A stretch of 64,000 nt of DNA. Source: a virus. A program made the translations under genes and the position numbers. Under the pieces are notes generated by a model that saw only the letters and a program-made list of their open reading frames with translations, did no database searches and was not told the origin of the DNA. Below, one piece after another: positions 1 to 64,000 of the stretch (its first letter is position 1; every line of letters begins with the position of its first letter). The DNA is taken from positions 1 through 64,000 of IMG/VR virus record IMGVR_UViG_3300033148_000573; one strand, written 5' to 3'.

Positions 1-1
1 G

Positions 2-385
2 ATTAAATTCAAGAATCACATACTTGTTGGTGTTGACACAAGTGGATCTGTAAATAATGATGAGCTTAAAGAGTTCTTTAGTGAACTTGCACATATGCAT
101 AAGACAGGTCATAAAATTACAGTAGCACAATGTGACACCCGCTTGAATAGCGTGAAAGAGTTTAATCCAAAAAAAGATTGGGAAATACATGGTCGTGGTG
201 GGACAAGCTTCCAACCAGTAGTAGATCATTTTAATGAAAACAAAGGGCAGTATACAGCTCTAATATATTTAACAGATGGTGAGGCTTATTCTCCAGAAAA
301 CTGTCCAAATAACACCTTATGGGTATTAAGCAGTATTTCTAGTATGAATGATGAACTACCAGGACAAGTAATTAAATTAAATTAA
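2..385 (+). CDS. vWA-like / DUF2201-type putative metallopeptidase, C-terminal part (5' truncated by window edge)
   Basis: The reading frame is open from base 2 and has no start inside the window, so only the last 127 codons are seen. The visible part begins with a hydrophobic strand followed by DTSGSV, a MIDAS-type DxSxS motif, and later has a GGTSFQPVVDHF segment and an LTDGEAYSP segment, which together look like a von Willebrand A fold. This is the arrangement of the DUF2201 family, in which a vWA-like C-terminal domain follows a zinc-peptidase-like N-terminal domain; that N-terminal part would lie outside the window. The gene ends 7 bases before a MoxR-type AAA+ ATPase. MoxR/vWA pairs usually act as chaperone or metal-insertion complexes. 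Function in this phage is unknown. An internal ATG at 95 is unlikely to be the start because the MIDAS motif precedes it. Confidence 0.75.
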   Translation: MKFKNHILVGVDTSGSVNNDELKEFFSELAHMHKTGHKITVAQCDTRLNSVKEFNPKKDWEIHGRGGTSFQPVVDHFNENKGQYTALIYLTDGEAYSPENCPNNTLWVLSSISSMNDELPGQVIKLN

Positions 386-392
386 TAGAAAA

Positions 393-1598
393 ATGGCACA
401 AGTAAATTTAAATGTAACAGAGTTAAAGGGGTTTGTAAATCACATAATTGCTAATAACAGATATTTGCAAGAAGCAGGTAAGAATTCTGTATCCGTAGAA
501 GTTGTAGGTGAATCAGGTATTGGTAAGACTTCTACTATAGTAGAGCTTGCTCAAGATAATAACCTAAAGTTTGTAAAGCTTAATTTAGCTCAGATAGAAG
601 AACTAGGTGACTTAGTTGGTTTCCCTGTACGTCAATTTCAGATGTATAAAGAGAAGCAAGTACCTGCAAAGAAGATTGATGACATATCTTATACAGCAGC
701 ACAAAGAGCTGCAGCATCATCAGATTTAGCTAATCTTAAAACTACTACTAAAAAAGTTGGTATGTGGGTTGATGAACTTGCCGTACAAGAGTATCTAAAG
801 AATGGATACAAAATGACAGGTAAGAACAGAATGTCTTATTGTGCTCCTGAATGGATTGCAGATGCAAAAGTGGAATTGATTGATAGACAATCTTATATCT
901 CATGGACATTACCAAAAGACTGGCACATAATTTTGACAGCAAATCCGGATAACGGTGATTATATGGTTAACAGTGTAGATAGTGCACAAAAGACTAGATA
1001 TGTAACGGCTAACCTTAAGTTTGATGTTAATGTATGGGCACAATGGGCTGAGGGTGCAGGTATTGATACACGTTGTATTAACTTCCTATTGCTCCATCCA
1101 GAGTTAGTAACACAAGAGACTAATGCAAGATCAATTACTACATTCTTTAATGCAATATCAAGCTTTGATTCTTTTGAGGATAACCTTAGTATGATTCAGA
1201 TGATTGGTGAAGGTAGTGTTGGTGATGCTTTTGCTTCTATGTTTACAACCTTTATTAATAATAAGCTTGATAAGCTGGTAACACCTAAAGATTTGTTGAC
1301 TCATGAAAACGAATCATATATCTTGGGTGAGCTTAGAGGTTGTATTGGTAAAGATGACACGTACCGTGCAGATATTGCATCTACTCTTGCTACAAGGCTA
1401 GGTAACTTCTCAGTTGTTCATTCTAAAGATAATACAATAACACAGAAGTTAACAGACAGGCTGATAGCTTTATGTACTAAAGATTATTTTACTAATGATC
1501 TTAAGTATTTAATTGTACGTACAATTTTTAACGGTAATAAAAAGAAGTTTAACAAGTTGATGATGGTTCCTGAAATCATCCAAATGACAATGAAGTAA
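393..1598 (+). CDS. MoxR-type AAA+ ATPase
   Basis: A 401-residue ATPase with a clear Walker A motif (GESGIGKTS, about residues 39-47), a Walker-B-like strand with acidic residues (MWVDEL, about 127) and a sensor-1-like segment (ILTANPDNGDY) followed by an arginine-containing segment (SAQKTRYV). This order matches MoxR/CbbQ/CobS-like AAA+ proteins, which work as hexamers to remodel a partner, usually a vWA-domain protein. The partner here is very likely the vWA/DUF2201-like protein encoded immediately upstream. The start ATG has an A-rich leader and no Shine-Dalgarno sequence, as expected for Bacteroidetes. The next gene begins 2 bases downstream, so the two are almost certainly co-transcribed. 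The biological target in the phage cycle cannot be read from the sequence. Confidence 0.85.
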   Translation: MAQVNLNVTELKGFVNHIIANNRYLQEAGKNSVSVEVVGESGIGKTSTIVELAQDNNLKFVKLNLAQIEELGDLVGFPVRQFQMYKEKQVPAKKIDDISYTAAQRAAASSDLANLKTTTKKVGMWVDELAVQEYLKNGYKMTGKNRMSYCAPEWIADAKVELIDRQSYISWTLPKDWHIILTANPDNGDYMVNSVDSAQKTRYVTANLKFDVNVWAQWAEGAGIDTRCINFLLLHPELVTQETNARSITTFFNAISSFDSFEDNLSMIQMIGEGSVGDAFASMFTTFINNKLDKLVTPKDLLTHENESYILGELRGCIGKDDTYRADIASTLATRLGNFSVVHSKDNTITQKLTDRLIALCTKDYFTNDLKYLIVRTIFNGNKKKFNKLMMVPEIIQMTMK

Positions 1599-1599
1599 A

Positions 1600-2658
1600 A
1601 TGGCAAATAAATCAGTATATCAAAAGTTTGATGCTGATGCTTTAAAATACTTTGGACTAGAAGCTGACCCTGTATATGGGTTGGTTTCTAGTACTAGTAT
1701 TGTTGAAGTATTATGTTCACAAGATCAAACAACATATGAAAAAATAAACACTATACTAACGGTCCCTACAGAGGATGACCAAACTTTTAGAACCAAAAAG
1801 AAAGCTTTTATACTACCAAAATGTAATGTATCACAGGATAGATTGAAAGCTGCTCTTAAAGAGCATGGTATAACTGTAACAAATGATTATGAAATAGCAG
1901 ATCTAATTGTAGGTCATGATGAAATATCAACTTATAAATTATCTAATGCTGAGAATATTCCTTCTACAGTAATGATGAATAAGATATGGAATTATGAGAC
2001 TACAAAAGGAGATGTGAATGGACATGGTATTATTAAAAAGATAGGTGATTCAGGTTTGGAATGTATTATTACACCAAAGATCACAGATAATGTAAGATAC
2101 TATGATATAGATATAGAAGATAGTTTGTATGATGTCTGGATGTTAACTGGTATGGCTATAAACTTGGCTCATATAATTGATACTACAGATGTTAGTGTTA
2201 TTGATCCTGAGACAGTGCTTCATGCGTCTGCTACTAAAATGACTCTTGATGAACAGCTTCTTAGTGATCTTAAAACTCAGTTAAATTCATATGGTGATGA
2301 TAAAGCTTTAGCTCTTAAAATTGTTCCTACTATTGACTATAAGAAAAACTATCATTTATTGTGGCAGTTTGCACAAGACTGTAGTAGCATAACATATGCA
2401 GACAATAGAGATAAAGATTTGCAGTATTGGTTAGAAGCATCAAAGTTTAATGATTTTCATCGTAAAAGTGCACAAGACATGATACTATGGTTGGAGCAAG
2501 AAGAGAAACTTGATACAACAACGTTTAGATATCTTGAGCCTATAGTAAGAAGAGAAATAAGCATTCATAACAGAGACCTTTATACATTTAAAGTAGCTGT
2601 TAAAAAAGAATATCAAAAATATTTAAAACATGAAAAAAAGAGTAAGATTAAACATTAA
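1600..2658 (+). CDS. Unknown protein, first of a tandem paralogous pair
   Basis: A 352-residue soluble protein of no family I recognise. Residues about 68-105 contain ILPKCNVSQDRLKAALKEHG, then a short strand ending in EIADLIVG. The protein downstream has the same pattern (YPKLDLPRQKVDLLKEKF ... KADISIVS), so the two look like diverged tandem duplicates. The layout of a strand, a helix, a strand and ADLIVG recalls BRCT-like folds, but this is only a hint. The C-terminal half is helical, rich in W, Y and K, and contains an LALKIVPTIDYKKN segment that also has a counterpart in the neighbour. The gene starts 2 bases after the MoxR ATPase and its last 29 bases overlap the next gene, so it belongs to the same operon and may be a substrate or adaptor of the MoxR/vWA module. 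Confidence 0.7.
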   Translation: MANKSVYQKFDADALKYFGLEADPVYGLVSSTSIVEVLCSQDQTTYEKINTILTVPTEDDQTFRTKKKAFILPKCNVSQDRLKAALKEHGITVTNDYEIADLIVGHDEISTYKLSNAENIPSTVMMNKIWNYETTKGDVNGHGIIKKIGDSGLECIITPKITDNVRYYDIDIEDSLYDVWMLTGMAINLAHIIDTTDVSVIDPETVLHASATKMTLDEQLLSDLKTQLNSYGDDKALALKIVPTIDYKKNYHLLWQFAQDCSSITYADNRDKDLQYWLEASKFNDFHRKSAQDMILWLEQEEKLDTTTFRYLEPIVRREISIHNRDLYTFKVAVKKEYQKYLKHEKKSKIKH

Positions 2659-3781
2659 TATAAAATCATCTGCAATTGATGATAGCGGTAGATTAACAAA
2701 AGATGCTTTTGAATGGAATCATCTTGATGGTATGCATGTCTTTAGCAGCAATAACTGGGAAGTTAGGATGGAAGATCTAACTAAACTAGGTGTTGCTAAT
2801 TTAAAGAAAACAGTTGATTTACAAGATAAAAAGATCTATAGGTATCCTAAGTTAGATTTACCTAGACAGAAAGTTGACCTTTTGAAAGAAAAGTTTAACT
2901 GCAAAGTTATCAGAGATGCTTCTAAAGCTGATATAAGTATAGTATCTATGAAGTTTTTTGATAAATTAGTTTCTAGAGAATGGAAATCATCTATTACATA
3001 TGTAGAGTGCTATAAGATTTTAGCTGAATTAAAGAATATGGATTTGCTTTCTTCATCAGCTTTAGATGTTTTAAGAGACTTTATGTCTAATACAGATGTA
3101 AACTATAGAGTTAGTTTTAGCTATGGTTCAAACTGGAATGAAGCACAGACAGCTCAAACTGATAAAGTAAAACAAGTTATAGATCAGCTAGCATCACAAA
3201 ATAATAAATCTGCTGATCACGGTCATGATTGGATATTACCTGTAGAAAACTATGAATTGTTTGATAAAATAACAAACTCATCTACTGAAATTATTGCAGA
3301 CACAAGTATATGTGCAATAATAGATGAAGACCTTGCTGTTTTAGAAAGTGAAAAATTTGATGAGGTAGAGAAGATGGTTACCAGTAGTGATATAGATAAT
3401 AGATCATTAGCTTTAGAGATGTTGGCTAATTCCAATATTGAAAAATCTTTTGATGTAGTATCTGGTATTTATTACTGGCACTATGATTGGCTTAAAGCTA
3501 CTACAAACTGGAATACAGTTAACGTTAAGGCTTTTAGAAAAAGAATGAAGGCTTATGAAGGAAACCATAATACTCAAGGTATTTACTCTTTTAATAAGTA
3601 TCTAAATCTTTTGGCTAAAGACAGAAAATTAACTAAATTTGCTGTGGATAGTACAAGAGAAAAGCTTCATACAACATTTCTAGCTAGTTTAGTAGGACCA
3701 AGTGCAGATGTATTTAAGGTTGACTTAGATTCTTTGTACATTAATGAAGAATTAACTAATAAAATTATTTCAGATGAATAG
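2630..3781 (+). CDS. Unknown protein, second of a tandem paralogous pair
   Basis: A 383-residue protein without recognisable enzymatic motifs. It shares with its upstream neighbour the N-terminal pattern PK-x-x-x-x-x-x-K-x-x-x-L-K-E followed by a short strand and KADISIVS (about residues 79-107), and a later DNRSLALEML segment matching DDKALALKIV of the neighbour. The C-terminal third is rich in aromatic residues (IYYWHYDWLKATTNW). The start codon lies 29 bases inside the upstream gene and the stop overlaps the start of the nuclease gene, which indicates translational coupling. Its place between a MoxR/vWA pair and a nuclease suggests a shared pathway, but no function can be assigned. Confidence 0.7.
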   Translation: MKKRVRLNINIKSSAIDDSGRLTKDAFEWNHLDGMHVFSSNNWEVRMEDLTKLGVANLKKTVDLQDKKIYRYPKLDLPRQKVDLLKEKFNCKVIRDASKADISIVSMKFFDKLVSREWKSSITYVECYKILAELKNMDLLSSSALDVLRDFMSNTDVNYRVSFSYGSNWNEAQTAQTDKVKQVIDQLASQNNKSADHGHDWILPVENYELFDKITNSSTEIIADTSICAIIDEDLAVLESEKFDEVEKMVTSSDIDNRSLALEMLANSNIEKSFDVVSGIYYWHYDWLKATTNWNTVNVKAFRKRMKAYEGNHNTQGIYSFNKYLNLLAKDRKLTKFAVDSTREKLHTTFLASLVGPSADVFKVDLDSLYINEELTNKIISDE

Positions 3782-4763
3782 AAACATGGAAAGAGAAGAA
3801 GACTTTTATGCAGATAAAGATTTTGCATTTAGTTATTCTTCTCTTAACAAACTTTTATTTTCACCATCCTTGTTTTACAAGGACTATATTCTTAAACAAC
3901 GTGAGGTTAAAACAGATAAACATTTAGTAGAAGGTAAACTTGTACATTGTTTAGTGTTTGAACCTGAGAACTTAAACAAAAAGTTTAACATTGTACCCGG
4001 TAAAGCACCATCAGATAGTGTTAGAAAGGTCCTAAAAAATATGTCTTTATATACTGATGCAAAATTGTTATTTGATGTTCCATCTGAAATAGTATTGGAT
4101 TCACTCAAAGAAATGAATTTGTATCAATCTCTTAAAACAGATGAACAACGTATTGTAAAGATTATAAAAAAAGAGTTTGAACCTTATTGGGAATTCTTAT
4201 CTAATACTAATGTAGATGTTATTAATGAAGAGACACTATTAGATTGTACTGCTAAAGCTGAAGTTATAAAAGCTAATGAAGAGGTTATGAGTTTATTTAA
4301 AAATGAACAGACTGACTTTGATTTAGACCCAATAACTACATATGCAGAACAATATCTTGTTTCTGATCTAGATGGCTATCCGTTTAAATTACATGGATAT
4401 GTGGATTACTATACTGTTGACTCTGAGTCAAAGACAGTAACAATATGTGATCTTAAAACATCCGGTAAAACTGTTGATGTATTTGCAGAAAGCGTAGACT
4501 TTTATAATTATTGGTTGCAAGCTGCTATTTATTCTAAAATGGTTTATGATTCTCTTGGAGATGATAGAGATGATTACACTATAGAATTTAAATTTATTGT
4601 GATTGATAAGTATAATCAAGTATATGTTTTTGATGTATCTCAAGAATCTATGGGCAATTGGGCTCAAGGTCTTGGCGGTGTATTAAAAACTGCAGGATAT
4701 CACTACAATGAGAGAAACTATTCATTACCTTATGAATTATTAGTGAAAAAGGTTAAATTATAG
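3774..4763 (+). CDS. PD-(D/E)XK (RecB/Cas4-type) nuclease
   Basis: A 329-residue nuclease with the full RecB-family core. GYVDYYTV gives the first acidic residue (D211), TICDLKTSG gives the D-x-K motif (D226, K228), and YWLQAAIYSKMVYD contains the QxxxY motif that follows in RecB/Cas4/exonuclease-like enzymes. The N-terminus has FAFSYSSLNKLLFSPSLFYKDY and an EGKLVHCLVF segment, typical of the helical lead-in that carries the active-site His/Glu of this family. Proteins of this type are regularly found in the replication block of crAss-like phages and probably process DNA ends in recombination or replication. An alternative start lies four codons in (second Met). It overlaps the previous gene by 8 bases. 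Confidence 0.85.
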   Translation: MNRNMEREEDFYADKDFAFSYSSLNKLLFSPSLFYKDYILKQREVKTDKHLVEGKLVHCLVFEPENLNKKFNIVPGKAPSDSVRKVLKNMSLYTDAKLLFDVPSEIVLDSLKEMNLYQSLKTDEQRIVKIIKKEFEPYWEFLSNTNVDVINEETLLDCTAKAEVIKANEEVMSLFKNEQTDFDLDPITTYAEQYLVSDLDGYPFKLHGYVDYYTVDSESKTVTICDLKTSGKTVDVFAESVDFYNYWLQAAIYSKMVYDSLGDDRDDYTIEFKFIVIDKYNQVYVFDVSQESMGNWAQGLGGVLKTAGYHYNERNYSLPYELLVKKVKL

Positions 4764-4764
4764 T

Positions 4765-5343
4765 ATGGGCGTATATTTAGAATATTTTCAAAAAAGCAAA
4801 GTATTTCTTTATCCTTTACTAAAAATAAAGAAAGGCATTACCCGTGTACCAATACAAACGTATGTTGCATGGGATAATGTCTATTCTACTAATGATCTTA
4901 AGTTTTTGTGTGAATACAAAACTAAACAAACACCTAAGTTTAATAGTTTTGCTAAATCACATTTATTAAATCATTCTCTACTTGAAGAAGTAATAGAATT
5001 AAATGAAAATACCCAACTCTTTATTTTTGATTTTAGTAAATTTAAATCTGACTACAATAAATTCCTTAAAGGAAAATATTCACAGTATAGTTTAGATAGT
5101 AAAATCAGTATAATTGATTTCTTTGGAACACAAGATAAAATTGGATCATATGTTGAAGGTTTTCTTACACCAGAAGGTGTGCATGATGAATATGCTGAAA
5201 GCCTTGGTGTAGATATTAAATCTATAGAAGATATATATGAAGTATGTACACCTCCTGATCTTGAAAAAGAAACTTTAATTGATAATAATCATGTTATTAA
5301 CCAATTATTAAAAAATAGTTCCATATATTTGACAAATAAATAA
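4765..5343 (+). CDS. Unknown 192-residue protein
   Basis: No recognised family. The protein is rich in K, Y, F, D and S and begins MGVYLEYFQKSKVFLYPLLKI. The central part is likely mixed alpha/beta, with strands LFIFDFSKFKSDYNKFLKG and ISIIDFFGTQDKIG, and the C-terminus is acidic. There is no signal peptide or clear membrane segment. It starts one base after the nuclease stop codon and ends 7 bases before the next gene, so it belongs to the same transcription unit. Confidence 0.65.
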   Translation: MGVYLEYFQKSKVFLYPLLKIKKGITRVPIQTYVAWDNVYSTNDLKFLCEYKTKQTPKFNSFAKSHLLNHSLLEEVIELNENTQLFIFDFSKFKSDYNKFLKGKYSQYSLDSKISIIDFFGTQDKIGSYVEGFLTPEGVHDEYAESLGVDIKSIEDIYEVCTPPDLEKETLIDNNHVINQLLKNSSIYLTNK

Positions 5344-5350
5344 AATAATT

Positions 5351-5770
5351 ATGGCAAACCAAATAGGACAAAATATGATGTTAGTAAATTCTAGTTTTAG
5401 AAATGCTAAATCATTTACTTTAATCCCAGTGAGTCAAGACTCACCATATGTAGAAGCTATGTTTGACCCAACGTCAGGCATTTTAGCTGTCATCAGTAAA
5501 GTGATGAAACAATCTTACCACATGGTACCTAAATTGGATGACAACGGTCAACCAATAAGATTAAAAACACCTAATCAACAGACAGGAAAAACTGTAAAAG
5601 AAGAAAGAAGATTAGTAGATACATTTTCTGAGTTTTATCTAAGTGATAGATCTGATATAGAAACATTTATTCATATGTTTGCAGTAAATGCAGATAATTT
5701 TAATATTGAAGAATTTTTTGTTGATTTACAAAAAACAGAACCATCTAAAATTATTCTTCCGGGTCAATAG
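5351..5770 (+). CDS. Unknown 139-residue protein, last gene of the first operon
   Basis: A small protein of mixed composition (MANQIGQNMMLVNSSFRN...), with predicted strands such as SFTLIPVSQDSPYVEAMFD followed by GILAVISKVMKQ, a K/R-rich turn and a short acidic helical C-terminus. No enzymatic motif is visible. It resembles small conserved proteins found beside replication genes in Bacteroidetes phages, but I cannot name it. The A-rich leader (TAAAATAATTATGG) has no Shine-Dalgarno sequence. A hairpin terminator follows 37 bases after the stop, so it closes the operon that starts before the window. Confidence 0.65.
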   Translation: MANQIGQNMMLVNSSFRNAKSFTLIPVSQDSPYVEAMFDPTSGILAVISKVMKQSYHMVPKLDDNGQPIRLKTPNQQTGKTVKEERRLVDTFSEFYLSDRSDIETFIHMFAVNADNFNIEEFFVDLQKTEPSKIILPGQ

Positions 5771-5806
5771 AATTCCCATACTATCCAACTCTATAATCCG
5801 GTACAG

Positions 5807-5832
5807 AAAAACCTCATTGAATTGGGGTTTTT
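5807..5832 (+). terminator. Rho-independent terminator
   Basis: AAAAACCTCA and TGGGGTTTTT pair as a 10-bp stem (one G-T pair) around the loop TTGAAT, and the stem runs into a T-tract ending at 5834. It stands in the 82-base gap after the 139-residue gene and ends the first plus-strand operon. Confidence 0.8.
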
Positions 5833-5852
5833 TTGGCTCTAATAAATTTTAA

Positions 5853-6185
5853 ATGGCTAAATTAACACAACAAGAAATAATGGATGTGAACATCCTATTT
5901 GCTATGACTAAGTGTATGGGAGAACTAGCACATAATCTACAGTATATACATACCCAACAAGTTAAACAGAGAATTAAACATGTAATTAAAACTGTTAAAT
6001 TGTATGAAAGGGAAATTGATAAACAACTAGAACGTGAAGGTTCTTCAGAAGCTATTGAAAGTATTTATGATGGTATTATGGAGTTAATTTATGAAGCTAG
6101 AGAAGTTGCACTTAAAAACTATAATGATGGAAACACTAATTCAAATGAGAGAAAGGCTGATGATATTAGCTCTCAAAAAACATAA
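5853..6185 (+). CDS. Unknown helical 110-residue protein
   Basis: An almost fully alpha-helical small protein beginning MAKLTQQEIMDVNILFAM, with heptad-like patterns through VKQRIKHVIKTVKLYEREIDKQLE, then an acidic helix (SIYDGIMELIYEAREVALK). The last 18 or so residues are polar and probably disordered; they are encoded where the next gene overlaps in another frame. It is the first gene after a terminator, so it should have its own promoter, which I could not identify. No homologous family is recognised. Confidence 0.6.
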   Translation: MAKLTQQEIMDVNILFAMTKCMGELAHNLQYIHTQQVKQRIKHVIKTVKLYEREIDKQLEREGSSEAIESIYDGIMELIYEAREVALKNYNDGNTNSNERKADDISSQKT

Positions 6186-6273
6186 AACTGTAAAAAGTGC
6201 AGCTAAAGCTTTAGGTATTAGTGATAGAACTTTACATGCATTTAAAGATAAACTTAAAGATAGAAAAGAATGA
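6127..6273 (+). CDS. Fis-type helix-turn-helix microprotein
   Basis: A short basic protein whose core is LALKKHKTVKSAAKALGISD followed by RTLHAFKDKL, the standard Fis/NtrC-C-terminal (HTH_8) helix-turn-helix: a first helix, AAKALGIS as the helix-turn, and RTLHAFKDKL as the recognition helix. Several in-frame starts exist (6091, 6124, 6127, 6145, 6160); I give 6127 because it keeps the overlap with the preceding gene moderate while leaving a helix before the HTH. The stop overlaps the DNA polymerase start (GAATGA). A stand-alone Fis-like HTH of about 48 residues is too small for an enhancer-binding protein and most likely acts as a small DNA-binding regulator or architectural protein beside the polymerase. 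Confidence 0.6.
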   Translation: METLIQMRERLMILALKKHKTVKSAAKALGISDRTLHAFKDKLKDRKE

Positions 6274-8261
6274 AGCATTGGGTAATGGACTATGAGACTT
6301 TATCTAATTGTTTCACCGGGGTATTTGAACATTATAAGACTACAGAAACAAAAGTCTTTGTTATTCATGACCTGCGTAATGATTTAGATGAGTTCATTAG
6401 TTTCCTAGAAGAAAACTTTAATAATAAAGAGTGGCATATATCCTATAATGGATTGGCCTTTGATGCTCAAGTCACTCACTATATAATAGATAACCATATA
6501 GATTGGTCAGATCTTAGTGGTTGTGAGATTGCTAGTATTATTTATAGATATGCCCAACGTTGTATTCAGAAATCTAACAATAAAGAATTCAGTGATTATC
6601 CACAATGGAAGATGATAATTGGTCAAATAGACATATTTAAACTTCATCATTGGGATAATCCAGCCAAGCGTTCAAGTCTTAAATGGATTCAATATAGCAT
6701 GGATTGGGAAAACATCCTTGACATGCCTATTCATCATGAGACAGAGATAACTAAACAAGAAGAAATAGATACTATACTTGAATATTGTATTAATGATGTA
6801 AGATCTACTAAAGAAATTTATAATAGATCTAAGTCACAGGTTGGTTTAAGAAAAGAACTGACCCAGACTTATAACATTAATCTGTTTAGTGCTTCTGAGC
6901 CCCGTATCAGTAAAGAACTTTTTGGATTTTATTTATCAGAAAAACTTAATATACAAAAGAGGGACCTAAAACAAATGAGAACTCATAGAACTGTAATTAA
7001 AGTTGATGATATTATATTACCATACATCTCGTTTACATCTCCTGAGTTTAAAACATTACATGATAGGTTTAAATCTCTTGAGATAGATGCAACAAGATTA
7101 AAAGGTAGTTTTAAATATCATATTAATTACAAAGATGTGAAGACTCACTTTGGTTTAGGAGGTGCACACGGTGCTGCTGCTAAAGGAGTTTATGAAAGCT
7201 CAGATGATATGATCATTATGTCTTCGGATGTAACTAGTTTTTATCCTAATCTAGCTATTAAAAACAAGTGGTCTCCTGCGCATTTTCCAGTTGACCAGTT
7301 TTGTGATCAGTATGAGTGGTTCTTTGAGGAGCGTAAGAAGATACCTAAGAGCAATCCAATGAATTATGTATACAAGATTATACTTAATTCTACTTTTGGT
7401 CTTAGTAATGATGTAAACAGCTTCTTTTATGACCCTGAGTTGTGTATGAGAATTACAATTAACGGTCAACTAACGTTGATGATGTTGTATGAACAAATAA
7501 TGGAGCGTATACCGGGTGCTGTTGCTTTATTACAAAACACAGATGGTGTAGAAACTATTATACCTAGGGAGCACTATGATTTATATATGCAAATATGTGA
7601 AGAATGGGAAAATACTACAAGTTTAAACTTAGAACATGATGAATATCAAAAGCTTGTTTTATCTGATGTAAACAATTACATTGGTGTAAACAACTTTGTA
7701 AACGTTGACATTACTAAGTGGAGAGAAGTTAAACAAAGTCAGCCTCATTACTTATTTAAGGTTGAGAATGACAAGTTTAGCTTTGCGCCCGTTAAGCTTA
7801 AAGGTAGGTTTGACTTTCATAACCTGCAGTTGCATAAGAATAAGTCTAAGCTAGTGATCCCAAAGGCCATATATCAATACTTTGTTAATGATGTGCTGCC
7901 AGAAGATTACTTAGAAGAGAATAAAAATATTCTTGACTACTGTATAGGAGGTAAATCCAAAGGTGATTGGCAACAAGTAGCCCGCAGTATATTAAACGGT
8001 GCTTATAATGAAGAGTCATTGCAGAAAATCAATAGGTATTTTATATCTAAAGAAGGTGTAAAGATTATTAAAGTCAACAAGAATGATGGACGTGAGATAC
8101 AGTTAGAATCAGGTAGATGGTTGCAAACAGTCTTTAACAAGATGGAAGTTAAACCTAAATGGTCTGATTATAATATAGATAAGTTATATTATCTTCAAGC
8201 TATTGAATCTGAGATAAATAGTATACTCTCTGTAAAAACAAATCAATTAAAATTATTTTAA
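6270..8261 (+). CDS. Family B DNA polymerase with 3'-5' exonuclease
   Basis: A 663-residue polymerase. The exonuclease motifs are MDYETL (D7, E9), SYNGLAFDAQV (N60, D65) and YCINDV (Y172, D176). The polymerase motifs are DVTSFYPN (motif A, D320), YKIILNSTFG (motif B, K369) and LLQNTDGVE (motif C, D425). Motif C reads NTD rather than the usual DTD, a variant I associate with phage enzymes; the metal-binding second Asp is kept. Only 49 residues separate motifs A and B, so the fingers subdomain is very compact compared with phi29 or RB69 polymerases. The enzyme is expected to replicate the phage genome. It overlaps the HTH gene by 4 bases and is followed 4 bases later by the MazG-like gene. No intein or split is visible. 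Confidence 0.9.
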   Translation: MKHWVMDYETLSNCFTGVFEHYKTTETKVFVIHDLRNDLDEFISFLEENFNNKEWHISYNGLAFDAQVTHYIIDNHIDWSDLSGCEIASIIYRYAQRCIQKSNNKEFSDYPQWKMIIGQIDIFKLHHWDNPAKRSSLKWIQYSMDWENILDMPIHHETEITKQEEIDTILEYCINDVRSTKEIYNRSKSQVGLRKELTQTYNINLFSASEPRISKELFGFYLSEKLNIQKRDLKQMRTHRTVIKVDDIILPYISFTSPEFKTLHDRFKSLEIDATRLKGSFKYHINYKDVKTHFGLGGAHGAAAKGVYESSDDMIIMSSDVTSFYPNLAIKNKWSPAHFPVDQFCDQYEWFFEERKKIPKSNPMNYVYKIILNSTFGLSNDVNSFFYDPELCMRITINGQLTLMMLYEQIMERIPGAVALLQNTDGVETIIPREHYDLYMQICEEWENTTSLNLEHDEYQKLVLSDVNNYIGVNNFVNVDITKWREVKQSQPHYLFKVENDKFSFAPVKLKGRFDFHNLQLHKNKSKLVIPKAIYQYFVNDVLPEDYLEENKNILDYCIGGKSKGDWQQVARSILNGAYNEESLQKINRYFISKEGVKIIKVNKNDGREIQLESGRWLQTVFNKMEVKPKWSDYNIDKLYYLQAIESEINSILSVKTNQLKLF

Positions 8262-8265
8262 ACAT

Positions 8266-8610
8266 ATGGATTATTTTGAATTAGAATGTGCAGTTGAAAG
8301 CTGGGCAGAAGAAAAAGGTATTTTAGAAAAAGCAACGCCAATGGCCCAAGCTTTAAAGACATTAGAAGAAACAACTGAGCTCTGCACGGCTATCAATGCT
8401 GATGACCGTGAAGAGATCATTGATGCTATGGGTGATATTATGGTCACCCTGATTATTCAGGCTAAGATGCAAAATGTATCTTTAGAGTATTGTCTTAAGT
8501 CAGCTTATAATGTAATTTCTAAACGTACCGGTAAAATGGTTAACGGTCAGTTTGTAAAAGATATAGATATTATATCTGGTACTGAGTCAGCTTACATAAA
8601 GAATGATTAA
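8266..8610 (+). CDS. MazG-like nucleoside triphosphate pyrophosphohydrolase
   Basis: A 114-residue all-alpha NTP pyrophosphohydrolase. The metal-binding pattern is ETTELC (EExxE region, about residue 36-42) and, about 18 residues later, EIIDAMGDIMVTLII, the ExxD/GD helix of the MazG/dUTPase-like superfamily. Such enzymes convert (d)NTPs to monophosphates and pyrophosphate, cleaning the nucleotide pool or lowering alarmone levels in the host. The gene sits directly behind the DNA polymerase, and its end overlaps the radical SAM gene by 8 bases, consistent with a role in nucleotide metabolism during replication. Confidence 0.8.
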   Translation: MDYFELECAVESWAEEKGILEKATPMAQALKTLEETTELCTAINADDREEIIDAMGDIMVTLIIQAKMQNVSLEYCLKSAYNVISKRTGKMVNGQFVKDIDIISGTESAYIKND

Positions 8611-9436
8611 GGTACAAAGAACTAAGACCCTTGTAACTAAACCAAATAACAATAGTGCTAACTGCATAGCTCCCAATATTATCTACGGGTGTTTTGGCGG
8701 CTGTGTAGATACCTATTGTTATATGTCTAGGTATAATGGCAAAAGAGTCTTTGTTAATAAAAACGTTGACCAGATCTTCCAGTCTGTAGTTAATTGGGAA
8801 AAATCTTACTATAAAGAACCTGATCAACAAGACCCTATATATACTATGGTAGATGTAGCATGCAATTCAGATTTAGTTCTAATGCAAAAACATATGCCTG
8901 AACCTTTAATTGATTACCTTAAACGTTATGATGATCATCCTCAGCTTAATAGCACTATGGCCACTAAGTATCCGGGGTTGTTGAAGCTTGACGTAAAAAA
9001 GTTCAACAAACCTCCAAGAGTACGTGTAAGCCTTATGCCTCAGAAGTATTCTAATATATTAGAACCTAAGATGCAAAAGATAGAAAGTCGTATAGCTGAT
9101 GTTAACCGTCTAAAAGATTTAGGCTGGCAAGTTCATCTTAATTATAGCCCTTTAGTCTTTTATCCCGGTTGGAAAGAAGAGTATGATAAACTTTTTGCAC
9201 AGGTAAAAGAACAGGCAGGCATAAATAAATGTGAAGTTATTGCACTTACTAATCATACTAATCAAATGGCCAAGGCATCACCAGAAGCCCAGGACATGAT
9301 GAAGTATAGTTCAGAAGTAAAAAATCAAAGCGGTGTCATGAGATATCCTCTGATGCATAAAGGCCGGTTATTAAGAGAGTTTAAAGAGATATACAGTAAA
9401 TATTTTCCTTTAAATACAATAAGATATATATTTTAA
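8603..9436 (+). CDS. Spore photoproduct lyase-like radical SAM protein
   Basis: A 277-residue protein resembling SplB-type radical SAM enzymes. The N-terminus has IIYGCFGGCVDTYCYM with cysteines 30, 34 and 39, and an extra cysteine 21. The second half carries VRVSLMPQKYSNILEP, then IESRIADVNRLKDLGWQVHL and FYPGWKEEYDKLF, which closely follow the C-terminal half of spore photoproduct lyase (EERI...L..AGY, P..GW.EEY). Canonical radical SAM spacing is CX3CX2C, but here it is CX3CX4C, so cluster binding may be altered. SplB repairs a thymine photodimer of spores; a Bacteroidetes host does not sporulate, so a related DNA photolesion repair or base chemistry is more likely. It lies in the replication block after the MazG-like gene. 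Confidence 0.75.
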   Translation: MIKVQRTKTLVTKPNNNSANCIAPNIIYGCFGGCVDTYCYMSRYNGKRVFVNKNVDQIFQSVVNWEKSYYKEPDQQDPIYTMVDVACNSDLVLMQKHMPEPLIDYLKRYDDHPQLNSTMATKYPGLLKLDVKKFNKPPRVRVSLMPQKYSNILEPKMQKIESRIADVNRLKDLGWQVHLNYSPLVFYPGWKEEYDKLFAQVKEQAGINKCEVIALTNHTNQMAKASPEAQDMMKYSSEVKNQSGVMRYPLMHKGRLLREFKEIYSKYFPLNTIRYIF

Positions 9437-9467
9437 TTTGCTGTGTCAGATTAATTTATTATATTTA
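9437..9467 (+). promoter_or_regulatory. Bacteroidetes-type promoter for the DUF932 gene
   Basis: TTTG at 9437-9440 is followed after exactly 19 bases by TATATTTA at 9460-9467, close to the Bacteroidetes TTTG / TAnnTTTG consensus (last base A instead of G). It lies in the 51-base gap between the radical SAM gene and the DUF932 gene, and would start transcription near 9474, giving a short leader before the ATG at 9488. Confidence 0.6.
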
Positions 9468-9487
9468 CACTTTAAAAGTTTAATATT

Positions 9488-10369
9488 ATGGGACATAAAA
9501 AACCAACAGAGACCACAAGGTCTTATTTAGAGAATGCACCCTTACCCAATCATGGTAAGACATACACAGTTGTTACACACAAAGAGGTGATAGACAATAC
9601 GTTAACTTTACTCAAGAAGAGTGGGTTCACAGTTCAAAGGGAAATATACAGAGCAAATACTAATGCTACAATTGCACAAGGTATTTATCATATTTACCCT
9701 AGTAGAAGCGTTGATGAAGATATCATTAATGAAACTGAATTAGGGATGATGTTTGCCTGGACTAATTCATATAATAAACTTGTTAGATTCCAATGTGCTA
9801 TTGGGGCCTATGTTAAGGTTTGTTATAACGGTATGGTTGCTGGAGATATGATGAATTTCAAAAGAAAACATACTGGGACGGCAAATTTGGATTGCTCTAT
9901 AAATATAGCTGATCAAGTTAAAAATGCTGAGAAGTATTATAAACGTATCATCAAAGATAGAGACGCTATGAAGAATGTTATTCTTACTGAAAGACAACAA
10001 GCTGAATTAGTAGGTAGAATGTTTGTACAGGAAGAACTTATAGATTCTCAACAAACATCTATTATTAAGGCTGAGCTAGCTAAACCATCATTTCACTATG
10101 GTACTGATGCTGAATCCTGCTGGACTTTTTATAATCATGTTACACATGCATTAAAGAAAGCACATCCACGCTACTGGCTGCAAGACAGTCAAAATTTTCA
10201 TGACTTTATTGTTGCAGAATGTTTAAATACATCTAAGCCAACCATAAAAAAAGAAGCTTTATTATCTGATAAAGTTATTGTAATGTCAGAATCAGTAGAA
10301 GAAGTGGTAGAAGTTGATGAAGATGTTACTGACACACAACTAATTGAAAATGTATTTCTAGATCAGTGA
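9488..10369 (+). CDS. DUF932-family protein
   Basis: A 293-residue protein of the phage/plasmid DUF932 family. Typical features are the N-terminal TYTVVTHKEVIDN segment, the central FQCAIGAYVKVCYNGMVAGD segment (the SC-NG-V-like core motif of the family), and the C-terminal CWTFYNHVTHALKKAHP segment. DUF932 proteins are common on phages and plasmids, often near DNA metabolism genes, but their biochemical role is not established. The C-terminal 40 residues are acidic and probably flexible. It has its own upstream promoter-like sequence, and its stop codon overlaps the GTG start of a membrane micro-ORF. Confidence 0.8.
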   Translation: MGHKKPTETTRSYLENAPLPNHGKTYTVVTHKEVIDNTLTLLKKSGFTVQREIYRANTNATIAQGIYHIYPSRSVDEDIINETELGMMFAWTNSYNKLVRFQCAIGAYVKVCYNGMVAGDMMNFKRKHTGTANLDCSINIADQVKNAEKYYKRIIKDRDAMKNVILTERQQAELVGRMFVQEELIDSQQTSIIKAELAKPSFHYGTDAESCWTFYNHVTHALKKAHPRYWLQDSQNFHDFIVAECLNTSKPTIKKEALLSDKVIVMSESVEEVVEVDEDVTDTQLIENVFLDQ

Positions 10370-10440
10370 AGCTAATTGTTGCACTCATATTAGCTATACT
10401 CTTTTTATACATTAGTAGTCAAAACAAAATGAATAAATAG
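10366..10440 (+). CDS. 24-residue single-span membrane micro-ORF
   Basis: A GTG start at 10366 overlaps the stop of the DUF932 gene (GTGA), then encodes KLIVALILAILFLYIS followed by a polar tail (SQNKMNK) and TAG. The peptide is one hydrophobic helix with a lysine near the N-terminus and a basic C-terminus, as expected for a very small inner-membrane peptide or an N-terminal signal anchor. The stop-start overlap makes translation by coupling plausible. No family can be assigned, and it could be an accidental ORF. Confidence 0.4.
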   Translation: MKLIVALILAILFLYISSQNKMNK

Positions 10441-10497
10441 GAGATAACCAACCGGGGCCTGAGTTTTTGCATTCTTGGGCTCTGGCTCCTTATTTAC
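10432..10497 (+). other. Intergenic sequence with long-range complementarity (possible structured leader)
   Basis: TAAATAGGAG at the end of the micro-ORF can pair with CTCCTTATTTA at 10487-10497 (one bulge), and inside it GGCCTGAG can pair imperfectly with CTCTGGCT. The region lies ahead of the 63-residue membrane protein gene. It may be a weak terminator or a translational control element; there is no clear T-tract. Confidence 0.3.
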
Positions 10498-10519
10498 TCC
10501 CTTTACAAAAGAATAACAC

Positions 10520-10711
10520 ATGAAGAAATTTCTAGAATTTGCTTTGATATGGTACAGTCAACAGATGGCTATACCATTCTGGGTGATCGGACACGTACAT
10601 TTAAGCGTAAATACATATAAAGACTTGCATGAAATCATAGCTAGCCTAGGATTAAACGTACTCGTAGCTGTTGGTTTTATAATAGACTATCGTAAAAATA
10701 AAGACAAATGA
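10520..10711 (+). CDS. Small membrane protein, unknown
   Basis: A 63-residue protein with two hydrophobic stretches, FLEFALIWYSQQMAIPFWVI and IIASLGLNVLVAVGFIID, separated by a polar turn, and a lysine-rich C-terminus (YRKNKDK). This suggests a two-span inner-membrane protein with the C-terminus in the cytoplasm. It overlaps the next gene by 4 bases (ATGA), so the three small genes up to the terminator form one unit. It is not clearly a holin and no family is recognised. Confidence 0.6.
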   Translation: MKKFLEFALIWYSQQMAIPFWVIGHVHLSVNTYKDLHEIIASLGLNVLVAVGFIIDYRKNKDK

Positions 10712-10914
10712 CAAATAAAGAAAGAAAAGAAAAAGAAAGATATGCCAAGGCCGGAGTAAACTTTATACCTTGTAGTGAAGATAGTCAGATTTATAGCTGG
10801 CAAAGAACAAATAGAAAAGCAACATCAGGTGCTGCAAATGGACCATGTGGTGCATATGAGGTTAGAAAGATTGAAGATGTAATGGCTGAAAGAAGAAAAA
10901 AGAAAAAGAAATGA
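10708..10914 (+). CDS. Small basic protein, unknown
   Basis: A 68-residue, very basic protein. It begins MTNKERKEKERYAKAGVNF, has a middle part with two cysteines (FIPCSEDSQIYSWQRTNRK and ANGPCGAYEV), and ends in a run of lysines (RRKKKKK). The charge pattern suggests binding to nucleic acid. Start and stop both overlap neighbouring genes by 4 bases, which supports a real, coupled gene. No family is recognised. Confidence 0.55.
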   Translation: MTNKERKEKERYAKAGVNFIPCSEDSQIYSWQRTNRKATSGAANGPCGAYEVRKIEDVMAERRKKKKK

Positions 10915-11225
10915 TTAAAAAAGAATGGATGTTTATGGATAAAGCTGAAAAAAGAAAAGGAACTCCAGTATTCACTGGCGTATTAAAATATTTCCCGGAT
11001 GCTATTATGGAAATAGCACGTGTATCTTTACAGGGAAACAAACAACATCATCCTGATAAACCTCTTCATTGGGATCGTAATAAGTCTAATGATGATTATG
11101 ATGCATTAGCTAGACATCTAATTGATGCAGGCACAATTGATGATGATGGAATTAGGCACACCGCAAAGGTTGCTTGGCGTGCTCTTGCATGTTTACAAAA
11201 AGAACTAGAAGAAACTAGAGAATAA
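10911..11225 (+). CDS. dATP/dGTP diphosphohydrolase-type domain protein (DUF5664-like)
   Basis: A 104-residue protein made of one domain. The conserved features are KGTPVFTGVLKYFPDAIMEI, a QGNKQHHPDKPLHWDRNKS segment, DALARHLIDAG, and DDGIRHTAKVAWRALACLQ. This H/D/W-rich pattern is that of the phage family described as the N-terminal domain of dATP/dGTP diphosphohydrolase-MazG proteins. Here it stands alone, while a MazG-like enzyme is encoded separately at 8266-8610. The role is probably hydrolysis of purine dNTPs or pool cleaning. The true start may be the ninth codon (second Met-Asp) rather than the first. A strong bidirectional terminator follows. Confidence 0.75.
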   Translation: MIKKEWMFMDKAEKRKGTPVFTGVLKYFPDAIMEIARVSLQGNKQHHPDKPLHWDRNKSNDDYDALARHLIDAGTIDDDGIRHTAKVAWRALACLQKELEETRE

Positions 11226-11228
11226 AAA

Positions 11229-11250
11229 AAGCCCGGAATTAACCGGGCTT
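11229..11250. terminator. Bidirectional rho-independent terminator between convergent operons
   Basis: AAGCCCGG and CCGGGCTT form a perfect 8-bp GC-rich stem with loop AATTAA, flanked by an A-run on the left and T-rich sequence on the right. It sits between the end of the plus-strand block and the end of the minus-strand fibre gene and can stop both. Confidence 0.9.
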
Positions 11251-11269
11251 TATTCTAAAATATTACTAA

Positions 11270-13885
11270 TTATACTTTTTCATTTGAATAGAATCTAATT
11301 TCAATATTACCTTGAAGCAGACCTTTTGTACTTGCTTTATTATCTTGTTCTAGAAAATCAATCTCAACTATCTGTGGTCCTATTGCAACAGGTGCTTGTC
11401 TAAAATATAGTTCTGCAGGATCAACTCCTTCTGTTATTGGGGATCTACCGCCTACTAAACACCATACTTTTTTAGTACGTGTAGCTTCACAAGCAGTTGC
11501 AGGATCACCTGGTGTATGAATAGTAAAATTATACTGACCAGTTTTTGGTAGAGTACAAGTAACTTGACAACCTGTTGTATTTTCTAACTCAGTCACTGTT
11601 ATAGGAGAACCTTTTGGATGAGTCCATGTTGCAACATATGTTGTATAAGGTAAAGAGCCACCGCCTGATCCATTGCTAGCTGCAGTAATCTGACCTTGGG
11701 CATTTACTGTAATATCAGCATTTGTGTAATTTCCTGCAGTTACAGCAGTGTTGTCTAAGTCAACTGTTAATGTATCTGTTGCAGATACTGTAGTTGTTAA
11801 ACCAACACCACCGGCAATTTTTGCCGTATTACCTGTTGTAATATCCTCAGAAGTTCCTAAATCACCACCAAGCTTCCAACCATTGTACTCTGCAGGTATT
11901 GTTGGGAATGTCTGCAGTCTAAAAGTACCATCTATATATTGTGATGTAGTACCTTGAACGTTCCAATTAAGTTGTGTATCTGGACCACTTAAGTTAACTT
12001 CTGTTAAAGTCATTGCTACACCTGCACCGCTTGGCCATGATGTACTTAATGACTCAATACCTGAACTTGATTGAGCAAAATTAATTACAGTAGGGCTAAC
12101 ATTGTTATCCATAGTAACACCTGGTCCTGTAAACTCAAACAATCCAGACTCAGTGGTATTACCTACTTTAATGCTATTTACAACATTAGTTGATATTGCA
12201 CTTATTGTTAGTGTTTTTTCACCACTTGGATCTGTATTAACTGAACCTGATAAACCTGAACCTATTGTTATTTTATCACTCCAATATCCTGCTACAGTAT
12301 CTGCTGCATCAATTTTAAACTTAACATCTTCTGATGCCGGTGGGATAGTAGGGAATGTTTCTAATTCACCTTCTCCATTTATATACTGTCCAGCTACTCC
12401 TTTAAAGTCTATAGTTAATTTAGGCGTTGTTGTCGGATCAGTTACAGTAAAATCAATTGAATTTGCTACAACTGGAGTTACTTCAGTTGAGATACTAGTT
12501 ACTGTTCCTACATTACCTCCTGGGATTGTTGCCCAATTACCATCTTGTCTTAAGAATTGACCTGCAGTTCCTCCCGAAAGATTTAATTCTATTGTACCGT
12601 TTGATGTGATTGGAGAGCTTCCAACTTGGAAAGCTGCAATATCTGTACTTAAACCAACACTGGTTACAGTACCTCCACCACCTGATGCAATACCATAAAC
12701 AGTACCATCTATTTCTATAGAAGTTAAATCTACTGTAGGATTGCCTGGGTTACCAACTACTACAGAACCTGATCCTTCAACCCATGGTACATTAACAACA
12801 AGTTGTTTTGCATCATTAAATTGAATTCCGTATGTTCTTTGATCTACATCTGATACAAGAGCTGCTGGTTGTGCTTGTATAACATCACTCCACAATTTAC
12901 CTGTTCCAGTAATTGTAGATGTCATTACTGGACTACTAGTTGCAGATGCTTTTATTGTAACTGTATCATTACCAGCATCAATCAAATCAATTCCAGTACC
13001 TGCTTCTAGCAATACTTTACCTGCAATTGCACTATTTGAATCTAATAAACTTATAGCATAATTTGTTGTACCTGATACTTCTCCTTTTAGACTATAAGTG
13101 GTTTCTGCGGGCAAGGTAACCTTACTTGTAATTACTTGTGTTACGTGACCCCAATTATCTACTTTAACAACTCTAACAGCATCAAAACTGTCTCCAAAAT
13201 CTGGATCAACATTTTCATTAACAAAGTCTACTACTTGTTCATCATGATTAAATGTTACAGTATCTGTACCATTACCAATAGTTGTTATTTTATCACCACC
13301 AACAAAGAACACCTTAGCGTCACAACCAACAGTAAATCCACCTTCTCCTCCTACAATCCATTTACATTCGCTTGCATTGTCTTTCCAAACTACAGTACCA
13401 TCTGGTTGAGCAATAAGGACTTGACCAGGTGTTCCTTCTGATTGATTAAAGTCTAAAACTTTTGATGCTAACCATATCTTATTTGATGGATCAGAAAAAC
13501 CTAAACTAACATTACCTGCTAATTCTGAGTCTTTTTTAACAAGAAGATTACCACTAACAGCAATTGTTGTATTAGCAGCATCTTGAGTCATAATGCTATC
13601 CTTTAATGCTTTTAAACTACATACTCCATCTGTCTCAGTATAAACAGGCACATAACCTATATTTCCTGATCCATCTACAGTTCTAGTTAACCCCTTAGTT
13701 ATTTCACATACTAAATCTTGACCTTTTATTACAAAAGGCTCCATTTTTGGAGAGTAAGATGTCCCAGTATTTAATGTACTGTTTTGCTTTCTTCCAAATT
13801 CAAACCAGTCTGTTTTTAGATTAAGAGTTTTTTTGTCTTTGTTTCTTTGCAGTAGGTTTAAAACCTCTTGTATAAATACGCTCAT
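11270..13885 (-). CDS. Tail/receptor fibre-like protein (871 residues)
   Basis: A long beta-rich protein typical of a phage fibre: rich in T, S, G, V and N, with repeated units of the form GxxGQ(F/Y)(L/I)xGxGxxxTIP (GQFLRQDGNWATIP, GQYINGEGELETFPTIP, SQYIDGTFRLQTFPTIP, GQVLIAQPDGTVVW). The N-terminus (MSVFIQEVLNLLQRNKDKK) is helical and resembles that of the 329-residue protein at 15434-16423, so it may be the attachment part. The C-terminal domain has VTELENTTGCQVTC and PKTGQYNFTI, matching the end of the same 329-residue protein, and four or more cysteines. It is the last gene of the minus-strand operon, directly in front of the terminator. Likely a host-recognition fibre; no enzymatic motif seen. 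Confidence 0.75.
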   Translation of the reverse strand: MSVFIQEVLNLLQRNKDKKTLNLKTDWFEFGRKQNSTLNTGTSYSPKMEPFVIKGQDLVCEITKGLTRTVDGSGNIGYVPVYTETDGVCSLKALKDSIMTQDAANTTIAVSGNLLVKKDSELAGNVSLGFSDPSNKIWLASKVLDFNQSEGTPGQVLIAQPDGTVVWKDNASECKWIVGGEGGFTVGCDAKVFFVGGDKITTIGNGTDTVTFNHDEQVVDFVNENVDPDFGDSFDAVRVVKVDNWGHVTQVITSKVTLPAETTYSLKGEVSGTTNYAISLLDSNSAIAGKVLLEAGTGIDLIDAGNDTVTIKASATSSPVMTSTITGTGKLWSDVIQAQPAALVSDVDQRTYGIQFNDAKQLVVNVPWVEGSGSVVVGNPGNPTVDLTSIEIDGTVYGIASGGGGTVTSVGLSTDIAAFQVGSSPITSNGTIELNLSGGTAGQFLRQDGNWATIPGGNVGTVTSISTEVTPVVANSIDFTVTDPTTTPKLTIDFKGVAGQYINGEGELETFPTIPPASEDVKFKIDAADTVAGYWSDKITIGSGLSGSVNTDPSGEKTLTISAISTNVVNSIKVGNTTESGLFEFTGPGVTMDNNVSPTVINFAQSSSGIESLSTSWPSGAGVAMTLTEVNLSGPDTQLNWNVQGTTSQYIDGTFRLQTFPTIPAEYNGWKLGGDLGTSEDITTGNTAKIAGGVGLTTTVSATDTLTVDLDNTAVTAGNYTNADITVNAQGQITAASNGSGGGSLPYTTYVATWTHPKGSPITVTELENTTGCQVTCTLPKTGQYNFTIHTPGDPATACEATRTKKVWCLVGGRSPITEGVDPAELYFRQAPVAIGPQIVEIDFLEQDNKASTKGLLQGNIEIRFYSNEKV

Positions 13886-13897
13886 TTTTTTTTTTAT

Positions 13898-14242
13898 TTA
13901 TAGATACAGAGCAGACAGTTTAATATCTGCCTGTACCGTACATGTTATTGTTATATTTCCGTCAGCATCATTAAATGCATCAATTTCAAAAGGGCCTAAA
14001 AAACCCTCTTCACCAGCTGCTAAAGTTATAACAGCGTTTTCTTTAACTAATTTACCTAATGAAGGGTCTATTACTGTTGTTACCACTGGTACTACAGTAG
14101 CAGTTACTGATACACTGCTATCATTTTCTAAATGAAAAAACTGTGTTCCTGTATTAGCTAATTTATCACCTGCTAATGCTGGTGTTACTGTTGCAGGCTT
14201 TAAGCCCTGCTGTGTTATTCTTTGTGCAGTTAATGTTGCCAT
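13898..14242 (-). CDS. Small beta-rich virion protein (possible decoration or fibre-base protein)
   Basis: A 114-residue protein made mostly of predicted strands (SVSVTATVVPVVTTVID, NAVITLAAGEEGFLGPFEID, GNITITCTVQADIKLSALYL), with an N-terminal polar segment MATLTAQRITQQGLKPATVT. Composition and size resemble capsid decoration proteins or small tail proteins. It is encoded 12 bases upstream of the fibre gene on the same strand, so a structural role is likely. No membrane segment, no enzymatic motif. Confidence 0.55.
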   Translation of the reverse strand: MATLTAQRITQQGLKPATVTPALAGDKLANTGTQFFHLENDSSVSVTATVVPVVTTVIDPSLGKLVKENAVITLAAGEEGFLGPFEIDAFNDADGNITITCTVQADIKLSALYL

Positions 14243-14248
14243 GCTTTA

Positions 14249-14482
14249 TTATTTACAATACCCTCTTTTAAAAGCTTCAGACTGAACAGGTTCTTTTGCT
14301 CTAGTTGACTTTTGTGGAGGATTTAAATTAGTCTTTTTTGCTAATCTTATTCTTGCTTCAACTTTTTTCTTATTCTTAGCATTTTGCAATGCTTGTGGAA
14401 TAGACGTAGGGTTATAAACCCCATTAGTTGTTTCTCTTTTATAGCTTTCACCCTGCATAGGGAATGATATTTTCTTTGCCAT
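14249..14482 (-). CDS. Small basic protein, unknown
   Basis: A 77-residue lysine/arginine-rich protein without hydrophobic core (MAKKISFPMQGESYKRET, then KNKKKVEARIRLAKKTNLN). It is probably disordered alone and may bind DNA or pack in the virion. It is one of a row of small genes separated by only 2-6 bases on the minus strand. No family is recognised. Confidence 0.5.
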   Translation of the reverse strand: MAKKISFPMQGESYKRETTNGVYNPTSIPQALQNAKNKKKVEARIRLAKKTNLNPPQKSTRAKEPVQSEAFKRGYCK

Positions 14483-14484
14483 GA

Positions 14485-14754
14485 TTATTTCTTTTTAGAT
14501 TTCTTGTTGCTACCACCATATTGTAAAGCTCTCATGCTAGCAATATTTTTTTTGTCTTGTTCTGTTTTGAACTTAGGTCTAAAAAAAGTGCTTTCTTTAG
14601 CCTCTAATTCTTTTACAAGTTGAGCATCAGACTTATTTGGTAAGCTATCATATACATCAGTTACATCGCCACCAGCCATATAACCTTTTAGACCACCTCC
14701 TTTAGAGTATGCATCTATTTTCATTTTGTTTGTAATACCTTTCTTGTTTCCCAT
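14485..14754 (-). CDS. Small glycine-rich protein with KGGGLKGYMAGG motif
   Basis: An 89-residue basic protein. Near the N-terminus it has YSKGGGLKGYMAGGDV, a motif repeated almost exactly in the gene just upstream (AKGGGLKGFMNGGSV), and it ends in QYGGSNKKSKKK. The middle is a charged helix (DAQLVKELEAKESTFF). The two genes appear to be diverged duplicates. Function is unknown; such short G/K-rich proteins in late operons are plausibly minor virion proteins. Confidence 0.55.
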   Translation of the reverse strand: MGNKKGITNKMKIDAYSKGGGLKGYMAGGDVTDVYDSLPNKSDAQLVKELEAKESTFFRPKFKTEQDKKNIASMRALQYGGSNKKSKKK

Positions 14755-14756
14755 GA

Positions 14757-14957
14757 CTATTTTTTTACTTTTTTAGGGCCACCGTATTGTTTATAGTCTA
14801 ATACTGAACCACCATTCATAAAACCTTTTAGTCCACCACCTTTAGCCATTGATTCCATTCCTGCTTTAGAAGGTGTAATGTCTCCATCTCCAGCACCTTT
14901 TGTAAATCCACCACCGTAAGTGTAGCTCATTCCTGCTTTTTTCATATTATTTGGCAT
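14757..14957 (-). CDS. Small glycine-rich protein with KGGGLKGFMNGG motif
   Basis: A 66-residue protein rich in G, K, M and Y (MPNNMKKAGMSYTYGGGF, then MAKGGGLKGFMNGGSV and QYGGPKKVKK). The central motif and the QYGG-K ending are shared with its downstream neighbour at 14485-14754. It is separated from that gene by 2 bases. No enzymatic motif or membrane segment is visible. Confidence 0.55.
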   Translation of the reverse strand: MPNNMKKAGMSYTYGGGFTKGAGDGDITPSKAGMESMAKGGGLKGFMNGGSVLDYKQYGGPKKVKK

Positions 14958-14962
14958 AATTT

Positions 14963-15424
14963 CTATTTTTTAATTGTTGTATATTTTTCAAATCCACGTG
15001 ACCCAAAATAAGCTACATAAATTGTAACTAATAAAGTCTTTAATAAATCAACCCAACTTTCATCTATATCAAATGCTATATTTAAAGAGTCAAGAATAAT
15101 ATATAAAGATGTGATGACAGTTAAATATATTAATGTCATTGGTCTTGTATTTTTACTAAGCCATGAATCAGATTTCATATCAGACTCCCATCTTTTACTA
15201 ACTTCTTGAAGTTCTATCTGATCTAATTCTAAAAGTTTCAAAGCTTTCTCTTTGTCTTCCGGTGGCATAACAGGATCTTTATCTATAAGATTCTTTACTA
15301 TACCAAGAACACCAGAGTCTGGTAATAAATCTCCTACTGTATCTACAATAGCAGAACCATTACCTAATAGGAACTTTCCTACTTTAGTATCTTTAAATTT
15401 CTTTTTAGGTTTTTTATCACTCAT
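14963..15424 (-). CDS. Holin of the 3TM (GTA_holin_3TM-like) family
   Basis: A 153-residue protein with a basic, soluble N-terminus (MSDKKPKKKFKDTKVGKFLL), an acidic helical middle (EDKEKALKLLELDQIELQEVSKRWESDM) and a C-terminal membrane part with two clear spans: TLIYLTVITSLYIILDSL and LLKTLLVTIYVAYFGSRGFEKY. The SWLSKNTRPMT entry and the GSRGFEK exit match the 3TM holin family used for lysis or release. A second, unrelated holin is encoded at 20437-20850. Expected to make holes in the inner membrane late in infection. Confidence 0.75.
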   Translation of the reverse strand: MSDKKPKKKFKDTKVGKFLLGNGSAIVDTVGDLLPDSGVLGIVKNLIDKDPVMPPEDKEKALKLLELDQIELQEVSKRWESDMKSDSWLSKNTRPMTLIYLTVITSLYIILDSLNIAFDIDESWVDLLKTLLVTIYVAYFGSRGFEKYTTIKK

Positions 15425-15433
15425 GTTTTTAAT

Positions 15434-16423
15434 TTAAGGGTATACTAATATTTCTAAAGGTGTATAAAGCAATTGACCATCTACATTTGACAATGATGAA
15501 CCAGCAAACGTTTGTAAAGAAAAGTCTTCATCACTTATACTATTTATATTAAATAGCTGAGGTCCTGACTTTCCTGTCTGTGATACTGTAATTGCAATTT
15601 TATTTACGTCAGCTACAGCTGGAGAAAAATCAAATTGATATGTTCCTGGCTGATCTCTACTTACACTTAATGTAAAATCTGTTGTGTTTTCTAATACAGT
15701 AATTACCGGATCATTATCGCCAGCTTGACTTAACAATGCTCTAAATACTTTTGGTGAAAAGTATGAAATACTTATTGTATCTCCTTTTGTTTGAACATCT
15801 ATATCACCAGCACCAATTAAAGTTCTAAACCTTAATTGATCACCTATTTCACTTTCAAAAACCTCTTGACCTCCGCCTATATTAATTGCAGATGTTTGAT
15901 CACCACCACCTGTTGCATTAATGATCAGTGAACTACCATCATCACTTATATTTATATTAGAACCTGCAACTATAGATTTAAATCTCAGTGATTCACCAAC
16001 TTTATCTTTATATAAACCAAAGCCACGTCCTATATTTTCTGCAGTATTGGGTTCTCCATCAGTAGTTAATTCTATATAGTTATCATCTAATGATAAAGCC
16101 AGTTTTAAGTTAGATGATAAACTTTTAAGTGAGCGTAAATAAGATATGCATTCCCCTGTATCAGGGTCAGTTGTTGTTTTTTGAAATACACCTACTCCAG
16201 ATTTTGTATTTTCTGGTGTATTTTTTATTTCACATGACGCAGCTTCAACCTTAAAGTCTTTTACTTTAATAAGCTTAACTGCTTTATAAGGAATTGGAGA
16301 AGCTACACCAGTCATATCAGGCTGTTCATTCCATTTTCCTAAAACAAGAACATCATCTTTTTCAGCAAGCTTTGAAAACTTACCTTGTCTAATTAAACTT
16401 AATATGTCAGTTAAAATATTCAT
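15434..16423 (-). CDS. Fibre-like protein related to the 871-residue fibre
   Basis: A 329-residue beta-rich protein. The N-terminus MNILTDILSLIRQGKFSKL and DDVLVLGKWNEQ parallels the start of the 871-residue fibre. The middle has strands with NIGRGFGLYKDKVGESLRF and the similar NIGGGQEVFESEIGDQLRF, two copies of one repeat (GxxxxxxxxGxxLRF). The C-terminal domain has VITVLENTTDFTLSV and QPGTYQFDF, corresponding to the LENTT...GQYNF domain of the larger fibre. It may be a short version or partner fibre sharing the same attachment and tip folds. Confidence 0.65.
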   Translation of the reverse strand: MNILTDILSLIRQGKFSKLAEKDDVLVLGKWNEQPDMTGVASPIPYKAVKLIKVKDFKVEAASCEIKNTPENTKSGVGVFQKTTTDPDTGECISYLRSLKSLSSNLKLALSLDDNYIELTTDGEPNTAENIGRGFGLYKDKVGESLRFKSIVAGSNINISDDGSSLIINATGGGDQTSAINIGGGQEVFESEIGDQLRFRTLIGAGDIDVQTKGDTISISYFSPKVFRALLSQAGDNDPVITVLENTTDFTLSVSRDQPGTYQFDFSPAVADVNKIAITVSQTGKSGPQLFNINSISDEDFSLQTFAGSSLSNVDGQLLYTPLEILVYP

Positions 16424-16426
16424 ACT

Positions 16427-16651
16427 TTATTTGCCATCATAGGTCCAACCACCCATTTTATATTTTTGTTTTTTATCTTTACCAGATCTATCTTGAACAA
16501 TTCTTTCTGCATTACCACCTTTTCTCATTTTTTCTACTACAGAACCTAGCATGATATCTTCTTCAGCAAGTTCACCACCTATTCTCATAAGTAGTTTACT
16601 TTTCTGTCTTGTCATTTTTTGCTTTGGTAAGCAAGCTCTTTTTTTAGCCAT
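16427..16651 (-). CDS. Small basic protein with RKGG / KMGG motifs
   Basis: A 74-residue protein, very basic at the N-terminus (MAKKRACLPKQKMTRQKSK), followed by an amphipathic helix (LAEEDIMLGSVVEKMRKGG) and a KYKMGGWTYDGK end. The GG-containing turns after basic or aromatic residues recall the two small proteins at 14485-14957. It lies 3 bases from the fibre-like gene. No family is recognised. Confidence 0.5.
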   Translation of the reverse strand: MAKKRACLPKQKMTRQKSKLLMRIGGELAEEDIMLGSVVEKMRKGGNAERIVQDRSGKDKKQKYKMGGWTYDGK

Positions 16652-16662
16652 TTTATTTAAAT

Positions 16663-16809
16663 TTATATGTCTAATGTAAACGTTACAAAAAACAGGTATA
16701 CTTTCATTGTAGCATAATTAAACTCAGCATCTGGTTGTATAAACTCCCAACCCAATGCAAATCTATTGTGCGGCCAATGAAATGCTATTTCTAATTGCCA
16801 ATCACCCAT
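16663..16809 (-). CDS. 48-residue microprotein (FHWPHNRFALGWEF)
   Basis: ATG at 16809 to TAA at 16663 encodes MGDWQLEIAFHWPHNRFALG, then WEFIQPDAEFNYATMKVYLF and a hydrophobic end. The pattern is amphipathic, with many aromatic residues and strands, and reads like a compact conserved fold rather than random sequence; I recall similar small proteins in Bacteroidetes phages. Its start codon overlaps the stop of the next microgene by one base (TAATG), which supports coupled translation. Confidence 0.6.
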   Translation of the reverse strand: MGDWQLEIAFHWPHNRFALGWEFIQPDAEFNYATMKVYLFFVTFTLDI

Positions 16810-16910
16810 TATATTTTACTTTTAGTTTTTTTACAAAGACCTTGACGGCAATGCCCTAAACAAACTTTACCTTTTGTAACCCATTGTATTAATAAACAAA
16901 TTTGTCTCAT
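16809..16910 (-). CDS. 33-residue cysteine-rich microprotein
   Basis: ATG at 16910 to TAA at 16809 encodes MRQICLLIQWVTKGKVCLGH and then CRQGLCKKTKSKI. Four cysteines (5, 17, 21 and 26) and one histidine could form a small metal-binding knuckle. The start overlaps the stop of the upstream microgene as ATGA, and the stop overlaps the following start as TAATG, so it is locked between two neighbours. No family is recognised. Confidence 0.5.
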   Translation of the reverse strand: MRQICLLIQWVTKGKVCLGHCRQGLCKKTKSKI

Positions 16911-17041
16911 CTTCCTTGTCCTTTATATTTTTTTTTATAGTTCTTACTTGTTTTTAAACTAGAACTTTTGCTTTTTGCATGAACCCCAGGTCTTTTTGAC
17001 TTTGAGGGTTTTTCATATACTGCTGCTTGTACTCTTGCCAT
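16907..17041 (-). CDS. 44-residue basic microprotein
   Basis: ATG at 17041 to TGA at 16907 encodes MARVQAAVYEKPSKSKRPGV, then HAKSKSSSLKTSKNYKKKYK and GQGR. The protein is strongly basic and rich in K and S, probably unfolded, and suited to binding DNA. The KRPGVHAKSKSS...KNYKK..GQGR pattern looks like small proteins that recur in crAss-like and other Bacteroidetes phages. It starts 3 bases after the end of the 83-residue gene and overlaps the 33-residue gene by 4 bases. Confidence 0.55.
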   Translation of the reverse strand: MARVQAAVYEKPSKSKRPGVHAKSKSSSLKTSKNYKKKYKGQGR

Positions 17042-17043
17042 TA

Positions 17044-17295
17044 CTATGCTTTTTTACTAGATTTTCTTTTTCTAGTTTTACCAGCAGCAGCTTTAGGTAC
17101 ATGAGCCAATTGATTACCAACCTCTTTAATTGCTTTACCTACATCAGATAATTCTTGTGCAGTAAGCTTATAGCGTTTTACAATTTCTAACAAGGTAGCA
17201 TGTGCTTTTTCATCTACTGTTGTTCTTGACCAAATAGCTCTCCAATAATCTTGTAAGCTATAAGTCCAAATAACATTTATAATTTTTTTAAACAT
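17044..17295 (-). CDS. Small helical protein, first gene of the minus-strand operon
   Basis: Encodes 83 residues from ATG at 17295: MFKKIINVIWTYSLQDYWRA, then a helical region (AHATLLEIVKRYKLTAQELSDVGKAIKEV) and a basic tail (GKTRKRKSSKKA). The frame is open 23 codons further upstream to 17364, but that extension (MLISCLSETKFVYYSY...) covers the putative promoter region and is poorly protein-like, so I chose the shorter form. It is the promoter-proximal gene of the fibre/holin operon. Function unknown; the basic tail suggests nucleic acid binding. Confidence 0.55.
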   Translation of the reverse strand: MFKKIINVIWTYSLQDYWRAIWSRTTVDEKAHATLLEIVKRYKLTAQELSDVGKAIKEVGNQLAHVPKAAAGKTRKRKSSKKA

Positions 17296-17353
17296 AATAT
17301 GTTTTTTAAAAGTACTATATGAATAATATACAAATTTTGTCTCACTTAAACAA

Positions 17354-17382
17354 CTGATTAACACATATAAATATTATCTTTG
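17354..17382 (+). promoter_or_regulatory. Promoter-like element for nrdBA
   Basis: TATCTTTG at 17375-17382 matches the Bacteroidetes -7 consensus TAnnTTTG exactly. The upstream half is weak: ACTG/CTG at 17354-17356, 18 bases away, instead of TTG. Transcription would begin near 17389 and leave a leader of about 170 bases before nrdB. Confidence 0.5.
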
Positions 17383-17408
17383 TCTAGTGTACTAATATCA
17401 ATATACAA

Positions 17409-17427
17409 AATTTAACTAAGTTAAATT
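17409..17427. promoter_or_regulatory. Perfect 19-base palindrome (operator-like)
   Basis: AATTTAACT and AGTTAAATT are exact inverted repeats around a single central A. The site lies just downstream of the nrdB promoter-like element in the divergent intergenic region, a suitable place for a dimeric repressor. It does not look like an NrdR box. Confidence 0.5.
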
Positions 17428-17434
17428 ACATATA

Positions 17435-17475
17435 ATATGAGATAAAAAGCAATAGTTCTCTTTTATATCTCATAT
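17435..17475 (+). promoter_or_regulatory. Long hairpin in the nrdB leader
   Basis: ATATGAGATAAAAAG (17435-17449) pairs with CTTTTATATCTCATAT (17460-17475) as a 15-bp stem with one bulged A and a 10-base loop. It is too AT-rich and lacks a T-tract for a terminator, so it is more likely an RNA control element or protein-binding site in the long nrdB leader. Confidence 0.55.
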
Positions 17476-17502
17476 ACATTTAGTAAATTAAATATATCTA
17501 GT

Positions 17503-17537
17503 AGCCGCATTTTCTCTTGTAGATCATGGGGCTTTTT
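17503..17537 (+). terminator. Attenuator-like hairpin before nrdB
   Basis: AGCCGCAT (17503-17510) pairs with ATGGGGCT (17526-17533) with one mismatch, and the stem runs directly into TTTTT. It sits 20 bases before the nrdB start, so it could act as a transcription attenuator for nrdBA. Stem strength is moderate. Confidence 0.4.
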
Positions 17538-17556
17538 AATCCTTAATAATAACCTT

Positions 17557-18537
17557 ATGAACAAAGACATCTTTAAACCCAGAGTAAACATACTGCCTTA
17601 TGAGTATCCACAACTATTAGCATACAAAGACGCAATTAGGCATTCCTACTGGATAGATACAGAATTCAACTTTACAGAAGACATACAAGACTTTAAAGTC
17701 ACTATATCAAAAGAAGAAAAAGATGTCATAAAAAAGACAATGCTTGCAATTGCTCAGATAGAAGTAAATGTAAAAACTTTTTGGGGAGATCTTTATAAAC
17801 GCATGCCTATCACAGAAGTAGGTGATGTAGGCTTTACTTTTGCTGAGTCAGAAGTAAGGCACAAAGATGCTTATGCCAGGCTGCTTAGAATACTAGGATT
17901 AGAAAAAGAATTTCAATCAGTAGTTGAGGTACCTGCAATAGAAGGTAGACTTAAGTACTTAAAGAAGTACTTGGATGGTACACGTTCTAGAGACAATAAA
18001 ATGTATACTAAGTCTGTGCTGTTGTTCTCTTTATTTATAGAGCACGTAAGTCTATTTAGTCAGTTCTTGATTATGATGAGCTTTAACAAAGAAAAAAATG
18101 TACTTAAGGGTATATCTAATGTTGTTGAGGCTACTAGTAAAGAAGAAGAAATACATGGTAACTTTGGTGCTGAGATTATTAATATTATCAAAAAAGAAAA
18201 CCCTGAATGGTTTGACCAAGAGTTTGAAGACCTAATTGACTCAGCATGTAGAAAAGCATATAGAGCAGAGTGTGGAATACTTGATTGGATATTTGAGAAA
18301 GGGGAGCTTAGCTTCTTACCACAAAATACAATACAACATTTTATAAAAAACAGATTCAATAACTCTCTAGAAAAGATAGGCATGAAACCAATCTTTGAGG
18401 TAGATCAAGAAATATTAAAAGCAGTAGAATGGTTTGATATAGAGATCACCGGTACTAAAGAAGGAGACTTCTTTTACAAAAAGAGTGTTGACTATAACAA
18501 GAAAAGCAAAAGCATCACAGAAGATGATTTATTTTAA
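17557..18537 (+). CDS. nrdB: Class I ribonucleotide reductase, small (radical) subunit
   Basis: A 326-residue NrdB/R2 protein. The metal ligands are visible in order: E69 (AQIEVNVKTFW), E99 and H102 with the radical tyrosine Y106 (EVRHKDAY), E162 (LFIEHVSLF), and E197/H200 (EEEIHGNFG). The first ligand appears to be Glu rather than the Asp of the E. coli enzyme. The protein forms the tyrosyl radical used by NrdA to make deoxynucleotides. The C-terminal end (SITEDDLF) is the acidic tail that docks on the large subunit. It is followed after 11 bases by nrdA. The pair is on the plus strand between two minus-strand blocks and has its own leader with several structured elements. Confidence 0.93.
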   Translation: MNKDIFKPRVNILPYEYPQLLAYKDAIRHSYWIDTEFNFTEDIQDFKVTISKEEKDVIKKTMLAIAQIEVNVKTFWGDLYKRMPITEVGDVGFTFAESEVRHKDAYARLLRILGLEKEFQSVVEVPAIEGRLKYLKKYLDGTRSRDNKMYTKSVLLFSLFIEHVSLFSQFLIMMSFNKEKNVLKGISNVVEATSKEEEIHGNFGAEIINIIKKENPEWFDQEFEDLIDSACRKAYRAECGILDWIFEKGELSFLPQNTIQHFIKNRFNNSLEKIGMKPIFEVDQEILKAVEWFDIEITGTKEGDFFYKKSVDYNKKSKSITEDDLF

Positions 18538-18548
18538 AAATAAAACCA

Positions 18549-20174
18549 ATGGAATATAATAAGTACTACTGGCTGAATGAAGACAGCCGCACATTTTTAT
18601 CAAGAGGGTATATATCAGAAAGCCCTGAACAAAGAATCAAAGACATTGCTATTAAAGCAGAAAAGTATTTGAATATAAAAGGCTTTGCAGAAAAGTTTGA
18701 GGATTATATGGCAAGAGGATTTTACTCTTTGTCTACTCCTGTATGGATTAATTTTGGTAAACAAAAAGGTTTACCTATAAGTTGCTATGGATCTAATGTT
18801 GATGATAACTTAGATAGTATTTTAAATGCTGGTCGTGAGATTGGAATGATGAGTAAATATGGCGGAGGTACAAGTGCTTTTATTGGCAACATTAGAGCAA
18901 GAGGAACTGAAATATCTACAGGTGGTTTTGCTGATGGTCCAGTGCACTACGCTAAGATATATGATACTGTAGTAGATGTATGTAAGCAGTCTGAAGCTAG
19001 ACGTGGTGCTTGTGCAGTATACCTGCCGGTTGAGCATGCTGACATCTTAGAGTTCTTAGATATTGGTACAGAGGGTAACCCCATACAAAATTTGCAGTAT
19101 GGTGTTACAGTTACTGATCAATGGATGACTGAAATGAAAGAAGGAGATAAAGACAAACGTAAAGTATGGGCTAAGATCATTCAGAATAGAAGTGAGTTTG
19201 GATTTCCTTATGTTATGTTTAAAGATAATTCTAATAACAATTCTCCGTATAAAGAACTTGGGATGGATATTACAGCATCTAATTTGTGCTCAGAAATCCA
19301 GCTTCCTACAGATAGTTATAACTCTTTTGTATGTTGCCTTGGTTCTATCAACCTGTTACATTGGGATCAGATAAAAGAAACTGACGCAATTGAAACATAT
19401 GTATATTTCTTAAACGCAGTAATGGATGAGTTCATTATTAAGTCTGAGACTATGCCGGGTATGAAGAGAGCATTTAACTTTGCTGAAAAGCATAGAGCTA
19501 TTGGTCTTGGTGTATTAGGTTATCATTCTTTGTTTCAATCTAAGCTTCTTGAGTTTGACTCACTGCAGGCTAAAGGATTAAACAGTGAGATTTTTAGAAC
19601 CCTTAAAGATAGAAGTGAGATTGCTTCAAGAGAGTTACATAATGATTATGGATACACATCTCTTAGAGAAGGGTATGCTAATACAACCCTTATGGCAATT
19701 GCTCCTACTAAGTCTAGCTCATTTATACACGGTGCTGTGTCTATGGGTATAGAGCCTATTAAGTCTAACTACTTTATTAAGGATCTTGCTAAGTCTAAGA
19801 CTATCTATAAGAACCCATTCTTAGAAGAGGAACTTGAGAAGTATGGTCTAAATACAGACAAAACCTGGAAATCCATTCTAAAGAAAGATGGAAGTGTACA
19901 ACACTTAGACTTTCCTACCAAAGAAGTATTTAAATCATTTGTTGAGATATCTCCAAAAGAGATTGTATTGCAGGCGGCACAGAGACAAAAGTATATTGAT
20001 CAATCACAGTCATTAAACTTAATGATAGATCCATCTGTCTCAGCTAAAGATATAAACAAACTATATATGTACGCTTGGGAAGAAGGTGTAAAAACTTTAT
20101 ACTATCAATTTAGCAAAAGTTCAGCTCAGGATTTTGCACGTAACATTTTAGAATGCTCAAGTTGTGAAGGTTAA
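18549..20174 (+). CDS. nrdA: Class I ribonucleotide reductase, large (catalytic) subunit
   Basis: A 541-residue NrdA. The active-site residues are C79 (PISCYGSN), N245-C247-E249 (NLCSE, holding the thiyl radical cysteine), C262/C263 (FVCCLGSINL), the radical-transfer pair Y518-Y519 (TLYYQF) and the redox pair C536-C539 at the extreme C-terminus (CSSCEG). It lacks the N-terminal ATP-cone, so it should not have the usual dATP activity switch, and it is much shorter than E. coli NrdA (761). All catalytic residues are present, so it is not a fragment. With NrdB it reduces ribonucleotides for phage DNA synthesis. Its last codons overlap the GTG start of the next gene. Confidence 0.93.
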   Translation: MEYNKYYWLNEDSRTFLSRGYISESPEQRIKDIAIKAEKYLNIKGFAEKFEDYMARGFYSLSTPVWINFGKQKGLPISCYGSNVDDNLDSILNAGREIGMMSKYGGGTSAFIGNIRARGTEISTGGFADGPVHYAKIYDTVVDVCKQSEARRGACAVYLPVEHADILEFLDIGTEGNPIQNLQYGVTVTDQWMTEMKEGDKDKRKVWAKIIQNRSEFGFPYVMFKDNSNNNSPYKELGMDITASNLCSEIQLPTDSYNSFVCCLGSINLLHWDQIKETDAIETYVYFLNAVMDEFIIKSETMPGMKRAFNFAEKHRAIGLGVLGYHSLFQSKLLEFDSLQAKGLNSEIFRTLKDRSEIASRELHNDYGYTSLREGYANTTLMAIAPTKSSSFIHGAVSMGIEPIKSNYFIKDLAKSKTIYKNPFLEEELEKYGLNTDKTWKSILKKDGSVQHLDFPTKEVFKSFVEISPKEIVLQAAQRQKYIDQSQSLNLMIDPSVSAKDINKLYMYAWEEGVKTLYYQFSKSSAQDFARNILECSSCEG

Positions 20175-20427
20175 AAGAAGAATACTCAAATTACTAGCTT
20201 ATAAAAATAAGCTTACATCATATCAAAAGGTTGCATCCCGTATAGGTTATATGGGTGCAGGCTTTTTGATAGCAGGTCAATGGACACTACATCCGGGATT
20301 ATTTATACTAGGTTTTATATGTGTAGTTATACAGACATCATCACGTAAACAATGGAATCTTGTTGCTCTGAATATAAACGGGTTAATTGCTTGGACAGTT
20401 CATCTTATTAGAACAGTGCTAGGATAA
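20164..20427 (+). CDS. Small membrane protein overlapping the end of nrdA
   Basis: An 87-residue protein from a GTG start within the last codons of nrdA (overlap of 11 bases). It has a basic N-terminus (KVKRRILKLLAYKNK) and hydrophobic segments YMGAGFLIAGQWTL, GLFILGFICVVIQT and NINGLIAWTVHLI, so two or three membrane spans. The overlap suggests coupled expression with the reductase. No family is recognised. The other possible reading, a holin or lysis accessory, is possible because a holin gene faces it 10 bases downstream, but nothing in the sequence shows this. Confidence 0.6.
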   Translation: MKVKRRILKLLAYKNKLTSYQKVASRIGYMGAGFLIAGQWTLHPGLFILGFICVVIQTSSRKQWNLVALNINGLIAWTVHLIRTVLG

Positions 20428-20436
20428 GAGTTAAGT

Positions 20437-20850
20437 TTATTTTCTTAATCCTTTATGGTTATCAATTCTATCTAGAATTTTATTGAGTTCTTCTGTTTTT
20501 ATTAAACCTGCCATTGAAGCATTCTTTAAAGCACTTATAAGTTGTAAGATCATAAAAGGAACTACAACTACTTCTGATAGCCAACCTGTTCCTGCAAAGC
20601 CTCTTTCTACCATAAGAACAACCGTGAGTATAGCTATCCATACTGCCGTGTTTCTGGTTATTCTTAATGCTTTATATGTTTTAAAACCTTCTCTTTTACA
20701 GCCTGCCCAAACTCCAAAAATGCCATCCAACCATAATACTGAACAAACAGCTAAGTATTGTTCCATGTTTTCCATTGATAAATCAAAAAAGTACGTACAT
20801 AAATACGTACAAAATGCTGTTATGCTCACTATGAATAATTTAGTTGTCAT
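20437..20850 (-). CDS. Phage holin (phage_holin_4-like family)
   Basis: A 137-residue membrane protein with an N-terminal span (FIVSITAFCTYLCTYFF), a second hydrophobic segment YLAVCSVLWLDGIFGVWAG followed by CKREGFKTYKALRI, and a third span (NTAVWIAILTVVLMVE) plus a fourth weaker one (VVVVPFMILQLISAL). The DGIFGVWAG-x(3)-EG-x-K pattern followed by a basic helix is characteristic of the phage_holin_4 (toxin secretion/lysis) family. The C-terminus is a soluble helix. It is the promoter-distal gene of the large late operon and, with the 3TM holin at 14963-15424, gives two distinct holins in this phage. Confidence 0.8.
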   Translation of the reverse strand: MTTKLFIVSITAFCTYLCTYFFDLSMENMEQYLAVCSVLWLDGIFGVWAGCKREGFKTYKALRITRNTAVWIAILTVVLMVERGFAGTGWLSEVVVVPFMILQLISALKNASMAGLIKTEELNKILDRIDNHKGLRK

Positions 20851-20877
20851 TTATAAATCTCATTTACTTTATCTATC

Positions 20878-20932
20878 CAGGTTTATACTATAATATAACT
20901 AAATAATATGTCATATGATAGATTTAAACCTG
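20878..20932. repeat. Inverted repeat upstream of the holin gene
   Basis: CAGGTTTA (20878-20885) and TAAACCTG (20925-20932) are perfect inverted repeats 39 bases apart in the 92-base gap between the 1925-residue gene and the holin gene. It could be an operator, a promoter-flanking structure or a weak terminator; no good promoter was found in it. Confidence 0.4.
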
Positions 20933-20942
20933 TTAATTTGTC

Positions 20943-23900
20943 TTACTTAATATAGAAATCAGAGTTTTTAAGGTATGAATCCCATTTCTGAATAGAATAT
21001 AGTAGTGGGAATACATCTTTAATGTTTTTATATACCTTTAATTCTCCTTTTCTTTTACCTCTTTGATATACATAATTAGAATTAGCATAAAATGCTTCTT
21101 CATTTCCGGTTGCTTTAGCCATTGTATATTTGAAACCTCCAACAAAAATCATTTCAAAAGCTTCAGACATTTCACTTACTGATCTTGATGCAGCAATAGG
21201 TGAGTTAAACATTTGCTCTACCTGTTCAAACCCTGCAAAAGAAGGCATGAATAAAACAAGTTCCTTATATACTCTATCTGCTTGATATCTTGTTAAATTT
21301 TTAAATCTCTTTTCAGTATCACTATCATCATCATCACCAGATAATAAATCATCAAATAGCAAAGAAATAAACATAACACTAAACATGATACCTAAATCAC
21401 CCATACTTCTATAGAAACCAAATAGTCTATTCTTAGCTCTTTGATCTATGTTACCCCCTCCACCATAATCTCTTGCTTCTCCAAACTTTTCACTAGTATA
21501 TGCTCTGACTTGTTGGTTTAGGTATTCTTTACCCATTGTTCTAAAGTTCATATTACCTTGAGCCAACTCTTTTCTTGCAAAATTTAAGAATGATAAAGCA
21601 GATCTATATCTACCTTCCATCCATCCTAGATTTTCATCAAAGTATTCTCTTTGATACCTTGCTCTAATTGCTGGAGCCAACCACTTTTTAAATTGAATAG
21701 CTAATGCACCAAGTGTATGTGACTGAAGAACAATTCTATCTTCCTTGGCATAGTTACCATGAATTTGTTTGTTAACTTCTCTAATCTCATTTCTAATTTC
21801 ATATCTTATATCATCATTATAAGCTACTTCTTGTCCATTTCTTTTGATTACTATATCAAAACCATCTTTAATTTTATTCTTATGTGTTTTTGTATCGTAT
21901 TCAAATGCATCATAAAATGACAGCTCTTCTCCTGTTTTACTATTTCTAATCATAGTGTCCATAAGTATAGCCATACCCACTTTGGTCTGTGAATTATATT
22001 CAGCAGCATCTTGCATCACGTAACCCCACTCAGTTGCTCTATCAAACCAACTCTTACCATCTTCAGTAGCTCTACTTTGTTCACGTATATCAGACATACT
22101 ATCCATCATTCTGAACATATCAACAAAAGCTTCATACTTACTATTAGGTAATTTTTTATCATAGTCAGCTTTAGCTAATCCTGGTATAACACCTAATGTT
22201 ACTACGTCAAGTAAATCTTCTGCACCACCATGTGCTGTTCTATTGACTAATCCTGGAATAGCTCTCTTATTAAATTCCCAGGTTGCTCTTTTAAATGCCT
22301 TTTGACTATAAAATCTACCACCAATAGATTCAATATTGTTATTTATTCTACCAATCAAGTAGTTATTAAAGTTACCAAATGGGTTAAACGCTACATATGA
22401 TAAAGAAGACAACTGAATAAGACCATCTGCAATTTTATCTACAGCACCCTTAGTAATGTTTTCATTTTCATAATGAATCATAGACATAAACTTCTTTGCT
22501 CTACGTACTACATTTTTTTCTTGAGTACTTGTATTAGCTTTAGTACCTAAATTATCTACAACTTTATCTTTTACTTTTGCTACTAGATTTAATCTCAATC
22601 CAGGAGCAGGAGTATATGTTCTGTTTTCAATTACCTTAACAAAAGCTTTTAAGGTATCATCTACAGCGCCCATTGTTTCATAGTTTTGAGCCATTGCACT
22701 AAACTTAAGTAAACTAGATGCCATATCTGTGCTAATCTGTCCTCTACTTGGTGTTGCTCTGAGCCTTACCATTTTACCATTTAATACAGCTATTTGCTTT
22801 TTATACTGTTGATCTTGGATTTCATTCTTTTTATACTTTGATTTAAGAAGATCAATTTCTTTTTGTAAATCAGCCATATCAGTATCAAGCTTAGGTCTAC
22901 CGGTATAGTAGATAGGCATTTGATCAATAATATAACCCTCATTATCTAGTATAACATTTTTTTGAGTAGAGGTTTGTTGAAACATATTCCAAGCCCTACT
23001 CTCTGTCATACTAGCATATAGCTTGGTAAACAAAGTTCCTTTCTCTTTTACATCAGACATCAATCTATTCTGTACTAAAGGAACTCTACCCAACATTTGT
23101 GCACTTTGCCCAATAGGTATTTTCTTAAGCAAGTCATTCTCATACATATCTATGTATAATTGATAAAACTCCCTTTGGGCTACAGATTTTGCGTCAGTAC
23201 CGCTCATTATGGCATCATACTTGGCGTTTCTCATATTACGTCCATCAAGGGTAGTTTCTAGTATTTGTCTATACTCTGCTTTAGGCACCATCATATCTTG
23301 ACGGTCTTCTATAATTTGTCCTGTTGCCTCTCCCTTTATTCTTACAGCTCTGGTATATTCAACCGGCTGATAATATTTTGCAACATAAGCTGCATAGTCT
23401 GCATCTGAAATATTTTTTTTCTTTTCCCAACTTCCTCTTTGATTAGTTTCAGCACCGGGTCTCCACACTTCATATTTATTTCTGATATCAATAAACTCTT
23501 GGGTGTACTTGTGATACATACCTGAAGGACGTAATGTACCATCATCTCTTTTTTGCTCAGCCATATAAAAATCTCCATATGCTTTCTTTTTAGCAGCTAG
23601 ATCTTTATTGTATTCTATATCTTCCTGACTTGCTGTTTCTAAATCATAAACAGGTCTGTATTGATATGGTGTACCTTCATTATCATAAAGTTGACTTCTG
23701 AGTTCATTTTGTATAGCCCAATATTGTTCTCCTATTTTTGTTACATATCTACCATTAAAAGTACCGTCTGCATCATACTCTAACATGAATTTATATAACT
23801 CGTCAAGTTTTAATTCAGGTGATAACTTTGCAAGCTTTTGTCCAGCCGTTCTTATAAGGTTTTCTCTTTGAGCCACAAGATCTAATAGCTTTTGATTTTG

Positions 23901-26720
23901 GGCTTTTCTTATTTTATCCATTGTAGCCAATAGTACATCTGGAGATGTTGCCATATCTTTAGTTTGATATTCAGTGTCACTGATATCTGCAGCTTTTTCC
24001 ATCAAAAGCTCTAAGTCTTTTTCAGTATATAAACTATTTTCACCACCAAAATCTCTATTTGATTTTAGCCTCACCATTTCTTTAACATAGTCTTTTAGTG
24101 CTTCACCTACTATTCCTCCTGTGTCAGTGCCAGCACCACTAAGTAAATTAAGTTGTTGTTGTAATGATAAAATTAAATTCTTTTGAGTATTATTTAAACC
24201 TTTTAAATCTTTAAGTATAAAAAGCCCTTCAAACGTTTTCATATACTTATCAAAGTTTAAAACATAAGAAACATATTCAGGAGAATTTATATTCTTAGGA
24301 TTTTCTACATAAGCTCTAAAATCTTTTATTTGAGATAAAGCATCAAGCAAAACTTCAGACAAAGCTTTTGATTGGCCTTTAACACTACCAGCCATAGCTA
24401 AGTTTATATATGCTATTGTTTTAGATATTTGATCAATTTCATTTTCTTTTGTTGATTCCATATATATATTAGACTTCAACAAAGGAATCATATCCCTTTT
24501 CTCAATAAGTGCTTTCTGATATGTATCTAGTAAACCAGCTGCAGCATTATATTCATCATAGTTTTCTGCTGCTTTTTTATCATCTTCAGTTGTTTCCTCT
24601 TTCTGGTCTTTACCATTCCATATTTTATTGTATGAACCTTCTTGATCTTTTTCTAATCTACTTTTTTGATAGGAGTTTCTTACTTCTGGTACAAGAGCAT
24701 CTACTAAATTAAGATTTTGACTTACAGGATGAGGGACCCATCTATCAAATTCAATTGATCCATCAAACACTTGATCAGATCCTGTTCCTTCTATACCAAC
24801 TTTAAAGTGTATTGTAGAGGTGGCCCATTCATCATAAGATACTTCATACCCCATATTTTCAGCCATTCTTCTATATACATTAACTTGTAAGTTATGCTGT
24901 TGCTCTGTTGATAATTCTTTTGCTAATCCTTGTTGATATAACACTGAGTCTTGTTCTAAGGCGTAAAATCTTTCTTTATATTGATTTCCTATACGCTTTC
25001 CTTTTTTATCATTTAAAGCTACCTCTTTACTTAACTCATTTTTTGTAGTCTTAAGATCCATGATGTTAATTCTACCATGTTGATCTATAATAAATACATC
25101 TGCAGTACCGGCCATCTTAGAAGCTTCATCAAACAAAACAACTTGAGATAACACAATTGCACCTTTCATTTTTAAACTATCCATAATACTAGCAAGAGTA
25201 TCAAAAGTATCTTTAGCTTTATCTTTAGATATGTTATTTGTCTCTAGTGCAGCATATGCATCTTCAAAAGAAAGATTAGCAATAACACCATCTAATAGTG
25301 TGTCAACCTCATTACCAATATCCAAGTTAATCTTATGAGCAACTTGTTTATCTGGTGAAAGTTTTCCTTTTATAGCTGTGGTTACTGATGTATATACTTT
25401 ATCAGAATCATTAGAATTTATATATGTATGATCTTCTTTATTAAGTGTTACAATTGAATCTCCAGCAGCTGCATCTTTTACTGACGCTGACAGAGAATCA
25501 ACAAGACCAGAGTTTTCACTCTGTGCTACATTAAATAGCTGCATTATAATAGGCTTCTGCGTATCATTAGCTCTTTCTAGTGCATCTTTGATTTGTATTT
25601 CTTTAGATGGTGATAAACTATATCTTAATTTACCGTCAACTCTTTTTTCTAGTTTAAACTGAATACCTTCCGTATTAAGTAGTTTAGCAATATCACTTAG
25701 ACTTGTACCCGGTTTAATAGCAGATACAGGTAACTCTCTACCAGTAATATATTTATTAAGGTTTTCAATTACTCCTTTAAACCACTCAAGAAGTTCTTTA
25801 ACTTTTGCTAGGAATCCTTTTGTAGGTGTTGTTTCATATTCTTTTTTGAAGTGTCTTGATAATGCTTGTGTTACAATTTCAAGATCTCTTTCTGTATCTG
25901 TAAAATTTCTTGTACTACTATTGTAAGCATCTTCAATTTCTGCTGATAGTTCTGGAAAATTATTTACTGCTTCATCAAGAAGTGAGTTAAATAATTCTTC
26001 ATTCTCCATCTTTACTGCATCTATAAAAGGATGCAACATTTCTTCAATTGCTATTTCATCTGTGACCCTACCTTTTATTAAGTAAGCTACACCATCCATA
26101 TAAAAAGAATTTATCTCATTAAAAGGAACGTTATTGGTTTTAGTTTTTGGTAATGATTCATACATTACTCTTGCTTGTGCAACAGATAACATTTTAACTT
26201 GTATCTGTGGAAACATTCTTTTAAGATGCATAACAACCGCTCTTGATCTATTGGTGTCCCATGATCTTGAACTTTCAAGTATATCTCTAGCAGAGAACAT
26301 ATTATTGTTAGGTTCAATCTTATAGCTTTTTGGCGTTCTTGTTACTGTAAATGAATCTTTTGGTATGTTATTAATTTCTAAGTATCTGTAAAACCTTTTT
26401 AGATTACTTTGTAAAAAAGCTTCATCATATGATAATGTCTGAGGATTTGAATTATTAATTAAAAACTGCCCTGCTAAATTGCTACCTATTCTTTCTCTTC
26501 TTAAATTATTGAGCACGCTTTCTCCAAATGCTTTTCTTTTTAATGAGAATGCAATATCTTGGTCTTTAACCATAGTCTGAGCTTGGACAACACTAGGAAA
26601 CGCATCAGAATCATTAACACGTTGCCAGTCACTAATAACTTTAGATGTTTTGATATCAGTACCATATTCATCCTTTAATGCTTGGTATCCCGGATCATTT
26701 CTATTATAACATTTAGCCAT
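20943..26720 (-). CDS. Giant virion-associated protein with RecB/Cas4-type nuclease domain (1925 residues)
   Basis: Domains in order: an N-terminal region; a zincin-like segment at about 215-290 (EEMLHPFIDAV and LEIVTQALSRHF), where the first metal-binding His of HExxH is replaced by Glu 226 while H230 remains; a PD-(D/E)XK nuclease at about 430-640, with GTADVFIID (D541), INIMDLKTTK (D555, K557) and the HNLQVNVYRRM QxxxY motif; a long helical middle; and a C-terminal part with hydrophobic segments (YVAFNPFGNFNNYLIG; LGIMFSVMFISLLF followed by DDLLSGDDDDSD). It follows the RNA-polymerase giant on the same strand. In crAss-like phages, giant proteins at this place are packed in the virion and ejected into the cell, so this is probably an ejected nuclease or pilot protein. 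Parts may be separate after cleavage. Confidence 0.75.
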   Translation of the reverse strand: MAKCYNRNDPGYQALKDEYGTDIKTSKVISDWQRVNDSDAFPSVVQAQTMVKDQDIAFSLKRKAFGESVLNNLRRERIGSNLAGQFLINNSNPQTLSYDEAFLQSNLKRFYRYLEINNIPKDSFTVTRTPKSYKIEPNNNMFSARDILESSRSWDTNRSRAVVMHLKRMFPQIQVKMLSVAQARVMYESLPKTKTNNVPFNEINSFYMDGVAYLIKGRVTDEIAIEEMLHPFIDAVKMENEELFNSLLDEAVNNFPELSAEIEDAYNSSTRNFTDTERDLEIVTQALSRHFKKEYETTPTKGFLAKVKELLEWFKGVIENLNKYITGRELPVSAIKPGTSLSDIAKLLNTEGIQFKLEKRVDGKLRYSLSPSKEIQIKDALERANDTQKPIIMQLFNVAQSENSGLVDSLSASVKDAAAGDSIVTLNKEDHTYINSNDSDKVYTSVTTAIKGKLSPDKQVAHKINLDIGNEVDTLLDGVIANLSFEDAYAALETNNISKDKAKDTFDTLASIMDSLKMKGAIVLSQVVLFDEASKMAGTADVFIIDQHGRINIMDLKTTKNELSKEVALNDKKGKRIGNQYKERFYALEQDSVLYQQGLAKELSTEQQHNLQVNVYRRMAENMGYEVSYDEWATSTIHFKVGIEGTGSDQVFDGSIEFDRWVPHPVSQNLNLVDALVPEVRNSYQKSRLEKDQEGSYNKIWNGKDQKEETTEDDKKAAENYDEYNAAAGLLDTYQKALIEKRDMIPLLKSNIYMESTKENEIDQISKTIAYINLAMAGSVKGQSKALSEVLLDALSQIKDFRAYVENPKNINSPEYVSYVLNFDKYMKTFEGLFILKDLKGLNNTQKNLILSLQQQLNLLSGAGTDTGGIVGEALKDYVKEMVRLKSNRDFGGENSLYTEKDLELLMEKAADISDTEYQTKDMATSPDVLLATMDKIRKAQNQKLLDLVAQRENLIRTAGQKLAKLSPELKLDELYKFMLEYDADGTFNGRYVTKIGEQYWAIQNELRSQLYDNEGTPYQYRPVYDLETASQEDIEYNKDLAAKKKAYGDFYMAEQKRDDGTLRPSGMYHKYTQEFIDIRNKYEVWRPGAETNQRGSWEKKKNISDADYAAYVAKYYQPVEYTRAVRIKGEATGQIIEDRQDMMVPKAEYRQILETTLDGRNMRNAKYDAIMSGTDAKSVAQREFYQLYIDMYENDLLKKIPIGQSAQMLGRVPLVQNRLMSDVKEKGTLFTKLYASMTESRAWNMFQQTSTQKNVILDNEGYIIDQMPIYYTGRPKLDTDMADLQKEIDLLKSKYKKNEIQDQQYKKQIAVLNGKMVRLRATPSRGQISTDMASSLLKFSAMAQNYETMGAVDDTLKAFVKVIENRTYTPAPGLRLNLVAKVKDKVVDNLGTKANTSTQEKNVVRRAKKFMSMIHYENENITKGAVDKIADGLIQLSSLSYVAFNPFGNFNNYLIGRINNNIESIGGRFYSQKAFKRATWEFNKRAIPGLVNRTAHGGAEDLLDVVTLGVIPGLAKADYDKKLPNSKYEAFVDMFRMMDSMSDIREQSRATEDGKSWFDRATEWGYVMQDAAEYNSQTKVGMAILMDTMIRNSKTGEELSFYDAFEYDTKTHKNKIKDGFDIVIKRNGQEVAYNDDIRYEIRNEIREVNKQIHGNYAKEDRIVLQSHTLGALAIQFKKWLAPAIRARYQREYFDENLGWMEGRYRSALSFLNFARKELAQGNMNFRTMGKEYLNQQVRAYTSEKFGEARDYGGGGNIDQRAKNRLFGFYRSMGDLGIMFSVMFISLLFDDLLSGDDDDSDTEKRFKNLTRYQADRVYKELVLFMPSFAGFEQVEQMFNSPIAASRSVSEMSEAFEMIFVGGFKYTMAKATGNEEAFYANSNYVYQRGKRKGELKVYKNIKDVFPLLYSIQKWDSYLKNSDFYIK

Positions 26721-26735
26721 TTGATTATTGTTTAA

Positions 26736-29700
26736 TTATATAAGACATTTAAGTCTCTCAATTATTTCTTGTTCTCCCTCTTCTGTTTGTGAAAATAAAT
26801 CACCGTATAAAGCTATTGCATCATCAAGTGTTTTTATATTTTCTCCAGAAAGCTTTTCTAAAGCAGCACTATTACCTTCTACATTTGCATCCCACCATTC
26901 TACTAAACTTGAAGCTTCTGAAATTTCTTCTGAAGCAAAAAGATCAAGTTCTAGTTGTTCTTGCTCTTGTTGTTCAAGTTCTGTAGCTTCTGGAATGCTC
27001 ATATCAGTATCTTCTATAATAGCATTTCCTGTCTCATCAAATATAGCACTATCTGTGTTAGCAGACAACTCAGCCATTATTTTTGCCATATCAGATATAT
27101 TTGTTTCTGCTGCATCTATATCTGCTTTAACTGTTACAGAATCTGTAGTTTGATTAACTATTGCTGAGTCAGAGTTTAATACTTCATTAACTTCTAGTAT
27201 AGCTCCAAGATTAGTATCAACAGGATACTCAACCTCACTAGTTTGTTGTGCTGGTTGTTCTAGTTGTGCAGCTCTATCTTGAGGTAAACTATTTTGTGTA
27301 GTTCCTTTGCCTACATTTCTTGCTTGATCATATGTAAGTCTAGGTCCTCCTACAAAACCACCACCAAATTGTTGATTAGAACCCATAGAAGGAACTTCTA
27401 AGTATTCAGTTACCTTTGCATTAGGATTATCTTTAGCAAGCAATCTAAACAAAACATAGAAATCTCTACCTTGTCTTTCAACTTTAACCCTTACAAACTC
27501 TTTTGCATTTACATGTTCAAAACTCTCAGAAGTAATAGTAAACTTATTAGGTCTAGAAACTGGGTCAAAAGTAAAGCCTTCATCAAGACTAGAAGCATCA
27601 TAAGTGACAAGCAATGGTCCTACAACATTAGATTGTAAGTATCCATATTTAAAATCTTTCATCACTTCTTCTTTAGAGATACCAAAGACACTTTCAAATT
27701 CTACTTGTCCTTTAAGTGCAGCTTCTACAGAACCAACATTCTTAAGATATTTATTCATAATAAAAGGACTCATTGCACTCATAAGACTTCCATACTTAAG
27801 CTGCAATCCATCTTTAACCATCATGTAATGCAGAATGTCTTCAGCTATTTCTCTTGTCTCAAGTGAACCATATAGTTTTGCAAAGGATGTTTGTAAATCA
27901 AGTTTATTAGATGCATTAAGTCTTCTCCATGTATCCGCTTTTACTAAATTCATTCCTGTGTTATTACCCTGAGTTCCGGCATATTGAGTACCTACAAAAT
28001 TATCTAAGAAGTAATTAGGCTCTGCACCTTGTTCAGCTCTTAGCAATTGTAAATCTTCAATTTTTTTAATCAATGATAAGTTAGTTGTACCTACAGGACC
28101 AGGATAAAGCAATGTGTTTTCTACAGAAGAATTACCAGAGCTATTATTAAGAAGATGTTGGTATGACTTAATTGTTAAATAAGATAATAGATCTTGTTCA
28201 ATACCATTTTTTGCTACATTATCAAAACCTCTTGAGTCAACATTCATTTGATTATAAGTAGGCTCTAGTATATCATTAAAGTCCTGACTCATAGTTAAAA
28301 TAGTGTTAGGTAAAAGATCATTATGTATTTGACCAAATATTTCTAAATAAGTACTCTGCCAAGTTTTGCTATTCTTACCATAAATAGGTCTGATATTCAT
28401 AGGTGCTTCCTTATCAAACAAACTAGTAATTGTCTCAATAGCATCTTTCATTTCTGGTATTGAACTAGGTAGACCTTGAGTAAGACTTGTTACTTTATTT
28501 ATTTTACCTGTAAAGTTTTTAATGTTATTAAGTCTTTCAAATAAAAATAGTATTTGAAGTCTTTCATTATTAGTTAAATCTTCAGTGCTGTCTACAGCTG
28601 TCTCTAAAAACTCATCTGATAGTTTTACAAATGGTGGTTTATTGCCACCTTCTTTTTCCTTAGCAACTAATGAGGCTAAAGATCCAATACGTTTTGTTAA
28701 AAGAGTATCTAAACCTGCATCAAATTTGTCCTCTTTATTTAAAGCTTGATCATACAAGTCTCTTATTTCAGCAGAATTTACTAATAAAATTGAAGTTCTT
28801 AGTGGGATCCCCAATGAAACCATATTACCAACTAAACCAACAGCATGAATATTAAGTCCAAACTTTGCTATTAAACGTTCTTTAGCATTATCAGTTTCCA
28901 TTGTTACTAGAGTAGAAATAATATCTTGTATTCTTTCACCATTTATTTTGTCTTTAGTAAACCCATCATATGTATTATTATTAAATTTTATAGGTCTAGC
29001 TAATTTAATATTGTACTCACGCAATAAACTTAAAGCTAAATTAGGTTTAACAATAGCACCAATTGCAGCTCCTTTGTTTGCTTCAAAGGCTTTTATCATT
29101 CCATGAAGTGTGTCAATATCTACATCAGAATCCTTTCTGCTTGCAAATAATTCTATACCCTCAACATTAGAAAGCTCATCAAATAAATCCTCTAATATTT
29201 TTAAGTCAGCTGCTTGATAAGCAATAGGTAAATCAGACTTACCTTCACCAGCATCTTGATCAATAGTCTTTAGTGTTTCACCTGTTACACCAGTATTACC
29301 TGCTAATACATATCTATAATCTAAAATGTTATTGTTTAAAACCGCCTCATTAGGTGATCCAAACTTTTTAGAATATTCTTCAAATTGTTTTTTAGTAACA
29401 GGAAGACCCAATATTAACATTGCTCTAAGAGCTTCTTCTGATATACTGTTTACACCTTGTTTATCTGTAACTCTATTTTGTTCAGAATCACTCAAAGAGT
29501 TTTCCCTTCTAATAGCCAAGGTTTCCTCCTTGTATAAAGAAGATGATGTACTATAAATATTATTAGGTTCAGAAGCTTTTTGATTCATGTACTTTATATA
29601 CTCAAAATAAGAATTACCAGAACCGTAAGCTTTAAATTCTTTATTGCTATCTAAATAGTACTCTTTTGCCAATGCATATACTTTATCAATATCAAAATCC

Positions 29701-32700
29701 GCTCCTGATATTTCTACAAGTTCTTTTGGAAATATAGCTGTTGAACCATAATATACAGGCATAAAATCAACAACTCTTATGTTTACAGCTGAATGTTTAT
29801 CTTGTGTTGGTATACGTACTCCAAACAACTTGGCTACTGCATCTGGTATTGAAGCATTTGAATTTTCTTGAATTAACTCCATTACATTTCTATCCATAGG
29901 AGGCATAATAGTTTCACTATATCTTACTCCTGTAGGCTCCCCATTTACAACATCATCATTTTGGTATTCCATAACCCCTGTTCTAAGAACATCAAGAACA
30001 AGAATGCCATCATGTTTACCATCAACAAGATCATTTATATTTTCTAGGCTCTCTCCATTATAAGAACTTTCTCTTACAATCTCAGATCTAATAGGCATAC
30101 CGTTTTTCATTTCATATACACGTCTGTAAACCTTATGACCAAATGAAGATAGTAATGCAACTGAAGTACCAGGTACTTTTTCTCTTAGTGTGCCTTTGCT
30201 AAAATAAGTCAAGAAAAGTTGTTCAAACTTTTTAGCTGTTACCGGACTGTTTAAATTATACTTTTGAACACCATCTTCAACTCCAAAGAACTCAAGTAAG
30301 TTTGATGCAGCTCCTGAAGCCATAAGACCTTTTTGTGCTTCTAATAAAAATGCAGCAAGATTTGGGGTAATGGCTCCTTTTTCTTTTGATAATTCTAACT
30401 CATCAAGTGCCGTGTCAAAACTAAATACTAAATTTCTTTTGTTTTTGTATTTTAAAGTTACTCTTTCTCCTACTGCTTTGTTGTATGCGTCTCTTACTTT
30501 TCCTACAGTATTTAACTCAGGGCTTCCTTCTATAGTAATTTCTACATCATCACTTTGTTCAGAAGTTATAAGCTCCTTGATTTGGTTCATATCAGTTACT
30601 ATAATCTTGTTAGAAGGGTTTACAACTTGAAGACCCAAGTAAGATGTGTCTAAATTAATAGATTGCAAATCTTGTGTTGTATCAAATACATTTGACTCAA
30701 GTAAATTAATCCCCTGTTTTAGCATTTTTATTGCTGAAACTGGAGCCGCCATTGCAAAGTTTTTATTTGCTTCTTCATTAGCTTCCATTTGTTCACGTAA
30801 ATAATGAAGCTGTTGCATGTTAGGTTTAGCCTCCCACGTACCTGTTTTTTGATTATAGTTGGATGTATACTCTTTTGTTAAAACGGTAACTGACATTTTT
30901 AAAGCAGTTTTACCATCCATATATACAAACTTCTTAGAGTTTATAAAGTCCTGTTGCTTTGCTAAATTAATAGAGTTTTCAGCAGAACCCCATGCTCTAT
31001 CAGCATTTATAGACTCACCCTTATCAATGCTATCTAGCATACTTGCCATTGCAGGACTTAATCTACCAAATGCAAAAGTAGAATATCTTATACCTTTTGT
31101 AGTAATATAAACTTGAGCATCTGCTAATTCAATATCATTACCTGTAAAATCAGACTTAGCTGTTGGATCTTGGAAAGGATATAAATCAAAATTAGTACTA
31201 GAATGAGTAATACCTTTATTAAGATCCGTAATTTCACTATAGGCACTATAGTATGCGGCATTCTGTAGTTTTGCTCTTTTAACTTTATCAACCATGTCTT
31301 TTAAAGATACAGCTTGATCACCAAGCAGTAAATCATTCATTGACTTAGAATTGATATAGTTGTTAAAAAATATTTGTTTTAAGTTATATGCTGAATCATT
31401 TGTAAGATTTAACTTAAGTTGTGATAATTCAACAGCACCTCTAGAAACACCAGATGCAATAGTTAATCCGTTTAATACTTGCGTAGAAAGATTATCTTTT
31501 GCTTTTAATGATGTAATCACATCATCAAATTCTTTAAAGCTTTGCTCTAAGCTTTTATTAACTTCTGATCTAATAGATGCATTTGTTACACCTACAGCTA
31601 GTGACACAGCTTGTTTAAAAGAAACCGTCTCTCCTTGTTTAGCTTTATCAATAGCAACTTGTATTAATGCTTTTTTGGTTGATTCAGAAAGCAATAATCC
31701 ATTATTAGTAAATTTGAATGCTCTGCCTTTATCAGACCTATCACTTTTTTCATTATTAAATCCTTGAATATCACCAGGTGCATTTTCAAATGCTAATGTT
31801 TCTTTGCTAATTCTATCAAACTCAGCCTCTATGCTATTTATAAATACATTAATAGCTTCTGGTGTAAGAACAACATTACCGTTAACTTCAGTAACTGCTT
31901 TAATAACAGGCAAACTTGTTAGGTCTCCAGTGTTAGCTGCTTCCATTACTCTTAAAAATACAGGAGCCATTGCAACTTGTTGGCCGCCTTTTCCTTCTAC
32001 AGTTTCAACTCTACCCGTTCTTCTGTTAAAATTAGAAACATAGTTGTTTATAATAGCTATAGCAAACTCTTGTGGCGTAAACTCTCCAAAACTTTGTGTT
32101 GATTTATTTTTTGATATAGATTCATTTAATATATCTTCAACAGCTTGATCATTTTCAGCGTTTGTAATTTGCTCTTTAATTTTACTACCAGCAACTCTTA
32201 TTACTTTTAGTCTATTCTGATCAGATAAGTTTAAAAATGCTTCACTATTAAGCAAATAATTATTTGATAAAAAGTCTTCACTTTTTAATTGTTCAATTTT
32301 AGATCTGTTATTTAATGACCCAATGCTTTTTAAATGATATGTAGGTAATTGATGAGCATATACAATATCACCATTAGGATTTATAAATGTTGATGATCCA
32401 ATTGTTTCATCAAATGCAGCATTAGAAATACTAAGCTTAGTAAGTCTTGATGCCATACCATCCTGTTTAGTGGAATATATATTTGCATTTGTACTAAACC
32501 CAGAATATAATTGATCTAATAAATCATTTGTTATTGGTTCCTCTGTATATCCATCTGACAATGCTTTTAATTCAGGACTGTTTTTTAAGTCAGCTTCTGT
32601 TTTAGATTTAGCAATACTATATGCAATGTAGTTAGGGCTTAATCTAATACCTATTAGATCAAACATGCGTTGAGAAAACTCTCTAGACATTTGATATGCT

Positions 32701-35700
32701 AAAGATGTTGACTCTGGATATGAAGTCATTGCCTCTTTCATATCTTTAGTAAGGCTTAAGAATTGCTTTAATCTCTTAGGGTTAGCTGCAGCAAGTTTTC
32801 TTTTTGTTATGTATGCTTGAGCCCATTCATCTAACTGAGCATTAATATCATCTCTTTCAGATGCAGTATATACTAATAAGTTACCATTACCATCTCTTTC
32901 ATTAAATAGATAATCAACCTTGTAGTTTTCAAATCCTTTTAATATTGATATCAATAATGAACCATCTTTAACATCTTTAAATGGTTGCTCTGATGTTAGA
33001 CCTTCTATTGTTAATCCCGTATCATTAAATAATTTATCTACAACCGCCTTACCTTGTGGATTTAATCTAGAATATGCATACATTCTTTTAAGCATAACTA
33101 CAGGATCACTTTCATTTGAAACTGATTTTAATAAGCTAGTATATGCTTCTTGAAATTTAACAGGAACAATCAATGCTTCACCCTCAGTTAATTCTGTCTT
33201 ACCAAAGAAGTCAGTATCAACCATTGTTGTAGTAGCTATATATGATCTTACTTTATATGATAAAGAGTTAAAACCACCTATCTCTGCTGCATCTTTATTA
33301 AAGTCACTTGTACTTCTTATACCTGAAGTCTCTTCAACATTTTCTATTTTTAATTGATTAGCCTGATCCATATCAGAAATAACATTAATCAAAGCAAACA
33401 CTTCTTTTTTAATGTCTTCAGGATAATTTATAAATGCCATATCAATTTGTTCAAGATATGCTTTCTTTGTTCCAGAAAAACCTTTGTTGGCTTCTCCCTC
33501 TGGATCAAGCATAATCATGAAATCTGTTTCAAGATCATTATATACTTTTGTAGGGTTATATGACTTCTCAGTTAATGATAATTCATTTACTCTATTTATA
33601 AACATACCAGCCATAGATCTAATTAAAGGATCTATTACATCTGAGTCAACATATAGCTCTCCTGCAGGCTCACCATTTTCTACAGCTTTAGATGCTGTGT
33701 CATATCTAACTAATGCATTGGCAATACTAAACGCACCGCTTAAAGAGTCATCAAGTTGTGTAAATTCATTAAGTTGTACAGGGGCATTTTTAAATTTACC
33801 TGAATCTATATTTTCATATAACGTTAGTAACTCTGTAGAAGAGTACTTAGAAAATACAGCTTTAATCCACTCTATTAACTTAGTAAAAAATGATTTTATT
33901 TCTGTATCTATTTTTGAGCTTCTTGGATTCATTTTGAATGCATCAAATTCATCCGCCATATATTCTTCAGCAAACTCATTTTCTAACTCAAGTTGAGACA
34001 TTTCTTTATATTGCTCAGCTGAATTCTTAAACTTTTCTAATTCTATTTTATACTTAGATCCATACTTGGCTTTTAATTCTTTTTTAGCAATGCTTCTATA
34101 TCTATCAATCTGCCCTTGAGTAAGAACTGTTCTAAATATACTATGGAATGCCTCATGGTATTTATAAGGGCTTAATGGGCTTGTATATATAATACCGTTT
34201 ACATCTACTCCATTAGCTACCCTATCTAAATTTAATACAAAAGAACCTACTCTTTCATATCCTTTAGAAATACCATTGTCAGCAAGAACCAAAAGATCTT
34301 CTACACCAATTATATCTGGTAAATTATCATTAGCCCAATCTAAAAACTCATTGTAGTCTTCTATACGCTCTACTTCTGATGTTGCTTGTACTAGCTTATT
34401 AGCTCCTCTTTCTAGTTTTTTTCTTTTAGCTAATAAATCTTGGTACTCCTTGCTTTCTTTAATAGCTTTTATTTTATCCTTCTTGGTAGTTAGGCCTTCT
34501 TCTAGCTTCTGCTTTAAAGCACTAAGCTCATTTTTTACACTATCAAGAGTAGTTTCTTTTTCTGATTTTTCTACAGCTAGTGCACCGGCTCCTCCACCTT
34601 TAATCACCATAAGGTTAACTAACTGTTTAAAGTTTGAGTCTTTCATTAACTCTTTTTCTCTTTCAGTTAATTCAATCCCTCTGAGTATTGCATTAGAAAT
34701 GTGATCAATATTTTCTTGATATTCTCCAAAGTTATTATTAGATACATCATCTACCATTTTATCAAACTCAGCTTCTTCCATATCAGATACGGAATCCTCT
34801 GCTTCTGCAGATGTAGGTCTATCTCTACCTACTGCTGATTCCATTTCTAACTCATTGCTTTTATCTGTATTAGGAATATATGCAATATCACGTGATAATT
34901 GTATAGAATCTGATGAAGCAGAAACTTCTGCTGTTTGATTTTTTACTACTTGTGGTAAAACTTCAGTAGTACTATTTTCATATATTACATCAGGAGATAC
35001 ACCTGTTGCAAAAGATTTTCTAAAGTTTTTATTTTTTAATCCTGCATTTAAATCATCTACTGTTTTATCTTGATTATACTTTGCAAGTAAGTCTTCAAAT
35101 ACATCTTTAGCAAACTCTTTTGCTTCAACTTCTTCTGGTTTTAGACCAACATTTAAACTTGTTTTAGTGCTTGTATTATCTAAAGAAATAAAAATAGATC
35201 CGTCAGGTCCTACATTTAACTCTATTAAGTTACCCGAATAACTACTTAAAAACAATCTTTCATTTAATTCTGCATTATACTTTGCAGCTTCTTCCATACT
35301 TTTTTCTGAATCTTTTATAGCACCTATTCTTTTAGCTGCCTCAACTACATCTACATATAATTCTTGTAATTCAGTATTAGTATATTCAACCGGTTTTAAA
35401 TTTACTTTTGCGTATGTACCATTTGGCAACCTAACCATAGCTAGATATCTGTCAGTACCCTTTCCTGCATCCAGTAAGTTATCCCACTGATTCTGCATTC
35501 TAAGTTGTTGCTCTATTGCTTCTTCTAAAGCCTCTCTTTCTTTACCTTTTAAATTAGTAGTAAAGTCATAAATTCTTTTACCTGTCTCTTTATCATATTT
35601 TAAATCAAATACAAATAAGTTACCTTCTTGATCTGCTGTATTGTACTGCAATGCATCCATTGATATAGGATAAACCGTTTCTCTAGATTTAGCATATGCA

Positions 35701-38700
35701 ACTTGACCACCCCCGGCTACTAAGTTTATATTAAAAGGAAGCTCCTTAGAGTCTGCCATAAAATATGAAGGCTCACTACCTATATTTAAATTATCAAATG
35801 TTTGTACAATTAATGCATTTATTGCAAACGCTCTGTGCACTTTCTCTAGTGCTTCAGCTTTTTGTTCTTTGTTTAATCCTTTTTCTGCTAGTATAACATT
35901 GCTTGCTTGTTCTCTAGTCATAGATCTAGGATCTATAGGACTGTTTGTACGTTGATCTCTAATTAAAAAAGATTCATTGTTTATATAAGCAAAAATTCCT
36001 TCCTCACTATTGGATGGTTCAATGCCCATCTCAACTAGTTTTATGTTAATACTATCACGTAAATCAGATGTAGCTGCTCTTATACCAATGACGTATTTAC
36101 TTACTAATCTATCTATTAATGGGTTTGCTTCTTTATATATTTCACCATCTCTATTTTTAGCAACATAAGCACCTGTATTGTTACCGCCATCAGAAGTTCT
36201 CATAACAACCAATTGCAATCCTGCTATTTCTTCAGGAGAAAGCAAACTAAGAATAGCATTATATCTTTCTATTGCTTTAGCATTATCAGTACCCACACCA
36301 CCTTCAGTATAGTTTACATGAGGATAGAATGAAGTTAAATCTTTTAATTGAATCTTAGTTACTGTATCCGGAATCAAGTTAAATGTAGTTTCTTCTAAAG
36401 TAAACTTGCCATTAAACTCACCTTGTGGAATAAACAAAAACTTTCTTTCTGAAATAGGACCTGTATTATCAGATTCTTTAATTACTTTAAGCTTTTGATT
36501 TTCTCCATACTTTTTAGAAAACCTTGGATCTTGAACAACTATATATTTTACACCATCTTTGTATACTATTTGTCCATATGTTAATCCATCAACACCATCA
36601 AAACTAAATGGAGTTGTGGAGTCTACTAGATTTGCATTCAAAGATTCTAATGCTTGTTTAGCTGTTTTACCTTGTCCAGATAAAAATACTCCTTGTACTG
36701 ATTTAAAATTTGTATCTATAAAGTCTAAGATATCATCTGATAACTCATTCCCTTTTTTATCCAGGAGTTTATACATTTCAACAATTTCTCCTGTTTGGTT
36801 ATCTACTACTGATATCTTATATATATCTGCAGTAACACCTTCTTTATAGAAAACTCTTTGAGGTGTATCTTCTAGCGCTTGCCCTTCTTCTAAACTAACA
36901 TCCTTACTTTCAACAATATCAGACATTTCAACACCTGATTGATTTAGTATTGATGTTATAACAGGGTTGTTAATTAAAACTTCAGGGTCTTGTAGAAACT
37001 CTTCAAATCCGGTATCATTTTTTATTACATCTTTTTCAAGCGGATTGATAAACTCTAATATGCCCTCAACATTTACTTCAGGTTTTCCTGATGCCCAAAC
37101 CTTTTTTATAGCATTAACAACATTTCTAATATTCACTGCTTCTGCAGTATTCATCCATTCAGTGCTATCTAAAATAGGCTGTCCTAATCTTGCTTGTTTT
37201 GCTCTATATTTATTATAACTTCTTTTTAAAGCATTGACTAATAAAGGGCTATTAACACTTACATCAATTTTAATATCTATTCCCGCTTTATCTAAAAGCA
37301 TATCTAGTGCAGATCTAGTTTCTTCACTTTCTTCAATAGATATTTCTTCTTCTGTTTTTACTTCTTCAGGTTGAGTGCTTTCTGCTCTAGTTTCTTTATA
37401 AACGTTTAGGTGACTTTGAATTTGTTTAAATAATACTGAATGTACTTCTGGTACAACCTTACCATTATCATCATAGAAGTCCTGTAAAAATGTTACATTA
37501 CCTGTTTCCAAAAACATTTTTGTTTGTGAAATAGCCGGGTATACGCCCATTTTACCTAACTGATTTATTAATTCATTTGCCTCAACAATACTTACATACT
37601 GCTTTAACATTGCTTCAGTTATCTTAGAACGCTGATTATAAATCTCTTTGTTTACTTCGTATTGTCTTTGTTGAATCTCAGAAAACTTTTCTGGATTTTG
37701 CATGTATTGAATAGCTTTATCATATACACGTGCTCTTCCTTTTAAAGCACCGTAGTCAACAATTTGCTCAAGAGCTGCATCTATTTTTGATTCATCAGCA
37801 AATGTACCAGCAGCAGATGCCATGAATCTTACATAGTTTCTAAATTCAGTTCTAAGCTTTCCTTTTAAAAGTTTGTTTCTTTTAAAGGTTCCATTCTTAA
37901 ATCTATTCTTTGGATCAGTAATGATTTTTTGAATGGCTTTTAGTCTTTTTATTTTTTCTTTTTTTGTTTTATTAGATTCTCCAATACCTTTATCTGAACC
38001 TTCAGTTGCAATAATCTCAAGGTTAAGCATATCTATTTCATTCTGAATTGATTTTTCATCAAGCAAGTTTGTTATATCATTTGCTGACATTTTATCAAAT
38101 AGCGGATCAGATTGTAATTTAGTGTAGATACTATCTGCTCTTTCTAATGCTCTTGTAAATCCATCATTAGTAAACATATATAAATAACGCACATGTTCAT
38201 ATGCTTCTTCATTTAACATTTCTCTAATGTATTCTCTTTGTTGAGTCTTAGGATTAAATTTATTTTTGTTAAAAGGGTTTTTATATTTATCCTTGTTTAA
38301 ATTATAAGACTCCTCCATCTTATCAATACCCACAAGCATATCATTAATACGTCCTCTTAGCTTACCATCTTTTTTATCTTTATTAGATACGCCTGGAAAT
38401 GCTTGAGCTAACTCTTCATCTGTTAATTCTAAAAACCCTCTTAATTGATCTTTAAAGTGTTGTGACCCATTACCAGCAAACATTGTATAGTATTGTTGGA
38501 ATTTAGCTCTATCAGCACTATCAACAAAATTAAATATATCAAGAGCACCCTTTATGTTTTCAGCTGCTTCTTTCTGAATCATAAAGTTTAATCTGTTTAC
38601 ATCAAATAAACTAGAAGGATCTATTGCTTGCGCATCCCAAGATTTATTATATGATTCTACAACTTTTTGAATCATATTTTCTCTATTAGTCTTGTACTCT

Positions 38701-40559
38701 GTATATGCTTCCTTTTGAGACTTAGTTGCTAAACCTATACCTGCTTCCTGAAGACCATAGTTATATATAGAAGGTATACCTTGAAAGAATAACTTTTGAG
38801 GACCTTGCACTAAACCACCCATTAAAAAACCAGATAAAAACACACCTGCTCCCTCAGATGAAAACTGATCACCCATTGCTGATAGTATCATTTGATTTTT
38901 AAGTGCTTCACCACCTTGAGCTGGATTGTTAAGTACTTCTGTATAGTAACCTACTGTTGCTGCAGAAATAGCTTCCTGTCCAATTTCTTGTATACCTTCA
39001 GCAACATTGGCTGCAAAATAATCAAGCATAGCTATACCACCCGAACCAACAATACCTTTAAAACCTCCTGCTTTAACTTTTGCTAAAGTGTTTTTGAATC
39101 CACCACTTACATATTTAAATGGGCTTTTAATTACTTCACCTGCACCATTGATAACTTTTTTACCTGCGGTGTTAACAATATTTTTATTTATGCCTTTCTG
39201 AAATGTAGAACCCAAAGTCCTTTGTATTCCTCTTTGAAAACCACCCATAGCATTACCAATAACAAACCAGTTACTAGCATATATAAGAGGTGCATTACCC
39301 AATAATGTTTTAAATGCAGCTTGATTAGCAGCATTAGATACATCTCTACCATCAGTAATACCTTGTCCGCCACTAAAGTTATTAGCATCTGTAAGACCTT
39401 GCTTAAGAACCTTGTTGTAAACCATACCTGATTCCAATTTACTTTCAGCCATTGCTAAATTTACAGCTCTAAGATCTCTATAGAAACCACCAAAGCCAGA
39501 ACTCATTTTAGCAAGATTAGTCATGTTTTGCCCAGCATTTTGTGCTGTCTTCATGTTTTGGAATGCTTTTACTGTGTTTGGTGTAAACCCTTTTCCTAAT
39601 GTATTAATCACCATTTTTCCACCTGTAACAGAAGCATTATAAAAATCTCTTGCTGTTTCAAGCTGTTTTGCTTTTTGAAGTATCTTTCTTGTTCTATCAA
39701 ACAGTTTGCTAAAACTGTATATAGCTTTTCCTGCTTTAGCAACATTTGCAACAGTTTTTGCACCAGCAGCTGGAGCAAGGGTACCTCCAGATAAACCAGA
39801 AATACCAGCTAGGATAATTTCTTCAACAACAATAGAACTTAATATACCAAATGTATATGCAGAGTTAGCTGCTAAATTATTAAAGAAAGCACCAGCACCT
39901 CCTCTGGTTGATGAAGCAATTCCCATGGTATCTTCAAACTCAGTTGCAGATTCAAAATCAGGAGCTAAGTAATCTCCTCCTGTAGCAAACTCATATACAG
40001 AGTTTAAACCAGTGCCAGCAAGAGACATCCATTGACCTCTCATTCTAGCCATGTCATCCCAGATAGTAGAGTTTGCATTATAAAAGTTTTCCATATTAGA
40101 ATATGGTGTATAACCTAACTTATCAAATTCAGGATGATTATAATATCTCAAAAATTGACCCTGCCTCATACCAGAAAAAACAGGAGTTATCTTGCTATCA
40201 ACAAATGGTTTTGGATCTAAAGTTAATACGTTCTTAACTTTTGTATAGTCATTTTCTTTAGGTATATCTTGAGTTATTGGATTATATGTATCAGTTGCAA
40301 AACTAGGTACACCAACTCCTAATGAAGCCATAGCACCTATACCATACTTATCTATATCTGCTTTATATTCATTAACACCGGAAATATCATCTGCTGCTAA
40401 ACCACTACTTAGCAAATAGTCATTAAAGTTTTCTTCAGGAGTTTCAAACATTTCTGCCATAGGCTCAAAGCGGAACTGCCCTTCAGGTATAATGCTTGGG
40501 GCAGGTCTTTCTTGATTTCTAATCTCTTGCTGTAATGGCTTGTTAGATTCGTTTTCCAT
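26736..40559 (-). CDS. Giant virion polypeptide: zinc protease domain fused to single-chain crAss-type RNA polymerase (4607 residues)
   Basis: The longest gene of the window, uninterrupted for 13.8 kb. The N-terminal third has Ala/Gly-rich hydrophobic stretches (FGILSSIVVEEIILAGISGL; DYFAANVAEGIQEIGQEAIS) of the kind seen in ejected proteins, then acidic linkers and a coiled coil (about 1990-2070). A zincin site HEAFH (H2135, E2136, H2139) follows, with a Glu-rich helix (ENEFAEEYMADEF, about 2193-2205) that may give the third ligand. The catalytic loop of the RNA polymerase is DFDID (D3621, D3623, D3625) in GADFDIDKVYAL, as in the virion RNA polymerase of phage phi14:2. That known enzyme is about 2200 residues, so here roughly 2200 residues are added at the N-terminus. 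It should enter the cell and transcribe early genes. The acidic C-terminus (QEQEQLELDLFASEE) may be a docking tail. Confidence 0.88.
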   Translation of the reverse strand: MENESNKPLQQEIRNQERPAPSIIPEGQFRFEPMAEMFETPEENFNDYLLSSGLAADDISGVNEYKADIDKYGIGAMASLGVGVPSFATDTYNPITQDIPKENDYTKVKNVLTLDPKPFVDSKITPVFSGMRQGQFLRYYNHPEFDKLGYTPYSNMENFYNANSTIWDDMARMRGQWMSLAGTGLNSVYEFATGGDYLAPDFESATEFEDTMGIASSTRGGAGAFFNNLAANSAYTFGILSSIVVEEIILAGISGLSGGTLAPAAGAKTVANVAKAGKAIYSFSKLFDRTRKILQKAKQLETARDFYNASVTGGKMVINTLGKGFTPNTVKAFQNMKTAQNAGQNMTNLAKMSSGFGGFYRDLRAVNLAMAESKLESGMVYNKVLKQGLTDANNFSGGQGITDGRDVSNAANQAAFKTLLGNAPLIYASNWFVIGNAMGGFQRGIQRTLGSTFQKGINKNIVNTAGKKVINGAGEVIKSPFKYVSGGFKNTLAKVKAGGFKGIVGSGGIAMLDYFAANVAEGIQEIGQEAISAATVGYYTEVLNNPAQGGEALKNQMILSAMGDQFSSEGAGVFLSGFLMGGLVQGPQKLFFQGIPSIYNYGLQEAGIGLATKSQKEAYTEYKTNRENMIQKVVESYNKSWDAQAIDPSSLFDVNRLNFMIQKEAAENIKGALDIFNFVDSADRAKFQQYYTMFAGNGSQHFKDQLRGFLELTDEELAQAFPGVSNKDKKDGKLRGRINDMLVGIDKMEESYNLNKDKYKNPFNKNKFNPKTQQREYIREMLNEEAYEHVRYLYMFTNDGFTRALERADSIYTKLQSDPLFDKMSANDITNLLDEKSIQNEIDMLNLEIIATEGSDKGIGESNKTKKEKIKRLKAIQKIITDPKNRFKNGTFKRNKLLKGKLRTEFRNYVRFMASAAGTFADESKIDAALEQIVDYGALKGRARVYDKAIQYMQNPEKFSEIQQRQYEVNKEIYNQRSKITEAMLKQYVSIVEANELINQLGKMGVYPAISQTKMFLETGNVTFLQDFYDDNGKVVPEVHSVLFKQIQSHLNVYKETRAESTQPEEVKTEEEISIEESEETRSALDMLLDKAGIDIKIDVSVNSPLLVNALKRSYNKYRAKQARLGQPILDSTEWMNTAEAVNIRNVVNAIKKVWASGKPEVNVEGILEFINPLEKDVIKNDTGFEEFLQDPEVLINNPVITSILNQSGVEMSDIVESKDVSLEEGQALEDTPQRVFYKEGVTADIYKISVVDNQTGEIVEMYKLLDKKGNELSDDILDFIDTNFKSVQGVFLSGQGKTAKQALESLNANLVDSTTPFSFDGVDGLTYGQIVYKDGVKYIVVQDPRFSKKYGENQKLKVIKESDNTGPISERKFLFIPQGEFNGKFTLEETTFNLIPDTVTKIQLKDLTSFYPHVNYTEGGVGTDNAKAIERYNAILSLLSPEEIAGLQLVVMRTSDGGNNTGAYVAKNRDGEIYKEANPLIDRLVSKYVIGIRAATSDLRDSINIKLVEMGIEPSNSEEGIFAYINNESFLIRDQRTNSPIDPRSMTREQASNVILAEKGLNKEQKAEALEKVHRAFAINALIVQTFDNLNIGSEPSYFMADSKELPFNINLVAGGGQVAYAKSRETVYPISMDALQYNTADQEGNLFVFDLKYDKETGKRIYDFTTNLKGKEREALEEAIEQQLRMQNQWDNLLDAGKGTDRYLAMVRLPNGTYAKVNLKPVEYTNTELQELYVDVVEAAKRIGAIKDSEKSMEEAAKYNAELNERLFLSSYSGNLIELNVGPDGSIFISLDNTSTKTSLNVGLKPEEVEAKEFAKDVFEDLLAKYNQDKTVDDLNAGLKNKNFRKSFATGVSPDVIYENSTTEVLPQVVKNQTAEVSASSDSIQLSRDIAYIPNTDKSNELEMESAVGRDRPTSAEAEDSVSDMEEAEFDKMVDDVSNNNFGEYQENIDHISNAILRGIELTEREKELMKDSNFKQLVNLMVIKGGGAGALAVEKSEKETTLDSVKNELSALKQKLEEGLTTKKDKIKAIKESKEYQDLLAKRKKLERGANKLVQATSEVERIEDYNEFLDWANDNLPDIIGVEDLLVLADNGISKGYERVGSFVLNLDRVANGVDVNGIIYTSPLSPYKYHEAFHSIFRTVLTQGQIDRYRSIAKKELKAKYGSKYKIELEKFKNSAEQYKEMSQLELENEFAEEYMADEFDAFKMNPRSSKIDTEIKSFFTKLIEWIKAVFSKYSSTELLTLYENIDSGKFKNAPVQLNEFTQLDDSLSGAFSIANALVRYDTASKAVENGEPAGELYVDSDVIDPLIRSMAGMFINRVNELSLTEKSYNPTKVYNDLETDFMIMLDPEGEANKGFSGTKKAYLEQIDMAFINYPEDIKKEVFALINVISDMDQANQLKIENVEETSGIRSTSDFNKDAAEIGGFNSLSYKVRSYIATTTMVDTDFFGKTELTEGEALIVPVKFQEAYTSLLKSVSNESDPVVMLKRMYAYSRLNPQGKAVVDKLFNDTGLTIEGLTSEQPFKDVKDGSLLISILKGFENYKVDYLFNERDGNGNLLVYTASERDDINAQLDEWAQAYITKRKLAAANPKRLKQFLSLTKDMKEAMTSYPESTSLAYQMSREFSQRMFDLIGIRLSPNYIAYSIAKSKTEADLKNSPELKALSDGYTEEPITNDLLDQLYSGFSTNANIYSTKQDGMASRLTKLSISNAAFDETIGSSTFINPNGDIVYAHQLPTYHLKSIGSLNNRSKIEQLKSEDFLSNNYLLNSEAFLNLSDQNRLKVIRVAGSKIKEQITNAENDQAVEDILNESISKNKSTQSFGEFTPQEFAIAIINNYVSNFNRRTGRVETVEGKGGQQVAMAPVFLRVMEAANTGDLTSLPVIKAVTEVNGNVVLTPEAINVFINSIEAEFDRISKETLAFENAPGDIQGFNNEKSDRSDKGRAFKFTNNGLLLSESTKKALIQVAIDKAKQGETVSFKQAVSLAVGVTNASIRSEVNKSLEQSFKEFDDVITSLKAKDNLSTQVLNGLTIASGVSRGAVELSQLKLNLTNDSAYNLKQIFFNNYINSKSMNDLLLGDQAVSLKDMVDKVKRAKLQNAAYYSAYSEITDLNKGITHSSTNFDLYPFQDPTAKSDFTGNDIELADAQVYITTKGIRYSTFAFGRLSPAMASMLDSIDKGESINADRAWGSAENSINLAKQQDFINSKKFVYMDGKTALKMSVTVLTKEYTSNYNQKTGTWEAKPNMQQLHYLREQMEANEEANKNFAMAAPVSAIKMLKQGINLLESNVFDTTQDLQSINLDTSYLGLQVVNPSNKIIVTDMNQIKELITSEQSDDVEITIEGSPELNTVGKVRDAYNKAVGERVTLKYKNKRNLVFSFDTALDELELSKEKGAITPNLAAFLLEAQKGLMASGAASNLLEFFGVEDGVQKYNLNSPVTAKKFEQLFLTYFSKGTLREKVPGTSVALLSSFGHKVYRRVYEMKNGMPIRSEIVRESSYNGESLENINDLVDGKHDGILVLDVLRTGVMEYQNDDVVNGEPTGVRYSETIMPPMDRNVMELIQENSNASIPDAVAKLFGVRIPTQDKHSAVNIRVVDFMPVYYGSTAIFPKELVEISGADFDIDKVYALAKEYYLDSNKEFKAYGSGNSYFEYIKYMNQKASEPNNIYSTSSSLYKEETLAIRRENSLSDSEQNRVTDKQGVNSISEEALRAMLILGLPVTKKQFEEYSKKFGSPNEAVLNNNILDYRYVLAGNTGVTGETLKTIDQDAGEGKSDLPIAYQAADLKILEDLFDELSNVEGIELFASRKDSDVDIDTLHGMIKAFEANKGAAIGAIVKPNLALSLLREYNIKLARPIKFNNNTYDGFTKDKINGERIQDIISTLVTMETDNAKERLIAKFGLNIHAVGLVGNMVSLGIPLRTSILLVNSAEIRDLYDQALNKEDKFDAGLDTLLTKRIGSLASLVAKEKEGGNKPPFVKLSDEFLETAVDSTEDLTNNERLQILFLFERLNNIKNFTGKINKVTSLTQGLPSSIPEMKDAIETITSLFDKEAPMNIRPIYGKNSKTWQSTYLEIFGQIHNDLLPNTILTMSQDFNDILEPTYNQMNVDSRGFDNVAKNGIEQDLLSYLTIKSYQHLLNNSSGNSSVENTLLYPGPVGTTNLSLIKKIEDLQLLRAEQGAEPNYFLDNFVGTQYAGTQGNNTGMNLVKADTWRRLNASNKLDLQTSFAKLYGSLETREIAEDILHYMMVKDGLQLKYGSLMSAMSPFIMNKYLKNVGSVEAALKGQVEFESVFGISKEEVMKDFKYGYLQSNVVGPLLVTYDASSLDEGFTFDPVSRPNKFTITSESFEHVNAKEFVRVKVERQGRDFYVLFRLLAKDNPNAKVTEYLEVPSMGSNQQFGGGFVGGPRLTYDQARNVGKGTTQNSLPQDRAAQLEQPAQQTSEVEYPVDTNLGAILEVNEVLNSDSAIVNQTTDSVTVKADIDAAETNISDMAKIMAELSANTDSAIFDETGNAIIEDTDMSIPEATELEQQEQEQLELDLFASEEISEASSLVEWWDANVEGNSAALEKLSGENIKTLDDAIALYGDLFSQTEEGEQEIIERLKCLI

Positions 40560-40573
40560 CTAATTTTGATTTA

Positions 40574-43500
40574 TTATTTACCGTGTATAGCTTTATCTTT
40601 TTTCTGCAAAGCTCTATTATTAGTTCTAATATTTTCTAAGAGTTCCTGCATCTTCATTGTTTGCTGATCAATACCCATTAAACCTTGGCTAAAATCCATT
40701 TTCTCTGAGCCAGTTGAAGTTGTATATTCAGTCCAATTAGCTTGTTCAGCTGGATCTGTTGGCTTAGGATTATATCTATTAATTTCATATATCATATCAT
40801 AGTCACCGGTTCCATTTTTAGTAATTCTAAAAGTACCTGTATTTGTAATTCCATCATCATTAGGAACAACATAATCATGATAAGTACTATTATCTCCTCC
40901 TAATATATCCATTTCAGTAGAAGAAAAATAATCATTTTTTCTAGCTTTAGGGTTTAGATCATACTTTTGATCAAAGACAAGAAATATACCCGTTCCTTGA
41001 TCATCCTCACCGGCTCCTTTTAATAAAGCAATGTCATCAGTAGTTAATGCACCAAATTGTTTTGTAACGTCTGATGTTGGTCCTTTTACTTTTGAAGCTA
41101 ACCATTCAGACATATTATCTATTTCAAAACCAGCATGCGTTTTGTCTGCCTTAGATGCTATATCAAAAACAGATTTGTATGAAAGTCTAAATATAGGAGC
41201 AATTGCTGCTGTATTAGATCTTTTAGGATTATTAAGCCAAGTTTGTGTATCTTTTATTAATAGATCCAAAACCTTAGTACCAAGACCATCTCTCTGTAGA
41301 AGTTGATCTTCATTTTTCAATGTACCAGTACCTATACCAAATGGAATACCGTTTTCTTTTAAGTACTTTAATTGACCAAGCATGTTTTGCATTTCTCCAA
41401 ATGCATTGGGGCTTGGTGATAACGGATTAAATTCATATGTATATGTAGGATTATTTACTATATCTGCATAGCCACCTTGGACACCATTCTTAATAGATTC
41501 AAATGAAGCTGACGCAGTGTTAGCATCTCTTTGATCTGTTAAAGCAGCATTTAATTCTAATGCCAAAGCATCATAAACTTTGTTTGCCTCGTCTCTAATT
41601 TCTTCTTTGTTAATGCGTCTTGCAACGTGGGGTATGTTTATAGGTCTATCACCTCTTATTGCTTGTACAGCAGGTTTTCCTGTATTTTCTGTTGTAAACA
41701 TTGTTCCATCTTGATCTGGACTATCTACATAGAACAAAGGCGTAGAACTATTAAAAGCCTCTCTAACTTTTACCATGTCATTTCTGCTCATTGTAAATTT
41801 GAACTTATAGTTTTTATCAGTACCGCCATCAACAACCCATGATTGATCTGTATTAATTAACTCACCTGCTCTAGCCCTTTTTAAAGCTTCTTGATAATGA
41901 GCCTCTCTAGAACCATAAGGTACACCATTCTCATCAAACAAACCTGGCATACCAGCTTCTAACATGCCTTTTATATTTGTAGCTTCAGTAGACCCAGATG
42001 TAACAGTATTCAAAACATCATTGTTATCATAAGCCTCTTTATATGTTCTATATGCTTCTTGAATAATTATATCACCTGCTTTTGCTTTTGTATCTATACC
42101 ATTAACCCCAACCATTCTATTATACAAAGCATCATATTGTGTTGACTGATCTTGAGTAGTAGGTATATTATCTTTAGTTACCTGTCTAGTATCTATAAAT
42201 GCAGCTTTATTTGTATTATATAATTCTTTGATAGCATCTATATATTTTAACCCTCCAGTTCCATCTGAATTAGCAGGAGTACTTAATATTCTTCTTAAAT
42301 CACTAATACTTCCATTTACTTCTCCTCTGCCTTTAATATTTATACTATAGGTTTGATCTTCAGCATTTGTATTTCCTTTAGGGTACATTAGCTGCAGCAT
42401 TCCGCTTTGGTTATCTGTACCCAATATTGCTCCAACATAATCTACAGCAGTAGACTGTAAATGTTCCGCATAAGCTTTTTGTGTAGTTCCTACAATATCT
42501 GAATTAGCCGTAAAATTACCATCTTCATCTACTGCACCAGTTATAGTATTTGCATCTGAAAGACTAAACACAGGTTCATTTAACATAGATGCTAAATCAC
42601 CAAAAAAACCACCACCAGCAGCAGCAGATCCTTCAGCCCAAGGTAATGCAACAAGGTTTCCTTCCTTGTCATACTTATACCCTTTCTCTAATAAAGTATT
42701 ATCATCTTTTCTATTTGCTTTATATGCTGCAAGGTTAAATTCATTAGTAGCACGTGCTTGAATTTCTGCCATGTTATATTTAAACTCCTTTTCCTTAACA
42801 GCAAATTCATTAGGTTTCATTTCAAAGATATAGTCTCTAGCACTCCATGCTTGAGCAGATTCTTTCATATCATCTATAATGTTACTTTGCATATACAAGT
42901 TATATGCTTTATTTATAACATTCTGATTTGTAGGAGTAGGTCTATTGACTTCTTGTGCTATTTGTTTTTTAGCTTCTATATCTAATTTATACTTTTCTAT
43001 ATCAGATAGTTGCTCTCTGTCTAGTTTATCAAGACCACTACCCGGTACAATACCATTTTTAGCTTTATAGTTAGACCATGTAACAGCAGAATTTTCTGCT
43101 TTACGTAATGCTTCTACATCATTATTTAACTCAGCAGAATTTCTAGCTTCTATTCTTCTAATAGTTTCATTGGCCCACATTTCTTGACCGTTACTAAGAG
43201 ATGCAGCTGCACCATTATTAACAGCATCAGTTGCAAAGTCCATCCCTGCAACATAAGCTTCCATTTGATAAGCTTTTTGTACAGAAGGATTATCTAATAG
43301 GTTATTTCTAATCTGTTGTAGTGCTGCACCAGTAACCAAAGAACCATTTTGTTCAGTAATAATCCAATCAGTGTTGGCTATTTCTTTTCTATTTTCACGT
43401 GATACAGGTTTATTAGGATCAAAGTTTGGGTTTGGTACTTTAGCAAACCTATCCATTTTCATTTTCAATGGTGGATCCATGTTAGCCAACATTTGCTGAC

Positions 43501-44032
43501 TCATTTTAAATAAGTTAGCTTTAGGCACATAATCAGGCAAAGACATTCTTAATGCATCTTCTGGATCAGAATTAATAAACTCATCCATTTTATATTGCAT
43601 GCCTCTCATTCCAACATCCCAGTATTTTTCTTGTACCGTTTGATCAGGAGAATTTAATAAGTTCTGTGCTCTTTGTGATTGATCTCTAAACCTTGAGGTA
43701 TAGACCATATCCTTTACAGTAATATCATCTTCATAGAATGGTGCAAAAACACTTTTAGCCGCATCTACATTAGAAGCTAATGATAAATCTAATCCTGATA
43801 TTTGTTCTATTTGAGGAGCAATTTGCTCAGCATATTGATCTCTCCTCTCTTTAGTATCTTCTCTTGATAAGTCTGCATAAACAACTTTATTATATAAGTC
43901 ATTTGTAGCTTTGTAATTAGCATCATACTTATCAGTTCTAGTTTGTAGAACAGCAGACAAGAATTTATAATCCGGTGTAAACGGTTTAATGTCTGGTAAA
44001 TAAGTATCTGCTCCTTTAACGTATGTTGCCAT
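40574..44032 (-). CDS. Large virion/cargo protein, unknown (1152 residues)
   Basis: Begins MATYVKGADTYLPDIKPFTP and continues DYKFLSAVLQTRTDKYDANY, a helical, polar opening. It is rich in N, D, K, Q and A, largely predicted helical, without membrane spans, cysteines or enzymatic motifs that I recognise. The place between the RNA-polymerase giant and other large Q/N-rich proteins matches the cargo proteins of crAss-like phages that fill the tail and are ejected with the polymerase. A promoter-like element lies directly in front of its start. Confidence 0.65.
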   Translation of the reverse strand: MATYVKGADTYLPDIKPFTPDYKFLSAVLQTRTDKYDANYKATNDLYNKVVYADLSREDTKERRDQYAEQIAPQIEQISGLDLSLASNVDAAKSVFAPFYEDDITVKDMVYTSRFRDQSQRAQNLLNSPDQTVQEKYWDVGMRGMQYKMDEFINSDPEDALRMSLPDYVPKANLFKMSQQMLANMDPPLKMKMDRFAKVPNPNFDPNKPVSRENRKEIANTDWIITEQNGSLVTGAALQQIRNNLLDNPSVQKAYQMEAYVAGMDFATDAVNNGAAASLSNGQEMWANETIRRIEARNSAELNNDVEALRKAENSAVTWSNYKAKNGIVPGSGLDKLDREQLSDIEKYKLDIEAKKQIAQEVNRPTPTNQNVINKAYNLYMQSNIIDDMKESAQAWSARDYIFEMKPNEFAVKEKEFKYNMAEIQARATNEFNLAAYKANRKDDNTLLEKGYKYDKEGNLVALPWAEGSAAAGGGFFGDLASMLNEPVFSLSDANTITGAVDEDGNFTANSDIVGTTQKAYAEHLQSTAVDYVGAILGTDNQSGMLQLMYPKGNTNAEDQTYSINIKGRGEVNGSISDLRRILSTPANSDGTGGLKYIDAIKELYNTNKAAFIDTRQVTKDNIPTTQDQSTQYDALYNRMVGVNGIDTKAKAGDIIIQEAYRTYKEAYDNNDVLNTVTSGSTEATNIKGMLEAGMPGLFDENGVPYGSREAHYQEALKRARAGELINTDQSWVVDGGTDKNYKFKFTMSRNDMVKVREAFNSSTPLFYVDSPDQDGTMFTTENTGKPAVQAIRGDRPINIPHVARRINKEEIRDEANKVYDALALELNAALTDQRDANTASASFESIKNGVQGGYADIVNNPTYTYEFNPLSPSPNAFGEMQNMLGQLKYLKENGIPFGIGTGTLKNEDQLLQRDGLGTKVLDLLIKDTQTWLNNPKRSNTAAIAPIFRLSYKSVFDIASKADKTHAGFEIDNMSEWLASKVKGPTSDVTKQFGALTTDDIALLKGAGEDDQGTGIFLVFDQKYDLNPKARKNDYFSSTEMDILGGDNSTYHDYVVPNDDGITNTGTFRITKNGTGDYDMIYEINRYNPKPTDPAEQANWTEYTTSTGSEKMDFSQGLMGIDQQTMKMQELLENIRTNNRALQKKDKAIHGK

Positions 44033-44036
44033 AATG

Positions 44037-44067
44037 TAAAATTAATATAATTATATAAGTTTACAAA
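44037..44067 (-). promoter_or_regulatory. Bacteroidetes-type promoter immediately before the 1152-residue gene
   Basis: On the minus strand, TTTG (44067-44064) is followed after exactly 19 bases by TAATTTTA (44044-44037), the same spacing and the same final A as the promoter before the DUF932 gene. The ATG at 44032 is only 4 bases further, so the transcript would be leaderless or almost so. Confidence 0.5.
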
Positions 44068-44091
44068 GTGTTTTGTATAAACCCTTTAGGT

Positions 44092-47055
44092 TTACATTCC
44101 CATCTTACCACTGTAAAATGGTACTGCCCACTTTGATAACTTTTTTATTTCTTTTCCTTTTTGTGATCTAGTTATTGTATTCCTAGCTGCATCATATCCT
44201 ACTGGTGCTCCTTGAGTGTTAAGTTCATTTTGACCATATGTTCTTTGAGTATTAGTAGAAGAACTTACAGGACCATATATTCTTTCCCACATGCTTTCTG
44301 TAACTTCCCTTTGATTACCCTTTTCATCTTTACCAACAAGTTCTTGCAGTCTTTGCCACTTTTCTATATTTGATTGAACTTGATCTCCTTGATTATCTTT
44401 CATTAATTTTTTGCCATTTGGACCAAATTCTACTATACCTGCTCTAGATGGATTAACATTATAATAATCATACAGTTGATTCATATTATATGTATTAGCC
44501 ATATTGGTAAGTCCTGCATTATATAACTCATTTGTTTTTGCAGTTTGCCAATTCTTAAAGTTATCGGCATTTTGCAATGCAGTAACTGTATCATCATATA
44601 GTTTTTTGGTTGTTGCATTATTTAACTGATCAACTTTCATGTCTAACTGAGGCTGCATAGTTGCAACTTGATTCATAGTTCTGACATTGTTCTGATTAAC
44701 TTGATTAATAGCTTTAGCATTAGCATCTAAAGTTTTACCTTGAATGTTACTACGTGCAATTGCCTGTGGACCATAAGCACCTAGTGCCTGCGCCATTGTA
44801 TTTTGAGCAGCAAGATTAGCATTTACTCTACCAGTATAGTCATCTAATACATAATCAATTTTTTGATCCTCTAATACTGGAGCAAATGGAAGATATAGAT
44901 TATCTTTTATATTATTTTGTGCAATAAGGTTATTTATATCTTGTTGCCACCATTGTGGATCTACTTCTGGTTTAGGTTGTACTGCTGGTTTCTTTGTAAT
45001 CTTTTCTGGATCATCTGGTAAATCCATAAACTTCTCATCTCTTGGTTGATAGTTCATATCAAAACCAGGAGCATTTACAGTATAACCACCTCTCTTACCA
45101 TCAAATCTTCTTTTTTTCCATTCTTTATCTAGCTTACCATCTCCATCCTTATCATATGTAGCAGGATCATTTTTAAGTCTTTCTGCTAATACTTCATCTG
45201 TAAAGAAGTAAGGAATATATTGAACACCTTTTTTGTCAAAGTATTCTTTTCTTTTTTCTTCATATTTATTTTGAAATGTTCTCCAGTTTTTATCATAATC
45301 CGGATCTGACATTTTCATATTAAACTTAAAGTCAACCCCCTCTTCTTCTTTCATTGCATCAATGACTGCTTTATTTCTGTAATAAAAATCTTTTTCAGAA
45401 TCCTCACTAGAAAAAACATTTGAACCATAGCCAAAATTATCTGTATTTACAGCTTGAACATCAGGTAATTGATTACCAGAATACTTACCACTTATAAAAG
45501 TTGCTATATCACCTACATTAGGATCCTCATTTAATTCTTGCTGAGTTCTTATATCTGGTGTATATGTATCTGCAAGAGCTCCTGAACCTGCTATTTTATC
45601 TTGATCAAATACTTGTACTTTAGTGCCTTCTTTCATGGTTCTACCATCAACAGCTTCTCTTACAAAAGATATTTTGTTTTTACCATCTTTCTTTACTACA
45701 GTAGGAATATATCCATCTGCTATATATTGATCATATTGTTTAGCCTTTTCACTTCCTGCTGCATATGGATTTTTATTACCACCAGACTCTACAACAGTTT
45801 CTACTTGTTTGTCAGTAGCTCCTACTTGCTTATCAGTTGTTACAGCTTCTGCCTCAGTTTCTGTTACTGTCTCAGTTACATCTTCTGTAATTCTGTATTC
45901 TTCAGGTACTTGACCATTTTGAATTGCAGCAATAGCTTGTCTTCTCAATTCTGATTTAGGAATAGGATCAGAGCCATCTTCTAAATACCAAGCTTTACCA
46001 TCCCAAGTAGCATCTTTCATGTTCTTAGGATAACCAAGATTTTTTCTTTTATAATACTGTCTAGCAGTTTCACCTTTCTTTTGATAGCTTTCTAGTTCTT
46101 TACCTTCTCCTGCTTTAATTAAAAAGTCACCCAGCTCAGTACCAAATTGAGCCATATTGCCAATCATAGCATTATTTTCCATAGCTAATCCTGGTTCACC
46201 TGCAGGTGGCATAAATGCATCCATTGGTGCAGGCATTCCTTGTTGTGGCATTTGTTGTTGAATATCTTGTTGTTGCATTTGTTGAGCCATCATTTCTTGC
46301 AACATCATTATTTGTTGCTGTTGCTCTAATGGTAATGATGCAAATGCTTTGGCTTCTGCTTCTTTTCTTGATATCTCTTCTACTTTAGCAGTAAACTCAA
46401 TTGGGTCTTCGCCAATAGAAACCAAGTATGGATGAGATGCTAAAGGCACCCCATCTGAAAAATCTTTTTTAGCTTCTTGTATAAAGGCAAGTTTAGATAA
46501 ATCATTCATATTTTTTTTAAGCATAAGCTCTGCACTTGTAGCAGAAATATTATCTGCATATTGTGAATCTAATTCTGCATAATAATCTTGCAACCCAAAC
46601 TTTTTAGAAATTTTAGCTGGGGTTTTTCTACTTCCTCCTAATCCAAACTCACTCATTTCATCTTTTGAAAGTTTAAGTTTTCTTGTATCAGAAAAAATAA
46701 AAGATTGTTCTGGCAAAAACATTGGTACACCACCACTACTATGTCTTGGTCCTGTTATATCATATAAACCAAATGTTCCATCATCATTTAAATCAGTTAA
46801 TACTGTTTCTCCACCTTCTGCTTCTAAGTTAGCATCTTCTCTAGGTACACTAGATAAACTATATCTAACAGATTCATCTTGTGAATTATTAAAGTTAGTG
46901 CTACCATAATATGCTTGTGGAGTTGTAACCAAACCATAATCAGCTTGATCACCTGTTGTCATACCACCATCTCTCATAGACTTTGCATCTTCAACAACTT
47001 TTCCATTACGGATGCTGAAACCTTGCGGTAATTTGTTTATTTTAATTTTTGCCAT
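44092..47055 (-). CDS. Large virion protein, unknown (987 residues)
   Basis: The N-terminal part has LEAEGGETVLTDLNDDGTFG and RHSSGGVPMFLPEQSFIFSD, a pattern I associate with structural proteins of large Bacteroidetes phages. A Q/M-rich tract (LEQQQQIMMLQEMMAQQMQQ and following) lies at about 250-280, then a T/V/E-rich linker (TEDVTETVTETEAEAVTTDK), and a helical C-terminal domain (ANLAAQNTMAQALGAYGPQA). No enzymatic motif is visible. It overlaps no neighbour but is separated by only 2 bases from the 933-residue gene. Likely a tail or ejected cargo protein. Confidence 0.65.
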   Translation of the reverse strand: MAKIKINKLPQGFSIRNGKVVEDAKSMRDGGMTTGDQADYGLVTTPQAYYGSTNFNNSQDESVRYSLSSVPREDANLEAEGGETVLTDLNDDGTFGLYDITGPRHSSGGVPMFLPEQSFIFSDTRKLKLSKDEMSEFGLGGSRKTPAKISKKFGLQDYYAELDSQYADNISATSAELMLKKNMNDLSKLAFIQEAKKDFSDGVPLASHPYLVSIGEDPIEFTAKVEEISRKEAEAKAFASLPLEQQQQIMMLQEMMAQQMQQQDIQQQMPQQGMPAPMDAFMPPAGEPGLAMENNAMIGNMAQFGTELGDFLIKAGEGKELESYQKKGETARQYYKRKNLGYPKNMKDATWDGKAWYLEDGSDPIPKSELRRQAIAAIQNGQVPEEYRITEDVTETVTETEAEAVTTDKQVGATDKQVETVVESGGNKNPYAAGSEKAKQYDQYIADGYIPTVVKKDGKNKISFVREAVDGRTMKEGTKVQVFDQDKIAGSGALADTYTPDIRTQQELNEDPNVGDIATFISGKYSGNQLPDVQAVNTDNFGYGSNVFSSEDSEKDFYYRNKAVIDAMKEEEGVDFKFNMKMSDPDYDKNWRTFQNKYEEKRKEYFDKKGVQYIPYFFTDEVLAERLKNDPATYDKDGDGKLDKEWKKRRFDGKRGGYTVNAPGFDMNYQPRDEKFMDLPDDPEKITKKPAVQPKPEVDPQWWQQDINNLIAQNNIKDNLYLPFAPVLEDQKIDYVLDDYTGRVNANLAAQNTMAQALGAYGPQAIARSNIQGKTLDANAKAINQVNQNNVRTMNQVATMQPQLDMKVDQLNNATTKKLYDDTVTALQNADNFKNWQTAKTNELYNAGLTNMANTYNMNQLYDYYNVNPSRAGIVEFGPNGKKLMKDNQGDQVQSNIEKWQRLQELVGKDEKGNQREVTESMWERIYGPVSSSTNTQRTYGQNELNTQGAPVGYDAARNTITRSQKGKEIKKLSKWAVPFYSGKMGM

Positions 47056-47057
47056 AA

Positions 47058-49859
47058 TTATAATTTTTCTATGTCAGCTCCAGCTGCAATTAGTTTTGCC
47101 AACATTCTTGAATCAACTTCTACAGTCTGCTCTCCTCCATTTTGTTTTTTTGATTTAATCAAATGAATGTAACCATTGTCATCATCATAATAATCAGCGG
47201 TCTTAAAATCATATGATCTACCATCTTCACTTGGATCTGAAGTATAATAAGGAGCTTTATTTTTATAATTTACATTAACAGGTTGACCTGCATTATATGC
47301 TTCAGGATCAATTTGTGATGCTAAGTATTGTTGTAGTTTAAACTCAGGAAACATTCTAGCACCACTTAAGTTATTGCTATTACCTATAAACAGTGTATCA
47401 TTTTCAGTAACTCCCATTTGAGACATAATATCTTTTATAGCAGTTTTATCATTTTTGTTTTTATCTCTAAATAACTCTATATACTCTTGTAGATAATTAT
47501 GATCATAGTTTTTAATTCTTTCTTTTCTTTCTTTTCTTGTTTCTCCAGCATCTTGAGCTTTAGCTAACTCTCTTTTAATAACTCTATCTCTATTTGCTAA
47601 GTATGCTTCTTCTCCTTTAGCTCCACCATATGCCATATTACTAAGTATGTTATGCTGTGCTTCTGGAGGCAATGCTTTAAAGCCAGGATTGTTTACACCA
47701 CCACCTTCTTTACTCATATATAATCCTGTTGTTCTATCACCCTCACTACCCATTAGTCCGGTGTTTACATCAAAAGTCCCCCTCTTATTAAATGCATCAG
47801 TAGTAGTTCCATATAAATTATCTGCAACTACATCACCACGCATATCTGCATAAGCATTATTCCATTCTTTTTGCTGGTAAATATCATTAAAAATATCAGC
47901 TGTTTGAACTGCTGCATTAGATAAATCACCAAATAATCTACCACCTATTGTATTTGGAAATCTTAGTAAGCTATTATTAAAATTACTAAGTAAAGCATTA
48001 GGACTTTTATCCTTTTTGGCTGTAGGAAGATTTATATCTCCAAATAAATCTGCTGCTGTTCTTTGAGCAGGTTGACTATTTGTTTGATCTTCTGTTGGAT
48101 TTGGATTAAAAGGATTATCAAACTGTTCTTCATATTCTGCATACAGCTGTTGAGCATTGGCACCACCTCTTGTAACAGGGTCTTGCACCACCCATTCCTT
48201 AAAGGTAAGCTTATCATTTGCTACCGGACCTCCAGCTGAACCTGCATACTGTTTAATAGGAAGCTCTGCTCCATACATAGCAAACATTTCTTGAAAGTCT
48301 GTAAGATAAGGAAGGCCTTTTTCAAACTTTGGGTCTAAAGGACCATCATAGTCTTTTGGTATAAACATATCAAAATTCGGATCATTACCTTCAATAGCAT
48401 CTTCACCAGGTCCTTGATTAAATTCAGGATCTAAATCTACTTCTTGTGGATCTTTCTTTTCAGTAGCAGGAAACCTACCTTCAGCAGACATTGGATCTAC
48501 TTGATATTCAGTTGGTATTTCTTGTCCTTTCTTTTTTAATATAGATTCAATATATGCTTTTGTTTCTGCTGTTCCTGTTTGCCATTTCTTTAGCAGATCA
48601 TCAGAGATTTTTTTTACTGCACTTGGAGCATTTACATCATCTAGTATTCTATCTGCTTCTGTTTTTATAATATTTCCTAATGCATCTTTCTGTTGATCTA
48701 GTTCTGGATTTTCAATTTTAAATTGTTCAAACCATTTAGCTGCAGCATTTTTATTTTCATCACTTAAATCAAATTCAAATTTATATTTAGTATCTGCTGC
48801 TTTTTGTAATTGATTAGATATTCTTCTTCCTTTCCAATCTCTAAAACTGCCATCTTTTACACCATCACCATCTTCATCTTTACCGCTAAATAAATCTTTT
48901 CCTACTGAACTAATTGCATTAAGAGTTTTACCCAAATTTAAACCACTGCTTGTTTTAAATAAAGCAGGATTAAACATAAAAGGATCTGGATTTATATATC
49001 CATTGTCATTTTGATCTACATAATCTTTAATTACATTTTTATCTTGATCAGTGACTTTTACATTATTACCAGAAATATCTATATTACTATTCTTTGCAGC
49101 ATTTGCAAAAGAATTCATCATGTCTAAGTTATCTGTGCCAGCAGAGTTTGATGTTTCTTTTCCTTCTTGTGCTTTAGGTGCATCATGAGTATATCCGGCT
49201 TTCTTTAATCTAAGGTGAGCTTCATGATCCCTTGCTCTAATCTTTCTATCACCTTTATACATAAAGTGTGGCTCAAATTCACCACCTTCTTCCTTCTTCC
49301 ATCCAGCAGCATTCTTAGCAAAGTTTGCCATTTTTACTACTGATGGTGGATAATTATCCGTGTTACTCATAACTTTGTTATAAGCTTCAGATACTGACAT
49401 ACCTCTTGCTTTAGCCCATCTAGTAAACTTACCTTTATTTTCAGGTTTAATTTCTATACCAGATTTAGCTTGATCAATAGATGTAATATCCATATCCATA
49501 GCAGGAGCTTGTTCTTGCATTTCTTCTGCTCTTGCTAGTTGTTGAGGATTATTTGTTATTTCTTGAGGGCTGGGTTCTTTTGGTTGTTGCATCCTTTGAA
49601 CTTCTTCAAACAATTGAATGATTGCTTCCTCTTCATAACCAAGTTGCATAAGTGCTTGACCTATAAGATTTTGATCTACTTCTTGTTGCATTAATCCCAT
49701 TAATACTTCTTGAGGTTGTCTACCCTCATCAATAGATGTAGAAAATATTTCAGTTATTTGCATAACTTGTGGATCAACTTGAGGCTGCTGTTGCATTCCA
49801 GGTTGACCAGGCATCATTGCACCTCCTTGTTGTTTTACACTTTTTTTGTTTAAATCCAC
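47058..49859 (-). CDS. Large Gln-rich virion protein, unknown (933 residues)
   Basis: From a GTG start at 49859. The first 120 residues are rich in Q, M and P (GMQQQPQVDPQVMQITEIF, then EEVQRMQQPKEPSPQEITN), followed by GKFTRWAKARGMSVSEAYNK and SVVKMANFAKNAAGWKKEEG, a helical module common to virion proteins of this phage group. The rest is acidic and contains calcium-site-like DEDGDGVKDG. No catalytic motif is seen. Its place between wall-degrading and cargo genes suggests a tail cargo or scaffold-like role. Starts at internal ATGs (Met 15/16) are possible. Confidence 0.65.
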   Translation of the reverse strand: MDLNKKSVKQQGGAMMPGQPGMQQQPQVDPQVMQITEIFSTSIDEGRQPQEVLMGLMQQEVDQNLIGQALMQLGYEEEAIIQLFEEVQRMQQPKEPSPQEITNNPQQLARAEEMQEQAPAMDMDITSIDQAKSGIEIKPENKGKFTRWAKARGMSVSEAYNKVMSNTDNYPPSVVKMANFAKNAAGWKKEEGGEFEPHFMYKGDRKIRARDHEAHLRLKKAGYTHDAPKAQEGKETSNSAGTDNLDMMNSFANAAKNSNIDISGNNVKVTDQDKNVIKDYVDQNDNGYINPDPFMFNPALFKTSSGLNLGKTLNAISSVGKDLFSGKDEDGDGVKDGSFRDWKGRRISNQLQKAADTKYKFEFDLSDENKNAAAKWFEQFKIENPELDQQKDALGNIIKTEADRILDDVNAPSAVKKISDDLLKKWQTGTAETKAYIESILKKKGQEIPTEYQVDPMSAEGRFPATEKKDPQEVDLDPEFNQGPGEDAIEGNDPNFDMFIPKDYDGPLDPKFEKGLPYLTDFQEMFAMYGAELPIKQYAGSAGGPVANDKLTFKEWVVQDPVTRGGANAQQLYAEYEEQFDNPFNPNPTEDQTNSQPAQRTAADLFGDINLPTAKKDKSPNALLSNFNNSLLRFPNTIGGRLFGDLSNAAVQTADIFNDIYQQKEWNNAYADMRGDVVADNLYGTTTDAFNKRGTFDVNTGLMGSEGDRTTGLYMSKEGGGVNNPGFKALPPEAQHNILSNMAYGGAKGEEAYLANRDRVIKRELAKAQDAGETRKERKERIKNYDHNYLQEYIELFRDKNKNDKTAIKDIMSQMGVTENDTLFIGNSNNLSGARMFPEFKLQQYLASQIDPEAYNAGQPVNVNYKNKAPYYTSDPSEDGRSYDFKTADYYDDDNGYIHLIKSKKQNGGEQTVEVDSRMLAKLIAAGADIEKL

Positions 49860-49919
49860 GTTGATAATATTATATTATTAATATACAAATAATTAGGGAG
49901 ATTCACTAATCTTTATGGT

Positions 49920-52900
49920 TTAAGCTTTATAAAGATGAGTCAAAATATAATTTGGTGGAGACATGTTTCCTAACTCTTTTGCATCTTTATAATGTTTTCT
50001 ATTTAATTTATCATATATACTTTTAGCTTTAGCTTCTTCATTAGTACCATCATATATTCCATCCATATAATCTTTATACATCTGAAGCTTTTTCTTTTCT
50101 CCACCTATTTTATAATCTGGCATGTACTTACCCAATTGCTGAAATTTCAAATATTTAGCATTTTTCTTAACTCCTTCAGTATATGTCTTACCGTCATCTT
50201 TGCTTGAACCACCCCAATGTTTAGGAAGAGTATTAAACAAATCATTTCTATCTACACCTTCTCTATTGTTAGCTAAAAATGCTAATCTTAACACAGTAGC
50301 AATTGCTGCTTTCTCAGGATCTAACAAATCTTTATTAGATGTTATTCCAAATTTCTTTAAAATATTTATTTGTTTTTTATTTTCTGGTAAGTTTTTATCT
50401 TCTTTAGCTATATTTTCCCATCTAAGCTGAGTTAACCCAACACTATTATAATCTTCTTGTGCACTTTTAGAATAAGTTGGTAAGTTAATATTTGATGATT
50501 GTGCTGCAATTGCTAATAAAGGAGAAACATTTGATAACTGATTAGTGGTATCTAATGTAAAACCTTCATATTTTTTAAACACATCAGGAGATGAAGTTAC
50601 AGTAGGTAACAGATTAGTTGAACCTACTACTGGCAATTGACCTTTTTTATTTAGGTCAGCAACATATTTGTTGGCTCCTCTTAAAAGGTTACCTGATTTA
50701 CTATGCGTGTCACCAAAATTAGATTCATTACCATAAATACCAAAAGCAATTCTAGCAATATCATTATATACATCACTAGGTATACCTGCTTCTTGCATTA
50801 TTTGTTTCTTGTTATTTACTAAAGCATTTATAAATGGCTTTGTTGAATTTTCTTGTTCTTCTTTATCTGATGTATCTGACGTAAAGAAATTACCAACAGA
50901 TTTTAAACCTCCTGTTTCATTATACACATCTTCTTCAAAAGCCTGTTGATCAAACACTGGACGTATAGGTTGATAGTTTAATGTGTTTACAGTATAGTTA
51001 GATCCTTGTTGAGTTTGCTCACTACCTTTAGAGTCAATATAATTAGATGCATATTTTTCTCTATTATCTTTAGACATTTTTAATACAGCTTGTCCATCAA
51101 CCCATTGGAAATTATTACCTTCATCTTCTGGTAATATATATACTGCTGTACCTGCTGGCATTCCTAAATCATATAATGCTTGCAAATCACTACATTGACC
51201 ATTTACACAGCCATTACTTGCTCTATTATTATCTATATTACCATCATCAAATAAACCTTTTCTACCTTTTGTGGGTCCATGAATAGCTGTAGCTACATCT
51301 ATATCAGTACCATCTGTATATAAATTAAATGAAGGAACACCTTTACCACCATATTTATCAGGTGAATCAGCATAACTTTCTTTTATATAATACTTACCAG
51401 CACCTGTATTTTTATTACCGGCACTCCAATTAGGAATCCACTTACCATTTCTTTTATCTTCATCTGTTATTTGTCCATCATTATTCAAATCCCACATTTT
51501 TGTTACAGTTAAAGCATCACCTTCATTAGCACCTGTAAGAACTTCAAAATCTAATACTGGTTTGCCACCCCTCCAAACTTCTAATCTTTTTGTTTTTTTG
51601 TTTACTATAACATAATGACCATTTGGATCATTAACCATTTGTGATTTTTTTATAATATCTTCATCAGATGAATCATTAATATTTCTTCTATCCTGATCCA
51701 ACAGCTCAACATCTTGCCAAGTTTCTTCAATTTCATCTACTGGTTCATATGAATCTTGAGGTATCCTTAGTTCTTGATTAACAAAAATTTCATTAATATT
51801 AGATATATCATTTTCTTGTGCTAACTTTCTTACTGTTGTACCATATTTAGTTGCTATTCTTCCAAGAGTATCACCAGACTTTACATCATAAAAAGCATAT
51901 TTAGTTTTACTCTTTGGTAATTTTATTTCTTGATTTATTGAAATCTTACTCGGATTAGCTATATCATTTAACTCAGCTATCTCATCTACAGTAGTTCCAT
52001 ATTTATCTGCTATTCTAGTTAAGTTATCTCCAGACTTTACAGTGTATATATTTAATTCTTCTTTTGGTTTTTCATTTTGTTTTTCTGGTTCACGTAAAGG
52101 GCCAACAAAAGAAGAGTTTAATTCTGGAAGTTCTTCAACATAATTAGATGGCATCCATAATTGACTATAGTCATAACCTTCTTGCTCATTTTCTCTCACA
52201 GGTCCAGCAAATTGTTTTTCAGGAAGATCATCTTGATATTTATATAATTGCTTATAGTAATCATATGCTTCATCAGTAGTTGTCTTTAGAAAATTTTCCT
52301 GTACATTAGGTCTGCCTTCTGTATTTTTATCAAACAAAATCATATCAATATAATCTTGAGTTTCTTTAGGTAATCTAGAAACCCATTGAACATCATTATA
52401 TATATCCAGACCTTCTTCTTTTAATTCATTTAGCAAATCTCTTGTATTACCTCTACCCCAGTTATATGCTGCTAGTGTTTTAATCAATCTTACATCTTGA
52501 TCTTGATTTTCCTTATTTATAAATGATGAGTTATACAATTCATTCATAGACCATTCTTGGACATCATGATTTTGTTCAGGATCATATGGATCTATTTCTT
52601 TAACATTTTTTGCTTTCTTATAATCTGCTATAAGACTATCTCCTATTTGACCAAGACCCATATAACCTGCACTACTTTTAGCTTTTGGATTTAAGTTAGA
52701 TTCAACAAAAGCTTGCTTATACAATAGATTAGGGTTAATACTATTTTTATTTTCTACCTTTTTATCAGAGTCTTTAGGGATATAGATTCTATCATAAAAC
52801 TCATATGGTTTTATGGCTGCATTTGCTATACTGTTAAAATCATACTTATCATATATAGAAAGATATTTCTGATCTTTTGCTTTGTCATAACCTACCTCAA

Positions 52901-55900
52901 CTTGAAAATTTTGTAATGGATCAATATTCATAAATTGTTCTGGTGTTACTTTACCATCAGAACCATCTTCAGTTTTACTCCAATAATCTTCTTTCATGTA
53001 ACCCGCTAAGCCATCAACAGTTTCTTTATATCCTATAGGGAGATCTTTAAAGTCTGATATCATACTTTCTCTATCAAGTATATCATCTGATATTTTATAA
53101 TATTGCACTCCTTCCTCTTTTGAATTGGTTGGTGAATATTCTGTTTGCTTTTGTATATATTTTTCTTTAGGATTAAGACCAAGCGCACGTGCCCATGCTT
53201 CTTCAGAAAAATCATAATCACCATCAGAATCAAACAAGGGTTTTGTTGGTTCTGTTATACCCAGTGCATTACCTATTGCACCAAATGCTTCTTTAGTAAT
53301 GCTGCCAAAACCAGGATAACTTTCAGGTCTTACTTCTTGAAATATTTTAAATCTAGTTTCAAGATCAAGTTCTGGATTAAGTATGTCCTTAGTTTTTTTA
53401 CCTAACCAATCATTAAAGCTATCTGCTTTTTCAGCAGCACCTTTTAAAACTGGTATTACTGCATCATCTAATGTATTACCTCCTCTTTGGTAGAGTTTAT
53501 TAATTCTTTGCTGTGTATCTATTTGTTTGCTATTGGGTTTCCATTTTGATGGACCATAATAATCTATTATATCTTCATTGTCTACTCCGCTCATAGCAAG
53601 CTTAGCCTTTTCTTCAGAATCATATATTCCTATAGTTCCACCGGTACTTATATCACGCACTATAATCCTTCCGTCACCTGTTTTTATAGATACTAATTGA
53701 CTTTTAGATTTTTTTACAGGTTCTGAAAGTGGAGGCTTATCATTCATGTCAAAATCAGACATCAGCTTTTGTAAAGGTTTTAACTCTGGCTTTTCTATAA
53801 ATTGATGTCCAAGTTCATACCATGCACTTTTAATAGTGTCATTATTTTTAATAGATGTAAAACTATCAATTTTGTTATTTTCAGCATAATCTGGATAATA
53901 TTTGTTTATCCATTGTCTAAATACACTTTCATCTACATCAGATGGTAAGTCTGATAAATTATATTTAATATCATGCGGTAATTTTAAAACAGGCATCTCA
54001 GGATATTGATCTGATAAATCAGCTGCTGGATCAAAGTATGGTATATGTTTTAAGTTACTTTTGTTGCTGACTCCAGGATTTGCACCTACTTTAGCTTTAC
54101 CATACTTTCCTAATGTTTGTATTGCATTTTGCCAATCCGGATTATTCTCCTGCCAATTTTCTCTTTCTTTAACTGTATTAAAAGTTGTGTCTTTATATTG
54201 ATTATACCAAACATCTTTATAAAGTTCTTTTGCTTTTTCTATATCTGCTATGCTTTGATTTCTTTTATTCAATTCTATCTGATAAGCCTTACGTGCTGCA
54301 TCATTTTCTAATTGTTTTTCTCTTACTCTTGGGTCAAATATTGATTCATATACATCATCCTCATTATATCTAATGTTTACATTTTCATCCGGTGTATAAA
54401 ATCTATTTAGCACTTCAAGACCAGATTGAGCATACCGTGATTTATCTTTGCTGTCATCTGCAGATGAAATCTCATTTAATTGATTAAAAATCTCATCATT
54501 ACTATATACATCCTGTAATTGCATTAATGGATTGTAACCATCTGACTCTCCTCTGTTTAACTCTGAAGTTCTATCAATTATTTGTTGAAATTTTTCTCTA
54601 GTTAATGGCTCAGTCATAGGATCATATATTCCTAGATCTTTTGCTGCTGACCTAATTGTATTTAATCTAGTTCTAGCTTCAGTAGGATCAGAAACATAAT
54701 CTCCCCAGGGGCTTCTCTCTATTTCTATCTGTCCTTCTTTTACAGACCCATCTCTATTAAAAGCTACTATGGGATTACCATCTGCATCATAGGTTCCATA
54801 GCTTGCTATATCAATATTATTTATTATAGGATTTCCATCATCATACCCCTCTATATTAACCCTTTCGTCTTCAAATCTTTTAATAGTTTTTTGAGGTATA
54901 AGTCTATCTGAATTAAGGTTTTTATATATCTGTATAGCCCTATCTTCAAGATCGTTTGTTTCTTGGCCAGTAATATAATTATATGCTTGATTTGCCAAAG
55001 CAACATAGTTTGGTAAAACTACACTGCTTGGTCTAGTACTTAGTGAAGCATTTGCTAAAGCAATTTTATCTCCAATGCTTAAGTTATCTTTATATCTTTT
55101 TAATGTATCTTTTCCAACTCTATCTCCACTATGGCCTACTTCATGTTCAAAAGTGTTTTCATAAACATGCCCTTCATGATCAGTATGTGATGGTTTAAAA
55201 AATTCAAGTTCACCATTCTTACTCCAAGATGTTGCACCTACACCTTCATCTTCGTGTGTATTAGGATTTACTATTATAGGTACGTTTTGTAAATTACCTA
55301 TTCTACTATTAGTTATAAATTCAGCATCATCATTTGGACCAACTTCATTTGCTAATATTTTTTTATACATGGGTGAATCTAACCATTGTCTTTGAAATGA
55401 ATTATCAACACTTTCTTGATTAGGTACAACTCCTTTAATATCATTTACTTCACCCCTTAACTGAAATTTAGGTTTCCAAGAACCTTCTCCAAACTTTATA
55501 GCAGCTTCTTTATCTGCTCCAAAGTCTATAAGCTCACCTCTTCTTTTAGCTTCTTCATATGCTTCTTTCCAAGGTTTATTAGACATATCAACCCAAGTAC
55601 CATCCGGATCTTGGAATAATGTTGGAAATGAAAACCAGTTCTTTCCATCTAAAGTTTCAGTAGCCATAAGGTGTGTTGACTCACTACCATCAGGATTTTT
55701 TCTAGCACCTTGTCTTTTAGGTACTTCAATACCATTTTGAGCCATAGGCGTTTCCATTACCATATCACCTGGAAATTGATATTCATTTTCAGGCATCATC
55801 ATTTGTGAATTACCAAGGTTATCTACACCCATAATAGGAAAGTCTACATCTTTCATGCTTATGTTTCCTGACGGAATGAAATTAACCGGATTGGTTTTAT

Positions 55901-56003
55901 CTGGGCTATCATTTCTATACCCATCTACAGATATATATTGTGTTATATCTATTAAGAACTCATTTGGTCCTCCTGGTAATCCTATGCTCTTTCTTTTTCC
56001 CAT
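49920..56003 (-). CDS. Multi-enzyme cell-wall-degrading virion protein (2027 residues)
   Basis: Several enzyme modules in one chain. An N-terminal virion module (QGARKNPDGSESTHLMATET ... GELIDFGADKEAAIKFGEGSW) is followed by a gluzincin-like metalloprotease, HEVGH (H287, E288, H291), with a possible third ligand in LEDRAIQIYKNL. Next is a lytic transglycosylase domain, with catalytic Glu in AFVESNLNPKAKSSAGYMGL (E1101) and AAYNWGRG. Then come two LysM repeats (TVKSGDNLTRIADKYGTTVD and DVKSGDTLGRIATKYGTTVR, about 1318-1416) and a YkuD L,D-transpeptidase domain, AIHGPTKG (H1575) and SNGCVN (S1596, C1599). A C-terminal lysozyme-like domain has GNESNFGD (E1760) and SVGLTQLRW. It probably cuts peptidoglycan during DNA entry. 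Start overlaps the muzzle stop by one base. Confidence 0.88.
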   Translation of the reverse strand: MGKRKSIGLPGGPNEFLIDITQYISVDGYRNDSPDKTNPVNFIPSGNISMKDVDFPIMGVDNLGNSQMMMPENEYQFPGDMVMETPMAQNGIEVPKRQGARKNPDGSESTHLMATETLDGKNWFSFPTLFQDPDGTWVDMSNKPWKEAYEEAKRRGELIDFGADKEAAIKFGEGSWKPKFQLRGEVNDIKGVVPNQESVDNSFQRQWLDSPMYKKILANEVGPNDDAEFITNSRIGNLQNVPIIVNPNTHEDEGVGATSWSKNGELEFFKPSHTDHEGHVYENTFEHEVGHSGDRVGKDTLKRYKDNLSIGDKIALANASLSTRPSSVVLPNYVALANQAYNYITGQETNDLEDRAIQIYKNLNSDRLIPQKTIKRFEDERVNIEGYDDGNPIINNIDIASYGTYDADGNPIVAFNRDGSVKEGQIEIERSPWGDYVSDPTEARTRLNTIRSAAKDLGIYDPMTEPLTREKFQQIIDRTSELNRGESDGYNPLMQLQDVYSNDEIFNQLNEISSADDSKDKSRYAQSGLEVLNRFYTPDENVNIRYNEDDVYESIFDPRVREKQLENDAARKAYQIELNKRNQSIADIEKAKELYKDVWYNQYKDTTFNTVKERENWQENNPDWQNAIQTLGKYGKAKVGANPGVSNKSNLKHIPYFDPAADLSDQYPEMPVLKLPHDIKYNLSDLPSDVDESVFRQWINKYYPDYAENNKIDSFTSIKNNDTIKSAWYELGHQFIEKPELKPLQKLMSDFDMNDKPPLSEPVKKSKSQLVSIKTGDGRIIVRDISTGGTIGIYDSEEKAKLAMSGVDNEDIIDYYGPSKWKPNSKQIDTQQRINKLYQRGGNTLDDAVIPVLKGAAEKADSFNDWLGKKTKDILNPELDLETRFKIFQEVRPESYPGFGSITKEAFGAIGNALGITEPTKPLFDSDGDYDFSEEAWARALGLNPKEKYIQKQTEYSPTNSKEEGVQYYKISDDILDRESMISDFKDLPIGYKETVDGLAGYMKEDYWSKTEDGSDGKVTPEQFMNIDPLQNFQVEVGYDKAKDQKYLSIYDKYDFNSIANAAIKPYEFYDRIYIPKDSDKKVENKNSINPNLLYKQAFVESNLNPKAKSSAGYMGLGQIGDSLIADYKKAKNVKEIDPYDPEQNHDVQEWSMNELYNSSFINKENQDQDVRLIKTLAAYNWGRGNTRDLLNELKEEGLDIYNDVQWVSRLPKETQDYIDMILFDKNTEGRPNVQENFLKTTTDEAYDYYKQLYKYQDDLPEKQFAGPVRENEQEGYDYSQLWMPSNYVEELPELNSSFVGPLREPEKQNEKPKEELNIYTVKSGDNLTRIADKYGTTVDEIAELNDIANPSKISINQEIKLPKSKTKYAFYDVKSGDTLGRIATKYGTTVRKLAQENDISNINEIFVNQELRIPQDSYEPVDEIEETWQDVELLDQDRRNINDSSDEDIIKKSQMVNDPNGHYVIVNKKTKRLEVWRGGKPVLDFEVLTGANEGDALTVTKMWDLNNDGQITDEDKRNGKWIPNWSAGNKNTGAGKYYIKESYADSPDKYGGKGVPSFNLYTDGTDIDVATAIHGPTKGRKGLFDDGNIDNNRASNGCVNGQCSDLQALYDLGMPAGTAVYILPEDEGNNFQWVDGQAVLKMSKDNREKYASNYIDSKGSEQTQQGSNYTVNTLNYQPIRPVFDQQAFEEDVYNETGGLKSVGNFFTSDTSDKEEQENSTKPFINALVNNKKQIMQEAGIPSDVYNDIARIAFGIYGNESNFGDTHSKSGNLLRGANKYVADLNKKGQLPVVGSTNLLPTVTSSPDVFKKYEGFTLDTTNQLSNVSPLLAIAAQSSNINLPTYSKSAQEDYNSVGLTQLRWENIAKEDKNLPENKKQINILKKFGITSNKDLLDPEKAAIATVLRLAFLANNREGVDRNDLFNTLPKHWGGSSKDDGKTYTEGVKKNAKYLKFQQLGKYMPDYKIGGEKKKLQMYKDYMDGIYDGTNEEAKAKSIYDKLNRKHYKDAKELGNMSPPNYILTHLYKA

Positions 56004-59000
56004 TATCTTTGTGATAGTAAAAGTTTAGTATTATTAAGTCTAAGCAGCATTTTTCTGTTGCCTGATACATTCCTACGTAAAATAACATTATTAGAGTAGT
56101 GTCTAAACTTCTTACGTTCCGTTTGACTTTTACCGTAATTAATGTTAGTTTGATTTAAAGGTCTAATATATCCATTACATGATGTGTCAAATATTGGTTG
56201 TTCTGCATTTGTAAACTCACCTCTATCATTAGTCACATCCCAGAATTGATTAAATCTAAATTTATGTTCTACTTTAGAAACTAGTATTTGTATACCATTA
56301 AATCCAATAGAAGGAAAATCTAAATTAGTCCAAGGGCTGTTAACCGGTTGTGGATTTAGTAATAGTAAACCTGATGTTTGATCATTATTATAAATAATAG
56401 AAGCATCAAAGTTAAAATCTAAATCTTCCCATTTATCTCCACCACACATGTTGTATTGTGGATCTCCTTTATATACATAAGTTTCTAATTGATATTCAAA
56501 ACTTCTTATGGTATTAACCGCTTGTCCAGTATTAGATATCAAATCTATTTCCCATGGGTAGTCTTCACCATAATAATTTGCAAAAGAGTCACATCTTACA
56601 TTGTGTCTCCAAAAACCACCCACTTTATAATTAGGCTGTAAAGAATCATAATAAAAATAGTTACACTGCTTAGGGTTTGATTGAACAAAATCTGGATTTC
56701 CAATCTGATAAAGTAAAGGTGGTGTATCTGGACATTCACCTGTCTCAGTTAAAACAGAACCCGGTACAGTAGAAGGTGGACATTCACATGTAACTTTCCT
56801 ACATATCGGTCTTTCATTTTCTAGATCACTACATGTTCCACTAGCCTGATCATATACATTTCCATTTGATGCATCTGGATAAACTAATGTATATCCTGTT
56901 GGACATTCACAAACAAAATCACTACCACATATACTTGATGTTATTTCTTGAGCAACAACATCCCAATTAGAAATAGGATAATTTGCATTTATATTAGATT
57001 GAATCCCATATATATAAGCACTAGTTGTTGATCCAGCTGTACCACTAGTTATAGTAATATTTTGACCATATTGACAAACTATATTGTTTAAAGCTGCACT
57101 TTGAGGTTGACCGGGTCCTCCTGGATAAGGTGAATTAACTCCACAAAATACAGTATACATAAATTGAAAATTAGGAGCAGCATTACTTACTGTTTGAATT
57201 GTTGGAGATTGCAAATTACATTGAGGACCTGGGTTATTACCAGTATCTGTAACAGTAATAACAATTCTTCTATAGCTTGGATCATTTTGTCTTGCTGGAT
57301 AATTTGCTGCTAAACTTGATGATCCCGTTTGTTGAGCTAAACTAATTGCCTGGTTCATACCTGCAGCTGTTGCAGTGTTACCACCATACCAATTATTTAT
57401 GTACCAAGTTTGTACATTAGCAGAACTAACATTATCTGACATTGAAACAGGGCTAATAAATGCTCCATTTCCAGTTGTCCAACTTCTTTGTTGATTATTA
57501 CCAGACCAACTTGTAAAACCAATTTGCATAGAACCTCCGTTTAATGCATTTTGTATTTCTGGTTGATCAACAAAAGACATCACCCATTGTAACTGTGCAA
57601 AAGCTCTAGTCCCATTGTTTTGTGGGTTACCCGTACTACCAGAAGTATCCATTGCTACTACAATATCAATAAGACATGCTTGAGGACCTCCCGATATAAT
57701 TGAGTCACGGTTATCTACAATAACTTCTGCAAGTTCTGTTGTATTAATTCCTATTTCACATAAACCTGTACTAGGATTAAAATTATAACCCGGAGGACAT
57801 TGCGGAACAGTTGTCTCAACAGTCTTTGTAGTAAAGAAGTGATTTATACTTGGTAAAGCTAACTCAGGATGCCAATCATGAAAAGATATCCATGCTTTAG
57901 ATTTTGGGTCATAACTAATAGTCCATGAACAATCATCAAAATATATTGGATCACCAATATCAATACTTACTGGCACTCTTGCCTCACCTCTTATCTCTAT
58001 TGGTCTAACTGGTCTATCAACAAATGTTGCTTGACCAATATAATCAGGTTTTAATTGATAATCTTTTTTCATAAAGTAGACTACATCATCTACTGAATCA
58101 TACATTACTTGACATCCTACTCCTGCTACAGGATTATCTGTCCATTGTGTATTTTCTGAACTTGGAAATTGTTTTATAAATCTAGAAGGTAAATATTTAG
58201 CAAACCACCATTTCATTCCGTTATTAGATATAGGATCTAAACCTTTACCTCCATACTGAAATATTTTACCTTGTTGTTGAGATATAAAGAATAATCCAAG
58301 TGGTGTATTAATAACACCTCTTAAACTCTCACATGAACCATATTCATTTGATATGTCTGCATTAGCTACATTTTGAAACGGTTGACTAAATAAACCTCCA
58401 TCACCTATAGTAAGCTTTGTATCTAATTGAGTTTTCAGTGTATCAAGACCCTGAAACATTTGTGGAGATAAGTATGGGAAAAATACTAATGCACCACTTT
58501 TGTTTATAGGTTTAATTACACTTACTTCATTTTTAAAATCTTTGTAATTGTTATTTAAAAATACTCTCCAATAATCTCTTTTTGATTCTTCTTGCGCTTG
58601 TAATGAATAAATTAATCTTTTTGGATAACTAACAAAACAATTTGCTGCAACATAGGGATCATAATCTCTAGGTTGAATTTGACCAAAAGATGACATTTGA
58701 GTAGGGAATCTACTTGGACTTAATGATTCATCATACTTGTAAAAATTATCATCTTTTTCTATTCTTGCATGAAAGAGCTCATTTAAATCATTATAATCAT
58801 ATACATTATAGATTCTTTTTTTAGGTTCATCTTCCCAATCTCTTTGATCTAAATTTACTTCTGATTCAACATAAAAATCTAAGATTCCATTTACATGAGA
58901 ATAAATATATGCAAATGCCATAGACAATGCAGGATTAGGATCACTACCATTATTAAATATACTACCCCAAGAGGTGTTTGTTGAATTACTTGTTCTATCT

Positions 59001-62000
59001 AAATAAAATAAATCATTTGGCATCAATGCTGTAGCAGCATTTGAACTACCTAATCCAAGAGTAACAAACTTTTGTGCTAAAGGTGTTAAATCAAATCTTT
59101 GTGAGTTTAACCAGTATCTTGGATATGGTATATTTACATATAATGAATAATCAAAAGTATAACCATCAGGTTGACCTAATAAAAATCTTGTAAAAATAGG
59201 CATTATGGTTTTTTCAGTATATCTACCTATAAATGTGTCTCCACTAAAAATTGGATCACTAGTATACATATATTGATTTGGTAATGTTGAATCTAACAAT
59301 TGAATGCAAGATCTCATTGGTATTTGTTTTATACCATCTAGTTGACCATACTGATTATCAAAATTAAATTTAAGAGCACCATAGTATGCAGATATATTAC
59401 TTTTTCTTGCTTGTTTATATTTTTGAAAATATGAGTTACTATGTGGTGCAGGGTTTGAGTTTTGATATACTCCAGCTGAGCTTAATGATACATCTAATGA
59501 TCCACCTATAGTATATCTTGATTTATCTTTTACATCAGGATCAGTAAGACTTTTTTCTAAACTTACAGCTACTGTAGAAGGTCTAAATAAATTATTAATT
59601 TTATAGTTACCATTATCAAATGTCTGAAATGATTGTCCAATATAGTTAGAGTCTGAATTTTTAATTCTCCATAAACCATTTGTTTGCTTATTAAAATTAC
59701 TAAAGAACCCAAATGAATTGTGTTTTAAGACAAAACTATTTGATGACTGCATGTTATATATTAGCTCTAAAAACTCATTACCTCCAGCTGCTATATTAGC
59801 TTTAGAAGTTTGAGCTGACATCCATATTTTTAAAAATATAGGTATTGATGAAAAGTTGTTATCTGATGTCCATGCTATTTCTTCACTACCACCACGCATA
59901 CCTGGCAAATTACCTATAGCTTGTGATAAACCCATCTGAATTTTTTCAGTAGCATAATTAGCAGCACCACCCACCCATAAGTCTGCTACACCAGTAGCTG
60001 AATCTAATAAAGCTTCAAGAAGTACTGATATAACTGATTGACCAGTATTAGCAGCAACATTTGCTAAAGAATATGCTGCTTGTGCAAAACCTGGTTGATT
60101 ACCAATACCAGCTAATCCTCCAAAGGATCCTGACTGTGATGTCATATTACCAGCAGCACCAACCCTTCTAACATTTTTAGTACCCCTTACTTGTCTTATT
60201 GCATAACCTAATCCTATAACTCCAGATATTATAGCTGCACCATTTCTTAATAATTTAAATTGAGGATGATCCTCGGATGGTTGAAATGTTCCACTTGCAC
60301 TACCTGATAACTGACCGTATATTTTAGTTTCATATGCATTCAAAAAAGGTTTAGTAAACATAAGCTCTGGTGAAGAAAAAGTAAAAACTTTTCTTGAATA
60401 TCCACTTGGCTCACCATTAATATCTGGTTCATCTCCTAATGCTTTATAATCATCTAATGATTCACCAAATGAATGAACACCGTCAGTTCTATTTAGTATA
60501 TTATTTCCGCCTTTATGGAAATATACATCTGGTCTTAAATCATTATATGGATAATTAGGATATAAACCTTGTACATCTCCACCAATTAAATTTTCTGCAT
60601 TTGGTACAGTATACTTACGCATGTTTCTAAATAAACCTTTTCCTAAAATAGATTTTGCACCTAATCTAGATCCACGTAGTATTTCATAACCAACTACATT
60701 TTCTATGTAAGATCCATCATTATATTTAGGTCTCCCAATATTGCTAAACTCAACCCCTAGTATATTTATTTCGTCTCCATTTGAGCTTGTTAAATGCAAT
60801 GGAGAAGTATTACCTCCTATTGATTCATCAGGCATTTTATGATGCCTTATTGGTTTACCACATAAGTCACCCCATATATCTGGTCTATTTGATGGATAAA
60901 GTTCTGTTGATTCCCAATACCCCATTTCACCTCTACCAGTAATTTTAGTTTCATCAGGTAAAGCGGTTATTGCAGTAGAAGTAATTGAAGCTGTATTGTA
61001 TACTTTAAAAAGAGGATCTCCAGTTGGGTTTAGTACATTATTACCATTTATAATTTCGTTCTCCATTGTCCCATTATACATTTCAGGTGCTCTACCTGGT
61101 ATATGATATGATGAAGATCTTTCTCCTGTGTTATATATCCATCTTATAAAGAATGCATATTGTTCATCACGCAATAACCCTGTTCTATTACCGCCTTTAG
61201 AATAATATGTAGATGGTACAGAATTAATTACCCAATTTGTTTTTATTTCATTTGCAATAGGTTGATAATTAAAATCAAATTGTTCTGTTGGTCCTTGTCT
61301 TATTAACCAATCATTAACCACAAACATAGATTCAGACTTTTCATAAGCTGGACTTCTAAGAGGTATCAATTTTAAATCTATAGCTGATAATGACTCGTCT
61401 ATAAAGTCAATGTTTATTGTGCTTACTTGAGTACTATATAAACCAATTCTTTTTGCTGAGGTTTGCCCTTGATTTCTTCTTAATATAACTAACTCAAAAT
61501 AATCATAGTCTAAATCTAAATTAGAAAAATTTATGTCCAATGATCCTCCAGTTCCTTCATGATTCCATAGTGTCTGAATATTAGATATACCTATATAATC
61601 AGTTACTCTTTGTTCATTTTCTGTATAGCCTACAAAAACTTGATAAGCACCATTAGCCAACATTCCGCCATCAATAGACTTTTCTAAAGTAATGCAGGGT
61701 GTATCTAAAAGAGGTGCTAACCTTATTTGCTCACAGTCTAATGATTTTGGTTCAATAATTTCATATTCTACACAGTCAGAACCATCTATATCTGGACCAG
61801 ATATTTGAATTTTTTTCCAAGGTATATCATCTATATTTAGAGCTCTTGATGGATTGTTTGCATCATCCCAATATACTTCCCATGTACAATCAAAATTTTC
61901 TTTTGCTGCACCAACAATTAAATGCTTTTTACTAAAGTTTAAACAAGGATCATTAACTAATGTAGTATACTTACATTCGCTGTCATCAAATCTACCTATT

Positions 62001-62290
62001 TCAGAACTAACGTTATCTGTAGAAAATACAACCCATTCATCACCATATCTATGTATAGCACCTATAACAGTATAAGGTATGACACCACATGATAAATTTG
62101 AAGGCTCATTACCAATCATTCCTAGATCACCATCTTCAGAATTATTAGCTGCATTTCTTGCATGCCACCATGCTTGTTGTCCTTCAAATGAAGGAGCAAC
62201 ATCTTTGTTCATCCCTTTAGTAAACGTATTTATATTTACTGATGATGAACCAGAACTTTGTGGTTGAGATGGATTTTTCTTTTTAGCCAT
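56003..62290 (-). CDS. crAss-type tail muzzle/stabilisation protein with vWA domain (2095 residues)
   Basis: The N-terminus NINTFTKGMNKDVAPSFEG and the beta-propeller-like blocks after it are those of the large tail stabilisation/muzzle protein of crAss-like phages (gp44 of crAss001 is my model). The body is beta-rich with many Y, N, P and S residues. Near the C-terminus a von Willebrand A domain is inserted, with MIDAS AMDTSGST (D1548, S1550, S1552), GGNTATAAGMNQAI and TVTDTGNN. It is flanked by cysteine-rich EGF-like units (CPPGYNFNPSTGLCE, CECPTGYTLVYP...GTC, CECPPSTVPG...GEC). The last 150 residues are beta-rich again. The vWA and cysteine-rich modules suggest protein or surface binding, perhaps receptor contact or docking of fibres. 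Confidence 0.85.
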   Translation of the reverse strand: MAKKKNPSQPQSSGSSSVNINTFTKGMNKDVAPSFEGQQAWWHARNAANNSEDGDLGMIGNEPSNLSCGVIPYTVIGAIHRYGDEWVVFSTDNVSSEIGRFDDSECKYTTLVNDPCLNFSKKHLIVGAAKENFDCTWEVYWDDANNPSRALNIDDIPWKKIQISGPDIDGSDCVEYEIIEPKSLDCEQIRLAPLLDTPCITLEKSIDGGMLANGAYQVFVGYTENEQRVTDYIGISNIQTLWNHEGTGGSLDINFSNLDLDYDYFELVILRRNQGQTSAKRIGLYSTQVSTINIDFIDESLSAIDLKLIPLRSPAYEKSESMFVVNDWLIRQGPTEQFDFNYQPIANEIKTNWVINSVPSTYYSKGGNRTGLLRDEQYAFFIRWIYNTGERSSSYHIPGRAPEMYNGTMENEIINGNNVLNPTGDPLFKVYNTASITSTAITALPDETKITGRGEMGYWESTELYPSNRPDIWGDLCGKPIRHHKMPDESIGGNTSPLHLTSSNGDEINILGVEFSNIGRPKYNDGSYIENVVGYEILRGSRLGAKSILGKGLFRNMRKYTVPNAENLIGGDVQGLYPNYPYNDLRPDVYFHKGGNNILNRTDGVHSFGESLDDYKALGDEPDINGEPSGYSRKVFTFSSPELMFTKPFLNAYETKIYGQLSGSASGTFQPSEDHPQFKLLRNGAAIISGVIGLGYAIRQVRGTKNVRRVGAAGNMTSQSGSFGGLAGIGNQPGFAQAAYSLANVAANTGQSVISVLLEALLDSATGVADLWVGGAANYATEKIQMGLSQAIGNLPGMRGGSEEIAWTSDNNFSSIPIFLKIWMSAQTSKANIAAGGNEFLELIYNMQSSNSFVLKHNSFGFFSNFNKQTNGLWRIKNSDSNYIGQSFQTFDNGNYKINNLFRPSTVAVSLEKSLTDPDVKDKSRYTIGGSLDVSLSSAGVYQNSNPAPHSNSYFQKYKQARKSNISAYYGALKFNFDNQYGQLDGIKQIPMRSCIQLLDSTLPNQYMYTSDPIFSGDTFIGRYTEKTIMPIFTRFLLGQPDGYTFDYSLYVNIPYPRYWLNSQRFDLTPLAQKFVTLGLGSSNAATALMPNDLFYLDRTSNSTNTSWGSIFNNGSDPNPALSMAFAYIYSHVNGILDFYVESEVNLDQRDWEDEPKKRIYNVYDYNDLNELFHARIEKDDNFYKYDESLSPSRFPTQMSSFGQIQPRDYDPYVAANCFVSYPKRLIYSLQAQEESKRDYWRVFLNNNYKDFKNEVSVIKPINKSGALVFFPYLSPQMFQGLDTLKTQLDTKLTIGDGGLFSQPFQNVANADISNEYGSCESLRGVINTPLGLFFISQQQGKIFQYGGKGLDPISNNGMKWWFAKYLPSRFIKQFPSSENTQWTDNPVAGVGCQVMYDSVDDVVYFMKKDYQLKPDYIGQATFVDRPVRPIEIRGEARVPVSIDIGDPIYFDDCSWTISYDPKSKAWISFHDWHPELALPSINHFFTTKTVETTVPQCPPGYNFNPSTGLCEIGINTTELAEVIVDNRDSIISGGPQACLIDIVVAMDTSGSTGNPQNNGTRAFAQLQWVMSFVDQPEIQNALNGGSMQIGFTSWSGNNQQRSWTTGNGAFISPVSMSDNVSSANVQTWYINNWYGGNTATAAGMNQAISLAQQTGSSSLAANYPARQNDPSYRRIVITVTDTGNNPGPQCNLQSPTIQTVSNAAPNFQFMYTVFCGVNSPYPGGPGQPQSAALNNIVCQYGQNITITSGTAGSTTSAYIYGIQSNINANYPISNWDVVAQEITSSICGSDFVCECPTGYTLVYPDASNGNVYDQASGTCSDLENERPICRKVTCECPPSTVPGSVLTETGECPDTPPLLYQIGNPDFVQSNPKQCNYFYYDSLQPNYKVGGFWRHNVRCDSFANYYGEDYPWEIDLISNTGQAVNTIRSFEYQLETYVYKGDPQYNMCGGDKWEDLDFNFDASIIYNNDQTSGLLLLNPQPVNSPWTNLDFPSIGFNGIQILVSKVEHKFRFNQFWDVTNDRGEFTNAEQPIFDTSCNGYIRPLNQTNINYGKSQTERKKFRHYSNNVILRRNVSGNRKMLLRLNNTKLLLSQR

Positions 62291-62304
62291 AATATATTAT
62301 CTAT

Positions 62305-63243
62305 TTAGCAAGTTGGGCATGAACTAGATGATGTAGTAGGCGCAGCTACTACTTGTGGATTAGCTGGTGCATAACTTAAAAACATATTATAATAATTATG
62401 ATATTGTGCTCTTCTATTCATATTCCACACTTTTCTCATTTCTTGGAAGTTTGGTGTATTAACAAATCCTAATGCATTATTTCTTGCACCTCTTAATCTG
62501 CCTTCTACAAGTTGCAACTGCTGAGATACATTTTCACCATTCCAAACCATATTTTCTAATATTCTTTGTTTTATTGCATACTCATAATATTCATTGCAAT
62601 AGGGTTGATCTAAAACTAATAAATCTCCCTCTGCATTTTCCATAGCACCTTGATAACTTAAATACACTTTCCCTGTTGTAAAAGTAGTTACCAAAAACCC
62701 ATCTTTTATTTCTGCTATATCTAATGCTTGTGCACCTAAACTTGGACAATAACAAACTTTATCATTTACATCTTTTATTCTTAATTCAGTCCATGTTGTA
62801 AAACTTCTGAATTGTCCACCACCAATTCTTTGTACTAGTTGATATTCATTCTTATTATCACATGTTTTAACTACACATACATCTTTACATGTATCACTGT
62901 CTTTACATGGTTCAGCATCATTAGGTGCTGGGACATAGGGTACATCATTAAAGGTTTCAACGTGAGTACCAGATGGCATAGAGTTATTTACAGTATATTC
63001 CCCACATCTAAATGCATAATTTAAATATTGAAAATCAAAAGGTAATTGACCTCTTCCATGTTCTATATCTATAATAACTTCTTTAGTTCTATGAATGCGT
63101 AAACCTAAATCATAATTAACTCTTTGTGCAACTTTAATTAGTTGAGCAGGTTCTATCATTCCTTCTAACGCATACGTAGAAAAATCAATAGATACGTCTT
63201 CCATCAATTGACTAAATGTTCTATATTTTTGTGATACCCCCAT
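62305..63243 (-). CDS. Tail ring/connector-like protein (312 residues)
   Basis: Begins MGVSQKYRTFSQLMEDVSID and FSTYALEGMIEPAQLIKVAQ, then RVNYDLGLRIHRTKEVIIDI, the helical opening typical of the ring proteins at the head-tail joint of crAss-like phages. The centre is beta-rich with cysteines (CKDSDTCKDVCVVKTC), and the C-terminus is helical with an MNRRAQYHNYYNMFLSY segment and a C-rich end (SSSSCPTC). It lies 14 bases before the muzzle gene, as expected for a tail ring gene. The exact ring position cannot be told from the sequence. Confidence 0.7.
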   Translation of the reverse strand: MGVSQKYRTFSQLMEDVSIDFSTYALEGMIEPAQLIKVAQRVNYDLGLRIHRTKEVIIDIEHGRGQLPFDFQYLNYAFRCGEYTVNNSMPSGTHVETFNDVPYVPAPNDAEPCKDSDTCKDVCVVKTCDNKNEYQLVQRIGGGQFRSFTTWTELRIKDVNDKVCYCPSLGAQALDIAEIKDGFLVTTFTTGKVYLSYQGAMENAEGDLLVLDQPYCNEYYEYAIKQRILENMVWNGENVSQQLQLVEGRLRGARNNALGFVNTPNFQEMRKVWNMNRRAQYHNYYNMFLSYAPANPQVVAAPTTSSSSCPTC

Positions 63244-63254
63244 TATTATAATTT

Positions 63255-63929
63255 TTAAGTTCTTGCTAGATTGCGTTTATTATCTGAGTCTTCAGATGGT
63301 ATTTTTAATGTACCTGACATAGTAGCAATAACTTGACTTTCTATTTCTGCAAACAATGCTTCTGGTATATATATTTCTTGTTCATATCTTGGAGTACAAT
63401 CATCTTCAGTATCACAATTCCATTTTGTAATATCTGAATCAAATACACCTTCTACTTTTATTGCATCCCACTCAATGTTTGGACAATAAATATATCCATC
63501 TAACCACCAAAAGTATTTTGTCTTATTATATTTAAATGAAGTTGATTTTGTTAATGAAGTATATGTACCCGGTTGAGTTCCTTGTAATTCTTGTGATCCA
63601 TCTATTGAACTAATAGTACGGATTAGTGGACCCCAATAGCCTTCAAACATTGACGGCAATCTCACCTTTGTACGTTTTATTGTACATCCACTTTGTATAC
63701 CAGCACAATGTGCTTCTACTTTATCTACATCTATTAATTCTACATATGGTAATGTTTTCCATACTGAATTAAACTTTAATAACTTATTAGCATAGTCTTG
63801 TCTTCTCATTAAAAACTGAGCATATTTTTCTATTAAGCTGTATATATATCTATCAGTAACAAAGGCATCTTGAACTCCTGCTTTTACTTGACCTCTTATT
63901 CTAGATATTGTTTCTGCTATTGTTGACAT
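63255..63929 (-). CDS. Tail ring/head-tail connector-like protein (224 residues)
   Basis: Begins MSTIAETISRIRGQVKAGVQ and continues with DAFVTDRYIYSLIEKYAQFL, helices like the N-terminus of small connector proteins that bind portal or ring proteins. The middle is beta-rich with six cysteines (AHCAGIQSGCTIKRTK; IYCPNIEW; KWNCDTEDDCTPRYEQ), and the C-terminus is a helix (IPEALFAEIESQVIATMSG). Together with the gene at 62305-63243 it resembles the ring protein pair upstream of the muzzle in crAss-like phages. It follows by 5 bases the end of the partial gene at the window edge. Confidence 0.7.
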   Translation of the reverse strand: MSTIAETISRIRGQVKAGVQDAFVTDRYIYSLIEKYAQFLMRRQDYANKLLKFNSVWKTLPYVELIDVDKVEAHCAGIQSGCTIKRTKVRLPSMFEGYWGPLIRTISSIDGSQELQGTQPGTYTSLTKSTSFKYNKTKYFWWLDGYIYCPNIEWDAIKVEGVFDSDITKWNCDTEDDCTPRYEQEIYIPEALFAEIESQVIATMSGTLKIPSEDSDNKRNLART

Positions 63930-63934
63930 GTCTT

Positions 63935-64000
63935 TTATTTTTCAAATTCATTATAATACTTTAATGCTTTGTTGGTTTCTTCTGGGTTTTCATCATAAAG
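63935..64000 (-). CDS. C-terminal end of a further late gene (cut by window edge)
   Basis: On the minus strand the frame is open from the window edge to TAA at 63937-63935 and encodes LYDENPEETNKALKYYNEFE followed by Lys and stop. Only 21 residues are visible, so the product cannot be named. Its 5-base distance to the next gene shows it belongs to the same late operon, presumably a structural gene. Confidence 0.55.
   Translation of the reverse strand, partial: LYDENPEETNKALKYYNEFEK

Follow-up and report, generated by a model that had tools for sequence, protein, structure and literature searches.

In a clade of marine crAss-like phages, four genes, for a metallopeptidase-vWA protein, a MoxR-family ATPase and two further proteins here called P3 and P4, are always found together and in that order in the loci long enough to judge. 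The reading preferred here, at a probability of about 0.45, is that their products form an AAA+/peptidase remodeller, with P3 and P4 as its adaptors or clients, that takes part in replicating the phage DNA or acts on a target in the host. The window, the whole 64,000-nucleotide stretch that was analysed, makes up positions 1-64000 of a contig of 85,060 bp, and its vWA gene is cut at the contig start. The relevant features, all on the + strand, are as follows.

2..385, +: vWA gene, 3′ part only, the ORF being open at the contig start; DUF2201 vWA-like domain, PF09967
393..1598, +: MoxR-family AAA+ ATPase (N4 gp24-like), phrog_1297
870..871, +: junction of a 63-nt deletion at Walker B (gcaaaag/tggaatt), located by comparison with homologues
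1600..2658, +: P3, 352 aa, paralogue of P4
2630..3781, +: P4, 383 aa, sharing the domain order of P3
3774..4763, +: PD-(D/E)XK exonuclease (exonuclease VIII/RecE-like, Crassvirales type), from Pfam and phrog_412
4765..5343, +: P6, 192 aa, 3′ of the nuclease across the whole clade
5351..5770, +: P7, 139 aa, conserved
6270..8261, +: phage DNA polymerase (phrog_1252, 6e-131), used as an independent bait

Source phage

The phage from which the window derives is marine and crAss-like. Its major capsid protein is homologous to those of crAss-like phages, sharing 22.8% identity over 97% with csAssE-Sib, 24.3% with Cellulophaga phi17:2 and phi4:1, and 29.4% with Leptolyngbya phage Lbo-JY46. Lbo-JY46 is the isolate nearest in capsid, and a search of its first 100 kb yielded none of the unit's genes. 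A 4,607-aa protein contains ADFDIDK, a candidate match to the DxDxD motif of the giant virion RNA polymerase of Crassvirales.

Gene order, linkage and setting

As the first-pass annotation had it, five genes from vWA to nuclease overlap or lie no more than 7 bases apart in the window, the successive gaps being 7, 1, -29 and -8 bases. Across about 280-290 loci of the clade the median gaps are 8, 1, -4 and -8, and the P3-P4 junction is at most 60 bases in every one of them. Such tight spacing is conserved far above chance, with the caveat that every locus is from one phage clade. That annotation had also named, as the outcome that would speak against it, paralogues occurring mostly without MoxR and vWA, and the reverse was found: P3-bearing loci with enough flank have MoxR in 376/376, vWA in 370/370 and P4 in 362/362. 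When the DNA polymerase was the bait instead, 74 of 80 loci carried the whole set and the remaining six were without upstream-end genes only. As all loci belong to the one clade, shared descent may account for part of this complete linkage.

Of the five genes, four always co-occur in the loci long enough to judge. The nuclease is more than 150 bp from P4 in 26 loci, often with other genes between, and the five-gene unit was given up for one of four. The nuclease, which matches PDDEXK_1 (1.2e-6) and DUF3799 (1.4e-6) in Pfam and phrog_412 (5.2e-19), is an ordinary Crassvirales PD-(D/E)XK exonuclease, a neighbor and not a fixed member of the unit. It has 25.9% identity over 95% to that of crAss phage cr111_1, and 23-27% over 71-95% to those of gut crAss phages.

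The four-gene unit is located within a replication/recombination gene block, with genes for a DNA helicase, a DnaB-like helicase, a Sak4-like annealing protein and a primase upstream and those for the exonuclease and DNA polymerase downstream, and it is on the opposite strand from the virion genes. Both its place and its strand count against a machine for virion assembly or maturation, in which the pair of motor proteins would fold or cut structural proteins, whether of the tail or the virion interior or a packaged polymerase. A published proposal gives such a role to the same pair in jumbo phages of group 2.2, taking an archaeal virus tail as the analogue (PMC7824862), and the several giant proteins (1,900-4,600 aa) encoded in the virion-gene block of the present phage could be in need of a chaperone. 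A baseplate gene lies close by in Staphylococcus phage Madawaska, but in most other phages examined the pair is near DNA-metabolism genes; helicase or polymerase genes are close to it in N4-like Ab09, the Moorella phage and roseophage CRP-7, and gyrase B in AR9. That N4 gp24 and gp25 are middle genes also argues against a virion role, which is considered unlikely here, though in one roseophage a middle-phase structural module adjoins them (PMC4193335).

The motor pair

The MoxR/vWA module recognized in the first-pass annotation stands, while the metallopeptidase half of the vWA protein and the absence of Walker B from the window's MoxR had been overlooked. The part of the vWA gene in the window matches PF09967 (DUF2201 vWA, E=2.6e-18) and has the MIDAS motifs DTSGS, GRGGT and TDGE. 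Complete copies have an N-terminal zinc-metallopeptidase (HExxH; HELLH) fused to the vWA domain, as in a 387-aa relative (locus L004, 3827-4990) that matches both PF13203 (DUF2201_N metallopeptidase, 2.2e-17) and PF09967 (3.4e-17), and it is the HELLH half that falls beyond the contig start in the window. On the evidence of these Pfam domains, the phrog_1314 label ‘HNH endonuclease’ for the protein was dropped. HExxH is present in 121/121 vWA homologues, and with a strict pattern two MIDAS motifs are present in 121/121 and the third in 117/121. The zinc and MIDAS residues are invariant as far as N4-like Ab09 and Moorella phage MTATph1. The protein matches 517 phage records, and its identity to N4 gp25-like proteins is about 28% across 94%.

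The MoxR protein of the window matches PHROG 1297 ‘ATPase’ (8.6e-28), its Pfam AAA matches being weak, and has Walker A GESGIGKT, sensor-1 NPDN and arginine QKTR. Among 120 distinct homologues a strict pattern finds Walker A in 120, Walker B in 119, sensor 1 in 120 and the arginine finger in 118, and the Walker A, sensor-1 and arginine residues are invariant across the alignment. The catalytic and metal-binding motifs of both motor proteins are thus intact across the clade, the sole Walker B exception being the window copy.

In that copy the 63-nt deletion takes out 21 residues, AGGILLLDDWNRADTRFIQAV, Walker B included. It is probably an assembly error, since 119 of 120 homologues are intact and the junction was seen, among the viral contigs searched, in just one other, near-identical contig. 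Contigs 99.5-99.7% identical to the window have Walker B intact. The other deletion-bearing contig shows a frameshift and, in vWA, a gap of 69 nt as well, and its sample contains more related phages, which together, and in the best-conserved genes, amount to a signature of misassembly. Were the deletion real, the unit would be inactive in the window strain, with the deletion perhaps left by homing-endonuclease cutting there. The deletions of two near-identical contigs share their left edge, differ at the right and span the codons at which, in relatives, a group I intron carrying a GIY-YIG gene is inserted within the deleted Walker B stretch; even so, inactivity is regarded as highly improbable in view of the intact contigs and the misassembly signature. 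In some relatives the HExxH codons similarly host a group I intron or inserts resembling one, along with homing-endonuclease genes, and insertion at Walker B and HExxH codons is what one would expect at places where the coding sequence has no freedom to vary. Rfam searches of whole loci at the gathering threshold missed the introns, and focused searches recovered them.

P3 and P4

That the two proteins encoded after MoxR are paralogous, as had been claimed, is borne out, though BLASTP of P3 against P4 finds no similarity (E=2.4). Aligned end to end by hhalign, their profiles reach P=1.6e-5 across 329 columns, against 0.043-0.82 for controls, and in AlphaFold models of the two the secondary-structure elements are in matching order; from profile alignment and models they are judged to be real yet very remote paralogues. 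P3 is predicted to have an N-terminal domain, a BRCT-like core at about residues 67-140 and a helical C-terminal half. The BRCT match is below the Pfam cut-off (E about 0.04, with 0.0083 the best, in 12 of 42 members), and Foldseek matches of P3 and P4 to the PARP-1 BRCT domain have probabilities of 0.87 and 0.91 with weak E values of 0.25-0.3. No Foldseek match of either to the PDB has E <0.001, and reductoisomerases, the top P3 matches, were discarded (TM about 0.11). P3 and P4 profiles gave only chance-level matches to PDB sequences, and tblastn of both against isolated phages gave no usable match. The only convincing relatives are viral proteins recovered by fold, among them A0A8S5QMV2 (ctYsL76) and A0A8S5TL70/A0A8S5TKB2 (ctz6O13), and P3 and P4 make up a structural family to which no library gives a name.

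In the same 97 genomes mean identity is 86% for MoxR, 76% for the polymerase, 57% for P3 and 35% for P4, the fastest-evolving gene of the set. Such divergence beside a conserved motor would suit target-facing parts. Together with retention of the catalytic HExxH, it is also what host takeover or counter-defence would lead one to expect, with P3 and P4 recognizing a variable host protein and handing it over to be disassembled or cleaved by the ATPase/peptidase. Weak constraint gives fast divergence too, however, and P3 and P4 are never lost, in contrast to typical counter-defence genes; nor was there a match to a known defence or anti-defence family in the searches made here. A takeover role is considered improbable, to about the same degree as a virion one. 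Distance-matrix co-evolution gave no special partial correlation for P3-P4 (0.23) or P4-MoxR (0.18), other gene pairs being similar. None of 19 proteins beside the MoxR-vWA pairs of ten other phages resembles P3 or P4, so the motor works elsewhere without recognizable copies of them.

Possible mechanism

In the preferred reading of a remodeller, MoxR would form a ring on which the vWA protein would dock through its MIDAS metal site, and the two would pull on or open a client complex, possibly with cleavage by the zinc peptidase as well. P3 and P4 would be paired adaptors or clients that present a single target to the motor, most probably a DNA-replication or recombination complex, of phage or host, in the early-middle phase. 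A fuller version is more tentative, with the odds against it: a remodeller with a dedicated, fast-diversifying adaptor pair, of a new BRCT-like and helical-repeat family wider than the clade, that leads a replication or host complex to disassembly or cleavage.

A cofactor-insertion chaperone resembling NorQ/NorD would instead open the phage ribonucleotide reductase or SPL-like enzyme for metal loading. NorQD is described as driving metal insertion (PMC13036017). The phage encodes NrdA, NrdB and an SPL-like radical SAM enzyme, and in four loci the SPL gene is directly between P4 and the nuclease. Its position is variable, however, and it is in only 55 of the first-fetched loci, many of which stop before its usual place. 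NorD is not known to have a peptidase motif, in contrast to the vWA partner here, and cofactor insertion is considered less probable still than a virion or takeover role.

Comparison with known systems

From homology, the MoxR and metallopeptidase-vWA proteins are an N4 gp24/gp25-type pair. The suggestion of an undescribed machine does not survive for the engine itself, which is already known from N4 (PMC4193335) and from jumbo phages (PMC7824862). No paper combining ‘crAss-like’ and ‘MoxR’ was found in the open-access literature searched, and the pair is now extended to crAss-like phages. In the gut crAss phages cr111_1 and cr108_1 the nuclease is shared, and a profile search of the stretches around it found no MoxR, vWA, P3 or P4.

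RavA/ViaA and NorQ/NorD likewise, from the literature, join a MoxR-class ATPase to a vWA co-factor, but here the partner is a fusion of vWA with a DUF2201 metallopeptidase. The jumbo-phage pair has the same two-protein architecture with the peptidase fused to vWA; the present one differs in being in a crAss-like phage, in its added paralogous pair and in its replication block with no evident virion context. In the pair of N4-like phages (Schitoviridae), both proteins are homologues of those here, with the homology of the vWA protein extending over its full length; the metallopeptidase and MIDAS residues are identical, and a helicase and DNA polymerase are likewise nearby. In contrast to N4, vWA here precedes MoxR and P3 and P4 follow, while no P3/P4-like protein was recognized alongside the N4-type pairs examined. 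Though gp24 and gp25 are core genes of N4-like phages, gp24 is listed as ‘unknown’ and gp25 as having a vWFA domain only (PMC4193335). The marine clade strictly ties a pair of this type to two named candidate partners, and that linkage makes the role of such a pair testable by pull-down.

Gene content and linkage

The window spans bases 1-64000 of a viral contig 85,060 bases long. The first-pass annotation had placed five tightly packed genes at 1-4763, and the coordinates stand, with gaps of 7, 1, -29 and -8 bases:

2-385, +, vWA gene, truncated by the contig start
393-1598, +, MoxR-type ATPase gene
1600-2658, +, gene for the unnamed protein P3
2630-3781, +, gene for the unnamed protein P4
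3774-4763, +, nuclease gene

Linkage was assessed by profile searches over all fetched loci, counted where flank suffices; loci from one contig may overlap. Loci with P3 also have MoxR in 376/376 cases, vWA in 370/370, P4 in 362/362 and nuclease in 340/340, and for 122 of 136 distinct P3 proteins all four neighbors share the locus. With DNA polymerase as an independent bait, the whole set is present in 74/80 loci (65 distinct polymerases), the other six missing genes at the upstream end only. The paralogues thus stay with MoxR/vWA in these loci; the outcome that the first-pass annotation named as refuting, paralogues mostly lacking MoxR/vWA, is not seen. P3-P4 spacing is at most 60 bases in every locus. 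The P4-nuclease interval has more than 150 extra bases in 26 loci, in some a whole gene, such as that for an SPL-like enzyme (L240, L326, L246, L185); a homologous SPL-like (spore photoproduct lyase) gene lies at 8603-9436 of the window. A 354-aa ORF between P4 and nuclease in L363 (near 10373-11437) is DNA ligase-like by eye only.

Bacterial genome contigs yielded two P3 loci, each with the full phage-type cluster. Contigs L326 and L325, binned to a Campylobacteraceae and a Pseudomonadales MAG, carry it; they are probably phage contigs co-binned with these MAGs, and the host assignment is putative.

By sequence the major capsid protein is a crAss-like phage match, with 22.8% identity to csAssE-Sib over 97%, 24.3% to Cellulophaga phi17:2 and 29.4% to Leptolyngbya phage Lbo-JY46 over 98%. 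The 4,607-aa product of 26736-40559 (-) contains the motif ADFDIDK and is a likely candidate for the giant virion RNA polymerase of crAss-like phages.

The motor pair

Near-identical contigs carry the vWA protein complete at 387 aa, a putative metallopeptidase (DUF2201_N, 2.2e-17) making up its N-terminal part and a vWA-like domain (DUF2201, 3.4e-17) its C-terminal part. Its zinc-site residues H72, E73 and H76 and MIDAS residues D272, S274, S276, T328 and D352 are the same in the clade, N4-like phage Ab09 and Moorella phage MTATph1. It is matched by 517 phage records, mostly of N4-like phages (there named N4 gp25-like; ~28% identity over 94%). The label 'HNH endonuclease' that PHROGs and many phage records give phrog_1314 does not hold for the members matched here, which are DUF2201 metallopeptidase-vWA proteins.

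The MoxR-type ATPase matches N4 gp24-like ATPases weakly but consistently. The window's copy lacks 63 nt at 870/871, residues AGGILLLDDWNRADTRFIQAV, containing Walker B, and is defective as assembled; Walker B is kept in 119/120 distinct homologues, the window being the sole exception. Contig IMGVR 3300033153_000868, the same phage across 13.6 kb with 1 mismatch, has a deletion sharing the left edge but 25 nt longer, and a further 69 nt gone from vWA. The junction is absent from all other viral contigs, and further related phages occur in that contig's sample. The gaps of both contigs are judged to be misassembly within the best-conserved genes.

In other relatives one or other of the two genes is interrupted:

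L291:4503-5572, group I intron in the MoxR gene (Rfam RF00028, 78.8 bits, E=4.7e-20); also L209, L290/L216
L309:5045-6150, intron-like insert in the metallopeptidase-vWA gene (RF00028, 40.3 bits, E=1.6e-8, under gathering score); also L312, L313

The first carries a GIY-YIG/NUMOD1 endonuclease gene and is inserted directly after Walker B, between LLLDDWNRA and D; the second, in one group, carries a LAGLIDADG gene and splits the HExxH codons between KHEL and LHIAFGH. Homing elements at these positions are consistent with strong constraint on both catalytic sites. In Escherichia phage Pollock (L335:3136-4924) the gp24-like ATPase ORF is just 85 aa, and an HNH homing endonuclease gene comes directly after it, which suggests another such element in the MoxR gene of an unrelated phage.

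Among 97 genomes carrying all genes, mean amino-acid identity is 0.857 for MoxR, 0.779 for vWA, 0.762 for polymerase and 0.732 for the conserved downstream protein P7, and 0.637 for nuclease, 0.566 for P3, 0.506 for P6 (also downstream) and 0.351 for P4. Distance correlations controlled for polymerase gave no special P3-P4 coupling (0.23).

The candidate partner pair

BLAST finds no similarity between P3 and P4. Their proposed paralogy is borne out by profiles (73 and 87 representatives; end-to-end P=1.6e-5, seven control pairs 0.043-0.82; local P=0.0003-0.0012, controls 0.04 or worse) and by AlphaFold models (mean pLDDT 86.4 and 86.3, pTM 0.70 and 0.68), in which the predicted strand/helix order is identical with C-terminal elements shifted ~20 residues. 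The PARP-1 BRCT domain matches the P3 and P4 models locally (prob 0.87 and 0.91, yet E 0.25-0.3) and 12/42 P3 members match Pfam BRCT, all below cut-off; a BRCT-like core may be regarded as a lead. Four viral models match the P4 fold convincingly, with E from 7e-10 to 5e-6 and prob 1.00. They are a protein of an uncultured Caudovirales member, one of crAss-like virus ctYsL76 and two of a single phage, Podoviridae sp. ctz6O13; these last two point to a probable pair outside the clade. TM-scores are ~0.3, and the likeness therefore lies in local folds and their order, not in a single rigid shape.

Function and relation to known systems

Motif conservation and gene linkage are demonstrated; the function is proposed from gene context. 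Helicase, DnaB-like helicase, Sak4-like annealing protein and primase genes lie upstream (read from a near-identical contig), exonuclease and DNA polymerase genes downstream, and a remodeler of a DNA-processing complex, with P3/P4 its adaptors or clients, is therefore favored. MoxR would form a ring, the motor would pull on a client that the metallopeptidase might cleave, and P3/P4 could act as adaptors. Jumbo phages have MoxR with vWA fused to a metallopeptidase, for which a virion-assembly role was suggested (PMC7824862); amid these replication genes that role is the less likely one for the present unit, and takeover of a host complex, raised in the first-pass annotation, is about as likely as virion assembly. 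Metal loading has a somewhat lower probability.

An undescribed phage machine had been suggested as a possibility, but the MoxR/metallopeptidase-vWA motor pair is already published (PMC4193335, PMC7824862), N4 gp24 and gp25 being core genes (PMC4193335). The complete vWA protein resembles gp25-like proteins over 94%, MoxR gp24-like ones weakly but consistently. No paper in the searchable literature describes the pair in a crAss-like phage together with a fixed pair of paralogous partners; as far as that literature shows, the motor pair is known, and the crAss-like setting and the fixed P3/P4 pair are new.
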